DNA of 64,000 nucleotides. It comes from Lampris incognitus. Taxonomy: Eukaryota; Chordata; Actinopteri; Lampriformes; Lampridae. The number at the start of each line of letters is the position of its first letter. Position 1 is the stretch's first letter. This document shows, in pieces, positions 1 to 64,000 of this stretch. Under the pieces are notes generated by a model. That model ran no database searches. It was given only the letters and a program-made list of their open reading frames with translations, and was not told the DNA's origin. The stretch covers positions 104,769,502 through 104,833,501 of the forward strand of contig NC_079213.1 of the NCBI RefSeq assembly GCF_029633865.1, written 5' to 3'. The position numbers and the translations under genes were made by a program.

Positions 1-232
1 GGGGAACCTGGGTGAATAGCGTGATCCTCCCATGCGCTACGTCCCCCTGGCGAAACTCCTCACTGTCAGGTGAAAAGAAGCGGCTGGTGACTCCACATGT
101 ATCTGAGGAGGCATGTGGTAGTCTGCAGCCCCCCCCTGGATTGGCAGAGGGGGTGGAGCAGCGACCGGGACGGCTTGGAAAATAGGGTAATTGGCCAAGT
201 ACAACTGCGGAGAAAAAGTGGGGGAAAAGCCA
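1..232 (+). repeat. SINE family A copy, 3' part, cut by window edge
   Basis: This is the 3' body of a tRNA-derived SINE seen complete elsewhere in the window, for example at 41,908-42,335. It has the conserved stretch around GAAACTCCTCACTGTCAGG and the end block with GGTAATTGGCC followed by a purine-rich tail. The tRNA-like head lies left of the window. Confidence 0.8.
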
Positions 233-306
233 AAGAAAAACAGTTTTAGTTGTTGAAAAAAGGACTCTCCGGACTAACAGATGTGTTAATTTTCTCCTCT
301 CCTCAG

Positions 307-2713
307 ATTACACAGTAGAGGAGAGGCCCTCTGCAATGCTGCTAATTCAGGAGCTGGAGAGCGGCCGGCCCAAGCCCCTGGTCTTTGTGCTCAATGCCAA
401 CCTGCTCGCCATGGTCAAGCTGGTCAACTGTATGTCAAACGTGTTTTCCTATATTTCTGCAGTTGGTGATTGTTCATTCAGATTCAGGCTGACACAACCT
501 GTGTATTGTGCATATTTTCACATCTTAATGTGTATTGTACTATCATAGAGCATCTCGTGCAATCTTAAAAAAAAAATCCTTGTTACCAAGAAAAACATGA
601 AAAAAGAAATCTGAGATGCATGTATTCACCAAGACAGGGGATAGGGGGAATGATTTAGAGTCAGCATTCACACAGAGGACCAAATCAAATAACATGGAAA
701 TCCCATATGAAAATAGCTATTACTACAGTATTTCCTGTATTTTTTTCATCACATTACCATAGAAACACTCCTTCTATCATAGAAACCTTTCTTGTTTGCA
801 ATGGTGATGGACAGATGGGGACGAGATCAGGCAGGAGTCTCCGTGGACTATGATGTTTGTCGATGACATTGTGATCCATCACAAGAGTAGAGAGCAGGTT
901 GAGGAGAGCCTGGATAGGTGGAGGTATGCACTGGAGAGAAGAGGAATGAAAGTCAGTAGGAGGAAGACGTAATGCCTATGCGTGAATGAGAGGGAGGACA
1001 GCGGAATGGTGAGGATGCAAGGAGTAGAGGTGACAAAGGTGGATGAGTTTAAATACTTGGGGTCAACTGTCCAAAGTAATGGGGAGTGCAGAAGAGAGGT
1101 GAAGAAGAGAGCGCAGGCAGGGTGGAGTTGGTGGAGAAGAGTGTCAGAAGTGCTTTGCAACAGAAGGGTACCAGCAAGAGTTAACGGGAAAGTTTACAAG
1201 ATGGTTGTGAGACCAGCTGTGTTATATGGTTTGGAGACAGTGGCACTGATGAAAAGACAGGAGGTGGAGCTGGAGGTGGCAGAGATGAAGATGCTAAGAT
1301 TTTCACTGGGAGTGATGAAGAAGGACAGGATTAGGAACGAGTATATTAGAGGGACCGCTCAGGTTGGACGGTTTGGAGACAAAGCAAGAGAGGCAAGATT
1401 GAGATGGTTTGGACATGTGTGGAGGAGAGATGCTGGGTATATTGGGAGAAGGATGCTGAATATGGAGCTGCCAGGGAAGAGGAAAAAAGGAAGGCCAAAG
1501 AGGAGATTTATGGATGTGGTGAGGGAGGACATGCAGGTGGCTGGTGTGACAGAGGAAGATGCAGAGGACAGGAAGAGATGGAAACGGATGATCTGCTGTG
1601 GCGCCCCCTAACGGGAGCAGCCAAAAGTAATAGTAGTAGTAGTAGTAGTACCATAGAAACACTATAGCCATGTACTACTGCATTTCTATAGTAATACTAC
1701 AGCAACGCTTTAGGGAGCACTTTCTAAATAACAGAATTTTATAGCAACATGACAAATACAGAGGATATGCTGTAGTAATTTGTACAGTAATGGGTTTAGT
1801 GTTTGTATAGTCATGTGAGGAAAGAAATCACAGGGAATACCATGGTCATTTCCTTTGGTTTTACTATATTGAAATATGCATTTTCATATAGGATGCATTG
1901 AAACATGTCCTGATCCAACTTTTCAGCGGCTAGAAAATGGAGACTGTCTGAATTTGTCACACACAGCGCATCATCAAATTCATTTTTCCCTGTGTTTCTG
2001 CACTGGGCCATGCAGGTGCGTGTGCTGTGTGTTATCACTAGCATTTAAAAAGAAAAAAAGAAGTCATTGTGGATAGGTGAGGTTGTGTCTGGACTGTGTG
2101 CAGATGTCAACAGGAAGTGCTGGTGTGTGACGTCAAAGGGCATGCACGCCGTGGGCCAGGTGGAGGTGGTGGTGCTGCTGCAGTGCCTGCCGGAAGAGAA
2201 GAGCTTCCCCAGAGACATCTTCCGTCACTTCATCCAGCTGTACCGGGACGCCCTCGCAGGTCCGACACACAACACTGCTGCTTCTCAGGTGCCGTTCCAG
2301 CGGGGCAAAGCAGTGATACTGTACATCACCCTGCTGGAAAGCAAGCTCAAACCAGTTTATGTGGCTCGCTGGTCTTTGGTGGTCGTATGCTGGTCTCTTA
2401 ATGGTCAGAGCTGCTAGATAAGTTTGTTGTATGGACCAGTATGGACTTGAGTACAAGACTTTCATTTACTCTTTTTATTTTTGCACAGTAGGTGGCGCAG
2501 TGATTAACGCAGTCGCCTCACAACAGGAAGGTCCAGGGTTCGAGCCCCAGGTAGTTCAACCTTGGGGGTCGTCCCGGGTCGTCCTCTGTGTTGAGTTTGC
2601 ATGTTCTCCCCGTGTCTGTGTGGGTTTCCTCCGGGGGCTCCGGTTTCCTCCCGCAGTCCAAAGACATGTAGGTCAGGTGAATCGGCCGTCCTGAATTGTC
2701 CCTAGGAATGAAT

Positions 2714-2785
<72 letters not shown>

Positions 2786-4460
2786 GCCCTGTGATAGACT
2801 GACGGCTTGTCCAGGGTGTCTGTCTGCCTGCTGCCCAATGCCTGCTGGGATAGGCTCCAGCATCCCCGCGACCCTGAGAGCAGGATAAGTGGTTTGGATA
2901 ATGGATGGTTGGATGAATGGTGTAGTGGGCGGTAAACGCACCGAAACAGTTTCCAGACTATAGTTTTTACACTGCGTTATATCTTTATTGCATAAATTCT
3001 TATTATCATCATCATCATCATCATCCTTCGACCACAGTCGAGCAAAATTATTATTATTATTCTTATGCTTAAAGAGAATAGTGTCAAACTGATGTAAATT
3101 ACAGAAAATAGTGCATTTGAATCAGAAAAAAACATAGACTAAAGCTTTTGTGAAAATATTGCCCATATTCATAGTTGGTTGTGTAATTATGATCACTGAC
3201 TAAAGATCCTATTTTACCCACCTTGTTGTGTAACACTCCATCCCTGTTTGATATGAGTGTTAAGCTTCCCCTGAGGAGATCAAGTAAGTGCACTGTCCTC
3301 CGTTTCTGTTATGTTATGATTGATTCATTCCTCTGAAACATCGGAAAATTGGAATGTGAAACATTCCTTACTCGGAGGAGGGGAAAAAATCTCAAATTAG
3401 GAGACAAAAAAGGGGGTGGAATGGGGCGTCCGGGTAGCATAGCGGTTAATTCCGTTGCCTGCCAATACGGGGATCGCTGGTTTGAATCCCCGTGTTATCC
3501 CCGGCTTGGTCGGGCGTCCCTACAGGCACAATTGGCCGTGTCTGCGGGTGGGAGGCCGGATGTGGGTACGTGTCCTGGTCACTGCACTAGCGCCTCCTCT
3601 GGTCGGTCGGGATGCCTGTTCGGGGGGGGACTGGGGAGAAAAGCGTGATCCTCCCACGCGCTACGTCCCCCTGGTGAAACTCCTCACTGTCAGGTGAAAA
3701 GAAGCGGCTGGCGAATCCCCGTGTATCGGAGGAGGCATGTGGTAGTCTGCAGCCCTCCCCGGATCGGCAGAGGGGGTGGAGCAGCGACCAGGACAGCTCG
3801 GTAGAGTGGGGTAATTGGCCGGATACAATTGGGGAGAAAAAAAGGGGGAAATTTTTTCCAAAAAAAAAGAAAGAAAAAAGGGTGGAAATTCAATGAAAAA
3901 ACCCAACTCTTGAGGTCCTGGTTGCATCACCAGATCAGTGTGTACTTTGTAAGACTTGGGCCTGATTGTAGTGTTTTGTGTTTGAAGGTGGACCACAACC
4001 TTTGCTGCTTCATGTAGTAACTGCCAAATAAAGGCCTAAAATGACAAATAATAACCTGTAAACAAAATTAAGAAAGCAAGCCGAGCTGCGGATTAATTTG
4101 TCAAACTCTGATTCATCAAATCATTATGTGGGCTGACCCCCCCCCCCCCATATCCAACACTGCATTAGTGCGCTGTCGGTCCTGTAAAAGCCCTCCCTGT
4201 CCATCTCCACTGTGTTTCATAGGGAAGGTCGTGAGCCACCTGGCCCTCTCGCTCTTCGGCGGCAGCTTGCTGGGCAGTGACGAGCACGCGGGCTTCTTAT
4301 ACGTGTGCGCCACCTTTCAGTCCCTTCAGGGTCTACCTCTGCCCAACCAGCCCTACCTCTTTGGCCTGCTGGTGCACCGAGCGGAGGTGGCCTGGGCCAG
4401 GGCCTTCCCCCTACGCCTCATGCTGCGGCTGGGAGCTGAGTACCGATGTGAGCCAGACAC

Positions 4461-4534
<74 letters not shown>

Positions 4535-5161
4535 TGAGTGTGTGTTTAACTGTGTTTATCCTGCGTGTAATGTTACAGTAAGTGGTCAAAGTACCCTTCA
4601 AACGACTCCCCTGTCTTCTTTTCTCTGCAGTTTATCCATGTCCTCTGTACAGTGTGCGGTTCAGGAAAGCCTTGTTTGGAGAACCAGGCCACACCATCAT
4701 GAGACTGCTGGTGGTGAGAGTGACCTGCATGCCAATCAATCAATCAATCAATCAATCGATCAATCAATCGAGGAAGCAAACAAATGGACTATTCATACAA
4801 CAGATATTGTTTGTAGGTGCCACGTTGACGCAGTGGTTAGCACGGTCGCCTCACAGCAAGAAGGTCCTGGGTTCGAGCCCCGGGGTAGTCCAACCTTGGG
4901 GGTTGTCTCGGGTCATCCTCTGTGTGGAGTTTGCATGTTCTCCCCGAGTCTGCGTGGGTGTCCTCCGGGTGCTCCAGTTTCCTCCCACAGTCCAAAGACA
5001 TGTAGGTCAGGTGAATCGGCCGTAGTAAGTTGTCCCTAGGTGTGAATGTGTCGACGTTGTCATGGCCTGGCGGGCCTGTCCAGGGTGTCTCCCCGCCTGC
5101 CGCCCAATGACTGCTGGGATAGGCTCCATCATCCTGTGACCCAAATTGTCCCTACGTGTGA

Positions 5162-5224
<63 letters not shown>

Positions 5225-8200
5225 CCTGTGATGGACTGGAAGCCTGTCCAGGGTGTCTCCCAGCCTGCCACCCCAATGACTGCTGGGATAGGCTCCAGCA
5301 TCCCACAACCCTGGGAGCAGGATAAGGGTCTGGATAATGGATGGATGGATGGATATTGTTTGTAAAAATGCATGACAACAATGTGCTTCACATGAGAACA
5401 AGTTAAAAATGAAAAGTCAGTCATTTGCATTCTCACTGGATCTGAAGAGACAGAGAGAGATTCTTCAATATATCACTGTCTTCAATGTAACCACCAGCCT
5501 CATCTGTTACTAACTACAGCCTGTGCCTGTTATTTGCTTGCAGGACTTCAGGAATTTCCGCTACAGCCTACCAGTGGTGCCGGGGCTGAGTGTGGACCTG
5601 GAGGCTCAGCGGACCTGCATTAAGATACCAACAAACGGCTACAATGATGTACGGCTCAAACCTTAAAATTGCTGATGCTAAGCAGCTCTGTCACCGTCTG
5701 CAGTTTTCATTTGTCTCGACTGTCAATCATCACTCCTGCCTCTCAACCTGTCTGCCTGTTTTTAGCTGATGAAGGCTCTGGATAAGTCCAACGAGCACGT
5801 GCTGGCCATGGGGGCATGCTTCAACGAGGCTGCCGACTCTCACCTCATCTGTGTACAGGCGGAGGACGGGCAGTACCACACCCAGGCCATCAGCATCCAC
5901 AGCCAGCCAAGGAATGGTGCGTGGGGGCTAAGGTGGCACTGCAGCCGCCTTCCAAGTGATTTGATAGACATCAGTTTGGGAGTGATGAAAATGATGATGG
6001 GCGGCACAGTGGTGCAGTGGTTAGCATGGTTGCCTCACAGCAAGAAGGTCCTGGGTTCGAGCCCCAGAGTAGTCCAACCTTGGGGGCTGTCCCGGGTCAT
6101 CCTCTGTGTAGAGTTTGCATGTTCTCCTCGTGTCTGCGTGGGTTTCCTCCAGGTGCTCTGGTTTCCTCCCACAGTCCAAAAACATGTAGGTCAGGTGAAT
6201 TGGCCGTACTTAATTGTCCCTAGGTGTGAATGTGTGTGTGTGTGGGCCCTGTGTGATGGCCTGGTGGCCTGTCCAGGGTGTCTCCCCACCTGCCACCCAG
6301 TGACTGCTGGAATAGGCTCCAGCATCCCCACGACCCTGAGAGCATGATGAGCGGTTTGGATAATGGATGGAAGATGATGATGATGATGATGTGTAATCAG
6401 GTCACACTGTAATCAAGCCGAAATGGAAGGTTACTTCTGAAGGCGAAAACATTTACTGCAATCAGAAACTGGACTAAAAGACAACAGGTCCTGATTGACC
6501 TTTATGTTATCTTGCCCTTTAAAGAATGTTGTATGTTTGTTTGAATACAAACCCAAAGGAGGATGTGACGCAGATCAAAGTAAAGCACCATCCCTGAAGG
6601 GCCACTAGGTAGCGCCGTGTAATAGACTTCTGCTAAATACCACACAGTCGGGATCAGTCTCGCACGTTATGAGTTGGTGTTCATTTGAAAAATTTGCTTT
6701 GCTTTTGTTTCCTTTGTTTCAGTCACCGGCTCGTGCTTTTTTGTATTCAGCAGTGCCCTGAAGTCCTCTGCAGGATATCTCGCCAAATCCAGCATCGTGG
6801 AAGGTAGGAGGTTGATCGATCAATCAACCAGTCAAGTCATACGCCAGTCGCTCTCTATACAGCACATTTCATACAGTAAAATGCAGTGCAATATAGTACA
6901 TCAGGTGAACAGTGCGCATAGGTAATGATAAAAGAAGAAACAGACAAAATACATCGATGAAAAATAAAAATACTAAACTATGAAATACTATGAAAGCATG
7001 ATTAAACAGTCTGACATGAAATCAGAATGGACAGAACTGATAGTTGATCAACAGCAGGTTAACAGCTTATAAATAAAAGTAGAAGAGCTTTGAGGGGGGT
7101 CTGGGTGGCGTGGCGGTCTATTCCGTAGCCTACCAACATGGGGATCGCCGGTTCGAATCCCCGTGTTACCTCCGGTTTGGTCGGGCGTCCCTACAAACAC
7201 ATTGGCCGTGTCTGCGGGTGGGAAGCCGGATGTGGGTATGTGTCCTGGTCGCTGCACTAGCGCCTCCTCTGGTCGGTCGGGGCGCCTGTCCGGGGGGGAG
7301 GGGGAACTGGGGGGAATAGTGTGATCCTCCCACGTGCAACGTCCCCCTGGTGAAACTCCTCACTGTCAGGTGAAAAGAAGCAGCTGGCGACTCCACATGT
7401 ATCGGAGCCCAGATAGCAAAATTGCTGTGGCCCGGACCTGTCCACCTCATCCGGTTCACATACCGCATGGAATGATGGCTGTTGGGGGGGTCCGCTCCAG
7501 TTTGCCAGATCTGGGCCAGAACCAAGCCATAGCAATGCCGCATCTGCCACATATTTGCCAAAGGTGGCCCATATTTGTTTTGTGATATTTGGGCCATATT
7601 CACCATTTACCACACGGGCCACTTCAGGGTCACATCCAGATTACATGTTGCCCAGAGCACCGCATCTTTGCCAAAAAAGGCCCACATTTGATTTGGCGTA
7701 TTTTGGACATATTTGCTATTATACATGTGGGCCACTTCAGGCTCACATCCATTTTGTCAGCCCTCCCCGGATCGGCAGAGGAGGTGGAGCAATGACTGAG
7801 ATGGCTCGGGAGAGTGGGGTAATTGGCCGGATACAATTTGGGGGGAAAAAAAAGGGGGGAAATCCTTAAAAAAAAGAAAAGAAGGGGTTGTCCTATAGGT
7901 GAAAGCACCATTAAAAGATGTGTTTCAATAAAAGTTTCTAATGAGACATCTGTTCTCTGTTCCAATGGGAGACTGTTCCACAGTTTTGGTCCATTTCCAC
8001 CAAACACTACATCACCTTGAGTCTCAGGTCATCTTTTTGACATAGGTCAAAGTCCAGTAGTTCACTACTTCGGGGGCAGTCTGTGTGACCTTGACACTCA
8101 CGAGAAACAAAGAATTCTTTGCATGACCACGTCACTTGGTGAAACTAGACATCCCTCCCTCAAACTGCTTCATTTGGCGTGTGTTGATCTTTGTATGTGT

Positions 8201-11200
8201 ATGTGTGTCTACGTACATTTTAACAGACTGTTGGTGCAGGCGTGCTCGTGTGTTGATGCATGTGAGCTGTCTGTCCCCCCGTTGGTGTCCGCGTGTGTGT
8301 TTCTCCGGTATCGCTGTCCCTCTCCTCAGATGGCCTGATGGTGCAGATCACGGTGGAGACTATGGCGGAGCTCCGCCGCTCCCTGCGAGAGATGAAGGAC
8401 TACACCATCACCTGTGGACGGCTCGACCAATCAGAGAGCCAGGAACATGTTCACCTGCAGTGGCTGGATGAGAAATGCACTTTTAATAAAGGGTGAGTAT
8501 GTTATGCCCTTGCTTACTTAAACACCATAACCATTATTATGGGTGTGTGTACTATTGTGTCCTCCTTCTGCTTACGATTGACATTTTATGCTGCTAAGAT
8601 GACGATGTGTCTTTTATACTGACAGTTTGATGTAAATGTACTTTGTACTTTGATTCTCATATTCAGCACCTCTTTATGATGTAAGGTGCACCTACATTAA
8701 GAGTACTCGAGATAACATGCACTTGACGCATATACTACTTCATATGGTACTATTATGAAATGATTACTATGTAGCAATTGTACCACTACTACTACATCAT
8801 TCAGTACCACTATGAAATGATTACTATGTGGTAAATGTACTGCTACTTCATATAGTGCTTTTATGATATGGTTAACATGTAGTGCTCTATGATGCCAGTT
8901 GGCAACACTCATTTATCTGAGAATTGCTGACTCTCGCTTTTGAGTCACTTTAGGTAAAAATGTGTGCTAAAATGAGTAAATATAAAAGTAAATGCAAATG
9001 TAAAAGCTTTATTCCTAAGCTTTACTCCAAAGTTGGAGTTAAGCTTTTTGCTTAAATAGACTGAACATTAGGAGGTGCACAGCAGCAATATACATAATCG
9101 TATGCAAAGGAATGATCATTTAAAAAATAAAAAATGCTGCTCATCAGTGGAATTAGGGGATCTATTGATTCCCCCTGGGATCAATAAAGTACTTAAAAAC
9201 ATTTTGGGCAGCATGGTGATTAGTGCTGTTACCTCATAGCAAGAAGGTCCTGTGTGCAAACCCCAGGCTGTCCCAGCTTCTTTCTTTGTGGAGTTTGCAT
9301 AGCAGCTGGATTACTCAGTAGGTAAGAACACTGGCTTTCCCGCTGGAGATGGGCAGTTCAAACTCCAGTTGGGACAAGTCTCCAGAAAGAGTCTGTGTCA
9401 TAGACTCCTAATGCTATACAAGCCAACTACCTCAGATATGAGTATACACGAATAGACGTGAATAGAACTCGATTAGAGTCATACCGGCTCAGACGTCACC
9501 TGGGTTAACAAGGTCCACATCAGGTGTTGGGAACCAGGACAACCTGATGAGAAATGGACTACTGGAACAAGACATTCATTGACAAGGACTAAAAACCTGG
9601 AACTGATGGAATGTTACTATAACAGCAGACCCCAGAAGAGGGGCTATATGAAACGTATAAATAACTCCAGAGAGTGAGGCATGTCCTGAGGAGCCAGCTC
9701 AAGGGGAAGAATAAGATCCAACCCATCAACACATATGCCCCACCAGTCATCAGATACCCAGCTGGAATAATAAGCTGCCCAAAGGACGAGATAAAAGTCA
9801 CAGATATTAGGACATGGAAACTCCTCATAATGCACAGGGGGTTCCTCCTGAAGTCCAGCAGCCTGAGACTGTACAATAAGCAAAAAGATGGGGACAAGAC
9901 AAGTCCCTCCATGGGATGTACCATCGGCAGAGAAAAGATGTGGCTGAAATCCAGCCAATGGCTAGAAAAGGCTGGACTGAAGGACAGCACAGAGGCTCTG
10001 ATCATAGCAGCATAAGAACAGGCACTCAGCACCAGATTGGTTGAGGCAGGGGTCTACAACATCAGACAAGAACCACGATGCAGGCTGTGCAAAATCGCCC
10101 CTGAGACAGTCCAGGACTTAGTAGCAGGGTGTAAAATGCTAGCTGAGAAAGCATACACTGAAAGGCAAAACCAAGTGACTGGGATAGTGTACAGGAATAT
10201 CTGTACTGAATACAGACTGGAAGTCCCCAAGTCCAAATGGGAGACACCGCTAAAGGTGGTTGAGAATGACAGAGCTAAGATCCTGTGGGACTTCAAGTTC
10301 TAGACTGACAAGCAGACTGAAAAGCTGGCTAACCAGCCAAACATTGTGGTGGTCAACAAGGAACAGAAGACAGCAGTAGTGATTGATGTAGCAATCCCGA
10401 GTGATCGCAACACCAGGAAGAAAGAGCATGAGAAGCTAGAGAAACACCAAGGGCTGAAGGAAGAACTAGATCGGATGTGAAAGGTGAAATCTGCAGTAGT
10501 CCAAGTGGTAATAGGAGCACTAGGGGCTGTGACCCCAAAACTGGGAGAGTGGCTCCAGCAGATTCCAGGAACAATATCTGAGGTCTCTGTCCAGAAGATG
10601 CAGCCCTAGGAACAGCTAAGATACTGTGCAGAACCTTCAAACTCCCAGGCCTCTGGTAGAGGAGCCGAGCTTGAGGAAGACACACCACCCGACAAAGGAC
10701 AAGGGAGAATATTATCAGAATCAGAATCAGAATCATGTTTATTGGCCATGTAGGTTTGCACATGCATGGAATGTGACTGGTTTCATGGCTCTCTCTGTCT
10801 ACTTAACATAGAATAACAACACGGCAATACAACAACCTTCAGATATATACACAAGGATTGACTTATTCAGGTGAAATAAGAGGTGATAAAGTGCAATGAT
10901 GCAGAATATATCAGAGATGCTGAAATAAATGTTGGCAGGTTACTTACATGGCTGATGTACCAGTATATGTACAATGTACAGTACAGTATATACAAAATGG
11001 TTGGATTTATTGACAGTGTTAAGAGCTCATTTGAATGACAGCCCACGGAAAGAAACTGTTTTTATATCTGGTTGTTTTGGGGTACAGTGCTCTGTAGCGT
11101 CTGCCAGAGGGGAGGAGTTGGAACAGGTTGTGACCAGGGTGTGATGGGTCTGCAGTGATGTTGCCTGCCCGTTTCCTGAGTCTGGAGGTGTATAAGTCCT

Positions 11201-14200
11201 GAATGGAGGGCAGGTTGGCACCAATGATTTTCTCTGCAGACCTAACTGTCCATTGTAGTTTGTCCCTGTCCTGTTTGATGGCCGAATCAAATCAGACAGT
11301 GATGGATGTGCAGAGGGCAGACTGGATTATTGCAGTGCAGTTATATATGCACACATATACAGACGGATGAAAAATTAAAGGAAAAATCAACTTAAAGTGT
11401 CTTAGTAAGATGTTGGGTCACCATGAGCCTCCAGAACAGCTTCAGTGCTCCCTGTCATAGAGTCTACAAGTCTCTGAACTCTACTGGAGGGTGGAACATC
11501 ATTCCTTCAAAAGATATTCCCTCATTGGTGTTTTGATGGTGGTGGTGGAGAGCACTGTCTCACACACCAGTCCAAAATCTCCCATAGGTGTCCAATTGGG
11601 TTGAGATCTGGTGACGGTGAAGGCCATAGCATATGATTTACATCATTTTCATCCTCATCAAACCATTCAGGGACCCCTTGTGCCCTGTGGATGGGGGCAT
11701 TGTCATCCTGGAAGAGACCACTCCCATCAGGATAGAAATTTTTCATCATAGGATAAGGGTGATCACTCAGAATAACTTTGTAGTGACCCTTACCTCTAAG
11801 GGGACAAGTGGACCCAAACCATGCCAGGAAAATGCCCCCCACAGCATTACAGAGCCCCTGGTCCCACTCACTGTAGGAGTCGAGCATTCAGGTTTTTCCT
11901 TTCATTCGTCACCCGTCTGTATATATATAGTATATGGCCTCAATTTGCTAGGATGTGATGTGGTGTGACGGTTGGAGATGGTTGCTGAATGCACTATAAC
12001 CTTGAAGGGTAAGTTATATCAGAGGGCCTAACATTAGCTTTGTGTCTATCCAGAGTTTATAGTCCCATTGATGGTAAATCCATGGAGTCCATCAGCAGTA
12101 CGAAAATGTTCCAAAAGTCGGAATACAAGGAAAATGGGAAGATTATCCACTGGACAGAGGTAAACCCAATGACATCTAAAACAGCTTCCTTAATTTGAAT
12201 TTGTAACAGTAACGCCCACATTGTGCCGTTTATTATAAACTACGACTCTGCCTGTGGCATATATTGCGGGACAATATAGATGACACATAAATCAGTCGTT
12301 TCTTAAATGTGAAGTAAAATATTAGTTGGATGTTCAACTGTAAGCTTTTTATGTGGGAAATGGTAATTTGACGATTTGTAACAGTGATGTGCATTATTGA
12401 CTCATATGTTGCATGTGTGTGTGTGTGTGTGTGTGTGTTGTTGTTGTTGTTGTTATTGTTGTTGCTGCAGGTGTTCTTTCTACAAAGGGCAAATCAACCA
12501 AAAGGCGGCGTGAGTGATTCCACCGAACAGAATCGGCTTACTGAGCGAATCGCTCGGGCATTCTGCCTGGCACTGTGCCCACATCTCAAACTGTTGAAGG
12601 AGGACGGGATGGCCAAACTGGGGCTCCGTGTCACCTTCAACTCCCAAGAGGTCAGGAGCGTTACAGGACATTGGATATTACATATTAGGGTTAGCCTTAT
12701 GAGTTAACAAAACTATTGTAGGTCAATAGCTGACCATCATGTTGCTATAACGGTAGTGAGAAAAATAGTAGTTACCCTGGATGTAACTCTAGTTCGTACG
12801 TAGCCCTCTAACAGGCTTCGCTATTGGTTTATCCCATCGAGGCTCCGCCTCAGCACCTGAGAAAGATCTTTGTACTCACAGGTAGGAGCCACAAAGTGCC
12901 CACCCCCTATAAAGCCCCCGCGTCTCCGCTGCTTGTCTCCCTTTGAAACTCAGCAACAAAGACTGGGGCCAGCTGGGCTTGTGGTTAGAGGGCTATGCAC
13001 ATACTCATAGAACTGGAGTAACATCCAGAGAAACTACCATTTCTATCGTATGTGCTCCACCCTCTAACAGGCTTCGTTATTGGTTCATGCCTAAGGCGAA
13101 GGGGGTTAGGGATGAGTGTACTCCCAGCTGGGCCCAACTGACACTAGTCCGACACCAGCCAAACAGCAAACTTCCCAGCAGCAGTCCAATGGTCGAGCAT
13201 TGCCCCAACTAAGGGCCTCATACCGTGCTGCACCAACCCAACGAGGGCTTGACACAGCTGACCGAAGCCGAGGCCCCCCTAGACCCTGCACCGAGCACCA
13301 CAAGGGGTACCAAGTCAAGTCAAGGTGGAGGACCAGGAAGACGCCAAGCAGATGTCTTCCACTGGCAGTCCCCTGAAAAGTGCCATAGAGGATGCAATGC
13401 CCCTCGTAGAGTGTGCCCTGGGGCCCACAGGTGCAGGGCGGTCCATAGCATCGTAACTCTTGCAGACTGCATCACAAATCTAGTGGGCGAGCCATTGTGC
13501 CGACAGAGGAGCCCCCTGAGACCGACCGCCACAGCAGACGAATAGTTGGTTGGATTTCCTGACCATCGCTGAGCGCCCCACATAGCAACAAAGTACCCTC
13601 ACCAGAGACAGGTGTGGAGGCGCTCTTCCTCCTTGTTAGCATGAGGAAGAGCAAAGAATACTCTCAGATGGATTACTCTTGACCTGAATGAGGAGGTAAT
13701 TAACTTCAGCCGGAAGAATGGGTTGGTGCACACTGATCCCTTGTCACTGAAAGACATGCAGGAGGGATGTATCGACAAGGGACACAGATCCCCTGCCCTC
13801 TTGGCTGAAGTAAGAGCCAAGAGAATGGCCGTCTTGATAGATAACAACTCCAAGTCCACCTGGCCAAGCAGCTCAACGATGGGCCAACCAACCTGTCCAG
13901 AACCGTTTTGCAGGTCCCACTCATGGACAAGGCATTGAGAAGGGGGCCTCAGCTTATGGACCCCCATCAGGAAGTGCTTGACTAAGGGGTGGCTACTGAT
14001 TGTGAGGTGGCCAAACCCATCATGGCCCACTGTCATCACTGCTGTTAACACCTCCGGGGTGGAAGCAGCATGGCCACCATCAAACAGGTCCTGTAGGAAC
14101 TGCAAAACATCCTGCAAAGGGCAGGAACGTGGATTTAAGTCCCTGGCCTCACACCAGACCGCAAAAACCTGCCAGCGTGTGGAATAAGCCCTGGAGGTGG

Positions 14201-17200
14201 AAGGGGCACGCATTCTGAATAGTTGCGACCACCGCCTCAGGGAAGCTCATGTGGCTCCGCCACCATTCCCCAGCACCACAAGTATCACCGAAAGATGTTG
14301 CGTCCGAACCCCGTGAAGCAACTTCATCATCAGCTGCAAGGGCGGAAAAGCATACAGCAGACCTGGAGGCCACACTTGGTGAGCTAACGAGTCTACCCCC
14401 AACGGGGGGGGGGGGCTTTGGTCACTCTCAGAAAAAACCCAGGGGGCACTTGGCATTCTCCCTGCTGGCAAACAGGTCCACCATTGGTCACCCAAACCAA
14501 CACCAGATCGGATCGGCTATGTCCAGGGAGAGGCTCCATTCCTCCTGGAATGGTGCCCCTCTGGACATCCTGTCTGCCCACCACTTTGAGTGACCCCGAA
14601 CATGGCGGGCTTTCAAGGAGTAGACATGGCAATCTGCCCACGTCAGGATGGAGACAGTCATCCTGTGCAGGGCCAGGGATCTGACGCCCCCCTTGTCTTT
14701 TCAAGTACACCACCACTGTGGTGGAGTCTGACCTCACCATGACATGCTTTCCCCTTAGGTGAGGAACGAAGTGGTGAAGCACCTTCTGAACCACTGTGTG
14801 CTCCAGCAGGTTTATGTGTGAGGGAAGCCCCCCCATGCTGGCCTGGCTGAGGGTCCCTCCCTGGCCAACCAGGGAAACTTTTGTGAAGACCTCAATGTAG
14901 TGGGGGACACACCCCAGCCAAACTCCCTTGCGGAAACGGCTGGGTGAGTCCCAAATGTCACATTTCTCTGTGCCATTGCGGGGACACGGAGCTTGTGCTG
15001 TTTGTCTTGGATTAGGTTCAGCCGCAGCCGTAACATAAGTATCTTTTGATAGGGGGTGGAAACCGCAGCACCTGGAGGAAACCCATGCAGGCACAGGGAA
15101 AACATGCAAACTCCACACAGAAAGAACCTGTGACAGCCTGGGGTTCAAACTTAGGGCCTTCTTGCTGTGAGGCAACAGTGCTAAACACTGGGCCACCGTG
15201 CTGCCCACCATGAACCAACATTGCAGGCTCCTCATGTGCAGAAACCCCAGGTGCACCACTGAGTGTGCTGCTGACATCATTCCAAGGAGGGGCCTTACAC
15301 TCTCTATCGGCGCTGAGACTGAGGAACTCACGTGTTGAGTCAGCCGCAACAATGCTTCCACACGCTGCCGTAACAGGTACGCGGTCATAGCGTGGGAGTC
15401 TAGCAGCAGACTGAGGTAGGGCATCTGCTGGCTTGGCTGAAGGGCACTCTTGGTGAGGTTGACAGCAAAGCCCAGCCATGTGACATGTAGGATGACCAAG
15501 GCTGTATGGGGTTCCGCTTCCTGCCTGTGATATAGCGAGGATCAGCCAATCATCAAAGTAGGTTAAGAGTCTTCCCCTTATGCCCTGAGCAGCTCCAGCA
15601 GCCTCTCCACACATTTGGAGAATGTGCACGGAGCCAGAGAGTATTCGAACGGAAGACAGGAGTATTGATAGAGCCTTTTCCCCCACCACAAAATGCAGGA
15701 ACTTCCTGTGGCATGGCAGGATAGAGACATGGAAATACACATTGTCCAGATCAGTCGATGTCATCCAGTCGCCTGGCTGGATCCACTCCAAAATCAGCTT
15801 GAACATCAGCATACGAAATGGTCTGAGAAATATAGCCATTGAAGACGCTCAGGTCCAGAATTAGTCTCACAACCCCCTGACCTATTGGGAATCAGGAATA
15901 AGGGGAAAAGAAGCCCATCCACGACTCCGACTGGGGAACTGACATTATGGCTCCCTTGCGGAGGAGTGCGGTTCTTGCCTCCTCCAATGCTGCCCTCTCA
16001 GCGGGAGTGGAGAGAAAGGTCCGAGGTTGCTGGCATAACTGCACTGCATAGCCCTTTCTCCAGTTCTTTTTAGCCAGGTGGGGAGAGTGCCGCCCAGTCG
16101 CATCCATGCCAGATGACGGTCTGTGAGCAGCAGTGCAAGAGCTAGAATGGGCCTGCCCGCGACAGGATAGAACACACGGGGCCCTGGTGGAAAGGGCTGG
16201 CAAACGGCCAATGTCAACAGTGACTCAACCGCTTCTCTCACTTCATCTTTTGGTAAGCCAGTCACAGAGGACGACGGAGAGAGATCAGTACTGGGGCCGG
16301 GCGAAGAAACAGCATGAAAGCCAACTTTCTTCTTACGGTCACTGTACTCAAGGAAAGAAGGAGAAACACTTGCTTTAGCAGGCAATGGGCTAGCACGACT
16401 GAGAGGCTGCTCGATAGCCAACTTATTTTGGCCGCCATCTTTGACCCGGACCACAAGAATAGAAGGGATAACCTGCGCATGGCCGTCACAACCGACATCA
16501 CTGGTAAACACAGAAGTGATGGGACAGTAATGGCAGCAGCCATCAACAGATAGGCTAACAGAGAGTTGCACATGGTAGAAAACCCTTGAGCGACTCCCCT
16601 GGCACCTGCACTCTCAGCTCGGTAAGTGTTTGTCAAGGAATGGCGGCGACAGCCAAATCAAAGTTAAGGGAAAGCCCATCAGCCTTAGAAGAAGCTAACA
16701 GACTTCGCAGAGCTTCCCAGATACCAATGGAGCCAGCTGGCTGCGGGTAGCTGCATAGCTTTGTTAGCCGCCGATGAGGCTAGCAGGCCACAGATAGCCA
16801 TATAACGCCTCAGAAAGCTAATGACACTGACGGGCCGCAGAAGTGACATTAGCTTCTTGTGAGACGCAGACGCCGGGGAAGAGTGGGCAACGTGCACCGC
16901 TTGCCCCAATTCGCCTCACCTGGGGAGGAAGGGGAGACATCCCCTCCGACACAGGTGGGGCACCTCTAATGCTACCTATGCTGCAGCATCTGAGACGAGC
17001 AAGGCACGGTTAGCCGCATTAGCATCCCGGGTAGCTATGGTACCGATCGGCCGAAATTAGCTGCATTAGCTTCTCGTGAATGTGGAAAAGAGGCTGGGGA
17101 ACAGCGGGTATCGTGAACCACCTGCCCCTATTTGCCTCACCTGGGGAGGAAGGGGAGACATCCCCTCCGGCCCAGGTGGTGGGTGGTGTGCCTCTGAAGG

Positions 17201-18800
17201 CTATAATGCAAACCTATGAAACAACCTTGGTATGAAGTGTTTGGGACGCTTGTTTTTTGTTTGTTTTTTTGGGGGGGGGGTGTAAGGGTATAAAGGGAAG
17301 ACCCCTTCAAATGGTAGGGGTGGCGCCATCTTGGGACACACAAGACGTGTTCGAGGCCTACCACGAGGCTGAGCACGGAGGCGACGGTAAAGTCGTCCAG
17401 GGCAGCAGAGAAGGGTGAAGCCGGTGGAAACGCAGTTCCCATCCTCTCAGCAGCCGAGCCGAACAGGCTGAATTTTATAGCACCGGTATTCCCAGGCAGT
17501 CTCCCATTCAAGTACTAAATAGGCTCAACCCTATTTAGTTTCTGAGATTGGGCGTCCTCAAGAGTGGTATGGACATAAGCCGGCGGGTCGTCGAGGGGTC
17601 GTCCTCCTCATCATACTCGTCCCAGAGTTGGGAGCAAGCCGTCACCTCTCCGCGCGCCAGCGCTGGTGTGGGAAAGGAGAATGGACTCCTCAACCTCTGC
17701 CGGCTCTTGCGCCCCTCCCGGGGTTGGGCAAGGCAGGCAGTGCAGGTCTTAAAAGCTTCCCGGTGCCACCAGCTGAGGCAAACAAAGCAGGACTTGTGGC
17801 CGACTAGGGGCAACAATTGTAGCAACACGAGATGGAAGAAGTCATTATGCTGCGACACCGGAGGGTGACAAGAAACTCGCAGGCAAGATCCATAGCTCAG
17901 GTGGCTGAGTGAAAAAGGGAGACGAGCCTCGGAGACGCAGGGTTTTTATAGGGGATGGGTGCTATGTGGCTCCTACCACCCGATTGGGTGATGAGTACGA
18001 AGATCTCTCTCAGGTGCCGAGGTGGAGCCTCGATGGGGTAAACCAATAGCGAAGCCCGTTAGAGGGCGAAACAGGTACGACATAGATGTGATCAAGTTCA
18101 TCTTTCTGAATTTATCCAATACTGCCACTACAGATCTCAATCTTGTGAGTTAATTACTATTTTTACATTAAAATCTGGGCTGCCCCTTTCTTATTGTGAG
18201 CGATTTCAAAAACGCAGGCCCATCCAAAAAGTTGATAGTTCAATTACAGCTTTGAAGCTCGTTCCAAGGGGGCTACGTAGTTTATATGCAATGCAGCTGA
18301 ACCATAAACGGTGGCGGAAGAGAGAAGTCATTAATCTTATTTTAAAAAGGGATTTCTGTGACAACATAGGATATACTCGTACACTATGCACTGTTCCTGC
18401 ATCATGTGACTTGTTCCAGTATATATTTCCTCAAAACGGTTAACTGTTCCATTCTCTACTACTATTTGCAGTTCTGCTTTATTGCTTCTTAACTACACAA
18501 CCCCTTATATAACACTCCAAAGCTGATAGTCAAGGATTCAATAAAGCCATATTACGACCATTTTCCATATAACTGTGAAGACTAACACAAGCACCAATTG
18601 GTCTAATGATCATACATTTGTCCAATCTTTTATTTCAGATTGGCTTTGTTGCTGGAAGCAATGGGCAGCCTCTCCCTCCTCAGTACCTCAATGCCTTGGA
18701 TAGTGTGTTGATCCCCGTTATCCACAGCAGGGGGCGCAAGAGGGACGAAGAGCCCATTGTGATGGAGCTCATCTTTTACATCCTGGAAAACATCACATAA
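307..18800 (+). CDS. zfyve9: SARA-type FYVE protein (zfyve9), C-terminal half, 11 coding exons
   Basis: SARA is an early-endosome adaptor that presents SMAD2/3 to TGF-beta receptors. Only the conserved C-terminal region (DUF3480-type) lies here; the FYVE finger and SMAD-binding region must lie left of the window. Exons by consensus splice sites: 307-429, 2104-2259, 4223-4447, 4631-4713, 5544-5648, 5766-5916, 6723-6803, 8330-8492, 12054-12159, 12471-12650, 18639-18800. All phases join, giving 1,535 nt (510 codons plus stop). Landmarks that match remembered human SARA are [88 protein letters not shown] and [11 protein letters not shown] at the stop. The paralogue zfyve16 is the alternative; the fit and the chromosome 1p-type neighbours favour zfyve9. 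The last intron is swollen to 6 kb by a DIRS-like fossil. Confidence 0.9.
430..800. other. zfyve9 intron, no feature seen
   Basis: AT-rich intron sequence between the exon ending at 429 and the LINE fragment. I see no open frame or repeat structure beyond short A runs. CCATAGAAACACT-like words near 760 recur at 1,650, on the other side of the LINE. Confidence 0.5.
800..1652 (+). mobile_element. Non-LTR retrotransposon (RTE-like LINE), 3' end of ORF2
   Basis: This is a 5'-truncated LINE. It starts just before the reverse transcriptase catalytic box, visible as [19 protein letters not shown] in the frame from 850. A stop near 970 interrupts the frame. The reading then continues 982-1611 with [28 protein letters not shown] and [12 protein letters not shown], the C-terminal part typical of a very common fish RTE-like family. 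The copy ends in a (TAG)n tail at 1,631-1,650, a usual RTE-type 3' end. The clade call is from memory of the protein motifs. Confidence 0.8.
1653..2103. other. zfyve9 intron, no feature seen
   Basis: AT-rich intron sequence up to the acceptor at 2,101-2,103. No repeat family or open frame that I can support. Confidence 0.5.
2491..2920 (+). repeat. SINE family B copy with long (TG)n
   Basis: tRNA-derived SINE. A box A-like GGTGGCGCAGTGATTAACGC is followed by a box B-like GGTTCGAGCCCC, then the conserved GTTTGCATGTTCTCCCCG block and a GGATAGGCTCCAGCATCC block, ending in ATGGATGG-type repeats. A (TG)n tract at 2,715-2,783 has expanded inside it. Confidence 0.85.
2715..2783. repeat. (TG)n microsatellite
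   Basis: A nearly pure TG dinucleotide run of about 69 bp inside the SINE family B copy. The antisense threonine-histidine reading frames over it are not genes. Confidence 0.95.
2999..3062. repeat. (TCA)n and (TTA)n trinucleotide repeats
   Basis: Short imperfect TCA and TTA runs in a zfyve9 intron. The sequence from here to 3,420 is otherwise AT-rich and featureless. Confidence 0.8.
3423..3860 (+). repeat. SINE family A copy, full length
   Basis: A tRNA-like head (box A-like GTAGCATAGCGGTTAATTCC, box B-like GGTTTGAATCCC) is followed by the family body with CCTCCTCTGGTCGGTCGGG and GAAACTCCTCACTGTCAGG. It ends in AATTGGGGAGAAAAAAAGGG. Confidence 0.88.
4465..4532. repeat. (TG)n microsatellite beside a splice donor
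   Basis: A TG run starting about 17 bp after the zfyve9 splice donor at 4,448. Intronic, so it does not touch the coding frame. Confidence 0.95.
4733..4772. repeat. (CAAT)n microsatellite
   Basis: About nine copies of the CAAT tetranucleotide, 20 bp after the zfyve9 exon ending at 4,713. Confidence 0.9.
4818..5354 (+). repeat. SINE family B copy with duplicated 3' half
   Basis: It has a box A-like CGCAGTGGTTAGC, a box B-like GGTTCGAGCCCC and the GTTTGCATGTTCTCCCCG block. The 3' half, from the AATTGTCCCTA-type word to GGATAGGCTCCA, occurs twice in a row (about 5,031-5,140 and 5,146-5,320). The second copy carries a (TG)n run at 5,163-5,221. It ends in (GGAT)n. Confidence 0.85.
6000..6373 (+). 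repeat. SINE family B copy, full length
   Basis: It starts GGCGGCACAGTGGTGCAGTG and has box B-like GGTTCGAGCCCC. The internal TG tract is short (6,232-6,243), and the copy ends GGATAATGGATGG before a (GAT)n run. It is one of the cleanest copies of family B here. Confidence 0.88.
6374..6722. other. zfyve9 intron, no feature seen
   Basis: A (GAT)n run to about 6,391, then unremarkable intron sequence up to the acceptor at 6,721-6,722. Confidence 0.5.
6804..7097. other. zfyve9 intron, no feature seen
   Basis: A-rich intron sequence between the exon ending at 6,803 and the next SINE. No supported feature. Confidence 0.5.
7098..7860 (+). repeat. SINE family A copy split by a 350-bp insertion
   Basis: The tRNA-like head at 7,098-7,170 (box B GGTTCGAATCCCC) and the body are normal up to about 7,406. 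The family sequence resumes at about 7,758 with AGCCCTCCCCGGATCGG. The part normally reading GGAGGCATGTGGTAGTCTGC has been replaced by foreign sequence at 7,407-7,757. Confidence 0.8.
7407..7757. repeat. Insertion with GGCCCACATTTG-type subrepeats
   Basis: The insert starts GCCCAGATAGCAAAATTGC. It contains several diverged copies of a short motif (GCCAAAGGTGGCCCATATTTG, GCCAAAAAAGGCCCACATTTG, GTGGGCCACTTCAGG occurring twice). I see no inverted ends or open frame. It is probably a satellite-like or non-autonomous repeat whose family I cannot name. Confidence 0.55.
8493..9205. other. zfyve9 intron, partly repetitive
   Basis: Intron after the exon ending at 8,492. Around 8,720-8,880 a degenerate word (TTCATATGGTACTATTATGAAATGATTACTATGT-like) recurs about three times with roughly 60-bp spacing. 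Nothing else is visible. Confidence 0.5.
9206..9300 (+). repeat. SINE family B fragment, 5' part
   Basis: It matches the head of family B (GGGCAGCATGGTGATTAGTGC, CAGCAAGAAGGTCCTG) up to GTGGAGTTTGCAT and then stops. The LINE-type sequence that follows starts at about 9,301. Confidence 0.7.
9301..10680 (+). mobile_element. LINE with restriction-like endonuclease (R4/Rex6-like), decayed
   Basis: This is the C-terminal part of a non-LTR element protein. Reading pieces at 9,674-10,015, 10,037-10,303 and 10,304-10,480 follow one another, separated by stops at about 10,013, 10,301 and 10,478, so the copy is inactive. The zinc-knuckle-like [18 protein letters not shown] is followed about 80 residues on by [20 protein letters not shown], a PD-(D/E)xK-type core as in LINEs with a restriction-like endonuclease. 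The 9,310-9,370 stretch has a tRNA-like box A/B look and may belong to another repeat. The clade is a best guess. Confidence 0.7.
10705..11345. repeat. Interspersed repeat, probably a LINE 3' end or untranslated piece
   Basis: It starts with repeated AGAATC words and then TGTTTATTGGCCATGTAGG, a start seen widely in fish repeats. A long GC-richer block follows at 11,020-11,335. No frame could be assigned. The related opening word CAGAATCAGAAACACTTTAT occurs at 49,181. Confidence 0.5.
11356..11925 (-). mobile_element. Tc1/mariner-type transposon remnant
   Basis: The ends are inverted: TATACAGACGGATGAAAAAT on the left against TATACAGACGGGTGACGAAT read from the right, both flanked by TA-rich sequence. 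The minus-strand frame 11,522-11,887 gives the C-terminal part of a Tc1-type transposase, including [12 protein letters not shown] (second catalytic D) and [13 protein letters not shown] (third catalytic residue, E). At about 570 bp it is under half the usual length and lacks the DNA-binding half, so it is an internally deleted copy. Confidence 0.85.
12413..12470. repeat. (TG)n/(TTG)n tract at a splice acceptor
   Basis: TG repeats run into TTG repeats and end at the zfyve9 acceptor CTGCAG (12,465-12,470). The tract takes the place of a normal pyrimidine stretch. Confidence 0.85.
12776..18085 (-). mobile_element. DIRS-like retroelement fossil with inverted terminal repeats
   Basis: An old tyrosine-recombinase retroelement lies in the last zfyve9 intron. 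The ends are inverted copies of about 150 bp: GGCTTCGCTATTGGTTTA at 12,817 recurs inverted near 18,040. A further related copy near 13,060 fits the internal complementary region of DIRS elements. Minus-strand parts in order are a gag-like or unassigned region (about 16-17.5 kb), reverse transcriptase (about 15.5-15.8 kb, with [21 protein letters not shown] and YFDDWLILA), an RNase H region, and a recombinase-like region (13.6-14.2 kb). A SINE family B piece is inserted at about 15,040-15,207. The element is broken in many places, and mismatched terminal repeats suggest an old insertion. Confidence 0.8.
15040..15207 (-). repeat. SINE family B fragment nested in the DIRS fossil
   Basis: Reverse-complement SINE sequence: ACATGCAAACTCCACACAG, then GGGTTCAAAC (box B region), CTTGCTGTGAGGCAACAGTG and GCCACCGTGCTGCCC (SINE 5' end). 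The 3' half is absent. Confidence 0.75.
18086..18638. other. Last zfyve9 intron, right part
   Basis: AT-rich intron sequence between the DIRS fossil and the final exon acceptor at 18,637-18,638. No supported feature. Confidence 0.5.
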
Positions 18801-19256
18801 AAGGGTGCACTCCCATTGATCCATCCACCATTCACCCTTTCAACCCTGACTGCCATTCACTCTCCGGCACTTCAAGCCAGTGCCACCGTGAGACTCATAA
18901 CAAGCTAGCTCGTTCAAACAGTAGACCAAGCCACTCTGAAGGGCACTGTGTACATCTCATTTCATTCTCAGAGAGACAAAAGACGTGGTCCAATTCATCC
19001 GCCTTTCTTTCCCCATTGACCTGCCATCCCCCCACCCAAACAACAGACAATCTTTTCACTCTTGAAATCGCACGAAGGCCCATCGGAACAGGGTAGTGAC
19101 CGTTTCATGGTTTGGCATCATTCATGTCATAATATTTTCAGTACAAATACCCATATTTTGAGAATGCCTTTAAAGTGGGAGCTTGATTGAGCCCCACAAC
19201 CTTAAAGCAATGACAAAAAGAGAATGACTTGAAATAGTAGAATATGTAGATCTGTA
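18801..19256 (+). other. zfyve9 3' untranslated region (presumed)
   Basis: It follows the TAA at 18,798-18,800. I found no clear AATAAA before the foldback-like element at 19,265, so the true polyadenylation site may lie further right or use a variant signal such as the ATTAAA near 21,782. Confidence 0.45.
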
Positions 19257-20120
19257 GCTTACTGGGGGCCGTGCCTATAGTCCCCAGGTCCTATATTCGA
19301 AAAAAAAAGGGTCCCATATTCCCCGTTTTCCACTAAAAAGGTCCTATAATCCCGGTTGCAATAGACACCGGGGAACATAGAACCCTCTTTTGGAAAAAGG
19401 GTCCTATATTCCCCGCTGTTTCCAGGGGAACATAGGACCTTTTTCCAAATAAAGGGTCCTATATTCCCCGCTATTGCCAATCGAGGAACAAACCGGGGAC
19501 CTTAGAACCCTTTTTGCAAATTATTTCCTTAACGGGTCCAAAATAATAAAAACTGGGGTCATGGCTGAGTTGTAGGCTACGACAATCTATTCCTCCGCTG
19601 ATTAAATTAGGCCGTATTACCATTGTTGGCTGTTGTATATCGCAGGCCACCTTGAGTGCGTATCCAAATCGGGCCTAGAGGAGGCTGTAATTTGCTTTAT
19701 TGTTATTTCTTACCAATATTTACTGCAGTAGGCCTAGTTAGTTGGCTCTCCGGCTCAGCATGGACAGTCGGCAATCAACGCAAGTTTTTCTTGCAGTAGG
19801 CCCGCCTACCAGTATAACCTAGCCATTTCCACCTTCGCTCAAAGTTCAATTTGCACAGCACTGGACACTTAAGCCACTTTCTTGTTACTTTGCAGTTCGT
19901 TTTCCATATTAAATCACTTGGCAGACTTTCTTTCAAAAAGACTTTCATGATGAACTTTTTAGGCAGAGAACTTAGACCAGGACTTGGAATTTAGGACCAG
20001 CACAAGGTATCCATCAACGGGGGCCGCCTACCTTACACAATAGGCTAATTGCCTAATAATAATAATATGTGCTTCTCAAAAAACTAAAGGCTTGTGGAGG
20101 TGCTAAACCAAAAACATGAA

Positions 20121-20360
20121 TCAAAGACGAACATCAAAGGATGTAAGGTAACACTCACCAAATGGTAAAAAAATAACAGAGGCAGTCCTCTGTTTCACCA
20201 TTTTATTGTTTGGCATCAGTCATTAAGGTTTCTGAAGAAGACCACCCGGCCAAGTTAATGACTGATGCCAAACAATGAAATGGTAAAATAGAGAATTGTG
20301 TCTTTTTTTTTTCATTTGGTGAGTGCTACCTTACATCCTTTGATGTTCTTCTTTAATAAT
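20121..20360. repeat. Long palindrome (MITE-like) inside the foldback-like element
   Basis: Two arms of roughly 100 bp are inverted copies. AACATCAAAGGATGTAAGGT on the left matches ACCTTACATCCTTTGATGTT on the right. The inner parts TTGTTTGGCATCAGTCATTAA and TTAATGACTGATGCCAAACAA also pair. The loop of about 30 bp contains GAAGAAGACCACCCGGCC. It has no coding capacity. Confidence 0.8.
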
Positions 20361-20460
20361 AATAATAATAATAGTAATAATATCAATAATAATAATAAAT
20401 ATAATAATAATAATAACAACAACAACAGCCTAATAATAATAATAATAATAGCCTAATTAT
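20350..20460. repeat. (AAT)n microsatellite
   Basis: Imperfect AAT and AAC triplet runs, with a related ATT/ATC run at 20,705-20,765. Confidence 0.85.
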
Positions 20461-21023
20461 AAAAGAGGCCTAATAACAAATAACAATTACAGGCATAATA
20501 CTATCAATAGTAACACTGATAATGTGGAAGGAATGAGGAAAAACACATGAGACCAAGGCGAGTTTGATGTTTATTCCTCAACTCCAAAAACCAACTGCAG
20601 CAGGAACAACCCTGCCCCGGCGAGTCCGCCACAATAATAGGCTATTAATAACAAAATGCATTTCAATTATCCAATTTTTAGCATTTCTAATATAAGGCTA
20701 TATTGTTATTATTATTATCATCATCATCATTATTATTATTATCAGGCTATTATTATCATTACAATTATGATGCTTAAAGGGCCTTACTGAGCAGATGGTT
20801 GCTATCTAATATCTGTCAGATGCTTAACGACGGCTTTCTAGAGAACATAGAAGAAGTGGGTCGGAATTGGCCTATTGTCGGTATCAGCCAGTTTACGCAG
20901 GAGTCTATCCCTGGTACAATGCACTAGACCTCTGGGAGATGGACTGCTGAGGACGGAACACAACACCTATCCTCAGCTTCCAGCACTTCTCGCACAATGT
21001 GCTACTCATACGCTGAGTTGGCG

Positions 21024-21094
21024 GCACCCGGGATCGAACTCACGACCTTGCGATTCATAGGCGAGAGCTCTACCGACTGAGCTATGCCCGGGTA
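21024..21094 (-). repeat. tRNA-like sequence (SINE head or tRNA pseudogene)
   Basis: Read on the minus strand it has a box A-like TAGCTCAGTCGGTAGAGC and a box B-like GAGTTCGATCCC at tRNA spacing. The T stem (GTGAG against CCGGG) does not pair, so it is not a working tRNA gene. It lies inside the foldback-like element. Confidence 0.55.
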
Positions 21095-21894
21095 CAATTG
21101 CCCAAGGAGCATAGGCTTACTATGTTACATTCAGACACAGACGAGCCAGCTCACCTACTCGGCGAGGCGCATTTTCCTCGATAAGTGACGCATTTCACGC
21201 ATAAATATCAGAGCACTACCGGGGTGGGTTATGCGCCCAAATATAGGCTATAGCCTAATAAGTTGAAATTGGTTTAGTGTCGAAAGTTTCCACATACTTT
21301 AGCCAACCTGGACTTTGTGAATTCGTTTTTGTGATATAAAAATAGAAATCGTATGATTCATTGTCTTCTTAATAATCTGCCCTAAATAATGCATTATTGA
21401 AAATGCACTTTTTGCGCCAAACAGCGTCAAACCTGCTGACCGGGGAACATAGGACCTTTCTTTATAAATAGGGTCCTATGTTCCCCGGGTGCCCTAGGGG
21501 AACAGAGGACCCTTTTTATAAAGAAAGGTCCCATGTTCCCCTGCACATACAAAACGGGGAACATAGGACCCTTTTGGGGAAAAGCGGGGAATATAGGGCC
21601 CTCTGTATACAAAAAGGTCCGATATTCCCCGGTCTCATACAAAGCGGGGAACATAGGACCCCGGGGACTATAGGACCCGGGGACTATAGGGAGGACCCCG
21701 CTTACTGCATACTGAGTGAATGCCTAAAGAATGTATGTATTTGAATTCATTTGCTCATGAAATGTATAATTGTCAACTTGTAATTAAACATAAGTGAAGG
21801 AGCAGAGAAGCATTCAGCCTTGCAAACAATTCCAATTGTAAGTGTAAGGTTGTTGAAAATTTTTGTTAAAATGGCAAAATTGTGAGCAGTTCAA

Positions 21895-22200
21895 CCACTT
21901 CCCCTCTTCAACATGCTGGAGCCTATCCCAGGACTCATTGGGTTGAAGGTGGGGAAACACTCTGGGCAGGTTGCCAGTCCATGGCAGGGCAGACACACAC
22001 AGACACCCTCACACCTATGGGCAAATTTAGTATCTCTGATTCACCTTACCTACATGTCTTTGGACTGTGGGAGGAAACCGGAGCACCCGGCAAGAACATG
22101 CAAACTCCACACAGAAATTACCTTGGATGGCCGGCCAGGAACTGAACCCAGGACCTTCGTGCTGTGAGGGGGCAGTGCTAACCACTGCGCCACCCTTCCC
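21895..22200 (-). repeat. SINE family B copy, minus strand
   Basis: It has the reverse complement of the family 3' block (ATGCTGGAGCCTATCCCAGG), the ACATGCAAACTCCACACAG block, box B region CTGAACCCAGGACC, and the head GTGCTAACCACTGCGCCACC at 22,170-22,195. Moderately diverged. Confidence 0.8.
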
Positions 22201-22805
22201 ATTCACAATATCCATAGCCCTCAATGACACTTTGGAAAGAATTTGATTGGGGGGGATGTTACAGTAGAAACTTGCAGTTTCCACATCTATAACTTCAGTC
22301 AGGAGGCTACAATACATTAGATTGTGAATTACTTGACTGAAATAATACAAGGTATTGAGTAAATATTAAGAGATATTTTGTGCAATCAGAGAAACTTGAA
22401 CCCCATTTGACTCCAAACAAGCCCCTCCCATCCACCTACATGCAGGGCTGACATTGATGTGGTCTGGTAAGCGCTTGCTCTGCAGTTCTTCAGATATCTA
22501 AAACAGCAGAATGGGCCTCTTTGTTGTCTCCTACATGCTTGACATACTTGAGATGACTGAGACAACAGTACAGGCAAGCAGTGCAAATACATTCATACTT
22601 AGTTTATAGAAAACCCTCTGTTCCGTCCGAATCTTGCCAAGACGTTGGTAGTTAAACAACCATCAATTGAAATAGCTTTCACTGTGAGCACGTGTCCAAA
22701 ATCATCTTTAAATGTGTGTAAAACAAGTAGCAAGCAACAAGTCCCCTTCATTTTGTGCAAGTTAGCATAACAGAAATGAGTGAGATGACGTACTTTAAAA
22801 TTCAA
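22201..22805. other. Intergenic, no feature seen
   Basis: Between the SINE and the elovl1 polyadenylation signal. No supported open frame or repeat. Confidence 0.45.
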
Positions 22806-23331
22806 TTTATTGGAGTTTTAATTTTAAATAGTATAACAAAATTTAGAAAGTCTAAAGCATACCAATAACATTAGTTTTTTTTTTTTGGGTGGTAAAACTA
22901 TTTACAAAAAAAAAAAAGATGGCATATTCAAGTTTGATAGAAACTGTACAGTCTTCTGTCCACAGGGGGTCAGGTGAGTAGTGAGAGGCGAGGTGTTTTT
23001 TACATGGTATCTAACCATGGTGATACTTAACAGTGAGGCTGTTGGCAACATCAGTGAAGATAAACATATGGTGAAAAATAATTAAAACATCTTCTCTTCA
23101 TACATCGTGTTCCGACGGCTTCTGCCGATACTAAACCCAAGAACTGTGCCAAAATGACCGTTATGTGGGACCCCAACTGTGGAAATCATTGACCACGCCA
23201 TTTCCCCATGTTTTGTGTACAAGACTTAAAAACTGGACAAGAAACACAGCCAAAACATTCTTTGGAATCCATAGTAGTAGTTTGTGCAGGTTCACATGGT
23301 CATACATCTTGGGCATTTCCTTCAAGGGACC
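22806..23331 (-). other. elovl1: elovl1 3' untranslated region with AATAAA
   Basis: It follows the elovl1 stop codon at 23,332-23,334 on the minus strand. A canonical AATAAA reads on the minus strand at about 22,806-22,811 (TTTATT on plus), a sensible transcript end about 520 bp past the stop. Confidence 0.6.
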
Positions 23332-26300
23332 CTAGGCCTTTTTCATTTTGCCCATGTGGGCGGTGCTGTTTTCATGGTGGGCGGAGCCATTGGTGGCAGG
23401 GACGTGGTTGATACCGTTGGTGGTGCCGTTCTCGTGGTGCTTGCCGTTGGAGTACACGGTAGCGCCGTTCAGGCTTGGCTTGATGTCCTGCTTCGGCAAC
23501 CGCTTCCCCTTGACGTAGGCCTGGACCCAGAAGTTGGAGAAAAGCACAAAGAAGAAGGTTCCGTACATCCAGATGAGGTGGATGATCATCGGGAACTGGT
23601 AGTCACAGCTGTCCAAGAAGTAATACTGGGTGGCGTGGAGAGACACCAGCACAAACTGGGTCTGTTGGCGCAAAGAACAGAACAAAAAAAATCTCTGAAT
23701 GACCATGAACAATTAGTAAAAAAGGCATTTCTCATAAGGGCGGTGCAGGGAAATATTGACATCTTTACATTTTCATATTTTACAGGCAGCTGAGTGAGTC
23801 TGCCCACAAGGAATTTGTCATAATGGGAAAGATAAAAAACAAGCACATGAAGACTGCTATTTAACAAAGAACATTTTCCATTAAAAAGCAGATCTTTACA
23901 CAAAATTGACATATCTAGTTTTCAACCAAGTTATAGAGAATTATACGGATGTTGATATATTTTCCAAGAAAAATACCCATCAGTCAAATAGGTATTTTGT
24001 GTATATGGTGGTAGTCTATTGTACATCATGTGTTCAGCACTGTATCATTGTACACATGCAATAAGGATAAATATACCTCAATTCAAAGCAAGGATCAGTA
24101 ACAGATATACTGGAGATACTGTCCACATACCAGTTGAATGGCAGTCATGTATTTCTTCCACCACAGAAATTTCTGGAAGCGTGGACCAGCAGCAGCAAGA
24201 CCATAGTAGAAGTACATGATGATGTGGACGGAGGAATTCACCATGGCATGGAACGATCCCATTCCACCTGGGGTAAAAACCACAAAACGCCTATCAATCA
24301 CCCTTGTAATTCTTTTAACATGATAAAGGTTTTGGAGGTTATACTGGTGATTGATGTCCATCAAGGCCACTCAATAACAGTTCTCCTTAGTCATATTCTT
24401 TTTTGACCCCCCCCCCCCCCCCCAAATTGTACTTGGCCAATTACCCCACTCTTCCGAGCCGTCCTGGTCGCTGCTCCACCCCCTCTGCCGATCCAGGGAG
24501 GGCTGCAGACTACCACATGCCTTCTCCAATACATGTGGAGTCACCAGCCACTTCTTTTCACCTGACAGTGAGGAGTTTCACCAGGAGGACGTAGCGCGTG
24601 GGAGGATCACACTATTCCCCCCAGTTCCCCCCGAACGACCAGAGGAGGCGCTAGTGCAGCAACCAGGACACATACCCACACCCAGCTTCCCACCCGCCGC
24701 AGACACGGTCAATTGTGTCTGTAGGTACGCCCGACCAAGCCGGAGGTAACACAGGGATTTGAACCAGCAATCCCTGTGCTGGTAGGCAATGGAATATACC
24801 ACTACACCACCCGAACGCCCCTCCATTTTCTTATAATGAAATACTGAATTCACAACCAAACCTCCCAAAAGACCCAATTAAAAAAAAAGAAAAGGAAAAA
24901 AGGTCTCTGATAACATTAGGTGCATCTGATTCAACACCATAAGTCGATGTCTTGGTCTACAGAATGAAATGTTGACTTAAAAGGTACAATCATATGAACT
25001 CTACCCTGCCAGACAACTTTAGTTACAACATTTTTCTCAGGATGCCATAGGAAACAAACACGTAATTTGTAATTAGTGTGCACTCACCTGGAGCATAGCC
25101 AACTCCCCACCACCAAGTCCAAGGCATTAAGGAGTGGTGGAAAATGTGAAGAAAGGTGATCTGACCATGCTTCTTCCTCAAAACAAAGAAGATCTGAGCA
25201 AGACGGGACAAAAATAAACAGGTCAGCTTGTCTTTTGAGATTTTAAACTCATTCACTAAAAGGTGGTAGTTTACAATGGCCGGTGGTCTTACCGTGTCAA
25301 TAAGTTCAATTATTTTGGAGAACCAGAATAGCCAAGCCACTCGGACCATCTAACAGAGCAAATACAGAGTCGGTCAGTTACGATTGCACAAAACTGACCG
25401 GATTTGATGCAACAAATCATTATGATACAGAGGGAAAAGGACAGGAAATGGAATAAAGGGACAAAAACAAAAAACAGCAAAACTAGAAAATAAAAATGGG
25501 AACGATGATCATTACAGGAAGAATATCAACAGCTAACCAAACTACAGCAGTTAAGTCAATATCACTGCATATCTGTAGCTTTTTTTCCATATGAAAATAC
25601 ATGCACAAGGCATAAATAGGTGTCCAACATTAAATGGGTCAAAACCTCATTGAACAAAATCAGAAGTCTTACTCGTAGTGCTTCAGGGCTTTCAGAAGTA
25701 TCTACTGCATCACACCGCCAGGTGTACGTCGTAACCCAACCAGACATCAAGAACTAAAACAAATAAAACCACAAATCAAAGGAACACTGGAAACCCGAGT
25801 TGACTTTCAATCTTCAGTCATTGGTAAGAAAAAACAAATTTCTAATTTTTTGGATCCCCCCCCCCCAATTGTACTTGGCCAATTACCCTATTCTCCAAGC
25901 CGTCCTGGTCGCTGCTTCACCACCTCTGCCGAGCCAGGGAGGGCTGCAGACTACCACATGCCTCCTCCGATACATGTGGAGTCGCCAGCCACTTCTTTTC
26001 ACCTGACAGTGAGGAGTTTCACCTGGGGGACATAGTGCATGGGAGGATCACGCTATCCCCCCCCCCCCTAAGTTCCCCCTCCCCCCTGAACAGGTGCCCT
26101 AACCGACTAGAGGAGGTGTTAGTGCAGCGGCCAGGACACATACCCACATCCGGCTTCCCACCCGCAAACATGGCCAATTGTGTCTGTAGTGACACCTGAC
26201 CAAGCTAGATGCAACACGGGGATTCGAACTGGCGATCCCTGTGTTGGTAGGCAACGGAATAGACCGCCGCACTACCTGGATGCCCCAGAAATAGAAAACT

Positions 26301-26846
26301 GTGGTGTTGGCCTTTTGTTTTCGACTAAGCTCTGTTGACGCAGAAGCATATAGTGTTAAAATCTCAAATCAAGTCCTTATCCAAGTCAATCACAAACAGC
26401 TGCAAATAGACAAACAGTTACCGGAATACTTCCGGATTGTCAAGAACTTCAATGCCGGTCTCGTACCTCATAGACGATGAATGTTGACAATGCCACAAGG
26501 GCAAAGTTGTAGACAATCATGGCTTCCTTTAACTGGAAGGGTTTGCGGTTTGCCATGATTCGAGGGCCGAGGTACAGTACAAAGAACAGGTAGCACAGCA
26601 GTATTGCGGTCATGGACACTGGACTCTGCATCAGCAGATAGGGTTTCACCCGCGGGTCTGAAAGAAAAGAGAAAATTATCAGCCAAAATTCACTGGTGAT
26701 AAAACAACAAAGTTGGATGAAACAAAAAAGGTAAGTGCTTATTTGCATCCAACTTGAGATGTCAAAATTGTGAGACAAGACCCACCTATTCCCGCCAGGA
26801 GGAACTCATAGATATCCATGACATGGGAGCCGATCTCGTGGAACAT
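23332..26846 (-). CDS. elovl1: Very-long-chain fatty acid elongase ELOVL1, complete, 7 coding exons
   Basis: ELOVL1 is an ER multi-pass membrane condensing enzyme that extends saturated and monounsaturated C18-C26 acyl-CoAs. Coding exons on minus: 26846-26786, 26657-26467, 25753-25673, 25349-25293, 25193-25088, 24267-24131, 23661-23332. All phases join to 963 nt, 320 residues. Seen: [26 protein letters not shown], the family motif KIIELIDT, the histidine box HIFHH at residues 146-150, MYFYYGLAA, and a long polar tail rich in N and G ending KMKKA, which fits a K-x-K-x-x ER retrieval signal as in human ELOVL1. The start gives [17 protein letters not shown]; 5' untranslated sequence continues to an acceptor at 26,877. 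The tail is about 40 residues longer than in mammals. Fish have a and b copies and I cannot tell which this is. Confidence 0.92.
24404..24824 (-). repeat. SINE family A copy in an elovl1 intron
   Basis: A reverse-complement full-length copy with a poly-C/A end at 24,404, the body CCTGACAGTGAGGAGTTTCACC, box B region GGGATTTGAACC, and the head ending ACCACCCGAACGCCC. It lies in sense with elovl1, which is also on the minus strand. Confidence 0.85.
25856..26285 (-). repeat. SINE family A copy in an elovl1 intron
   Basis: A full-length reverse-complement copy: CCAATTGTACTTGGCCAATT at its 3' end, box B region GGGGATTCGAACTGGC, head end at CCTGGATGCCCC. More diverged than the copy at 24,404. Confidence 0.85.
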
Positions 26847-26877
26847 TGTGGCCTTCTGGTATTTTTCACCAAATTAC

Positions 26878-29800
26878 CTGTGGAAAAACAAATAAGTTCA
26901 GTATTATGCAGCAAATCCCGAGGCCCAGGAGGGGAGGGGGGAAAAAAAAGACCACATTTGTGATCCATCCCTTGATCTTCAGAAATCAAGACGCACTCGG
27001 GCTCGTGTCTTCCATATTCAAATGGAAAATCGACTGCAATTAAAGTCATAAAGTTAACATGGGAATGGGGGAATGTGTGCATTTTCCTGCCTAAGGAGAC
27101 TTCTGCGTTACATCAAAAAGGTAAGGTGTGAGACATTCTCTGTGCTTACGTATTCAACAAAAAGACAGGAGAACTTCTCCACAGACTCACTGTCCTAGGG
27201 TACTGGAAAACAACATCAAGAGCAAAAATTAGACAATATGCAATACTGCCATGAGGGTCATTTTGCAAGGGGCATCATGCAAGAAATCACTGATAACAAA
27301 ATTCAAATATTGCACCGTTAGGAGCCTACGTCTCACTGGTGATCAGGGACAAAAGAACGCCTTCACTGAGACACATTTTGCCATTTCCTGATTCAGCACA
27401 ATTTAAGATGTAATTATTGGTAGAAAAAAAAACTGCAAGAGTTGAGGGATCGGACAGTTCATCTCTGTCCAGACAAACACTCCCAACAAACTCCCAGAAT
27501 GCTTTGCCTCGGCTCCAGCCACTCACCCGACATGGCCTGACACTGTTTGGGGTGGTGCTACAGACAGATGGAAGGGAATCCGCCTGCCCACGGAGGCCAG
27601 GCAGGACTCTGCCGTCTCTGAAGTGGAACAATCAACTACAAGACCCAGGCCAAAACATTATATACTAGTCTATCAGCAAATGGTCCCAAAAGAGCTAAAA
27701 GGCCTAATAAAAACAGGGGGGGTTTCTGGTCTTTAGTTTTTTTAAGGCTGTGTTTTTAACTTTTGAAATGAGAAACCTGCAACTATGCCCCACTCAACAT
27801 TTAAATATATGTTGGCCGTGTTCATTGCAAGACTAAACACAGCAAGGTGCATCTTATTAGCTTAAATATAAGTATGGCAACAAAACAGTCCATCACTGCT
27901 GATTAACGTGGGTACAGGAGTGGATATGTATGGGGGAGGATTACTGCGGTTCAAGGCTGGGTTATTTTCAAGTCTTGACAAAGGCATAACCATAATGTTA
28001 TGGGACTCGCAGGGTGTGCCCTACGCGCCACTCTGGAGCAATAGGGATCCATTGTTCAATATGCAATCTGCAATCCTGGACTTTTCCCTGCCCAAGATCC
28101 ATAGACAAACCCTCCCTAAGCCAACAAAATTAAAAGCCAATACCACCGAATGCTGGCATGCAGGAGAAGGGTCAGATACTCGCTGTAGAACAGGACAAAA
28201 AAAGAAAGTACATAAAGACAAAGCATCGACAGGAATCCTTTCCATGAAAAGGAGATGGCCAAGAGATCCTTTAAAAGGACGACTGTTCAAACACATTTCA
28301 CTAAACTATTCCTCAGGTTTGAGTTTCTTGACGTCGATGTTTATTCTCACAGCCTATAATTTAACAAACAAAACTGGGATTTTAATTATCCAGACATGTC
28401 AAACAGTATTTGTCACCAAGGGAACTTTGGAAATCCCATAAGGGATGAGTACATGAGGGTAAGGTAACATTGAGTGGCACCTCGCAAAATTAAGTTATAC
28501 AACTTGTGGACCTGTCCATTATTCTACAGTACTTCCTAAAAGCACAACTTGTACATCATGTGCAGCAGCAAACGTGGACAAGTTGTTTCAGACCTGAAAT
28601 GCAGATTATTCTGACCATCCCTTGCTCTCTTTAGATATTTAACTTAAAATAGGTCGGAAACGCACCCCCCCCCCAAAAAAACAACTCCTAACTTGTCGAG
28701 AAGCCAAAAAATGGGTCTTCTCATCCCAGGAAGGGGACAGTGAGGCGACGTCACCCACGAGGAATATTTGGTTGAACCTCTTGTTAAAATGTCATTTGTT
28801 TGAGGTGGAATTCCAAAGCCGATGTCTGTGTCGGCCTATTTCACATAATTCCCTCACAGCCACCCGTATGTGGGCTAAAGTTCAACAGATTCAGGTGTAC
28901 AGGACTTGAATTAGCAGATCTAAAGTGACTCACCGATTGCGTGGCTGGTCATGCTGTTTCGACAGATGAAGTAAAAAAAAAATAATGATAAAATACAGGG
29001 CATTTTAGAAAACTCTTGCACGACAAAAAGGCGGCATTATTTTGGAAGCAGGTGATGAGGTGTATGGCCAGGTGCACCTCACATGTCAACATGAGCATCG
29101 TGTGTGTGTTGACAGCACATTAAAAAGGTGCTGGGTCAGATACCAATCACCTCCATCTTGTCCTGAGAAGAAGGGGAACAGGCTGAGGGGGGTTAAGACA
29201 CATGGTCGGGCAGGTTCATTCATTCACCCAAGTTCGAGACGGAACAAAAAGGAGAAGTCAAAGACAAAACCCATCCTGAATTCATGCAACTTATCTCTGG
29301 CGTTTTAAATCTTTAATTTTTGAGCCTATTTATGAAAGGAATGTTGAACTGATTTAATCTGAGCATGACTAAAATTTAACCTTTGCAGACATAAGAATGC
29401 AAAGCGGGATTTTCTAGCAAAAACATGCCCTTCTCTAGTCCAGATATTAAACTTTGTTCTATGAAATAAGACTTATGGGTATTTTTATTGCCTTGTTCAG
29501 ATACAGTCCTACCAATAAGTGAGGGCATGTGTGAGAATGTGCAAGTCAGGTGGAAGGTCTTGTGACCGTGACAAGCCTACACCAAGGAATGAAACAATAG
29601 TTCCCTATCCCAAGGCACCAAGAAGAGGGAGCAGTTACAGGAAAATAAAAAGGAAATCCATTTCAATAAAGCCGGGGAACTTTGGAGGGACTGGTTAACA
29701 CCTTTCACTACCGATTTGGCTGCACAATCTTGTACATTTTGCTTCCGTCTGCCAGCTCAAATAAATGACATCACAAAAACCTTCATCTAACCTCCAAATC

Positions 29801-30687
29801 ATTAAGAAGGCTTAAGTGACGCTGTTGCAAAAAGTCTCCTGTAGTGTCAAGATGCCCTTGCAAACCTTTTGTCCTTGCACAGCGGCTGCCAAGTCAGCGT
29901 CGACAGGAGTAGTTCTGTCAAGCCGACCGACCGGTCATGAGGGAACTTCTCATTACGGTGAAGAGGGGGGGGAGGGGGAAGGTCAAGAGGGTCACTGTGC
30001 CGCCATCAGTTTAAACAATGACACTGAAGCAATATTGTTGGAGGCACATGACAACAGTCAACACACATGACTACTACTTCTCTCACTTACACTAGAAAAA
30101 AAAAAAGCTGTTGTGGGCTGGGCTAATGAGCGTTTCCAACTTGTACAGACACCACTCGCTGCTCTCAACATGATCTAAAGCTGCTGCGACTGTACCCGCA
30201 TTAAACGGAGTACAAACACCTCTTGGCATACCATCCCGGGCCAACCCTACAGCTCCGTCTCCAGGAAACCATGACAGGAGACCGTTGGGTGGAAGGCGGG
30301 GGGTTGTGTTTGCCATGAGAGCTTGGTGAATGAATCATAGGGGTGGAAAAAAGGAGCTCACGACGTTGGGAGTTAATTATGAACAAACTGGAGCAGAGAT
30401 GTTAAGAGAGGAAAATCCACTGGCAGAGCACAGCAGACATAAACCCAGTAGACAAACAAAACGGCGAGGGACTCGCTTTCAGAAAAACAGAATACTGCCA
30501 AGAAGAAACTTCTAAAAAAAAACAAAAAAAAAACGTTACAACCCCAAATTATCTTGTCATACACCTGTAGGCCAGAGAGGAAGAGAAACTTTCCTGTGAG
30601 TAAAAGCAGAAGTCCAAAAAAAAAAAGCCAGACACACCGAGAGGGCCAGAGTTAGTTTCCGGAGTTCAACCCTCCACAGCACAGAGA
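26878..30687 (-). other. elovl1: Presumed first intron of elovl1
   Basis: A minus-strand acceptor (TTTTTCCACAG) ends at 26,878. A good donor (AAG followed by GTAAGT on minus) lies at 30,688-30,694. I see no conserved exon, transposon protein or long repeat in between. Small open frames here, such as 27,908-28,441 and 29,042-29,308, match nothing I recognise and have no family signature. Confidence 0.5.
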
Positions 30688-30693
30688 CTTACC

Positions 30694-30860
30694 TTGTTGC
30701 CAACTGATTCGTTTCCCTCCCAATCATCAAAATCATCTACAGCCAGCAGGGAGTCGGGAGACCCGGTTCACAGCGGGGCAAAGCTCTCCGAAAAACTACA
30801 GAGCTGACAAAAGGCCAGGACAGCAGCAGCAAAGAACAGAAACAGAGAGAGAGAGAGAGA
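30694..30860 (-). other. elovl1: Candidate non-coding first exon and promoter region of elovl1
   Basis: On the minus strand CAGTTGGCAACAAG is followed by the splice donor GTAAGTCTC. The upstream (GA)n tracts at 30,846-30,862 and 30,963-31,021 may mark promoter-proximal sequence. The exon's start is not visible, and transcript data are not available to me. Confidence 0.4.
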
Positions 30861-30958
30861 TGGGGAGAGGGATAGAGAGAAAACTGACAAAGTGTGACTG
30901 GTACAGCAGTCCTCCAAGTCCCCACCCTCCCTGACTCACACAGTGGATGAATAACTAG

Positions 30959-30962
<4 letters not shown>

Positions 30963-30989
<27 letters not shown>

Positions 30990-31021
30990 TGCAAGAGAGC
31001 GAGCGAGCGAGAGAGAGAGAG
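30963..31021. repeat. (GA)n microsatellite
   Basis: A GAGAGA run with GAGC interruptions, upstream of the presumed elovl1 first exon. Confidence 0.85.
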
Positions 31022-32205
31022 AAGGGTGAAGTGTGCATGGGAGAGATGGCCCCCATTTCTACCTACACAGAGAAACCAAATTAGAGAGAGAAAAAAAAAA
31101 GAGAGCCATAGGTAACTGGCTGTTTAGGGAATACTGCCCAAGTCAAGTCCCACCAAGAGTGAAAGTAACCCCTCCCAAGAAACAAATGCAACAGGACTAT
31201 GCAGCGGTCCTGCGGGTTTCTCTCCGGTGGGGGCAGGCTGATAATATTAATCACAGGCTGCGGGCAAGAAATCAGTGGCGACTCTGTTATCATGAAGGGG
31301 CCCATTGTTACACTGGCGGCCGGCATCCCGGCCAGGCAGCCAACACCCACAAAAGCAAAAGCTAGCATCTATTCATTCCTCGCTATAACTACAAAGCTAT
31401 GACAATCGATGCCTTGACCACAGTGTTGGGCCTCCATTAAAAAAAAAAAAAAAACAGAAGCAAAGCTGTTTGGAAAGTTTGACCGTCAGCCGATTAGCAG
31501 AAAAACCAATAGGTGTGGTTTATCACAACGACTCTATTCAGATAGTGTCCAGCTTTCAGATGTTTTCGGAAACTGCGACACTTATTTTATCTAGTCTAAT
31601 ATGGCTTAGTGCACCCAACTGAGTCAAGTAGGCCAAAATGAGCCATAACACAAAATGGTATTTGCAGATTCAAAAGAATGCATCTCAAAACAATCTGGAT
31701 AAACAAACAGTGGTAGACAAAAGAATGCCACCCGCCAGCCACATATTTAACAGTGCAGTCAATAATATGCAAGGGGGAAAAAAACCAAAGGAATCCAGAA
31801 TCCTGTTCAGAAAGAATAAACCATCCTGAAAGCATTGCACTTACTCATGCTCGGCTGTCAAACCAAATAGACAAATTTTCACCACTGCAATGGTGACACA
31901 GTGCCTCATACAATAATACTTATAAAAAGTCCTTCATCAAGTTTGTTGCGCAAGTCGGTTTCAGCCCCTCGGTAGGAAACCGCTTATTGTGATCTTAAAA
32001 ATCACCGCACCCAAAATGTCTGAGGAGGAAAAACAGATTGGGATCATCTGAATTGTAACATCGGACACTTGGGCGAGGATCCGTGACTCCGTTTGAAAAC
32101 AAAAACCAGTCTAGACAATGAGCAACACATCTCTGGACAAGCCTCAGTGCTCCTCATCTGAAAAGCTGAATAATATCTGACCTGAAAAACAGTTTCACAA
32201 AAAAA
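31022..32205. other. Intergenic, no feature seen
   Basis: Mixed-composition sequence with short A runs. No family signature in any frame. Confidence 0.45.
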
Positions 32206-32206
32206 A

Positions 32207-32872
32207 TTGGGGTAAAATATCGTACTGCAGGCCATCTTGTTTAAATTTTAAAAAATTGAGGTAAAATATTATACTGTAGGCCATCTTGTTTAAATTTTTA
32301 AAATTGAGGTAAAATATTGTACTGTAGGCCATCTTTAGAAAAAAAAATCAAAAAATTGAGGTAAAATATTGTACTGTAGGCCATCTTTAAAAAATAGGAG
32401 GTAAAATATTGTACTGTAGGCCATCTTTTAAAAAAATCAAAAAATTGAGGTAAAATATTGTACTGCAGACCATCTTGTTTAAATTTTTAAAATTGAGGTA
32501 AAATATTGTACTGTAGGCCATCTTTAGAAAATCAAAAAATTGGAGGTAAAATATTGTACTGCAGACCATCTTGTTTAAATTTTTAAAATTGAGGTAAAAT
32601 ATTGTACTGTAGGCCATCTTTAGAAAAATCAAAAAAATTGAGGTAAAATATTGTACTGTAGGCCATCTTTAAAAAATCAAAAAATTGGAGGTAAAATATT
32701 GTACTGCAGACCATCTTGTTTAAATTTTTAAAATTGAGGTAAAATATTGTACTGTAGGCCATCTTTAAAAAATCAAAAAATTGGAGGTAAAATATTGTAC
32801 TGTAGGCCATCTTTAAAAAAAAAATCAAAAATTGAGGTAAAATATTGTACTGTAGGTCACCTTAAAAAATAC
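32207..32872. repeat. AT-rich minisatellite, about 14 units
   Basis: A tandem array of a 38-55 bp unit with core GAGGTAAAATATTGTACTG(T/C)AGRCCATCTT. Two spacer types alternate: one with TTGTTTAAATTTTTAAAATT and one with TTTAGAAAAATCAAAAAATT. Minus-strand frames of the form STIFYLNF over this array are products of the repeat, not genes. Confidence 0.92.
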
Positions 32873-34214
32873 TGGGCTATATGCAGTCAAATGAATGCTC
32901 TTAAGATCGCCCCAAAACAAAAGCCTACAGCTACAAGTTATCATGGCTAGTAAATTACAGATGGATGGTGAAGTGAGGCTCAGGTCAAGCGTATGAACAG
33001 AAACCATGTTATCTGACACAGCTGATCAGACTTCACATTACGATCAACATTTAAAAGAAACTTGCCAACTGAAAGTGCTGCTCCGGCCATTGTAAACGGT
33101 GTTGCTTGCTGCGCCGCATGTGGAACCTAACTGGGCAGGTTTTACCTGTTACCCTCACTGAGGGGAAGGGGAAGGGGAGGGGGATGCGTGTGTGGGGGGT
33201 GTCTGGGCCCCTCGCACATAATGAAGAACACGTCAGGCTAGAAAGTAGATCTTGCCGTTTTGGTTGTTGCTGACATCGCCATCTCAAAAATGACAGCAAT
33301 CTTGTGGTTGAGAAAAACAAACACCTGCCCTTTGAGCTACAAGTGTGTGTGTGTGTGTGGGGGGGGGGGTCGTGGAGGTGTGTGTGTGTGAGGGGGGTCG
33401 TAGAGGTGGAGGTGTGTGTGTGTGGTGGGGGGGTAAGAATAAGCAGACAAAAGTTCAGCGCAGAAGCATCAAAATGACTTCAATTCAAACAGGGCAGTGA
33501 CCACATCCAACCGAAAACGAGTATCACAACTATAAATGAGTAACAATCTGGGGGAAAAAAAAGGAAGAAGGTCTTCTTGGTGGGATAAAAATGTCAGACT
33601 GCCGTGGGCACAGTTTACAGGACCAGTGCAAAGCTAAACTGCCATCCAAATTTTGTTACAATTTAACGCATCTCACGACCACATGCAGGCCTCATCTTGT
33701 GTAAGAAAACTCTGAAAGAGTGCAACTGTTGGTCTTAACATGAGTTTTAACGTACCATCACTACAGTTCACGCTCAACTGAATTAGTTTGTTCACCGTGT
33801 TGCGCTAAGGGGTGTCGAGACTGCAGCTCAGCTCCAAGATTAACCATCACAAACCCCCTGCAAGCGAGCACATACAATACAACTTCTAGCGCAACATCAC
33901 ACTGACCAATGCGGATTAAAGCGACAGAGAAAATAAGCAGATTTATGGATTAGCATAGATCCCATTAAAGAGCATTCAGATCAACCACAGATTTACACAA
34001 TTTGGCATCTAACCAAATGAAACGGTCGCGTGGGATTTAGTGAGTGGAGGGAGACTGACAGCCAATGACAGTTGGGCATTTTTAGAAGAATGTGTGTATC
34101 GATATGCTATTGGCTAGTTTCAGTTTGGTGGTTGAAAAATCATTCAATCTTCTCTCAATCTCACTCCCATTCAGTGGACATTTGTTAGTGTAGTGTATTT
34201 TTATTTTGACATAT
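32873..34214. other. Intergenic, with GT/G-rich low complexity
   Basis: A GT and poly-G low-complexity patch at 33,340-33,432; otherwise no supported feature. Confidence 0.45.
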
Positions 34215-34560
34215 TTTAGTAATCCCTGTGGGGAAATTCTGCTCTGCATTTAACCCATCCTAGCTGTGTAGCTAGGAGCAGTGGCCAGCCGCCGTGCAGC
34301 ACCCGGGGACCAACTCCAGTTCGTCTTGCCATGCCTCGGTCAGGGGCACAGACAGGAGTAGTAACCCTAACATGCATGTCTTTCTGATGGTGGGAGGAAA
34401 CTGGAGCACCCGGAGAAAACCCACCACAGACATGGGGAGAACATGCAAACGCCACACAGAGGACGACCTGGGATGACACCCAAGGTTGGACAACCCCGGG
34501 GATCAAACCCAGGCCCTTCTTGCTGTGAGGCGACAGCGTCAACCACTGGGCCACCATGCC
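34215..34560 (-). repeat. SINE family B-related copy, minus strand
   Basis: Reverse-complement conserved blocks GGAGAACATGCAAACGCCAC and GGATCAAACCCAGGCCCTTC (box B region), with the head GCGTCAACCACTGGGCCACC. The 3' half (34,220-34,370) differs from the other family B copies and includes TTAACCCATCCTAGCTGTGT, so this may be a separate subfamily. Confidence 0.7.
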
Positions 34561-34745
34561 GTGCAGGATGACAAAACAAAGGGGGAAAAAAATTCTTCTA
34601 GAACAATACAAACACAAACTACTATTAAGAAAACAAATACAAAATAAAGTGAGATTTTCACAATTTCTAGCGTTAAAAAATAGATGTCAATAAAGTGCAG
34701 AAGAAAGATGTACCCTAACGGGTGAAAATATATTTTTCACTTCAT

Positions 34746-34945
34746 NNNNNNNNNNNNNNNNNNNNNNNNNNNNNNNNNNNNNNNNNNNNNNNNNNNNNNN
34801 NNNNNNNNNNNNNNNNNNNNNNNNNNNNNNNNNNNNNNNNNNNNNNNNNNNNNNNNNNNNNNNNNNNNNNNNNNNNNNNNNNNNNNNNNNNNNNNNNNNN
34901 NNNNNNNNNNNNNNNNNNNNNNNNNNNNNNNNNNNNNNNNNNNNN
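34746..34945. other. Assembly gap (N run)
   Basis: 200 unresolved bases inside or at the 3' edge of the LINE that follows. The true length of missing sequence is unknown. Confidence 0.99.
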
Positions 34946-37510
34946 GTCCAGCACTATATGGGCTAACTAAAACTAAATCATCAGCATACATGAGGTGATT
35001 GATGACAGAGCCACCCACAAGACAGCCTGTGTTACACCCATTCGGCTGTCTCGACAGGTCATCCATATACACGTTGAACAAAAAAGGAGGCAAAATTCCA
35101 CCGTGGCGAACCCCATGGCAGACACATCATTGCCCCATTGAACCTGAAACGTCTGATGAGCATACCAGAAGACAAGGATTCTGACTATGTAATTTGGAAC
35201 ACCTCTAGCCAGCAATTTCATAAATAATTTCTCATGGTTAACCCTGTCAAATGCCTTGGAAGCATCAGTAAAACATAGAAATCAGTAGAAGTTTGGCTTC
35301 TATATTTGGCCACTATCTCCTTTAGAGCATTAATGCATAAATCAGTGCCGTGTTTTCTTTTAAATCCAATCTGATTGTCAGTCGTGAGAATATACATTTC
35401 CAACCTAGTTAGGAGAATTCTTTCCAGCACTTTAGATAGAACACTGGCAAGGGCAATAGGTCTACAATTGTCCATGCTATTTAGTTTGCCAGCCTTGTCT
35501 TTAAGGACAGGGACTAACAGTACAGACGTCACAGAATCAGGAAGAACCCCGTGAACCATCAGACCAGTGAAACACATGGCAAGCATTGGGCAGAGCCTAA
35601 GATTGGCATACTTTAGGTGTTCTGCAGTAATGCAGTCCATACCACAAGTCTTGTTATTATGTAACTTCATAATGGCATCGTGAGACATCAGCTGACCTGA
35701 CTACTGTGTTAACAGAGAGGTCAGCATTACCCACTACAACTGCATTACTTTTAACACAGTTAAATAAATTGCAATAATGCACTCGCCATACCTCAGCTAT
35801 TTTGTCTGAGCCACAAACACCCTCAATATCAGACGGTAGGGGGGTTTTATGATTACTCATGACTTTGACCTTTTTCCAGAAGTTATTATGATTGTTACTT
35901 TGCAACTTCCTGGCAAACGTGTTCTCATTTTGCTTAACAAAAACGAAGAGCATATTTAAATCTTGTATTTGTAATTTTTTTTAATGCTCAAACAATGCCC
36001 CCTGTCTAGGCCTTCCTGACTCAGACCAGAGTGCGAAGGTTTCTCTAGCTGCAGCATGTTGTTCAGCCACAAACTCATTCCACCCATGTTTGATATTATG
36101 CACCTTATTCCTGTGTTTACGGAAGGGCTCACTGGAGGCATTAAGAGCCGTCACAATATTGTAGCGAATTCCGTGGGAATTCCACAGGAACTGCCGCAGC
36201 CGGGACGCGAACCCGTATCTCTCGCACTGCGGGAGACATCGCTGACCGCTCGACTAAAGTGTCCGACCGTTAGTGTCTACTTATCCATGCGCGTTACACT
36301 ACCCAGCTGCTTCGGGAAGCGCATCCCCGCGCTTAAGCATATCAGCTCCTTCACGCCTCCGGGAGCATACGCTTCCGGTGGCCTTATGGTCTCACCAGCC
36401 CACTTCTGACACCAATGTAGCGAATTCGGTGGGCGGGGCAACTACAGGGGCTACAGCAACCGGGACGCGAACCCGTATATCCCGCACCGCGGGAGCCATC
36501 GCTGACCGCTCGACTAGAGGGTCCGACCCGTTAGCCAAGGGCCAACGTGTCTACTTATCCATGCACGTTACAATATTATCGTACATGGCGCAGAGGTCAG
36601 CAGCATGATGTAGGTCTTCGCAATTCATATTTAAGCACATTAAAGCATCCCTAAGCAGTGCAATATTATTAAACAAACTGTCAGTTAGGGTAGAATATCT
36701 ATCAATATCCTCCTCAGTCAGATTTGTCCAATCTAGCTTCCCTGTATTAGCAGCATTACCAGTAACAGCCAGCAGGGGTACATTCTCAACATTTAGCAAC
36801 ATAGCAACAGGTATGTGACCAGAGGTGGCCAACCCATAGCATATCTCTATATTATCCAGAGAGGCATGGACATCGGCTGTATACATACAATGGTCAAGCC
36901 AAGAGGTAGTATGCCACGCTTGACTTAAATAACTAAAACTCTTATCAGGCAACAGTACTTTGCTAGATAGAATTAAATTGCTATCATTACAAAACTGCAG
37001 CAGATGTTTTGCAAATATAGAATTGTTATCTGACAAGTCAGCATTAAAATCTCCAATTACATAGACACAAGTTGAGTCACTGTCCTCAATAAAAGAGTGA
37101 ACAAAGGCTAGCCTGTTCAGAAATTCATCCTCAGTCTCATGGGATTCATAATTAAACTCGGATAGGATTATAATTAAACTCGAGCCCAATGGCCCAATCA
37201 ACATTTAAATGTACCACCTTAACCAGTGGATCGTATTTGCAGTTCCAGAGTACGGCCACACCACCAGGTGTCCTACCTCGTACTATTTCCGTGCTGAGAT
37301 CAGTGGTGGATTCACCAGCACCATGGGAATCCTCGTGTATAGTGTTCAGTCTGTCTAAGTCCTGTTTGGCAAGCCAGGTCTCTTGTATGCACAGAATGTC
37401 ACACTCGTCCAGCAGTGTGTTGACCACCAAACGTCTTGATTTATCCGCAGCACTTTGTCCTACACGCAGGCCGCGTGCGTTGTATGATACAACCCATATT
37501 TTGAGAATTT
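34946..37510 (-). mobile_element. APE-type LINE, minus strand, 3' end lost in the gap
   Basis: Endonuclease domain first: VVSYNARGLR near 37,500, then DILCIQETWL, VIGDFNADLSD, SWLDHCMY and SGHIPV, the catalytic landmarks of an APE-type nuclease (37,505-36,580). Then comes the reverse transcriptase: GMDCITAEHLKYA, PVLKDKAGK, NCRPIALASVLSKVLERI, DNQIGFKRKHGT and MYADDLVLVSP (35,950-34,946). A short direct duplication around 37,150-37,180 (ATAATTAAACTCG twice) shifts the frame inside the nuclease. A further shift near 35,260 and another near 35,690 break the reverse transcriptase. A 413-bp TRIM-like element splits the copy at 36,160-36,572. Clade uncertain (I/Nimb-like is my guess). Confidence 0.82.
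36160..36572 (-). mobile_element. TRIM-like LTR mini-element with tRNA-like sequence in its repeats
   Basis: The two terminal repeats (36,160-36,298 and 36,416-36,572) begin TGTAGCGAATTC and end CGTTACA, so they have TG...CA borders. They are flanked by a 4-bp duplication ATAT. On the minus strand the right-hand repeat is followed at once by TTGGTGTCAGAAGTGGG, which resembles the primer-binding leader of fish Gypsy elements. The internal part is only 117 bp and codes for nothing. Each repeat contains a tRNA-like module (box A-like TAGTCGAGCGGTCAGCG, box B-like GGGTTCGCGTCCC). The element looks structurally whole as a non-coding element. The repeats differ at several sites, so it is not recent. 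Confidence 0.65.
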
Positions 37511-37584
37511 AGGTGCCGGGTGCGGCTGCTGCCCTATCCGGCACCGTAGCACCAGCACTAGACCCTGTAACCACAGCCTTGCGT

Positions 37585-37707
37585 GGCTGGCTTGCTAGCC
37601 CTTGGCTAACGGGTCGGACCCTTTAGTCGACCGGTTAACGTGTACGGGCGACCCGGGCTCGCGCCCCGGCTGCGGCGGTTCCCGGCTGCCCCCTGGATTC
37701 ACTACAA
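37585..37707 (+). repeat. Solo repeat related to the TRIM-like element
   Basis: TTGGCTAACGGGTCGGACCC, a tRNA-like TAGTCGA...CGGGCTCGCGCCCCGG module, and an end GGATTCACTACA parallel the minus-strand reading of the terminal repeats at 36,160-36,572, but in opposite orientation. It is probably a diverged solo terminal repeat. Confidence 0.55.
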
Positions 37708-37716
37708 ACGAATCCC

Positions 37717-37808
37717 CCCCTGCCGCCTCATGACTGCTGGGACAGGCTCCAGCGTCCCGGCGGCCCTGAGAGCAGGATAAGCGGTTAAGACAATGGATGG
37801 ATGGATGG
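37717..37808 (+). repeat. SINE family B 3' tail
   Basis: TGACTGCTGGGACAGGCTCC, AGAGCAGGATAAGCGGTTA and (GGAT)n at the end are the 3' end of family B without the head. Confidence 0.8.
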
Positions 37809-38434
37809 AATCAAACTACTATTCTCAACCAAATGCAGCATAAATTCAAAGACACTGGTTTATCCGCGTGTTAGAGACAGCAGCTCCTCTGTGTACACAC
37901 ATGCAGGGGCAGAAACTTCTGGTAATAGAGGTCACATGTCTGGCTAAGAATCCCCCAGGAAGTGTTGAGGCCGGCTGTTTCAAAAAGAGGAAGCTAATGT
38001 GGATGTCGTCCTACGTCACAACTCCCTCGGTCCGCTGTGACCGCCGGGGAAACGGTTAGGGCTCGTGCGGTACGCTTCTTATATACACTACTGAAGATTT
38101 ACACCAGCTATTCATCTGAGTGCACCCAGTGTAAAATTATGCGGTACATCTCCAGCACTTCCACAACATACGAGCTATTTATTTCATGAATGGGCAAACG
38201 GTATGTAATTTGAGGGATACGAATGACTGCAAATGTAAACAGGCAAGACGAGCTGATTTGAATATAAAGGTAGCGGCCATGCAACATGTTTGCCCTTCGC
38301 CTCGTGAGGATAACAGTGCGCTGTGGTTGCTGCACAGTTCACTGAGGACTGTGAATGCAAGCCAGGTCTCTGGAAAGCATGGCGTCATGAGCCTTCAAAC
38401 AACAACAGAACCCTCCACTGGCCTGGCTCCTGGG

Positions 38435-38440
<6 letters not shown>
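37809..38440. other. Intergenic, no feature seen
   Basis: Unique-looking sequence with no supported open frame. Confidence 0.4.

Positions 38441-38475
<35 letters not shown>
38441..38475. repeat. (TG)n microsatellite
   Basis: A TG run at the left edge of the TTAGGG-rich repeat; a matching longer run (38,765-38,830) lies at its right edge. Confidence 0.9.
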
Positions 38476-38477
<2 letters not shown>

Positions 38478-38764
38478 ATGTTTAGCTATGCTTGTGGGGA
38501 CCAAGTGTCCTCATTAGGATAGCAAAACCTGACAGCACCTACCTTGTGTGGACATTTCCGAGGTCCTCACAAGGAAAAGGGTCTATTTTAGGGTTAGGAC
38601 TTGGTTTTAGGGTTAAGGTTAGAATTAGGGTTAAGTTAAGGTTAGGGTAAGGGTTGGGTTAGGGTTAGGCGTGTAGTTTGCGTGGTTAAGGTTAGGGTTA
38701 AGGGCTTGGAAATGAATGTAGTCAATGAGGGGTCCTCATAAGGATAGTGAAACCAGACTCTGTG
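38476..38764. repeat. MITE-like repeat with TTAGGG-type core
   Basis: The ends are imperfect inverted copies (TTTAGCTATGCTTGTGGGGACC against GGTTTCACTATCCTTATGAGGACCCC). The middle (38,590-38,700) is a run of TTAGGG, TTAGGGTTAAGG and similar words. A second copy is at 44,801-45,051. Both abut (TG)n tracts. Confidence 0.65.
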
Positions 38765-38767
38765 TGC

Positions 38768-38830
<63 letters not shown>
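38765..38830. repeat. (TG)n microsatellite
   Basis: A TG run of about 66 bp. The histidine-threonine frames across it are artefacts. Confidence 0.95.
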
Positions 38831-38833
<3 letters not shown>

Positions 38834-39769
38834 AATGGCTAACACGCAGTATATGTAAAAACATTCCCATATTGACGGTTTCATTCATTAGATTTCTTCC
38901 TAGTGCAGATAAAAAGGTTTCATTTTTGTGCTTTAGCACGTTTTGAGTTTCACATTCAGTCCTTTTTTCTTTTCCAGCGTCGTGGCCGTTCAACAAATGA
39001 GGCATGAGGGTGCACTGAGCGAGGTCTCTAGGCCCGCGAGGTGGTTTTATCCTCCAGATCCTCCATATCATGGACTCCCAACGCTTCACCGCCTTAGCTG
39101 AGAGACAAAAGTGCTGCGTCTGCGAGGCGGAGATAAAACGATGTGGCCATTTTCTCTCTCGGAGCTTTCGAGACGCTCATAATCTTTAGTGAGCCACGTC
39201 GTGCCATTAATTCCCTCGCCTGCGCTTCGCTTTTCCCCGCTGATTTAATTTTACTGCTCGCAAATCACAGCAGGGCTATTTCCAGTGCGAGTTGATGGCA
39301 GTCTTGTGACAGGTGGAGGCATTTTGGTCACACAAACAGCGGTGGTGGTAGCAGCAGACACATTCAGAATAACCCATTCTTGGTGCTCAGGCAACAGACA
39401 TCGCTTATCAGATCATTCAAGCTTTTTCCATTGTTAACAATCTGACAATGCTGTGTTTTTGTTTTTTTTTTGTTTCTTTGCTTTGCAGCCATGGTTTCCT
39501 CATTTTTGTCGTACTTCCTGACCGGTGCCCGCCGACCCCATTGAAACCATGGATTGATGGGATCAGAAGTACAGGCCTGTGACCATTCCTGACCTCCCTC
39601 ATTGCACTGTTTCATAGAGAACTCACCACATCTGACGACAAAAAGCTTCTTTCATGTGGGGGTTGACTTGGTCCCATTGACTAGGAAGTGCACCTCTGAA
39701 TCGAACTCACACAAAATACAGTGCGTGACCCGGTTACCCCTCTCAACTCAGAGCTACAGCCGGGTATCG
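38831..39769 (+). other. mob3c upstream and presumed 5' untranslated region
   Basis: It holds no repeat family that I recognise. The frame containing the mob3c ATG is open upstream to 39,602, but that stretch does not resemble MOB proteins. It is probably untranslated sequence or intron. Confidence 0.45.
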
Positions 39770-42700
39770 ATGGCGCTGTGTCTTGGACAGGTTTTCAGCA
39801 AAGACAAAACGTTCAGGCCGCGGAAGCGGTTTGAACCCGGCACCCAGCGCTTCGAGCTCCACAAGAAGGCCCAGGCCTCGCTCAAGTCCGGGCTGGACCT
39901 GAGAAAAGTAGTCCAACTGCCGGAGGGCGAGAACATCAATGACTGGATCGCCGTGCACGTGGTGGACTTCTTCAACCGCATCAACCTGATCTACGGCACG
40001 GTGAGTGAGTTCTGCACCGAGCGCTCCTGCCCCATCATGTCCGGCGGCCTGCGGTACGAGTACAGGTGGCAGGACGGGGACGACTACAAGAGGCCAACCA
40101 AGCTACCGGCGCTCAAGTACATGAACCTGATGATGGACTGGATAGAGTCGCTCATCAACAACGAGGACATTTTCCCCACCAGAGTAGGTGTGTGTGAGGA
40201 GCCCACGCATACAAACACAGCTGGTTATAAGCGGATGTGTTACACCGATGTGCGACCGAACACGGGCGATGCCCATGTTGTGCTGCAGAGGTTCAAATGG
40301 AGGTTAATTGCATCACAATGGTGACATTTACACGACAACACTCGAAAAAATGAAACGCTGAATTTACTTAAAAAAATGTAAGTCATTGGGCGTCCGGGTG
40401 GCATGGCGGTCTATTCAGTTGCCTACCAACACGGGGATCACCAGTTCGAATCCCCGTGTTACCTCCAGCTTGGTCGGGCGTCCCTACAGACACAACTGGC
40501 TGTGTCTGCAGGTGGGAAGCCGGACGTGGGTATGTGTCTTGGTCGCTGAACTAGCGCCTCCTCTGGTCGGTTGGGGCGCCTGTTCGGGCGGGAGAACTGG
40601 GGGGAATAGCGTGACCCTCCCAAGCGCTACGTCCCCCTTGTGAAACTCCTCACTGTCAGGTGAAAAGAAGCGGCTGGAGACTCCACATGTGTCGGAGGAG
40701 GCATGTGGTAGTCTGCAGCCCTCCCCGGATCGGCAGAGGGGGTGGAGCAGCGACCGGAATGGCTCGGAAAAGTGGGGTAATTGGTCGCATACACATGGGG
40801 AGGAAAAAGGGGAAAAATGTTAAGTCAAGTGATTCCACAGAACTGTGCTGAACAACTTGTAAATCCTGCAGCAAATAGTAATAAATCACATTTCCTAGAA
40901 GTTGCTTAACACAGCTGCAGGGAACCACATGGCGTATCGTTTTTACCTAAATCCAACTTTTCATTTTTTTGAGTGAACAAGCGTAGGACTGGCTGATGTG
41001 GACAAAATCAAATATTTGACATTTTTGACCAAATAAGTCGATATTGAGATGTGACCATATTTTGGGGATGTCTATTAGTGCTTTCGTAATATATTTAAAC
41101 ACAAGACATTGTTGATAAGTGAGCATTAGTAATGTGGATATGGTGACCAAGCAGGTGGAGGCATTCATTGCTCATTTCACTAAAACAGTAGAAAAAGTTC
41201 AGAAAACTGTCTCCCTTTACTGTAATGCAGCCTTTAAGATCAGGAAATGACTACATTTAAGTTATATCACCATATTACCACAAGCACAATCCCACAACAC
41301 GTAAAGTCTCGTATCACCATATTGATACCCTAGCCATAGGTTGCCCGGCTCTAATTGATCGTGTGACTCCGGGTCTTTTTCTAACACTGAAATTCAACAT
41401 TTGTTGGATGAGAAGACTTAACTCCAGCTAGCATAATCGATACACAACATACTGAATTCAGTGTGCCAAACTGTCCACAAGAATCAAATTTGGGCTAATG
41501 AAATGACTGCCTTTGCTTCTCCGGGGCGTTAAGTGCAAAGCATTCGCTCTAAGTTAGGTTGCGCTACAGTGGAACTACCAACATCATGTAGCGACGGAAA
41601 TAGCCACCGCAAAACAAGATCACATCTGCGGGCCGTTCCCTTCTTCTTACAACTCTGCCCTTCTTCACATCAGGTGTCCCTTTCCCCAAGAACTTCCAGC
41701 AGGTGTGCAAGAAGATCCTGAGCCGCCTCTTCCGGGTCTTTGTGCACGTGTACATCCACCACTTTGACAGCGTGTGCAGCATGGGAGCCGAGGCCCACAT
41801 CAATACCTGCTACAAGCACTACTACTACTTCATCTCCGAGTTCAGCCTCATCGAGCACTCCGAGCTGGAGCCACTGGTGAGGGCGCTTTTAAGGTATAAC
41901 GGTGAAGGGGCGTCCGGGTGGCGTGGCGGTCTATTCCGTTGCCTACCAACACGGGGATCGCCGGTTCGAATCCCCGTGTTGCCTCCGGCTTGGTCGGGCG
42001 TCGCTACAGACACAATGGGCCGTGTCTGCGGGTGGGAAGCCGGATGTCGGTATGTGTCCTGGTAGCTACACTAGCGCCTCCTCTGGTCGGTCGGGGCGTC
42101 TGTTTCGCGGGGGGGATAGCGTGATCTTCCCACGCGCTACGTCCCCCTGGTGAAAGGTGAAACGCCTCACTGTCAGGTGAAAAGAAGCGGCTGGCGACTC
42201 CACATGTATGGGAGGAGGCTTGTGGTGGTCTGCAGCCCTCCCCGGATCGGCAGAGGGGGTGGAGCAGCGACCGGGACGGCTCGGAAGAGCGGGGTAATTG
42301 GCCGGATACAATTGGGGAGAAAAAAAGGGGGGGGGTGTAAAGGTGAAGACAGGAGGCAGGAAAAGTGGGGATTGGGTGGATATGTTTGTTGTCTTTTTTG
42401 AAGGGGAGGTTGTCAACATTGTCCTCATGGCTGTCCGTCTATGGAAAAGTCAACAGTGCTCTGTGAGATGGGAAAGTCAGCGGTGCTCTGTGATACAAAG
42501 GCTCATTCATAACTAGGTCATGAATGTCTGAATGGTGGTCTGTCCATCAACAACAAAACCCGATCTCTTGAGACTTAATCTAGCTGTGAAGGAGGCTTCA
42601 TATGACAGAGCCGTGTGTGTGTCTCCCGGTAAGGGTCAGCACAGAGGAAATACTGAGAAGTTTTTGTGCATGTCTGACTTTCACTTCACAAACTGGATGA

Positions 42701-43812
42701 AAGCGAATTCAAACGGCTGACGTCAAAAACGTGACGAAATGACATCGTTGTCCTATTAATGTACGTAAGATGACGTGTCTGATTCAACAAGGCAGTACCC
42801 CGGGCGTCTGGGTGGCATAGTCGGCTATTCCATTGCCTACCAACACGGAGATCACCGGTTCGAATCCCCGTGTTACCTCCGGCTTGGTCGGGCGTCCCTA
42901 CAGACACAATTGGCCGTGTCTACGGGTGGGAAGCCGGATGTGGTTGTGTGTCCTGGTCGCTGCACTAGCGCCTCCTCTGGTCGGTCGAGGTGCCTGTTCG
43001 GGGGGGGACTGGGGGAATAGCGTGATCCTCCCATGCGCAACACCCCCTGGCGAAACTCCTCGCTGTCAGGTGTGGAGTTCCCCTGGTGACTCCCACATGT
43101 ATGGGAGGAGACATGTGGTAGTCTGCAGCCCTCCCCGGATCGGCAGAGGGGGTGGAGCAGCGACCGGGGCAGCTCAGAGAGCAGGGTGATTGGCCAAGCA
43201 CAGTTGGGAGGGGGGAAGAAATCCCACCCCAAGATTGCATCATCAAAGAAACTTGTTAAATACTTGGCAGAAGCTGGGCTGGTTGGAGCTCGCCACCTTC
43301 TTAAGAGAAACAGATTTTTATCTACTCATTAAAATAATTCAGAATCTGTGCATCACCGTTTCGTTGCTTTAGGCTGACAAAGAGGCCTCAGCCACATCAG
43401 AATAGCCGGAGAACGGATGTCTGGGCGTGAACACAAGGCCTCAGTTGTCGTCATTAGGACGCTAAGGTCAAGTCGTCCCTCTGGCAAAGGGAATCCGTGA
43501 ATCCATAGCGAGTCATTTATGTCTCCCCACTGCGGGCGATGAATCTCGTAAACATAACACCGTGACCTACTTTGTTTTATAGTCCTCACTGTCACACCCG
43601 AGGCAGTTCTGCGGTTACTGTCGTGGGAATGGCAACAATGTCGTTACTCGTATTAAAAGATAAATATACACGTCACCATCTTTCAAAACAGTTGTAGAAC
43701 GCTTATCGTCCATCTCTTAGGCCCTCAGCAGCTGGATGGGTTTAACGTGCCTCCCCCCCCCCCCTCCCCTCTTTTCCAACAGAAAGAGATGACAGAGAAG
43801 ATCTGTAATTAA
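39770..43812 (+). CDS. mob3c: MOB kinase activator 3C, complete, 3 coding exons
   Basis: MOB proteins are small zinc-binding adaptors that bind and activate NDR/LATS-type kinases; MOB3 members act in the cytoplasm and bind MST1-type kinases. Exons 39770-40187, 41674-41876 and 43783-43812 join in phase to 651 nt, 216 residues, the usual MOB3C length. It starts [20 protein letters not shown], as in remembered human MOB3C, and ends EMTEKICN. The expected zinc ligands are present: C82 and C87 (FCTERSC), H164 and H169 (VHVYIHH). Other landmarks are [43 protein letters not shown] and [16 protein letters not shown]3A and MOB3B are the alternatives; the start and C-terminus fit 3C best. Introns carry three SINE family A copies, all in the sense direction. 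Confidence 0.94.
40388..40815 (+). repeat. SINE family A copy in mob3c intron 1
   Basis: A full-length copy from GGGCGTCCGGGTGGCATGGC through box B CAGTTCGAATCCCC and GAAACTCCTCACTGTCAGG to the end ACATGGGGAGGAAAAAGG. Confidence 0.88.
40816..41673. other. mob3c intron 1, right part
   Basis: AT-rich intron sequence up to the acceptor at 41,672-41,673. No supported feature. Confidence 0.5.
41908..42335 (+). repeat. SINE family A copy in mob3c intron 2
   Basis: This is the cleanest copy in the window. The tRNA-like head has GTGGCGTGGCGGTCTA (box A region) and GGTTCGAATCC (a perfect box B core), with the acceptor-like GGGCGTC start. The body ends AATTGGGGAGAAAAAAAGGG. Confidence 0.9.
42336..42797. 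other. mob3c intron 2, middle part
   Basis: No supported feature. A short direct repeat (CAACAGTGCTCTGTGAGATGGGAAAGT and CAGCGGTGCTCTGTGATA) lies at 42,450-42,503. Confidence 0.45.
42798..43217 (+). repeat. SINE family A copy in mob3c intron 2
   Basis: Full-length head with box B GGTTCGAATCCCC. The 3' part is somewhat altered: a GTCAGGTGTGGAGTTCCCC junction lacks the usual GAAAAGAAGCGGC. It ends GGCCAAGCACAGTTGGGAGG. Confidence 0.85.
43218..43782. other. mob3c intron 2, right part
   Basis: No supported feature. A run of about 14 C lies before the acceptor CAACAG at 43,777-43,782. Confidence 0.5.
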
Positions 43813-44800
43813 GCTAAACCACTTGGACAATGGAGTTTACATTCCAGCCCCTCGAGTCCTGCAGGACGGCCACGGATTCAGCACCGAGCAGTCTAAACAA
43901 GAGGACGATGTTACAGATCCGAGCTGTTAGGGTGGTTCTCCACGTCTAACTGGGAACGTTTACCCGCCGAAACTCAAATCACTTTAATTTCAGCCAATTT
44001 CACAACGCGGTCTGATATTTCAACAGACATTTAAGCTCCCTGTGGTGCTCTGATGATGACACTCTTTGGACTGTTTCGGCCTTTCATAACTTGAGTCGAT
44101 CCTTTTACACGGCTTTGTTTTGTTCTCTTCAAGCATGTTTTCAATATTGTGAATGTTTGACCTTTTCATGCTTTTTGGAAACTTCGTGCCTGACTGTGAT
44201 GAGCATTTTTTTGTTGTTTTTTTTTTTTATATGCCGAGTGTTTAAATGTTTTTCTAGTCTGGCCTTGGCAGAGGCCGTACGAATGAAGTCACCGCACAGT
44301 TGGCTTTAAAACAAGACTGCCACGAGCAACGTTGTTCAGAAACATTAGGTAATGAGTGTTTTTGTCATTATAAACGACAACTCTGGATTTCGGCAGTGAA
44401 AAGATAAAATATCAATAGGAAACCTAAAAACGATGTGCATTTATTTGTATCAAAGCTGCTTCAAGTGTTTGAGCCTGTATGTGAGATCATTTCGGGCCAA
44501 ACGAATGACTTTGAAAACCTCCCAGATAAAAGGTGGATTTCGACAGCGGTGAGGAAAACTGGGATTCTTGTTGTTCCTTCAAATAGGAGATGTGTTGTTG
44601 GCTGGTGTCCCACTTGCTGTAACCTGCCTGACTGCTATGAATGAAGGATGCACACATTTTCCCTCTGCACTACAACACCTTGCTATGTGATGACGGGCGG
44701 GGCAAACCACGACTCCGGATAGTGTCATTGTGTCATCCATTGAACTGACCTATGACAGTTGGGAGAGTGCACAGATGGGTGGGAAATATTTGTGTGAGTG
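43813..44800 (+). other. mob3c 3' untranslated region and flank
   Basis: It follows the TAA at 43,810-43,812. A T-rich run is at 44,210-44,227. I see no confident AATAAA, and no open frame with a family match. Confidence 0.45.
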
Positions 44801-45049
44801 TGTGTTCTTGTACTTACATCTTTGTGAGGACCAATTTGGGTGCTCAACCATGAGATTGATGACATTTCTCCACAGTGAGGACATTTTAGCCAGTCCTCAC
44901 TTCTTTAAGGGTCTATTTTAGAGTTAGGACTTGGGTTTGGGGTTAAGGTAAGGGTTAAGGTTAGGCATGTAGTTCTGATGGGTACGGTTAGGGTTAACGA
45001 TTAGGGAATGAATGTAGTCAACAGGGCCTCACAATGCTAAAGTACAAGA

Positions 45050-45051
<2 letters not shown>
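44801..45051. repeat. MITE-like repeat with TTAGGG-type core, second copy
   Basis: Inverted ends: TTCTTGTACTTACATCTTTG on the left and, read from the right, TTCTTGTACTTTAGCATTG. The core at 44,925-45,000 has GGGTTAAGG and GGTTAGGGTTAACG words. It is the same family as 38,476-38,764 (shared GGGTCTATTTTAG, GTTAGGACTTGG and GAATGAATGTAGTCAA). A (TG)n tract follows. Confidence 0.75.

Positions 45052-45088
<37 letters not shown>
45052..45088. repeat. (TG)n microsatellite
   Basis: A TG run at the right edge of the MITE-like repeat. Confidence 0.9.
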
Positions 45089-45279
45089 CAGGAACCCAAC
45101 CATAGTGGTCTGCAAGTCCTCTACTTGATTGATAGCACCCTCTAGAGGGCAAAGAATGGAGCAGGTGTGGCACAGTTAAAGGTACAATTTCCCAGCTGAG
45201 CCGGGTGGGGGCGTCGGCGGGACGTTTACAATAATAAAGAATAATAATAATAAATTAAACTTATATAGCGCTTACAAGA

Positions 45280-45573
45280 CATTTATAACGTCCCCCGCTG
45301 GTCCCCACCGCAAAGTTTTCTGAGGGACGGTACCGGGACGTTACTGACGTCTGCAAGTTCTTGTTAGGTCGTGGTGCGACGTTCTGTGTGTGACGTAAAT
45401 GTGACGTCCGGGGAACGTTCTCATTGGTCCCCGGGGGGAACGTTCTCATTGGTCCCCGGGGTAACGTTCTCATTGGTCCTTCAAAAACGTATTGAGAACG
45501 TCCTATTTTGGTCTCTCATAACGTTATAAAGGGGACGTTAATGGGACTTTCCTATGACGGTTATTTCCTTTGT

Positions 45574-45615
<42 letters not shown>

Positions 45616-45733
45616 CCCTCATAACGTCCCCGTGACATAATGAAACCCCTACAAAACGACATTTACCAGACGTTCGGAGAGGACCTTTAGGGGACGTGCT
45701 GGGGACTTTTTGTTTTGTTTTTGCTGGGTTGTA
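45280..45733 (-). repeat. ACGT/GGGGAC subrepeat block, left arm
   Basis: Many copies of GGGACGTT and GAACGTTCTCATTGGTCC-type words (the last three times in tandem at 45,414-45,479), ending in GGACCTTTAGGGGACGTGCTGGGGAC and a TTTGTTTTTGCTGGGTT edge. The block is an inverted counterpart of 48,274-48,490. A (CA)n tract lies at 45,576-45,614. Confidence 0.7.
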
Positions 45734-45748
45734 CGTCTATCTGCTTAA

Positions 45749-48009
45749 AGCGGCTGTAGACAACTTTTCTACTTTCCCGCCTAGCTTTTCCAAGTGCTGT
45801 TTTTTGTTTTGTGCCGCTGTCGCAAAGACAACCGGACCGCTTTCCGTTTATTAGCATCCTGGCTACTGTCCAAAGCAAGACAAAACCGTAAGAATCCCAA
45901 TTTGAACTAGAAACCCTGATCTCAGTGATATGATACATGCAGGGTAAAACATCCGGTAGTAGGCAGCTTGTTACTTACTGATCGGTTCCCCTCTAGCCAG
46001 AGCTCGATACAACACCGGGACACTTGATTAACCTCAACCTAACCTCAACCTAACTTCAGCCTAACCTCAACCTAACCTTAACCTAACTTCAGCCTAACCT
46101 CAACCTAACCTCAACCTAACCTCAACCTAACCGTAACCTAACTTCAGCCTAACCTCAACCTAACCTTAACCTAACCTCAACCTAGCCTTAACCTAACTTC
46201 AGCCTAACCTCAACCTAACTTCAACCTAACCTCAACCTAGCCTTAACCTTACTTCAACCTAACTTCAGCCTAACCTCAACCTAACCTTAATCTAACTTCA
46301 GCCTAACCTCAACCTAACCTTAATCTAACTTCAACCTAACCTCAACCTAACTTCAACCTAACTTCAGTCTAACCTCAACCTAACCTTAATGTAACTTCAA
46401 CCTAACTTCAGCCTAACCTCAACCTAACCTTAATCTAACTTCAACCTAACCTCAGCCTAACCTCAACCTAACCTCAACCTAACTTCAACCTAACCTCAAC
46501 CTAGCCTTAACCTAACTTCAACCTAACTTCAGCCTAACCTCAACCTAACCTTAATCTAACTTCAGCCTAACCTCAACCTAACCTTAATCTAACTTCAGCC
46601 TAACCTCAACCTAACTTCAACCTAACTTCAGTCTAACCTCAACCTAACCTTAATGTAACTTCAACCTAACTTCAGCCTAACCTCAACCTAACCTTAATCT
46701 AACTTCAACCTAACTTCAGCCTAACCTCAACCTAACTTCAGCCTAACCTCAACCTAACCTTAATCTAACTTCAACCTAACTTCAGCCTAACCTCAACCTA
46801 ACCTTAATCTAACTTCAGCCTAACCTCAACCTAACCTTAATCTAACTTCAGCCTAACCTCAACCTAACTTCAACCTAACTTCAGTCTAACCTCAACCTAA
46901 CCTTAATGTAACTTCAACCTAACTTCAGCCTAACCTCAACCTAACCTTAATGTAACTTCAACCTAACTTCAGCCTAACCTCAACCTAACCTTAATCTAAC
47001 TTCAACCTAACTTCAGCCTAACCTCAACCTAACTTCAGCCTAACCTCAACCTAACCTTAATCTAACTTCAACCTAACTTCAGCCTAACCTCAACCTAACT
47101 TCAGCCTAACCTCAACCTAACCTTAATCTAACTTCAACCTAACTTCAGCCTAACCTCAACCTAACCTTAATCTAACTTCAACCTAACTTCAGTCTAACCT
47201 CAACCTAACTTCAGCCTAACCTCAACCTAACCTTAATCTAACTTCAACCTACCTTCAGCCTAACCTCAACCTAACCTTAATCTAACTTCAACCTTACCTT
47301 AATCTAATTTAAACCTAACCTCAACCTAACCTTAATCTAACTTCAGCCTAACCTCAACCTAACCTTAATCTAACGTCATCCTAACCTCAACCTAACCTTA
47401 ATCTAACTACATCCTAACCTCAACCCAACTTTAATCTAACCTTAACCTAACTTCAACCTAACCCTGTGCTTAACGTAATCATACCCGATAGCTAAGCTAA
47501 CCTGTTTTGAAGCAAACGCTTTCGTCTGACTGGGGGGAAACAGATCTCGACGGGGAGTTCGATACAACACCGGAGATTTTGCTCCATCAAGTGAAGGCCC
47601 GTCCGAGGTTCACAATCACCCTCCCTCTTCACCTTCTTTGCCTACTCTGTCAACGGAGTTTTTTTTCTCTTACCTCACAGTTTCCACTCTCACTTTGGTT
47701 GTTCCCCCGTCCACCATTTCCACTACTGGGGATGGCTACCGATAGCTACCGGGGAAAATAAAAGTGCTATCCTCTTCCTTATTTTGGTCGCGCAATGGTT
47801 GACGCACTTCCTTTGTGTCATAAATCAAGCCTTCATTTTCCTGCGAGATCGTACCCGGTGGCAGGCAGAATTTGGTTTCCTATAAGCCTGAAAGCGAGGC
47901 TTACAGAGAACCAGTCTAAACGCTGATGGTGTCATTATTGTATAGCATTACACTGCAATCAACATTTACATCATAATGATAAGTTAAAGCAAAGTTGTCT
48001 ACTGCAGCT
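45749..48009. mobile_element. TTAA-flanked non-autonomous element holding a satellite
   Basis: The ends are inverted: AGCGGCTGTAGACAACTTTT on the left and AGCTGCAGTAGACAACTTTG read from the right. TTAA lies at both borders (45,745-45,748 and 48,010-48,013), which fits a piggyBac- or Kolobok-type target. The 2.26-kb interior has no transposase frame and is mostly a CCTAAC-type satellite (46,022-47,470). The word CGATACAACACCGG lies on both sides of the satellite (45,998 and 47,560) in the same direction. Confidence 0.65.
46022..47470. repeat. CCTAAC-type satellite, about 1.45 kb
   Basis: A tandem array of a 12-bp unit, AACCTCAACCTA, with variants AACTTCAACCTA, AACTTCAGCCTA and AACCTTAATCTA. 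The variants come in a recurring order, so a longer higher-order unit of several 12-mers is present. It resembles the telomeric CCCTAA hexamer but is not a perfect match. Confidence 0.95.
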
Positions 48010-48017
48010 TTAAGCAC

Positions 48018-48150
48018 CCATCCATCCATCCATTACCCAAACCGCTTATCCTGCTCTCAGGGCCGCGGGGATGCTGGAGCCTATCCCAGCAGTCACTGGG
48101 CGGCAGGCGGGGAGACACCCTGGACAGGCCGCCAGGCCACCACAGGGACT
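48018..48150 (-). repeat. SINE family B 3' tail, minus strand
   Basis: (ATCC)n, then AACCGCTTATCCTGCTCTCAGGG, GGAGCCTATCCCAGCAGTCA and CACCCTGGACAGGCCGCCAGG: the reverse complement of the family B 3' end. Confidence 0.85.
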
Positions 48151-48273
48151 TTAAACAATTAAATGAAAATAACACATCCACGTGAATCACATAAATATCC
48201 TCATAAAGTATTGCCCCCCCTCAAAAAAATTACTCATTATTTTTGTTTTGAAAATAATGGCTGCTAAAACATA

Positions 48274-48490
48274 CCCCAGCAAACAAAAAACGTCCCCAGC
48301 ACGTCCCCTAAAGGTCCTCTCCGAACGTCACGGGGACGTTGTCGCGAGATCCCACAACATACCCGTGACGTCCCGGGGACGTCTAGAAGACTTTCCACTA
48401 ACGTCCCTGTCCTCGGGACCTTCTTTATAACGTCCCCGGGACGTCACGGAGACATCTAGAGGACTTCCCCTAACGTCCCACGTCAATGCA
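48274..48490 (+). repeat. ACGT/GGGGAC subrepeat block, right arm
   Basis: It starts CCCCAGCAAACAAAAAACGT and contains GTCCCCAGCACGTCCCCTAA, AACGTCCCCGGGACGTCA and similar words. It is an inverted counterpart of the block ending at 45,733, down to GGTCCTCTCCGAACGTC. Confidence 0.7.
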
Positions 48491-49170
48491 CATTACAGAC
48501 AGGGAAGAGACCATCAAGAATTATCTCAACCGTTTCAATTTCATGAAATGATGTGTTTTAGTTTTGTCAATTTGTTTTGTGAAACGTTGCATTTTGGACT
48601 TCAGGGCCACCGTAAGTATGTTTTGTTGGTGCACACACACTTGGTTGACACTCAGTTCCCTCCCAGGCCGGTTTGTATAAAGAGAGAAATCCCAGCATGC
48701 AAAGATCCAATCTGGATCTCTGCAAGGTTCAGAAACACTAAGGTGGAGCTTTTGTAACACTGCAAACATTACACAGCAGTACGAGTACACACATTAATTT
48801 TAGCTTTCAAATTTCAAATTTAAGTTTTAAACTTTCTTGTTTTTAACCTTACAAATTACGACTGATTTTACCTCATATATTTCCTGGTGCTCATCTTTGT
48901 GTGAACCTGCATAATGCACCGCTTTAGACACAAATACTGACCAGAGGTTTTCCTTCAGTAGTTTGGTTGAGAAATGCACCATTATGAAGAAGTCCTGCAA
49001 ATGAAAGAGCCTGGTGATGAAAACAATAAGCAACACATTATGGGATTGGTTGCTCAATTCTTCTCTCCCCAAAGGCTTTTTTTTGTAAAGACGGAGAATT
49101 TTAAATCTTTTTTTTTTTTTTTTTTGGTCGAACACATGGAATCATATGTGGTCATTTTGCTCTGGTTTGT
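48491..49170. other. Intergenic, no feature seen
   Basis: AT-rich sequence with a T run at 49,109-49,126. No supported open frame. Confidence 0.45.
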
Positions 49171-49179
49171 GCTGCATGA

Positions 49180-50080
49180 TCAGAACCAGAATCAGAAACA
49201 CTTTATTTCCCCCAGCCCACAGCAGTGCAACACAAAGACAAAAACACACGTCCAAAAACTACAAGAACACACATATCCAAACTAACACATATATCTAAAA
49301 CTAAAAACAAAACAAAACAAAAATCACTGCATGGGCTAGCAGTTAGCTTAGCCTGCCCTGCTTCTGCGTCCTGTCAGACTGCCCTCGGTGTTTCCTCTTC
49401 GGGCGCAGCTCCGGTCAGGGCCGTGGTCCCTGGGCCCACAGGGTGCAGCAGAGCAGGCTCCCTCAGCTGATCCAACACTAGCTCTCCCAGTCGGACACCT
49501 TCGACACACCTCCCCGCACTCCACACGACGACACTAAAAACACTGTCAAGGCTAGGCGAGGCCGCCGCCAGACCGCCCTCGGTGTTATCAGAACTGCCGG
49601 TCCATGGGCTAGCAGTTAGCTTAGCCTGCCCCGCTTCCACGTCCTGTCAGACTGCCCTCGGGGTTATCAGAACTGCCGGTCCATGGGCTAGCAGTTAGCT
49701 TAGCCTGCCCCGCTTCCACGTCCTGTCAGACTGCCCTCGGTGTTATCAGAACTGCCGGTCCATGGGCTAGCAGTTAGCTTAGCCTGCCCCGCTTCCACGT
49801 CCTGTCAGACTGCCCTCGGTGTTATCAGAACTGCCGGTCCATGGGCTAGCAGTTAGCTTAGCCTGCCCCGCTTCCACGTCCTGTCAGACTGCCCTCGGTG
49901 TTATCAGAACTGCCGGTCCATGGGCTAGCAGTTAGCTTAGCCTGCCCCGCTTCCACGTCCTGTCAGACTGCCCTCGGTGTTCCCTCTTCGGGCACAGCTC
50001 CAGGACGGGCCGTGGTCCCTGGGCCCACAGGACACAGCAGACCAAGCTCTCCCAGCCGATCCAGCGCCAGCTCTCACATT
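49180..50080. repeat. Interspersed repeat with internal 79-bp tandem array
   Basis: It starts CAGAACCAGAATCAGAAACACTTTAT, like the repeat at 10,705. A flanking block with CTCTTCGGGC(G/A)CAGCTCC and CGTGGTCCCTGGGCCCACAG occurs both before (49,395-49,450) and after (49,983-50,045) the tandem array, so the whole unit has been duplicated. Confidence 0.65.
49604..49998. repeat. 79-bp tandem repeat, five near-identical units
   Basis: The word ATGGGCTAGCAGTTAGC occurs at 49,604, 49,683, 49,762, 49,841 and 49,920, exactly 79 bp apart, with almost no differences between units. An older relative lies at 49,330. Near-identity points to recent expansion. Confidence 0.95.
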
Positions 50081-50198
50081 CGTCAAACACATGCAAACTT
50101 AGACACGGATTTGGACAAAGACACTGCATGGACGGTACTGGGTGAGGCCGCTGCAAATGTGAATTTGCACTGCCGTCTCTCCACTTGAACCTTTGAAC

Positions 50199-50238
50199 AC
50201 AGTTTGAACCTTTTTCAAAGGTTCAAACTGTGTTTCTC
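50199..50238. repeat. Short perfect hairpin
   Basis: AACACAGTTTGAACCTTT pairs with AAAGGTTCAAACTGTGTT across a loop of about 3 bases. It is not followed by any gene it could obviously control. Confidence 0.7.
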
Positions 50239-50531
50239 TATTCTCCTCGGCTCAGAGAGCACAACACCGCCGCACACCCTGTCACAGATCCAAGTATTGA
50301 TCTTTCGTAGGGCAGGGTTCTCTGCTGCTGAGCCACAGTTCAAATAAAATTCCCAATCCTCGGTTTCAACCTTTAGAATGAAATGATTATGGGAAAACAG
50401 CGAGCCACAGCGTGGAAAAGAAAGACCAAGAGACTAACAGACGCAGTCAGACTGAAATACCGAGAGACCGCTAGTCAGACAGGGGAAAAGACAAATAGAG
50501 AGGCAGTTAGTCTGAAAGACTGGCAGGCAGC

Positions 50532-50536
<5 letters not shown>

Positions 50537-50563
<27 letters not shown>
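50537..50563. repeat. (CA)n microsatellite
   Basis: A short CA run just upstream of the start codon of the unknown gene, probably in its 5' untranslated region. Confidence 0.9.
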
Positions 50564-50568
<5 letters not shown>

Positions 50569-50576
50569 GGACAAAT

Positions 50577-53500
50577 ATGAGCATGATTATGGCAAGCCGA
50601 GGCTTCTGCCTTCCGTCTCAAGCCACCATCCATGAGCTGTTCTCTGTAGCGAGGGATGCGGGTATTGTCCCTGACATCTCCCTGGACCCCGTCCTCCCTT
50701 CTTTTTTCTCCCTGGATTCCTCAGCCTCCGTGCAGCACCAATACACCTCAATACAGCGGAGCATGACGGAGGAGCAGCGCACGGCCTTCCGCTACAACCT
50801 CACCTCCACCCTGGGAGGGAGCGGCGGCGGCGGCGGCGGCGGCGGCGGCAGGGTGACCCATGGAGGAGTTGGGGTCGTTGCTCTGGCCCTTTCCATTCTC
50901 TTTGACCAAGTGGCTGAACAAGTAGGAAAAAAAGAATTAATTCCCGTACTTTTTGAAGTAGATCTGGTTTGTGACTAAGGGCTTGCACTTACAATAAAAG
51001 GGGTCATTACTTTACAAGGAAATCTGCCCTCTGTGGCATAGATATAGATGGTCGTGAGGTTTCCAGACATGTGTTTTTTCATATTGCTCAGGCAATGGAG
51101 ATACTAGTGTGTGCATACGTGATATTTCTTTAATGAGTCCGGGCAAGGGAGAGGTGATTTGCTGGGTGCATAAGACCAACTGATAACAGGATTTTACTGT
51201 TCGATCTAGAAAGCTGCTGGGATAGGCTCCAGCATTCCGCGACTCCGACTGGGATAAAAGGCTTGGATAATGGATGGATGGATCTAGAAACCCTATTGTC
51301 ATTAAGCTCCATCGCTATCCATAAAGTCTTTTTTTTTTAGAGGGATTTGTGTTGAATAACAGTGCAAATCAGCTTATTAAAGCTGAAATTTGCAAAATTT
51401 CTCTATTGATAAACAGTGATTTTATCCATCTGGACGATGGAGTCAGGTTCCACAACACTACCAGTCCCCTTTACCATGGTTGGGATCACTCTCCAGTCTC
51501 CATATACCGCTGTTGAAATGTTTTGACCAGGTAGGACGAACACTGGTGCAGCAGCAAACACACACGTGTTGGAAGAAAGACTGAAGAAGACTGCTGACGT
51601 GGCCATGACAGTCAATATGACTGCACAACAGTGTTCCCCTATAGTGTGATGTAGTTTGTAATACGTTAGACTGTCTGTGGTGGTTTACTGCTGAGCTGAC
51701 GGCACACCAGCCACAACGGCTGCTACACTTGGTTTATAGTCCCAGAAAATCAGTGTCAGTGGGTCTGTTTCTCTCTGCCTCCTACACCCAATAGTCTGGT
51801 CAGTTAAGGGCAAATATGGGGTCAAGGCTGCAAAAAGTCATTCACATTTGAGCCAATGTTTTTCTGTTAATTTAGGGTCCAATAAAGAAAAAAATGCAAG
51901 GAGCCCAAAATTTTAGGTGGGGGAAGTCTCTGAAATGGCCACGCCCACTTTTTAGGCCTGGAAATCAGTATCTCGGCTCCTGAATGTCGCAGAGAGCTGA
52001 TCATGGGCTCAAAAGAAGCAGAAGCACCACATTTATATAAGCATTATGAACAAACATATACCCCAAAACCTTTACTTTTTCAGGTATTTACAAAAAACTA
52101 ATTTTCACTGGTCACATACATGGTCACGCCCACTTTTTAGCCCTGGGACTATATCTCAGGCTCAGCTCTCGGAGGTTGCCCCGAGTTGATATTGGGCTCA
52201 AAAGATGTGGAAATAACTATTTATATTAGTGCTCTGAACAAATATACTGTATGCCCTAAAACCTTCACGTTTTGAGCTATTCATGAACATGTTCTTTTTT
52301 CCATTGAATTGATCAGCAGCATGCAATCAACTTTAGCCAAATCTGTGCAAGAAGGCTATACAGTTTGTTTGAGTAAAAGTGTTACATCTACTCATGGAGT
52401 GCTAGTATTCAAGTTGACTCTTTGTTATAAGAGGAGGAACCCAGTAACCACCAAAGAAACAAAGCAAACCATGTGAGGTCCAAAAAAATCTTTATTTTAA
52501 CCTCACACATCCCATCAGACTGGATTCAAACACTTGCTGAGGCACTTGCAATAAATGAGACATTTCATCCCTCTGCCAGCACAAGAACATGAGGTACACT
52601 TATTAGATCTGCAACTACACACCCCTGTTACTTGAGACAATGTATCTCTTGTGGAAACTGTGCTCCACTTGACGAAGAGTTCCTCTCCTTCGGTAGTCCA
52701 ACCCCATTCAATGACAGGGGGACAAGGGAGTTGTAGCAGGCTGTTTCCCCACAGCCATCCTGCCTGGAATGTAGCTCTCAACAGATGCTGTAGAAGCGCA
52801 TCCTGACTTGGGGGTAGGTCTCTCAGCTCATCATTAAGTGAGTGCTTGAACAGCTGGAATCTGAGCTCATCTATACTGACACAGTTGTACAGTCCAGTCT
52901 TGTTGTACCAGCTCATTACCCAGGGCTCAATAACTTCCATGCTTTCCTTAACTGTCTCGATACTAGGGCAGCAACTTAGTCCTCTCAAAGCAGCAGTGAG
53001 TTCTGTGGACTTACTGTGGTTTATCCAGGCTTTGTATTGAGCAGTCTTTGAGTGGCCAAAGAAGGCGCTCACAGAATCACAGCCACTAAAAGAATGGAAC
53101 ACAGGCATGGCATCGGCCACATCTCCACCAAGCTTCTTGTGTGCTTCTGTGATTGAGTAGAATTGGCGTTTGCCAGGAACTGCAAAGTCAACTATAAGTT
53201 GCAAGTCATTACATACTGATAGGAACTGTGTAGTGAACCCTAGTAGGATGACTACCACATCGGAGTCGACTGTTCTAACTGTAACTGACTTGATCCCCTT
53301 GTTTAGCATGTGCATCACATGGCAAACGATGCGGTTGTCAGCCTCCTCAAGCATATCTATGCTGTCATAAAGCTGGATCTCGAAGCTTTCGCCGAAGTTT
53401 GCAAGCACCTTTCTGCCGTAGGTGATGCTGAACTCCTTGTCCCAGTTCCACGCTTGTGCCTTAGCAATCCTGGCGAACATTAGATTCAGGGCTACTTTGT

Positions 53501-56500
53501 TGTCTACATTAGACAGAAAAGCTTCAAAGAATTGCTTAGATTCTGGCATGGTGTCATTCTCACTGAAAGCCATCTGTGAACTACCTGCTGATCCCCGGTT
53601 CTTCCTAGTCGCAGTCTTGATACTCATATTCTGGTAGAGGTCAGCCACAATGTCAATACGATTGGCTTTCTTCTCATGACCGATCCTGGCAATGCTGTTC
53701 AACACTTTGATTACAAAGTCTTGGAATGTCATGCCTTTGGTGAGAGACTTTGCCATGATTCGTACTTGCACAGACAAATCTATCACAAGTCCTTCTGAGG
53801 ATGTAGATTGAACTTGTACACCGATGTCCTTAAGAATTTGAGACTTTTGGCTATGATAAATATCTCCATCCTTTGTTGACAAGGCGTCGGGTAAACCTGA
53901 AATTGAAATGAATAGTTAAGCTAAGTGTAACTCTTGGGCTTACTGTCAAATCAATTAACTTGAATGTGAAATTGAATCAATGAATATCACTGTATTAAAA
54001 ATCTGGTAAGACTTAAGTAACATCTAAAATATTTGAATAACTGACTTTATATCAATTAGTTTCACCTGTGAATTCACCACCAAATAACTTCCTTGTCTCT
54101 TCTTCTCTTGATCTGCAGGCCTCCTTCAGCTTTGCAAAGGTTCCTTTGGGTGGCTTGATTGCAGGGCTAGCGAGTTGGACTTTTGCACATGAACTTGGGA
54201 GTTTCAGGGCATTTCGTGAGATGGTTGCATTGACATCCTTCTTACTTAATACAATTCGCTCCTGCACAAACTGGTCATGCTGAGTTTTGCCGACTGTAAA
54301 GACAAAACTGGAGTCTTTACTTATGACATCTGGGAAGGGAATGGATGAGTTCAACCTCATGAACTGAGCTTCATCGAACGGGTTGGTAAGGATACCCTGG
54401 TACACCTTGAGTGTGTGGCTTGAAAATGTTTCCTTGAAGGAATCCAGCATTTCTTTGTGCCCGTGTGATGGATCTTGACCTTCGACCTCATCTAGGTAGC
54501 GCTGGATTTCGGGTAGCGCAAGTTCGAGTTTCCTGAAGAACTCTTGATCTTCCCGATTGATGATATCGACATATCCAGTGTCAGACTTGATGACCTTTAT
54601 GTTATGTTCCTGCTTTTGATCACATGCAATCTTTGAGAATGGGTTGTCTCTGGTGTTTACTGTGAAAGAGCCTGAAAGAAATTCCTTGAACAAGTATGGG
54701 TGTCTCCATTTGAGCTCTTTGAGATCCTGAAGAAACACTGATGCCCATCTGGCATAGTGTGTATGATCAAGTGCAAAGAAAAGAGGAATGAGCTGCTCAA
54801 GTGCACTGATCATCATGATGAAGTTTGCCTCTCGAAAGGATCTTATGAAGATAAGAACCTTCTTGATTGTGTCAACAACATTGTTCCAGTAGTGAAACAT
54901 GGGGCTGTTTTCATTGGCCACCCAGTTACTCCAAGTCAAACTGTTGTCCTCTAGACGTTTTGCCTGAAATGCTTCATCTCTCTTCTTGGCCAGCACCACA
55001 GCCAGGAGTTGAATACAGTATCTAGCCTTCTTTATGGAATTCACATCGCAGACAGCAGTTGTCAGACCTGTGATATTCAGATTAGCTGAGGTTAAGATGG
55101 TATCAAGGCCAGTTCCTTTTATCAACTGCCCAACACAGACAAGAGAAACCTTCTCAAGGTGCAGCCCACCCATGAACGCGAAGTATGAATGAGAAAACTC
55201 TTCCCCCATGGCCCACTGTATCATCTTCTTGATGGCATAAAGGGGCTGATCGGATCCACCCACTGCAACCTGGCCTGGGTTAAGATATCTTGTGTATGAT
55301 ACTGCTATTCTCATGACATGGAGCTGAAGACAACTAAGATATTTTCTAAACTCATGATTCGTGTGTGTATTGTGCTTCATGCTTTATAACATAGGCAGCG
55401 AATGAGATTCATGTCAAATATAGCTTTTTACAACCTTCAGGAGCTGATACGTGAAACGTGACCAGTAAAAATTAGTTTTCTTAAAATATCTGAAAAAGTA
55501 AAGGTTTTGGGGTATATGTTTGTTCATAATGCTTATATAAATGTGGTGCTTCTGCTTCTTTTGAGCCCATGATCAGCTCTCTGCGACATTCAGGAGCCGA
55601 GATACTGATTTCCAGGCCTAAAAAGTGGGCGTGGCCATTTCAGAGACTTCCCCCACCTAAAATTTTGGGCTCCTTGCATTTTTTTCTTTATTGGACTCTA
55701 AATTAACAGAAAAACATAGGCTCAAATGTGAATGACTTTTTGCAGCCATTTTGCCTTAACTGACTAGACTACAACTATATCACAACACTGTTCTTCTGGA
55801 GGACTGACTGTCCAACACAATCATCACATCATCACCACGTTTCATATGGATAAAATAACACAATAAAAAGTCATTGAATGCAGCTTTAAAGCGACATTCC
55901 TGAAGATTTACATGCAATTTTTTTAATACTTTCTATTGCCGATGTATTTAAGACATAAGCTTAAATGCTTTCATAGTTGCTCACTTACCGGAATGACTTC
56001 CCCTGGAAAAATCATTAGCCTTTAGGGTCATCTGGTGTGTTATGTCTTCAGAAAGCAGCTGAATACATACTGACATATCAGCACTGGAAACTTTGGCTGG
56101 ACCTTTGGGATTTGGAGTCCTCTAACATTGCTGCAATAAGCATAAACCGTATCACCAGAAGTATCATCAGCAAAGACGACATCCTTCAGGACTGGAGTTT
56201 TTACCTAAATATATTCATTTTAATGATTTCTCACCAGGTGCGGTCACGGGGTTCTTCAATGGGGGGATCATCAGTCCATGGATCCCAACCTCGGATGATC
56301 TTTGGTATCAGAAGCTCTTCCAGAATTGGCGAGATCATTCAGAGCTACCTCGGCCAGATCCCTGAAATAGCCAACAATCAGGACAAGATGGCCGAGACCA
56401 CCGAACTCTATGACAACTTGCTGAAACTGGAGATGATCGACCACTTTGAGAGGATGACCAACAAGAAGAAGAGGATGGGCTCAGAGTCCATGAAGCAGTG

Positions 56501-57906
56501 GCTGGTCGGGGCAGCGGTTCATCTACACATTAGGATCCACCAGGTTAGAAAATAGAAAAACATGCGTGAAAACTACGACGAGAAAGAAATAACTGAGATT
56601 TTAGAGGACATTTTAAGTGTATCTTTTTTAAAGGTAGGGTGTAGACTAGTATATAATGTTTTAGGTTCTGCCCAGTTATTCTCTTCACATGTCTATCATG
56701 CCAGGCAACATGTGTTTGTGATGATTTACATAAGATGCATTGTGAAGAATCGGGGACACGTGGAAGTATATAGACTAGTTTTCCAGTCACGGAAAACACC
56801 TGTAAAATGCTTAACTTGATTCAATGTCTTGGAAATATCCTGGAGGTCATGCAAAATTATAAAGAAAGGTTATGAAATTGTACTTTTACTTGCTGAAAAT
56901 GCTTATTTGTAGGGTGGTTTGTAGCTGATATTGAATATTTTCATCGATATTTTTAGCCGCTGAGATGTGACATCAGTGTGTTACTTTGTTACATGCATAA
57001 AAGAACATTATAATTGAGATGACACCCCCCCCCACCCAGCCAATCTAAAGGGTTCATACGGTCTTAAAAAATCTTGGTCTATGAGAATAATTATGGATGA
57101 TAACTTAATTGGCTGCTAATATCATTGCTCTGTGTCAGCCAAGTACATTCCCTATTCGATTCTGAAATTCATTTTTCCATTTCAACTAGGTTCGCCTGAA
57201 CTCAGTGCCGCGAGGCTCGGCTGAATCCTTGCGTCTCTCCTACAAGACAGGGTTCTCCCGCCTGATGCAGGGCTACACGACGTACCTCCGCAGAAACATC
57301 CAGGAGACCGCTCCCACTGCAACACCCGGACCAGCTACCAGGAGGGCAGGTGGTCGACGCCAAGCTAGCGCTAGCAGATCTAACATGACCGGCTTTAAAA
57401 ACACCACCCTCAGCAAAACAACATATACCACTGACCCAACCAGACGGCTCGTAGACGTAAGCCCAATTCGCCCAAATAACACAAGCGGTCGACTCAGTCA
57501 GACTAACACAACTGCTCCAACAGCTCGGACGATAAGAACTCTCAGATCCAGCGGATCCAGTGAGGCCACTGGACCAACTTGGCCAAAAGGAAGTGATAAA
57601 ACCACTGTGGGCTTGGTTAGAAATGAAACCATCATTGCCGGTGCACCTTCTGTGTCTAGTGTAGATAGCAGAAAAAGGAAAACTGCCAGTCAGGGCCTGT
57701 TGGTTATTGAGCCCCTGAGAAATGTGAGTCACAGCGTGCAGCACCATCCCTGCCAGTCCCCTGCCATCGAGCAAGCCCTCGTAACTCGCATCATCGACAC
57801 CCAGGACCTGGAACGCAGCCGGGACTTCTTCCTGCACAGCGAGAAGCTCTTCAGCAGTCTGCTGAGGCAGAGTAATGACTTCGAATTGAAGACGCAGCGG
57901 CAATGA
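50577..57906 (+). CDS. Unrecognised three-exon gene, 455 residues
   Basis: I do not recognise this protein. Exons 50577-50921, 56238-56543 and 57190-57906 have consensus splice sites and join in phase 0. The first ATG (MSMIMASRGF) is used; a second ATG lies at codon 3. Seen: an acidic and aromatic N-terminal part, a glycine run at residues 81-91 from a GGC repeat, a hydrophobic stretch at about 98-113 (VGVVALALSILFDQVA), a probably helical middle (RIGEIIQSYLGQIPEIANNQDKMAETTELYDN, about residues 140-175), a basic and amphipathic part to about 260 (WLVGAAVHLHIRIHQVRL, LSYKTGFSRLMQGYTTYLRR), then a long Ser/Thr/Arg-rich low-complexity tail and a helical end. There is no clear signal peptide. 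The 5.3-kb first intron contains an Academ-like transposon. An AATAAA lies at 57,983-57,988, about 77 bp past the stop. Confidence 0.75.
50922..51210. other. Intron 1 of the unknown gene, left part
   Basis: Unique-looking sequence with no supported feature. Confidence 0.45.
51211..51284 (+). repeat. SINE family B 3' tail
   Basis: CTGCTGGGATAGGCTCCAGC, then GGATAATGGATGGATGGAT. Only the 3' end is present. Confidence 0.8.
51285..51791. other. Intron 1 of the unknown gene, next to the transposon
   Basis: No supported feature. It ends at the target duplication CAA (51,789-51,791) of the transposon. Confidence 0.45.
51792..55771 (-). mobile_element. Academ-like DNA transposon, apparently intact
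   Basis: The long terminal inverted repeats run from 51,792 to about 52,117 and from about 55,457 to 55,771. Both start TAGTCT(G/A)GTCAGTTAA(G)GG-like and show only a few mismatches over more than 300 bp. The 3-bp sequence CAA lies directly outside both ends (51,789-51,791 and 55,772-55,774), a 3-bp target duplication as reported for Academ elements. A diverged tandem copy of part of the left repeat follows at about 52,125-52,290. Inside is one minus-strand transposase gene. It sits in intron 1 of the unknown host gene, antisense to it. Confidence 0.8.
52515..55380 (-). CDS. Academ-like transposase with CXC domain, two exons
   Basis: The reading frame 55380-54066 joins across a 169-bp intron (54,065-53,897, donor ACAG followed by GTGAAA, acceptor TTTCAG) in phase to 53896-52515, giving about 898 residues with no stop. 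Seen in order: GSDQPLYAIKKMIQW and FMGGLHLEKVSL (N-terminal third), a long middle region, VTVRTVDSDVVVILLG, then HSFSGCDSVSAFFG, an acidic XPG/PIN-nuclease-like motif, and a C-terminal cysteine-rich block CSCRSNKCTSCSCAGRGMKC...YCKCLSKC with nine cysteines in the Tesmin/TSO1 CXC pattern. Similar proteins, known to me from cnidarian and fish genomes, are transposon-derived. The N-terminus may lack an upstream exon. The superfamily name rests on the nuclease and cysteine motifs plus the 3-bp duplication. Confidence 0.75.
55772..56237. other. Intron 1 of the unknown gene, right part
   Basis: AT-rich intron sequence ending in the acceptor TTCTCACCAG at 56,228-56,237. The reading frame of exon 2 is open into this intron back to 56,037, but that part has no matching features. 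Confidence 0.5.
56544..57189. other. Intron 2 of the unknown gene
   Basis: Intron sequence between good splice sites (donor at 56,544, acceptor AACTAG at 57,184-57,189). No repeat recognised. Confidence 0.5.
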
Positions 57907-58820
57907 AAAGCATGTGATTAAAGGCACTTTTTCTGGTCTCGCCTACATCCTCATTTCACCAAGGGCCGTGGATTGTCCACGAAATAAAAGCTGGACTTTC
58001 ACCAAGTGACATCAGAACTGAAAAAGCCCTTCCAATGAGCGGCGAAACCTTCGACCTTTGTCAACTCTGCAGTGACAGACCAGTATATATAGTATATAGT
58101 ATGTATATATATATATATATATATACTATATGTGTGTGTGTGTGTGTATTTGCTCCTACTTCAATTTGATGTGGGATTAAAACTGATCCCGATCCGACCT
58201 ACCAGTCTAAAACTGTGACCATACCAGCATAACATTGTCACCGGCATGCTCACAGTCACTTTAACAGTCATTCCCAGTTTATTCTTGGACGTGATAAGGA
58301 GCCAGTATGGGCTAACCCTGGTGATAAAATGCAGTTTGCAGTTGTTTCTAATACAGACCTCGTTGTTGCACTTATAAAAGTAATTCATACATTAGCCTGC
58401 AGGGGGAGACAAAATACTAGATTATATGATCCAATAGATGACAGCATCCAAGGTTCAGACAAATGGCGCTCAGAGACCCACCAGTCCTGCCAGGGCTAAT
58501 CAACACAAGACTGAGGAGAAACACTGGGGTCTGCAACTGAAATGATCATATTAAGATGACTGCCTATATAATATTATTGCATCTAATTGTAAAGATTTTT
58601 ACACGCAGACTTTGTTTACCTATCTGCTCCTTTAGTTGATTTTACAGTGCAAAATTCGGAGCCAATTGATTTAGTGCTTTCTTACATTGATAAAAAAATT
58701 GCATATTACAATTAAAAATGACTAAAGCACTTTATTATATTTTTCTCTGAAAATAAAGCATTACAAACTGTACTGAGATATTTGAGTGCTGCTTTTGTGT
58801 GTTAGAAATGTGACACAAAT
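57907..58820. other. 3' untranslated region of the unknown gene and flank
   Basis: It contains AATAAA at 57,983-57,988, a (TA)n/(TG)n microsatellite at 58,085-58,148, and another AATAAA at 58,752-58,757. No open frame supported. Confidence 0.5.
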
Positions 58821-59020
58821 GAAGTCAAGTCAGGCTTATCTGTATAGCCTAAAATAACAAGGTAGGCCCAAAGGGCTGCACAATCAGCACGGTATATGAC
58901 AATGTACGACACCCCCTATCCTCGGTCCCTCGACTAAAATAAGCAAAATCTCCACAAGAAAAAAACCTTATCAGGACGAAATGGTAGAAACCTCAGAGGA
59001 TGGATCCCTCTTCTGAAGAT
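58821..59020. repeat. Interspersed fish repeat fragment
   Basis: The block runs from AAGTCAAGTCAGGCTTATCTGTATAG through GGCTGCACAATCAG, CCCCCTATCCTCGGTCCCTCG and GAAAAAAACCTTATCAGGACG to CCTCAGAGGATGGATCCCTC. I recall this layout from a common fish retroposon 3' end but cannot name the family. Confidence 0.55.
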
Positions 59021-60202
59021 CACTTTAAAAACTCAATCAAGAGGTTGAATTGAACCACAACGGTGCAGATTAGTGGTTTCTTAAAGCCACCACATCAAAA
59101 AAAAAAATTTGTTACGACCCCAAATTGATTATTTGCTGGTTAGGCCAGACATTTTGCCCACTTATATGCTACCAAGCTACAAGGTACTCAACGAGCCCAT
59201 CTCAGACGTGGAGAGGCCCTTTATTTAGCTGTTTCTAATGACTCACATAAGGAAGTACCTGGATCTGGATGTGGCCAGGCTTTGTTAGCTGACCTAGTTT
59301 CTGAAAAACAGATCCAGCTAGCTCAATACACACAATGAAATTGTACGGCAAATATTGTGTAGCTTGAGCATGCACAGTTGTAAATATTGTGTAGCTTGAA
59401 CATGTCCAGTTGTAAATATAAAAAAAGGTTATACTTGCAAACCGCCATCTAACCTCTGTATGTATCTTTTTCTGAACCAACCAAATTGCATCCGTGTTGC
59501 AAGCAATTTGCAGGGGGTGTCAGATGGCGCAATACCGGAGCAATTCAACGGCAAGTGACAAAAGTTGTATTGTGCAACACGGCTTTAGGTCACTGCTGCA
59601 AATTTGATCACCCCGCCAATTATTTCAGCCCAATCTTCAAGACCGGCCAAACAGCCAGGGCCCACCGAGAGAACCCCGGCTTCTCTGGCTGGACAGTCCA
59701 TTGATAATGGACAGTAAGCTGAGACCACGGTATATGACTAAATTCATAAGCCATGACATCACAGGCATGTGACATGTAGCTTAGCCCACTGGGCCAACGG
59801 GGCACTCGGCCTCTCATCTTTTTGTCGAGCTGCCTCTCGGTGACCCATAATGAGTCCAGCTGTCACTGTGTACACAGTGGGAGCACAGCAAACAGCTAAC
59901 CACACATCTAATCGACCTCTGCACTTGGGTTTTGCATGTGTGTGTGTGTGTGTGTGCGTGTGTGTGCATGCTACTTTGCAGCCTGGTATGTGTATGTGAA
60001 CAAGCAAAGATTTTTCTGCAGCAGATCCACACCATGTGGAGTTAGAACGACCAAGGCGGTCATTTTGACCGTTTTGGATTTTCAAAGTTTATTAACTTGG
60101 TGGAAAAAAATATTGTCGCGTTGCGCGCCGGCGACAAACAGTGACGGAGACGAAGATTTCAGTTCGGCAGCAAAAAAAGCTACAACTCTCATTTTTCTAC
60201 TG

Positions 60203-60206
<4 letters not shown>
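59021..60206. other. Intergenic, with TG microsatellite
   Basis: A direct repeat of about 40 bp (AATATTGTGTAGCTTGA(G/A)CATG...CAGTTGTAA) occurs twice at 59,352-59,420. A (TG)n tract lies at 59,935-59,968. Nothing else supported. Confidence 0.5.

Positions 60207-60264
<58 letters not shown>
60207..60264. repeat. (CT)n microsatellite
   Basis: A nearly pure CT run of about 58 bp, followed by a (TG)n tract at 60,312-60,343. Confidence 0.95.
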
Positions 60265-60268
<4 letters not shown>

Positions 60269-60310
60269 CCAACCTCCCCTTCAAAACACACTCCCCCACA
60301 AGTCCCTATA

Positions 60311-60346
<36 letters not shown>

Positions 60347-60479
60347 AGTGCTACACTGCCCCCTGTCCTCGAGGAGGACATAGCGCTGGGGACGCCTGCG
60401 CGCCCGCCTGGGCCTTTCGTGCCCCTGTGGGGGTGGGGGGTGGGGTAACCCCACAGCCCAGACCAGGGACCACAGCTCC

Positions 60480-62630
60480 CAGCGGCGTGGTGTGGAAGGG
60501 TGACATGGGCCCAACGTGTCGCCTCTCTGGAGAATGCTGGGAGGTGGTGCAGAGGGAAGGCGACGCGGGTCCAGCGCGCCGTCATCCTTCAGGGCGCTGG
60601 AACGTGGTGCGGAGGGTCGACGTGGGCTCAGTGCGTCGCCCCCCAGTGGAGTGCTGGAATATCGGGTGAGAGGGCGACACGGGCCAAGCGTGCCGCCCTC
60701 CGGGTGCAGGCTAGCCGCCTCCACAATATGGAGCCAGGCGGTCCCGGTGCAGCATGACAACCCACCCCCTGGGTGCCACCTGCACCCGATAGACCACCGC
60801 CCCGACTCGCTCCACCACTCTGCAAGGCCCCGTCCACTTACTCTCCAACTTGGGCGACCTTCCTTTGGTTCTCTTTGGAGCGTACACCCACACCCTCTCC
60901 TCTGCCTGGAAGTCCGCTCCTTTTGTGTGCTGGTCGTACGCTCTCTTCTGCCGAGCCCCAGCATCCTTGACCTGCCTCCTGGCAAACTCATGCGCCACCT
61001 CCATGCGGGCCCTTAACTGGTCTGCATACTCTGGCCCCGGCATATCCGGGGGGCTGGCCAAACATCAGGGACGGGGGTGTGCGCAGCTCTCGCCCCAGCA
61101 TCAACAGGGCTGGTGTACATCCTGTTTTCTCCTGGACCACCGACCGACAAGCCAAGAGCACCAAGGGCAGCTGGTGGTCCCAGTGTTTTTGGTCCTTTGC
61201 CACCACCAACGCCAACTGTGCGTCCAGCGTGCGGTTAAACCACCCCACCAGGCCACCACTCTGCGGGTGGAGCGGTGTGGTCCGAGTCTTGTGGATGGCC
61301 AGCTGCTGACACATCCCAGCGAACAGCTGCGACTTGAAGTTGCGCCCCTGATCCGAGTGAAGCTCAGCTGGGACCCCGAACCGACTGAATATCCCCTCGA
61401 TCAGCAAGTTGCAGACTGTCGCCGCCTCCTGGTCCGGCACAGCGTAGGCCTCTGGCCACTTAGGGGAAGTATTTCATTGCGACTACTACATAGTGGTTGC
61501 CATGGGGGGGGGGGGGGTGAGGGAAGAGCCCAACACGTCCACCGCAACCCGGTCCATCAGGTATCCCATCCTGTACTGCTGCAGTGGCGCATGGCTCTGA
61601 CCCGGTGGACCCTTCCGGGTGGTGCAGCGGTCACATCTCCTACAGAAGGCCTCAACATCCTGCTGGCAGCTGACCCAATAAAATGACTGGCGGACCTACC
61701 TCAGCGTCTTTGTCGTTCCAAAATGGCTGACCCCCGGTGGCCCGTGCTGTGCCTCCAACACCTCTGTCTGGCGCCTCCTGGGGACCACGACCTGCCACCT
61801 CTCTCCGGTTGTCGCCAGCTCCAGCCAGTGCCTCCACAGCACTCCATCCTGCATCTTCAGGCCCTCCAGCTGCGACCAGAGGCCCCTCACCGTTGGGCTA
61901 AAGGGCATGACCCCTGACCACTCTGGGCAGCTGCCTGCCTCCACCCACTGGATCACCTGGGCCAGGTCCTCCTGCTGGTCCTTAGCCCAGTCAGCGGTGT
62001 CCTCCAGCAGCACCACATGGGCACCTCACCTCCACGTTCCCCAGACATCGTTCCTTGGCCTCCATCCCGGAGCACTGTGCACACCCCTCATCACAGGGCC
62101 GCCTGGACAGTCCATCAGCGTTAGTGTGACTCTCACCTTTTTAATGCACAATGGTGAACTGATACTCCTGCAGCTGTTCAATCCACCTGGCCACCTGCCC
62201 CTCTGGCTCCTGGAATGATAGCAACCACCGCAGTGAGGCATGGTCTGTTCTAATGACGAACGGGAGGCCACACAGGTGATGTTTAAAGTGTCTGACCGCC
62301 TCCACCCCTGCCAGCAGCTCCCGACGTGTCACGCAGTAGTTCCGTTCTGCTCCAGAAAAGGCACGGCTGTAGTAGGCGACCGCCTGATCGCCCTCTGGAG
62401 ACAGCTGCAGCAGAATCGCCCCCATGGTATCAGCACTCGCGTCCGTGTCCAGTACAAAGTCTCCCCCGGGCTTTGGGGCAACCAGGACGGGGGTGTCGCA
62501 CAACACCTGTTTCAGTGTGTTGACGCCTGCTACCGCATGTCACCCCAGTCAAACCAGGTGTTCTTGTTGGTGAGACGGTGGCAGCCACCGTGGCAAAACC
62601 CTGGACGAACCGACGTTAGTAGGACGCCAA
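60480..62630 (-). mobile_element. Ty3/Gypsy-type retrotransposon fossil, pol 3' part
   Basis: Minus-strand pol parts in order: the end of reverse transcriptase at the right border, RNase H (62.1-62.5 kb, with DTDASADTMGAIL and RTDHASLRWL), the zinc-binding and linker part of integrase (61.7-62.0 kb), integrase core (61.0-61.4 kb, with FGVPAELHSDQGRNFKSQLF and TTPLHPQSGG), and a C-terminal domain (60.7-61.1 kb, ending near LHRDRLAPY). It is broken in several places and looks old. Its right side is interrupted at 62,631 by a plus-strand Gypsy element, so the rest may resume beyond the window. The left limit is approximate. Confidence 0.85.
60485..60712. repeat. Diverged tandem repeat of about 57-60 bp, four units
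   Basis: Units share GGCGACRCGGGYCCAGCGYGYCGCC followed by GTGCTGGAAYRTGGTGCGGAG-like sequence. The array lies just beyond the pol C-terminal part of the minus-strand fossil. Confidence 0.65.
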
Positions 62631-64000
62631 TGTTATGTATGGATGAGGCTATTCTACCAGTGACCACTAGGTGGCACCTGTATTCTATATTGCTGTTGTC
62701 TGGGTTGTAACCAACGGAAGAAGAGTTCCTAGTAAAGCGTGGAAATGAACAGCCGTGTGTGCGTTGTGGTCCCTGCATCGTGTGTGAAATTGTTTACACC
62801 ATAGTGTTATTAGCCAGCTACATAATATAAATTGGCGTCGAGATGTGGTGTAGAAACTTTTAGGCACCAAAGTAGCCGTGAAAAGGGACGTTTTCTACTT
62901 GTTTGGACGAAGTCATCCACGCAGTTGTAGCTAATGCTAGCATGGCGCTAGCCAACTGACTAAACTTGCTAGCTGATGATGAGCAGTGGCAGCGGAGAAG
63001 AAAGGGAAAAGGAACCAGAAGGACGCATCATGGCGGGAATTATTGGCGGTATGGAACCATTTGAGGAATCCGGTGAACAATGGGCTGCGTATATTGAGCG
63101 TTTTGAGAATTATATCCTGGCTAATGAGATCAGGGATGCTAAGAAGGTGCCGGTTCTATTGAGTGTGATAGGGCCAAAGACCTACGGATTGTTGCGCAGT
63201 CTGATTGCTCCAGATAAGCCTGGGGAGAAGACGTATGGTGACATTGTAAAGCTGTTGAAAGGACATTTCGCCCCCAAACCGATAGTGATAGCAGAGAGAT
63301 TCCGTTTCCACAAGAGGAATCAGGAGGACGGTGAGTCGGTGGTTCAGTATGTTGCTGTGCTTAAAGGACTTTCCGAGCATTGTGAGTTTGGTGGTTACTT
63401 AGAGGATGCACTACGGGACAGGTTTGTTTGTGGAATGAAAAGTGAAACGGTTCAGAAGCGCCTGTTGACCGAGGACAATTTGACCTTTCAGAAAGCGGTC
63501 ACTTATGCAGTTTCAGCAGAAACAGTGGCGCGTGACGCACAACAGTTGAGCGGCTCGTTAAAGGTAAATGCCGTTCTCTCTCAAACATCCCATGCCAAAT
63601 GCAGGCGGTGTGGAAAGACAAATCATAGTGGTGATAACTGTTGGTATAAAGATAGAGACTGCCATCAATGCGGCAGGAAAGGCCACATTGGTCGCATGTG
63701 TAAAAGTAAACCCAAGAATGACTATGGCAGAGAGAGGAAATACAGAGAAGGGAAACCGGAGTTTAAAGGCAAAAGCAACACATCCAAACACAGTGGGAGA
63801 GACAAGAAGAAGAAAGTGCATTGTGTGGAGGCCAGTGACAATGAAAGTACAAGTGAAGGGACTAAATCTGACAATGATAACAATTGCCATGTTATGCACT
63901 GTTTCGTAAGGGTAAATATTCACGTATATCTGTGTTACCTGAAATAAATGGTAAGAAAATTGAAATGGAATTAGACACAGGGGCTGCTGTATCTTTAATT
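62631..64000 (+). mobile_element. Ty3/Gypsy-type retrotransposon, 5' part, continues past the window
   Basis: A 5' terminal repeat begins TGTTATGTATGG at 62,631 and ends at about 62,822-62,832, followed by a leader with ATTGGCGTCGAGATG. A gag frame of 323 codons follows (62,976-63,947), with a capsid-like region (EQWAAYIERFENY) and two CCHC knuckles (CRRCGKTNHSGDNC and CHQCGRKGHIGRMC). A protease-like LDTGAAVSLI lies at the very edge. The part in the window looks whole; nothing can be said of the rest. It is inserted in the minus-strand Gypsy fossil and so is younger than it. Confidence 0.85.

Follow-up and report, generated by a model that had tools for sequence, protein, structure and literature searches.

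A putative internal-deletion derivative of a young transposon family, most likely AcademX-like, in Lampris incognitus

The 3980-bp element in the analysed window (64,000 nucleotides of Lampris incognitus, contig NC_079213.1, positions 104,769,502 to 104,833,501) is very probably non-autonomous, having arisen by internal deletion within a cut-and-paste family that was active very recently and is most likely of the AcademX type. To move, it probably relies on full-length copies, which are rarer and located at other places in the genome. The family is probably a jumping gene of the Academ kind. To our knowledge, Academ is among the less studied superfamilies of DNA transposons.

The element starts with TAGTCTGG at 51792 and ends with ACTAGACTA at 55771, with CAA outside both ends, as the initial annotation had described (Table 1). 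The 97–98% match given there for the terminal inverted repeats (TIRs) is right for a core of 290 nt with 98% identity; the full alignment has 305 identical columns among 324, gap columns scored as differences. One gap of nine bases and one of a single base lie near the tip. The diverged second copy of the inner TIR sequence falls into two pieces, one of 36 nt with 83% likeness and one of 52 nt with 71%. The reported frame of about 898 codons is indeed open on the minus strand, from the ATG at 55380 to the stop at 52515 across a 169-bp GT–AG intron with a predicted splice. It contains both HSFSGCDSVSAFFG and the nine-cysteine block noticed earlier; the cysteines are located within the last 34 residues. 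Plus-strand exons on both sides can be joined in frame at 50921/56238 and onward into the sequence from 57190 (read by eye). The element is therefore placed, as proposed before, antisense in a host intron, here a predicted one of 5316 bp.

Table 1. Features of the window copy and its surroundings (positions in the window).
Feature	Position	Strand	Remarks
Transposon copy, deletion class A, 3980 bp	51792..55771	-	gene on minus strand
TSD CAA, left	51789..51791	.	
TSD CAA, right	55772..55774	.	
Left TIR, 324 bases	51792..52115	+	
Right TIR, 314 bases	55458..55771	-	10 bases shorter than left TIR, near tip
Diverged second copy of inner TIR sequence	52111..52212	+	adjoins left TIR
898-codon frame, first exon	54066..55380	-	
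Predicted GT-AG intron, 169 bp	53897..54065	-	shared by long copies examined
898-codon frame, last exon	52515..53896	-	acidic nuclease-like motifs and nine-cysteine tail; stop 52515-52517
Deletion junction	55328..55329	.	AG common to both sides; 2853 bp of long element absent
Predicted host gene intron around element	50922..56237	+	element antisense; in-frame splice signals read by eye

The same genome contains relatives of 6832–6833 bp with ends identical to those of the window copy. Five were examined (L031, L033, L038, L039 and L040); without L038, they differ pairwise by 10–21 substitutions over about 6832 bases. Only L039 is open throughout, with four exons, 1514 codons, introns of 144, 101 and 169 bp and the target site duplication (TSD) TAC. 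Bases 1–3538 and 6390–6833 of L033 align to the window copy at 99.9% and 99.6%, and the window copy equals the long element minus 2853 bp. Its residues 18–898 differ from L039 residues 634–1514 at one position. Residues 1–633 of the 1514-residue product are absent, and with them two C-x2-C modules and a candidate first catalytic Asp at 482–483. The initial annotation had taken the element as apparently intact and fully equipped to work as a DNA transposon. The incomplete transposase gene does not support this view, and a non-autonomous internal-deletion derivative is the best reading.

The 3980-bp form could conversely be the complete autonomous transposon and the 6.8-kb form an expanded version. 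All 30 class A copies examined, the best-scoring ones and thus biased to open frames, keep the 898-codon frame, and class A outnumbers every other class counted; both speak for such a reading. However, the additional 2853 bp of the long form continue the same gene in frame with two more exons and the front of the third. The 5' sequence behind codons 1–17 of the short frame meets a stop within a few codons in the long form (L033). In an older relative, L036, a long ORF lies upstream at the equivalent position, though its similarity to residues 1–633 is weak. The short frame shows no sign of purifying selection in a change-count test of low power: distinct class A changes comprise 31 nonsynonymous, 6 synonymous and 0 stop changes, against 25.6, 10.1 and 1.3 expected with transitions weighted 4:1. 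An autonomous 3980-bp form is highly improbable. In the preferred reading as a deletion derivative, the 898-codon frame would be a by-product of fusion and youth and not a working transposase. The idea that selection holds the class A frame open was rejected on the same low-power counts.

The initial annotation suspected a young copy and named further copies with the same ends and empty sites as its checks. The 30 class A copies have 76 variable columns, and two copies differ on average at 5.9 of 3980 bases (range 0–11), values biased to identity by the choice of the best-scoring among the scored copies. Many copies with the same ends were found. Identical 3-bp flanks of many sequences surround 37 of the 38 elements with both ends found; L035, without a TSD, is the sole exception, and L038, with one end absent, was left out of the count. 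At 29 of the 30 class A loci, the flanks match over exactly 3 bases at most; in L006 the longest match reaches 9, inside a simple repeat. For some repeats, empty sites with a single TSD are present, the best with 742 bp at 99.9%. Gene conversion or regional duplication could contribute to the near-identity; both are disfavoured for the copies examined by their varied flanks and TSDs. Overall, the comparison of copies supports a young DNA transposon family that appears to have multiplied very recently. Inspection of 30 sites by eye revealed no strong target motif; at one of them, the TSD has G as its middle base.

A TIR pattern yielded 307 matches in the genome and 0 in the control, corresponding to about 150 elements. 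The class A junction of the window copy occurs 81 times, the intact left border of the long form 23 times, the class C junction 22 times and the class B junction 7 times, all with 0 control matches. Three size classes take in 40 of the 49 sized elements. Among 208 candidates, 36 were scored. The query is spanned from base 1 to 3980 by 36 matches, which together with the matching 3-bp flanks place the observation beyond chance. We infer that the long copies supply a transposase in trans, which recognises the shared TIRs. It would excise the shorter copies and reinsert them with a 3-bp stagger. A single deletion with 2-bp microhomology may have given rise to class A, whose later multiplication was possibly due in part to local hops. 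L044, about 88 kb off, shares a base that is unique to the window copy among L001–L030.

Truncated products of the deletion classes could regulate the full-length transposase, in the manner of the KP element, which regulates P elements in Drosophila. N-terminal fragments that retain both C-x2-C modules are encoded by one copy each of class B (519 residues) and class C (315 residues), a layout that corresponds to that of P repressors as described in part of PMC12393704. The matching C-terminal part could come from class A. Class A itself, however, has lost the N-terminal modules expected to persist in a repressor of the KP kind, assuming that these modules bind DNA, and its frame shows no sign of purifying selection in the counts given above. 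Regulation of the KP kind is unlikely. An active part for the deletion classes, in which class A C-terminal and class B and C N-terminal products either restrain the full-length enzyme or complement each other in trans as a naturally split Academ transposase, is distinctly unlikely. The class A product would then provide the latter half of the presumed catalytic fold, the nuclease-like part and the cysteine tail.

The predicted protein was examined for domains. Acidic positions are common to two families at 29% identity, in an order which we take to be FEN-like. An XPG/FEN-type nuclease found no support from Pfam, PDB profile search, hhalign, shuffles or Foldseek. Comparison of the two families with human FEN1 by hhalign gave a probability of 0.3%, over an unrelated stretch. 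In shuffle tests of FEN1-likeness, the window score was reached by 11 of 500 shuffles, with the window alignment in the wrong register, and that of the relative L037 by 276 of 500; segment scores were reached by 201/1000 and 93/1000. AlphaFold2 models of the last exon had a mean pLDDT of 39.1 alone and 41.5 with eight rows. By eye, the strand and helix order in the low-pLDDT model is PIN-like. Foldseek with this model gave 0 matches at E ≤ 0.001, and a flap nuclease was absent among the 50 of 591 matches listed. PDB sequence searches and NCBIfam yielded no credible match, and relatives were not found in three scans of viral contigs and one of prokaryote genomes. The 48-residue tail matched PF03638 (Tesmin/TSO1-like CXC) at E 0.11 with 13.2 bits versus a cut-off of 23.5, over profile positions 3–36 of 38; the whole frame gave no match to PF03638. 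Pfam detected no helicase domain in two window frames and three L031 frames, a scan that excluded the 13-codon first exon. DUF6589 was the only Pfam match of these frames and under its cut-off, which older relatives in the genome pass. The N-terminal part resembles an older family in the genome weakly (local score 51; shuffle mean 39.9, maximum 58 in 200). The alignment of the DDNIN block was equalled by 9 of 1000 shuffles. The catalytic residues of the transposase are thus candidates, and the inactivity of the short product as a transposase is likewise presumed.

Some KDZ transposons (Kyakuja, Dileera, Zisupton) carry cysteine-rich modules, a possible likeness to the family described here. 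The TSD of Kolobok is TTAA. Assignment to such a superfamily would suit the cysteine-rich tail and the weak Pfam matches. The varied 3-bp TSDs differ from the TTAA of Kolobok. They also differ from the 7–8 bp TSDs given for the KDZ families Kyakuja and Zisupton in part of PMC12730594. Membership in KDZ or Kolobok is very unlikely.

In this 1.48-Gb genome, long copies of the family are nearly identical, and one of the five examined has an open gene of 1514 codons. The TSDs of 3 bp are clean, empty sites exist, and deletions recur in three classes. The family thus offers a direct test of how an Academ-type transposase works and of how, in a vertebrate, deletion products take over the family that they come from. 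For work on the transposase mechanism, the window copy alone is the wrong source.

Among known systems, AcademX is the most likely relative. Accounts in part of PMC10045372 give TSDs of 3 or 4 bp for AcademX and of 9 or 10 bp for AcademH and relate the difference to nuclease and helicase; AcademH has a helicase domain. The varied 3-bp TSDs, the candidate nuclease motifs and the lack of a helicase in the frames scanned by Pfam resemble AcademX. In this respect the Academ-like assignment of the initial annotation is supported, and its claim of intactness is not. Points of difference are the internal deletion in the window copy and the nuclease homology, which profiles did not confirm. Academ elements are listed for zebrafish, medaka and stickleback and as absent in tetraodon, with 334 to 987 copies per genome, an average of roughly 90–180 bp and 0.01–0.02% of the genome (PMC4746887, in part). 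These many short copies contrast with the about 150 elements, by TIR count, and the three main size classes found here. For Daphnia lines, one gain of Academ-1 is listed in part of PMC8594854, a possible precedent for movement of an Academ element. The P element, of a different superfamily, likewise comprises an autonomous element and internal-deletion copies with intact ends, and the portion of PMC12393704 consulted describes full-length P copies as few in some natural populations of Drosophila and in an experimental one. Compared with KP, class A is the opposite, with the C-terminal part kept and the N-terminal part lost, whereas the layout of classes B and C resembles that of KP.

The transposon copy of the window is very probably a non-autonomous internal-deletion derivative of a recently active, most likely AcademX-type, family. 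The outer features described in the initial annotation stand. The long terminal inverted repeats (TIRs), given there as about 97-98% alike, are 98% identical over a 290-nt core and agree in 305 of 324 aligned columns overall, and CAA is present on both outer sides. The 898-codon frame lies on the minus strand; it opens with an ATG at 55380, crosses a predicted 169-bp intron with GT-AG borders and closes with a stop codon at 52515. A diverged second copy of the inner TIR sequence (52111-52212) adjoins the left TIR; the right side has only a 26-nt similar piece. In a Pfam scan, the frame matched DUF6589 below cut-off and only at profile positions 281-397 of 410; the other match, COG5_C, was at chance level. 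The partial DUF6589 match gave the first hint of a protein without its front part.

Features of the window
Feature	Position	Strand	Remarks
Transposon copy	51792-55771	minus (gene)	3980 bp
Repeat copies, ~390 bp	3423-3801, 7093-7407, 24452-24821, 25884-26286, 40388-40771, 41907-42286, 42802-43175		matches to L014 flanks
Host gene exons, ELO family	26449-26805	minus	Pfam
Host gene exons, Mob1/phocein	39593-40324	plus	Pfam
LINE reverse transcriptase and endonuclease-like ORFs, stretch of N between	34737-37508		by eye
LTR retrotransposon pieces: integrase, RNase H, gag-like frame with zinc knuckles	60711-63947		by eye

A protein search of the genome revealed copies with longer frames. Two of them, L031 (6832 bp) and L033 (6833 bp), have the same ends as the window copy. 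L033 1-3538 joined to 6390-6833 gives the window copy, with 2 bases common to both sides at the junction; it thus lacks 2853 bp of the long form, and the initial description as intact is not supported. In the long form, four exons separated by introns of 144, 101 and 169 bp code for 1514 residues (splice sites chosen by eye). Among the five long copies examined (L031, L033, L038, L039 and L040), only L039 is open throughout. Window residues 18-898 are L039 residues 634-1514 save one residue. The first 17 window codons come from 5' sequence that is taken as non-coding in L033, where a stop follows after a few codons. Two putatively zinc-binding C-x2-C modules near the N-terminus of the long product (residues 9 and 119) are lost in the window copy, as is a DDNIN block at 482. 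This block is a candidate site of the first catalytic Asp with modest support, because an older relative in the genome has a similar block at the corresponding place. The score of the block alignment was reached by 9 of 1000 shuffles; taken whole, the N-terminal local alignment did not clearly exceed its shuffles. The C-terminal half is clearly related to the older family (small comparison; E 3e-22 and 1e-10).

The deletion recurs. Junction patterns, each checked with a reversed control (0 matches), located the junction of class A, to which the window copy belongs, at 81 places (79 exact, 2 with one mismatch), that of class C at 22 and that of class B at 7. At 23 places, not necessarily all full-length, the class A deletion's left border is kept. 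Among 40 scored matches to the internal section (of 76 candidates), 13 cover it completely or to within 7 bases, 5 have the class B extent, 21 the class C extent and 1 another. A 28-base TIR pattern had 307 matches in the genome (control 0), corresponding to about 150 elements. Among 100 TIR places listed, 98 were paired by hand into 49 elements, with 25 at 3961-3980 bp, 9 at 3247-3260 bp and 6 at 6768-6833 bp; the remaining 9 have other sizes. The class B copy L035 and the class C copy L034 keep N-terminal exons, with predicted proteins of 519 and 315 residues (one copy each).

Other copies with the same ends, expected by the initial annotation together with empty sites, are numerous. The DNA search of the 1.48 Gb assembly listed 36 full-query matches (36 of 208 candidates scored). 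Thirty of these were compared and had 76 variable columns, a mean pairwise difference of 5.9 of 3980 bases (range 0-11) and an open 898-codon frame in 30/30; identity and openness are biased upward since these are the best-scoring copies. The protein search also gave L032, likewise of class A, in which the first exon is broken and small indels occur. The 3-bp flanks match in 37 of 38 family elements having both ends; the long copy L038, without the outer 92 bases at one end, was excluded from this count. The exception is L035, whose two flanks differ, perhaps by recombination between copies.

For empty sites, the two flanks of each of 30 sites were joined and matched against the window and the other retrieved loci only. 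Sites with a single target site duplication (TSD) were seen. In two pairs each member supplies the other's empty site: L003/L005, located in two copies of one repeat, where TAT stands once (742 bp at 99.9% and 653 bp at 99.5%), and L009/L011, where ATT stands once (223 bp at 96.4% and 326 bp at 98.2%). A single TSD copy was also seen in diverged repeats for L012 and L030, and in 5/7 window repeats for L016. The L014 alignment is gapped, L026 has a one-base difference in the TSD, and L015, L024 and L028 also gave flank-spanning matches. The ~390-bp repeat matching the L014 flanks has at least 7 diverged copies in the window; copies elsewhere served as transposon targets.

Copy divergence suggests an age far below one million years. 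At element position 1047, the window copy and L044, some 88 kb away from it, have a base in common that none of the other 29 copies of L001-L030 has, consistent with a local hop. Four class C copies lie within ~81 kb (C2:98203727-98284887 of the same genome); this cluster may stem from local hops or from a regional duplication. In the class A frame, the distinct changes comprised 31 nonsynonymous and 6 synonymous ones and no stop, where 25.6, 10.1 and 1.3 were expected (transitions weighted 4:1). No constraint on this frame was seen, with small power because the copies are young.

The antisense position in a host intron was borne out as a prediction. Judged by eye, plus-strand exons at ~50.5-50.9, 56.2-56.5 and 57.2 kb allow an in-frame join, which places the window copy in a predicted 5316-bp intron. 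None of the three ORFs matched a Pfam family.

The family likely belongs to Academ. The window protein and the older family have columns in common that include the Asp of VID/IID, the Asp of VAD/VFD, EEAD, DxD and CD, in a FEN1-like order. These motifs suggest a candidate nuclease; formal tests of its homology gave no confirmation. The cysteine tail looks like a tesmin/TSO1 CXC domain, with a profile score below cut-off. Membership in a superfamily other than Academ is very improbable. Older relatives of the same transposase kind are present in the genome (L036, L037, L041, L042 and L043); L043 looks like a further family. A DUF6589 search of the genome gave 8 matches, all above the cut-off of that profile. 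Among the literature matches listed, from a search mostly outside subscription papers, no title named an active vertebrate Academ family. In teleosts, Academ is known from short and scarce copies (PMC4746887). The family here, with its 3-bp TSD and no helicase match in the frames scanned, fits the description of AcademX in PMC10045372, where TSDs of 3 or 4 bp are given.
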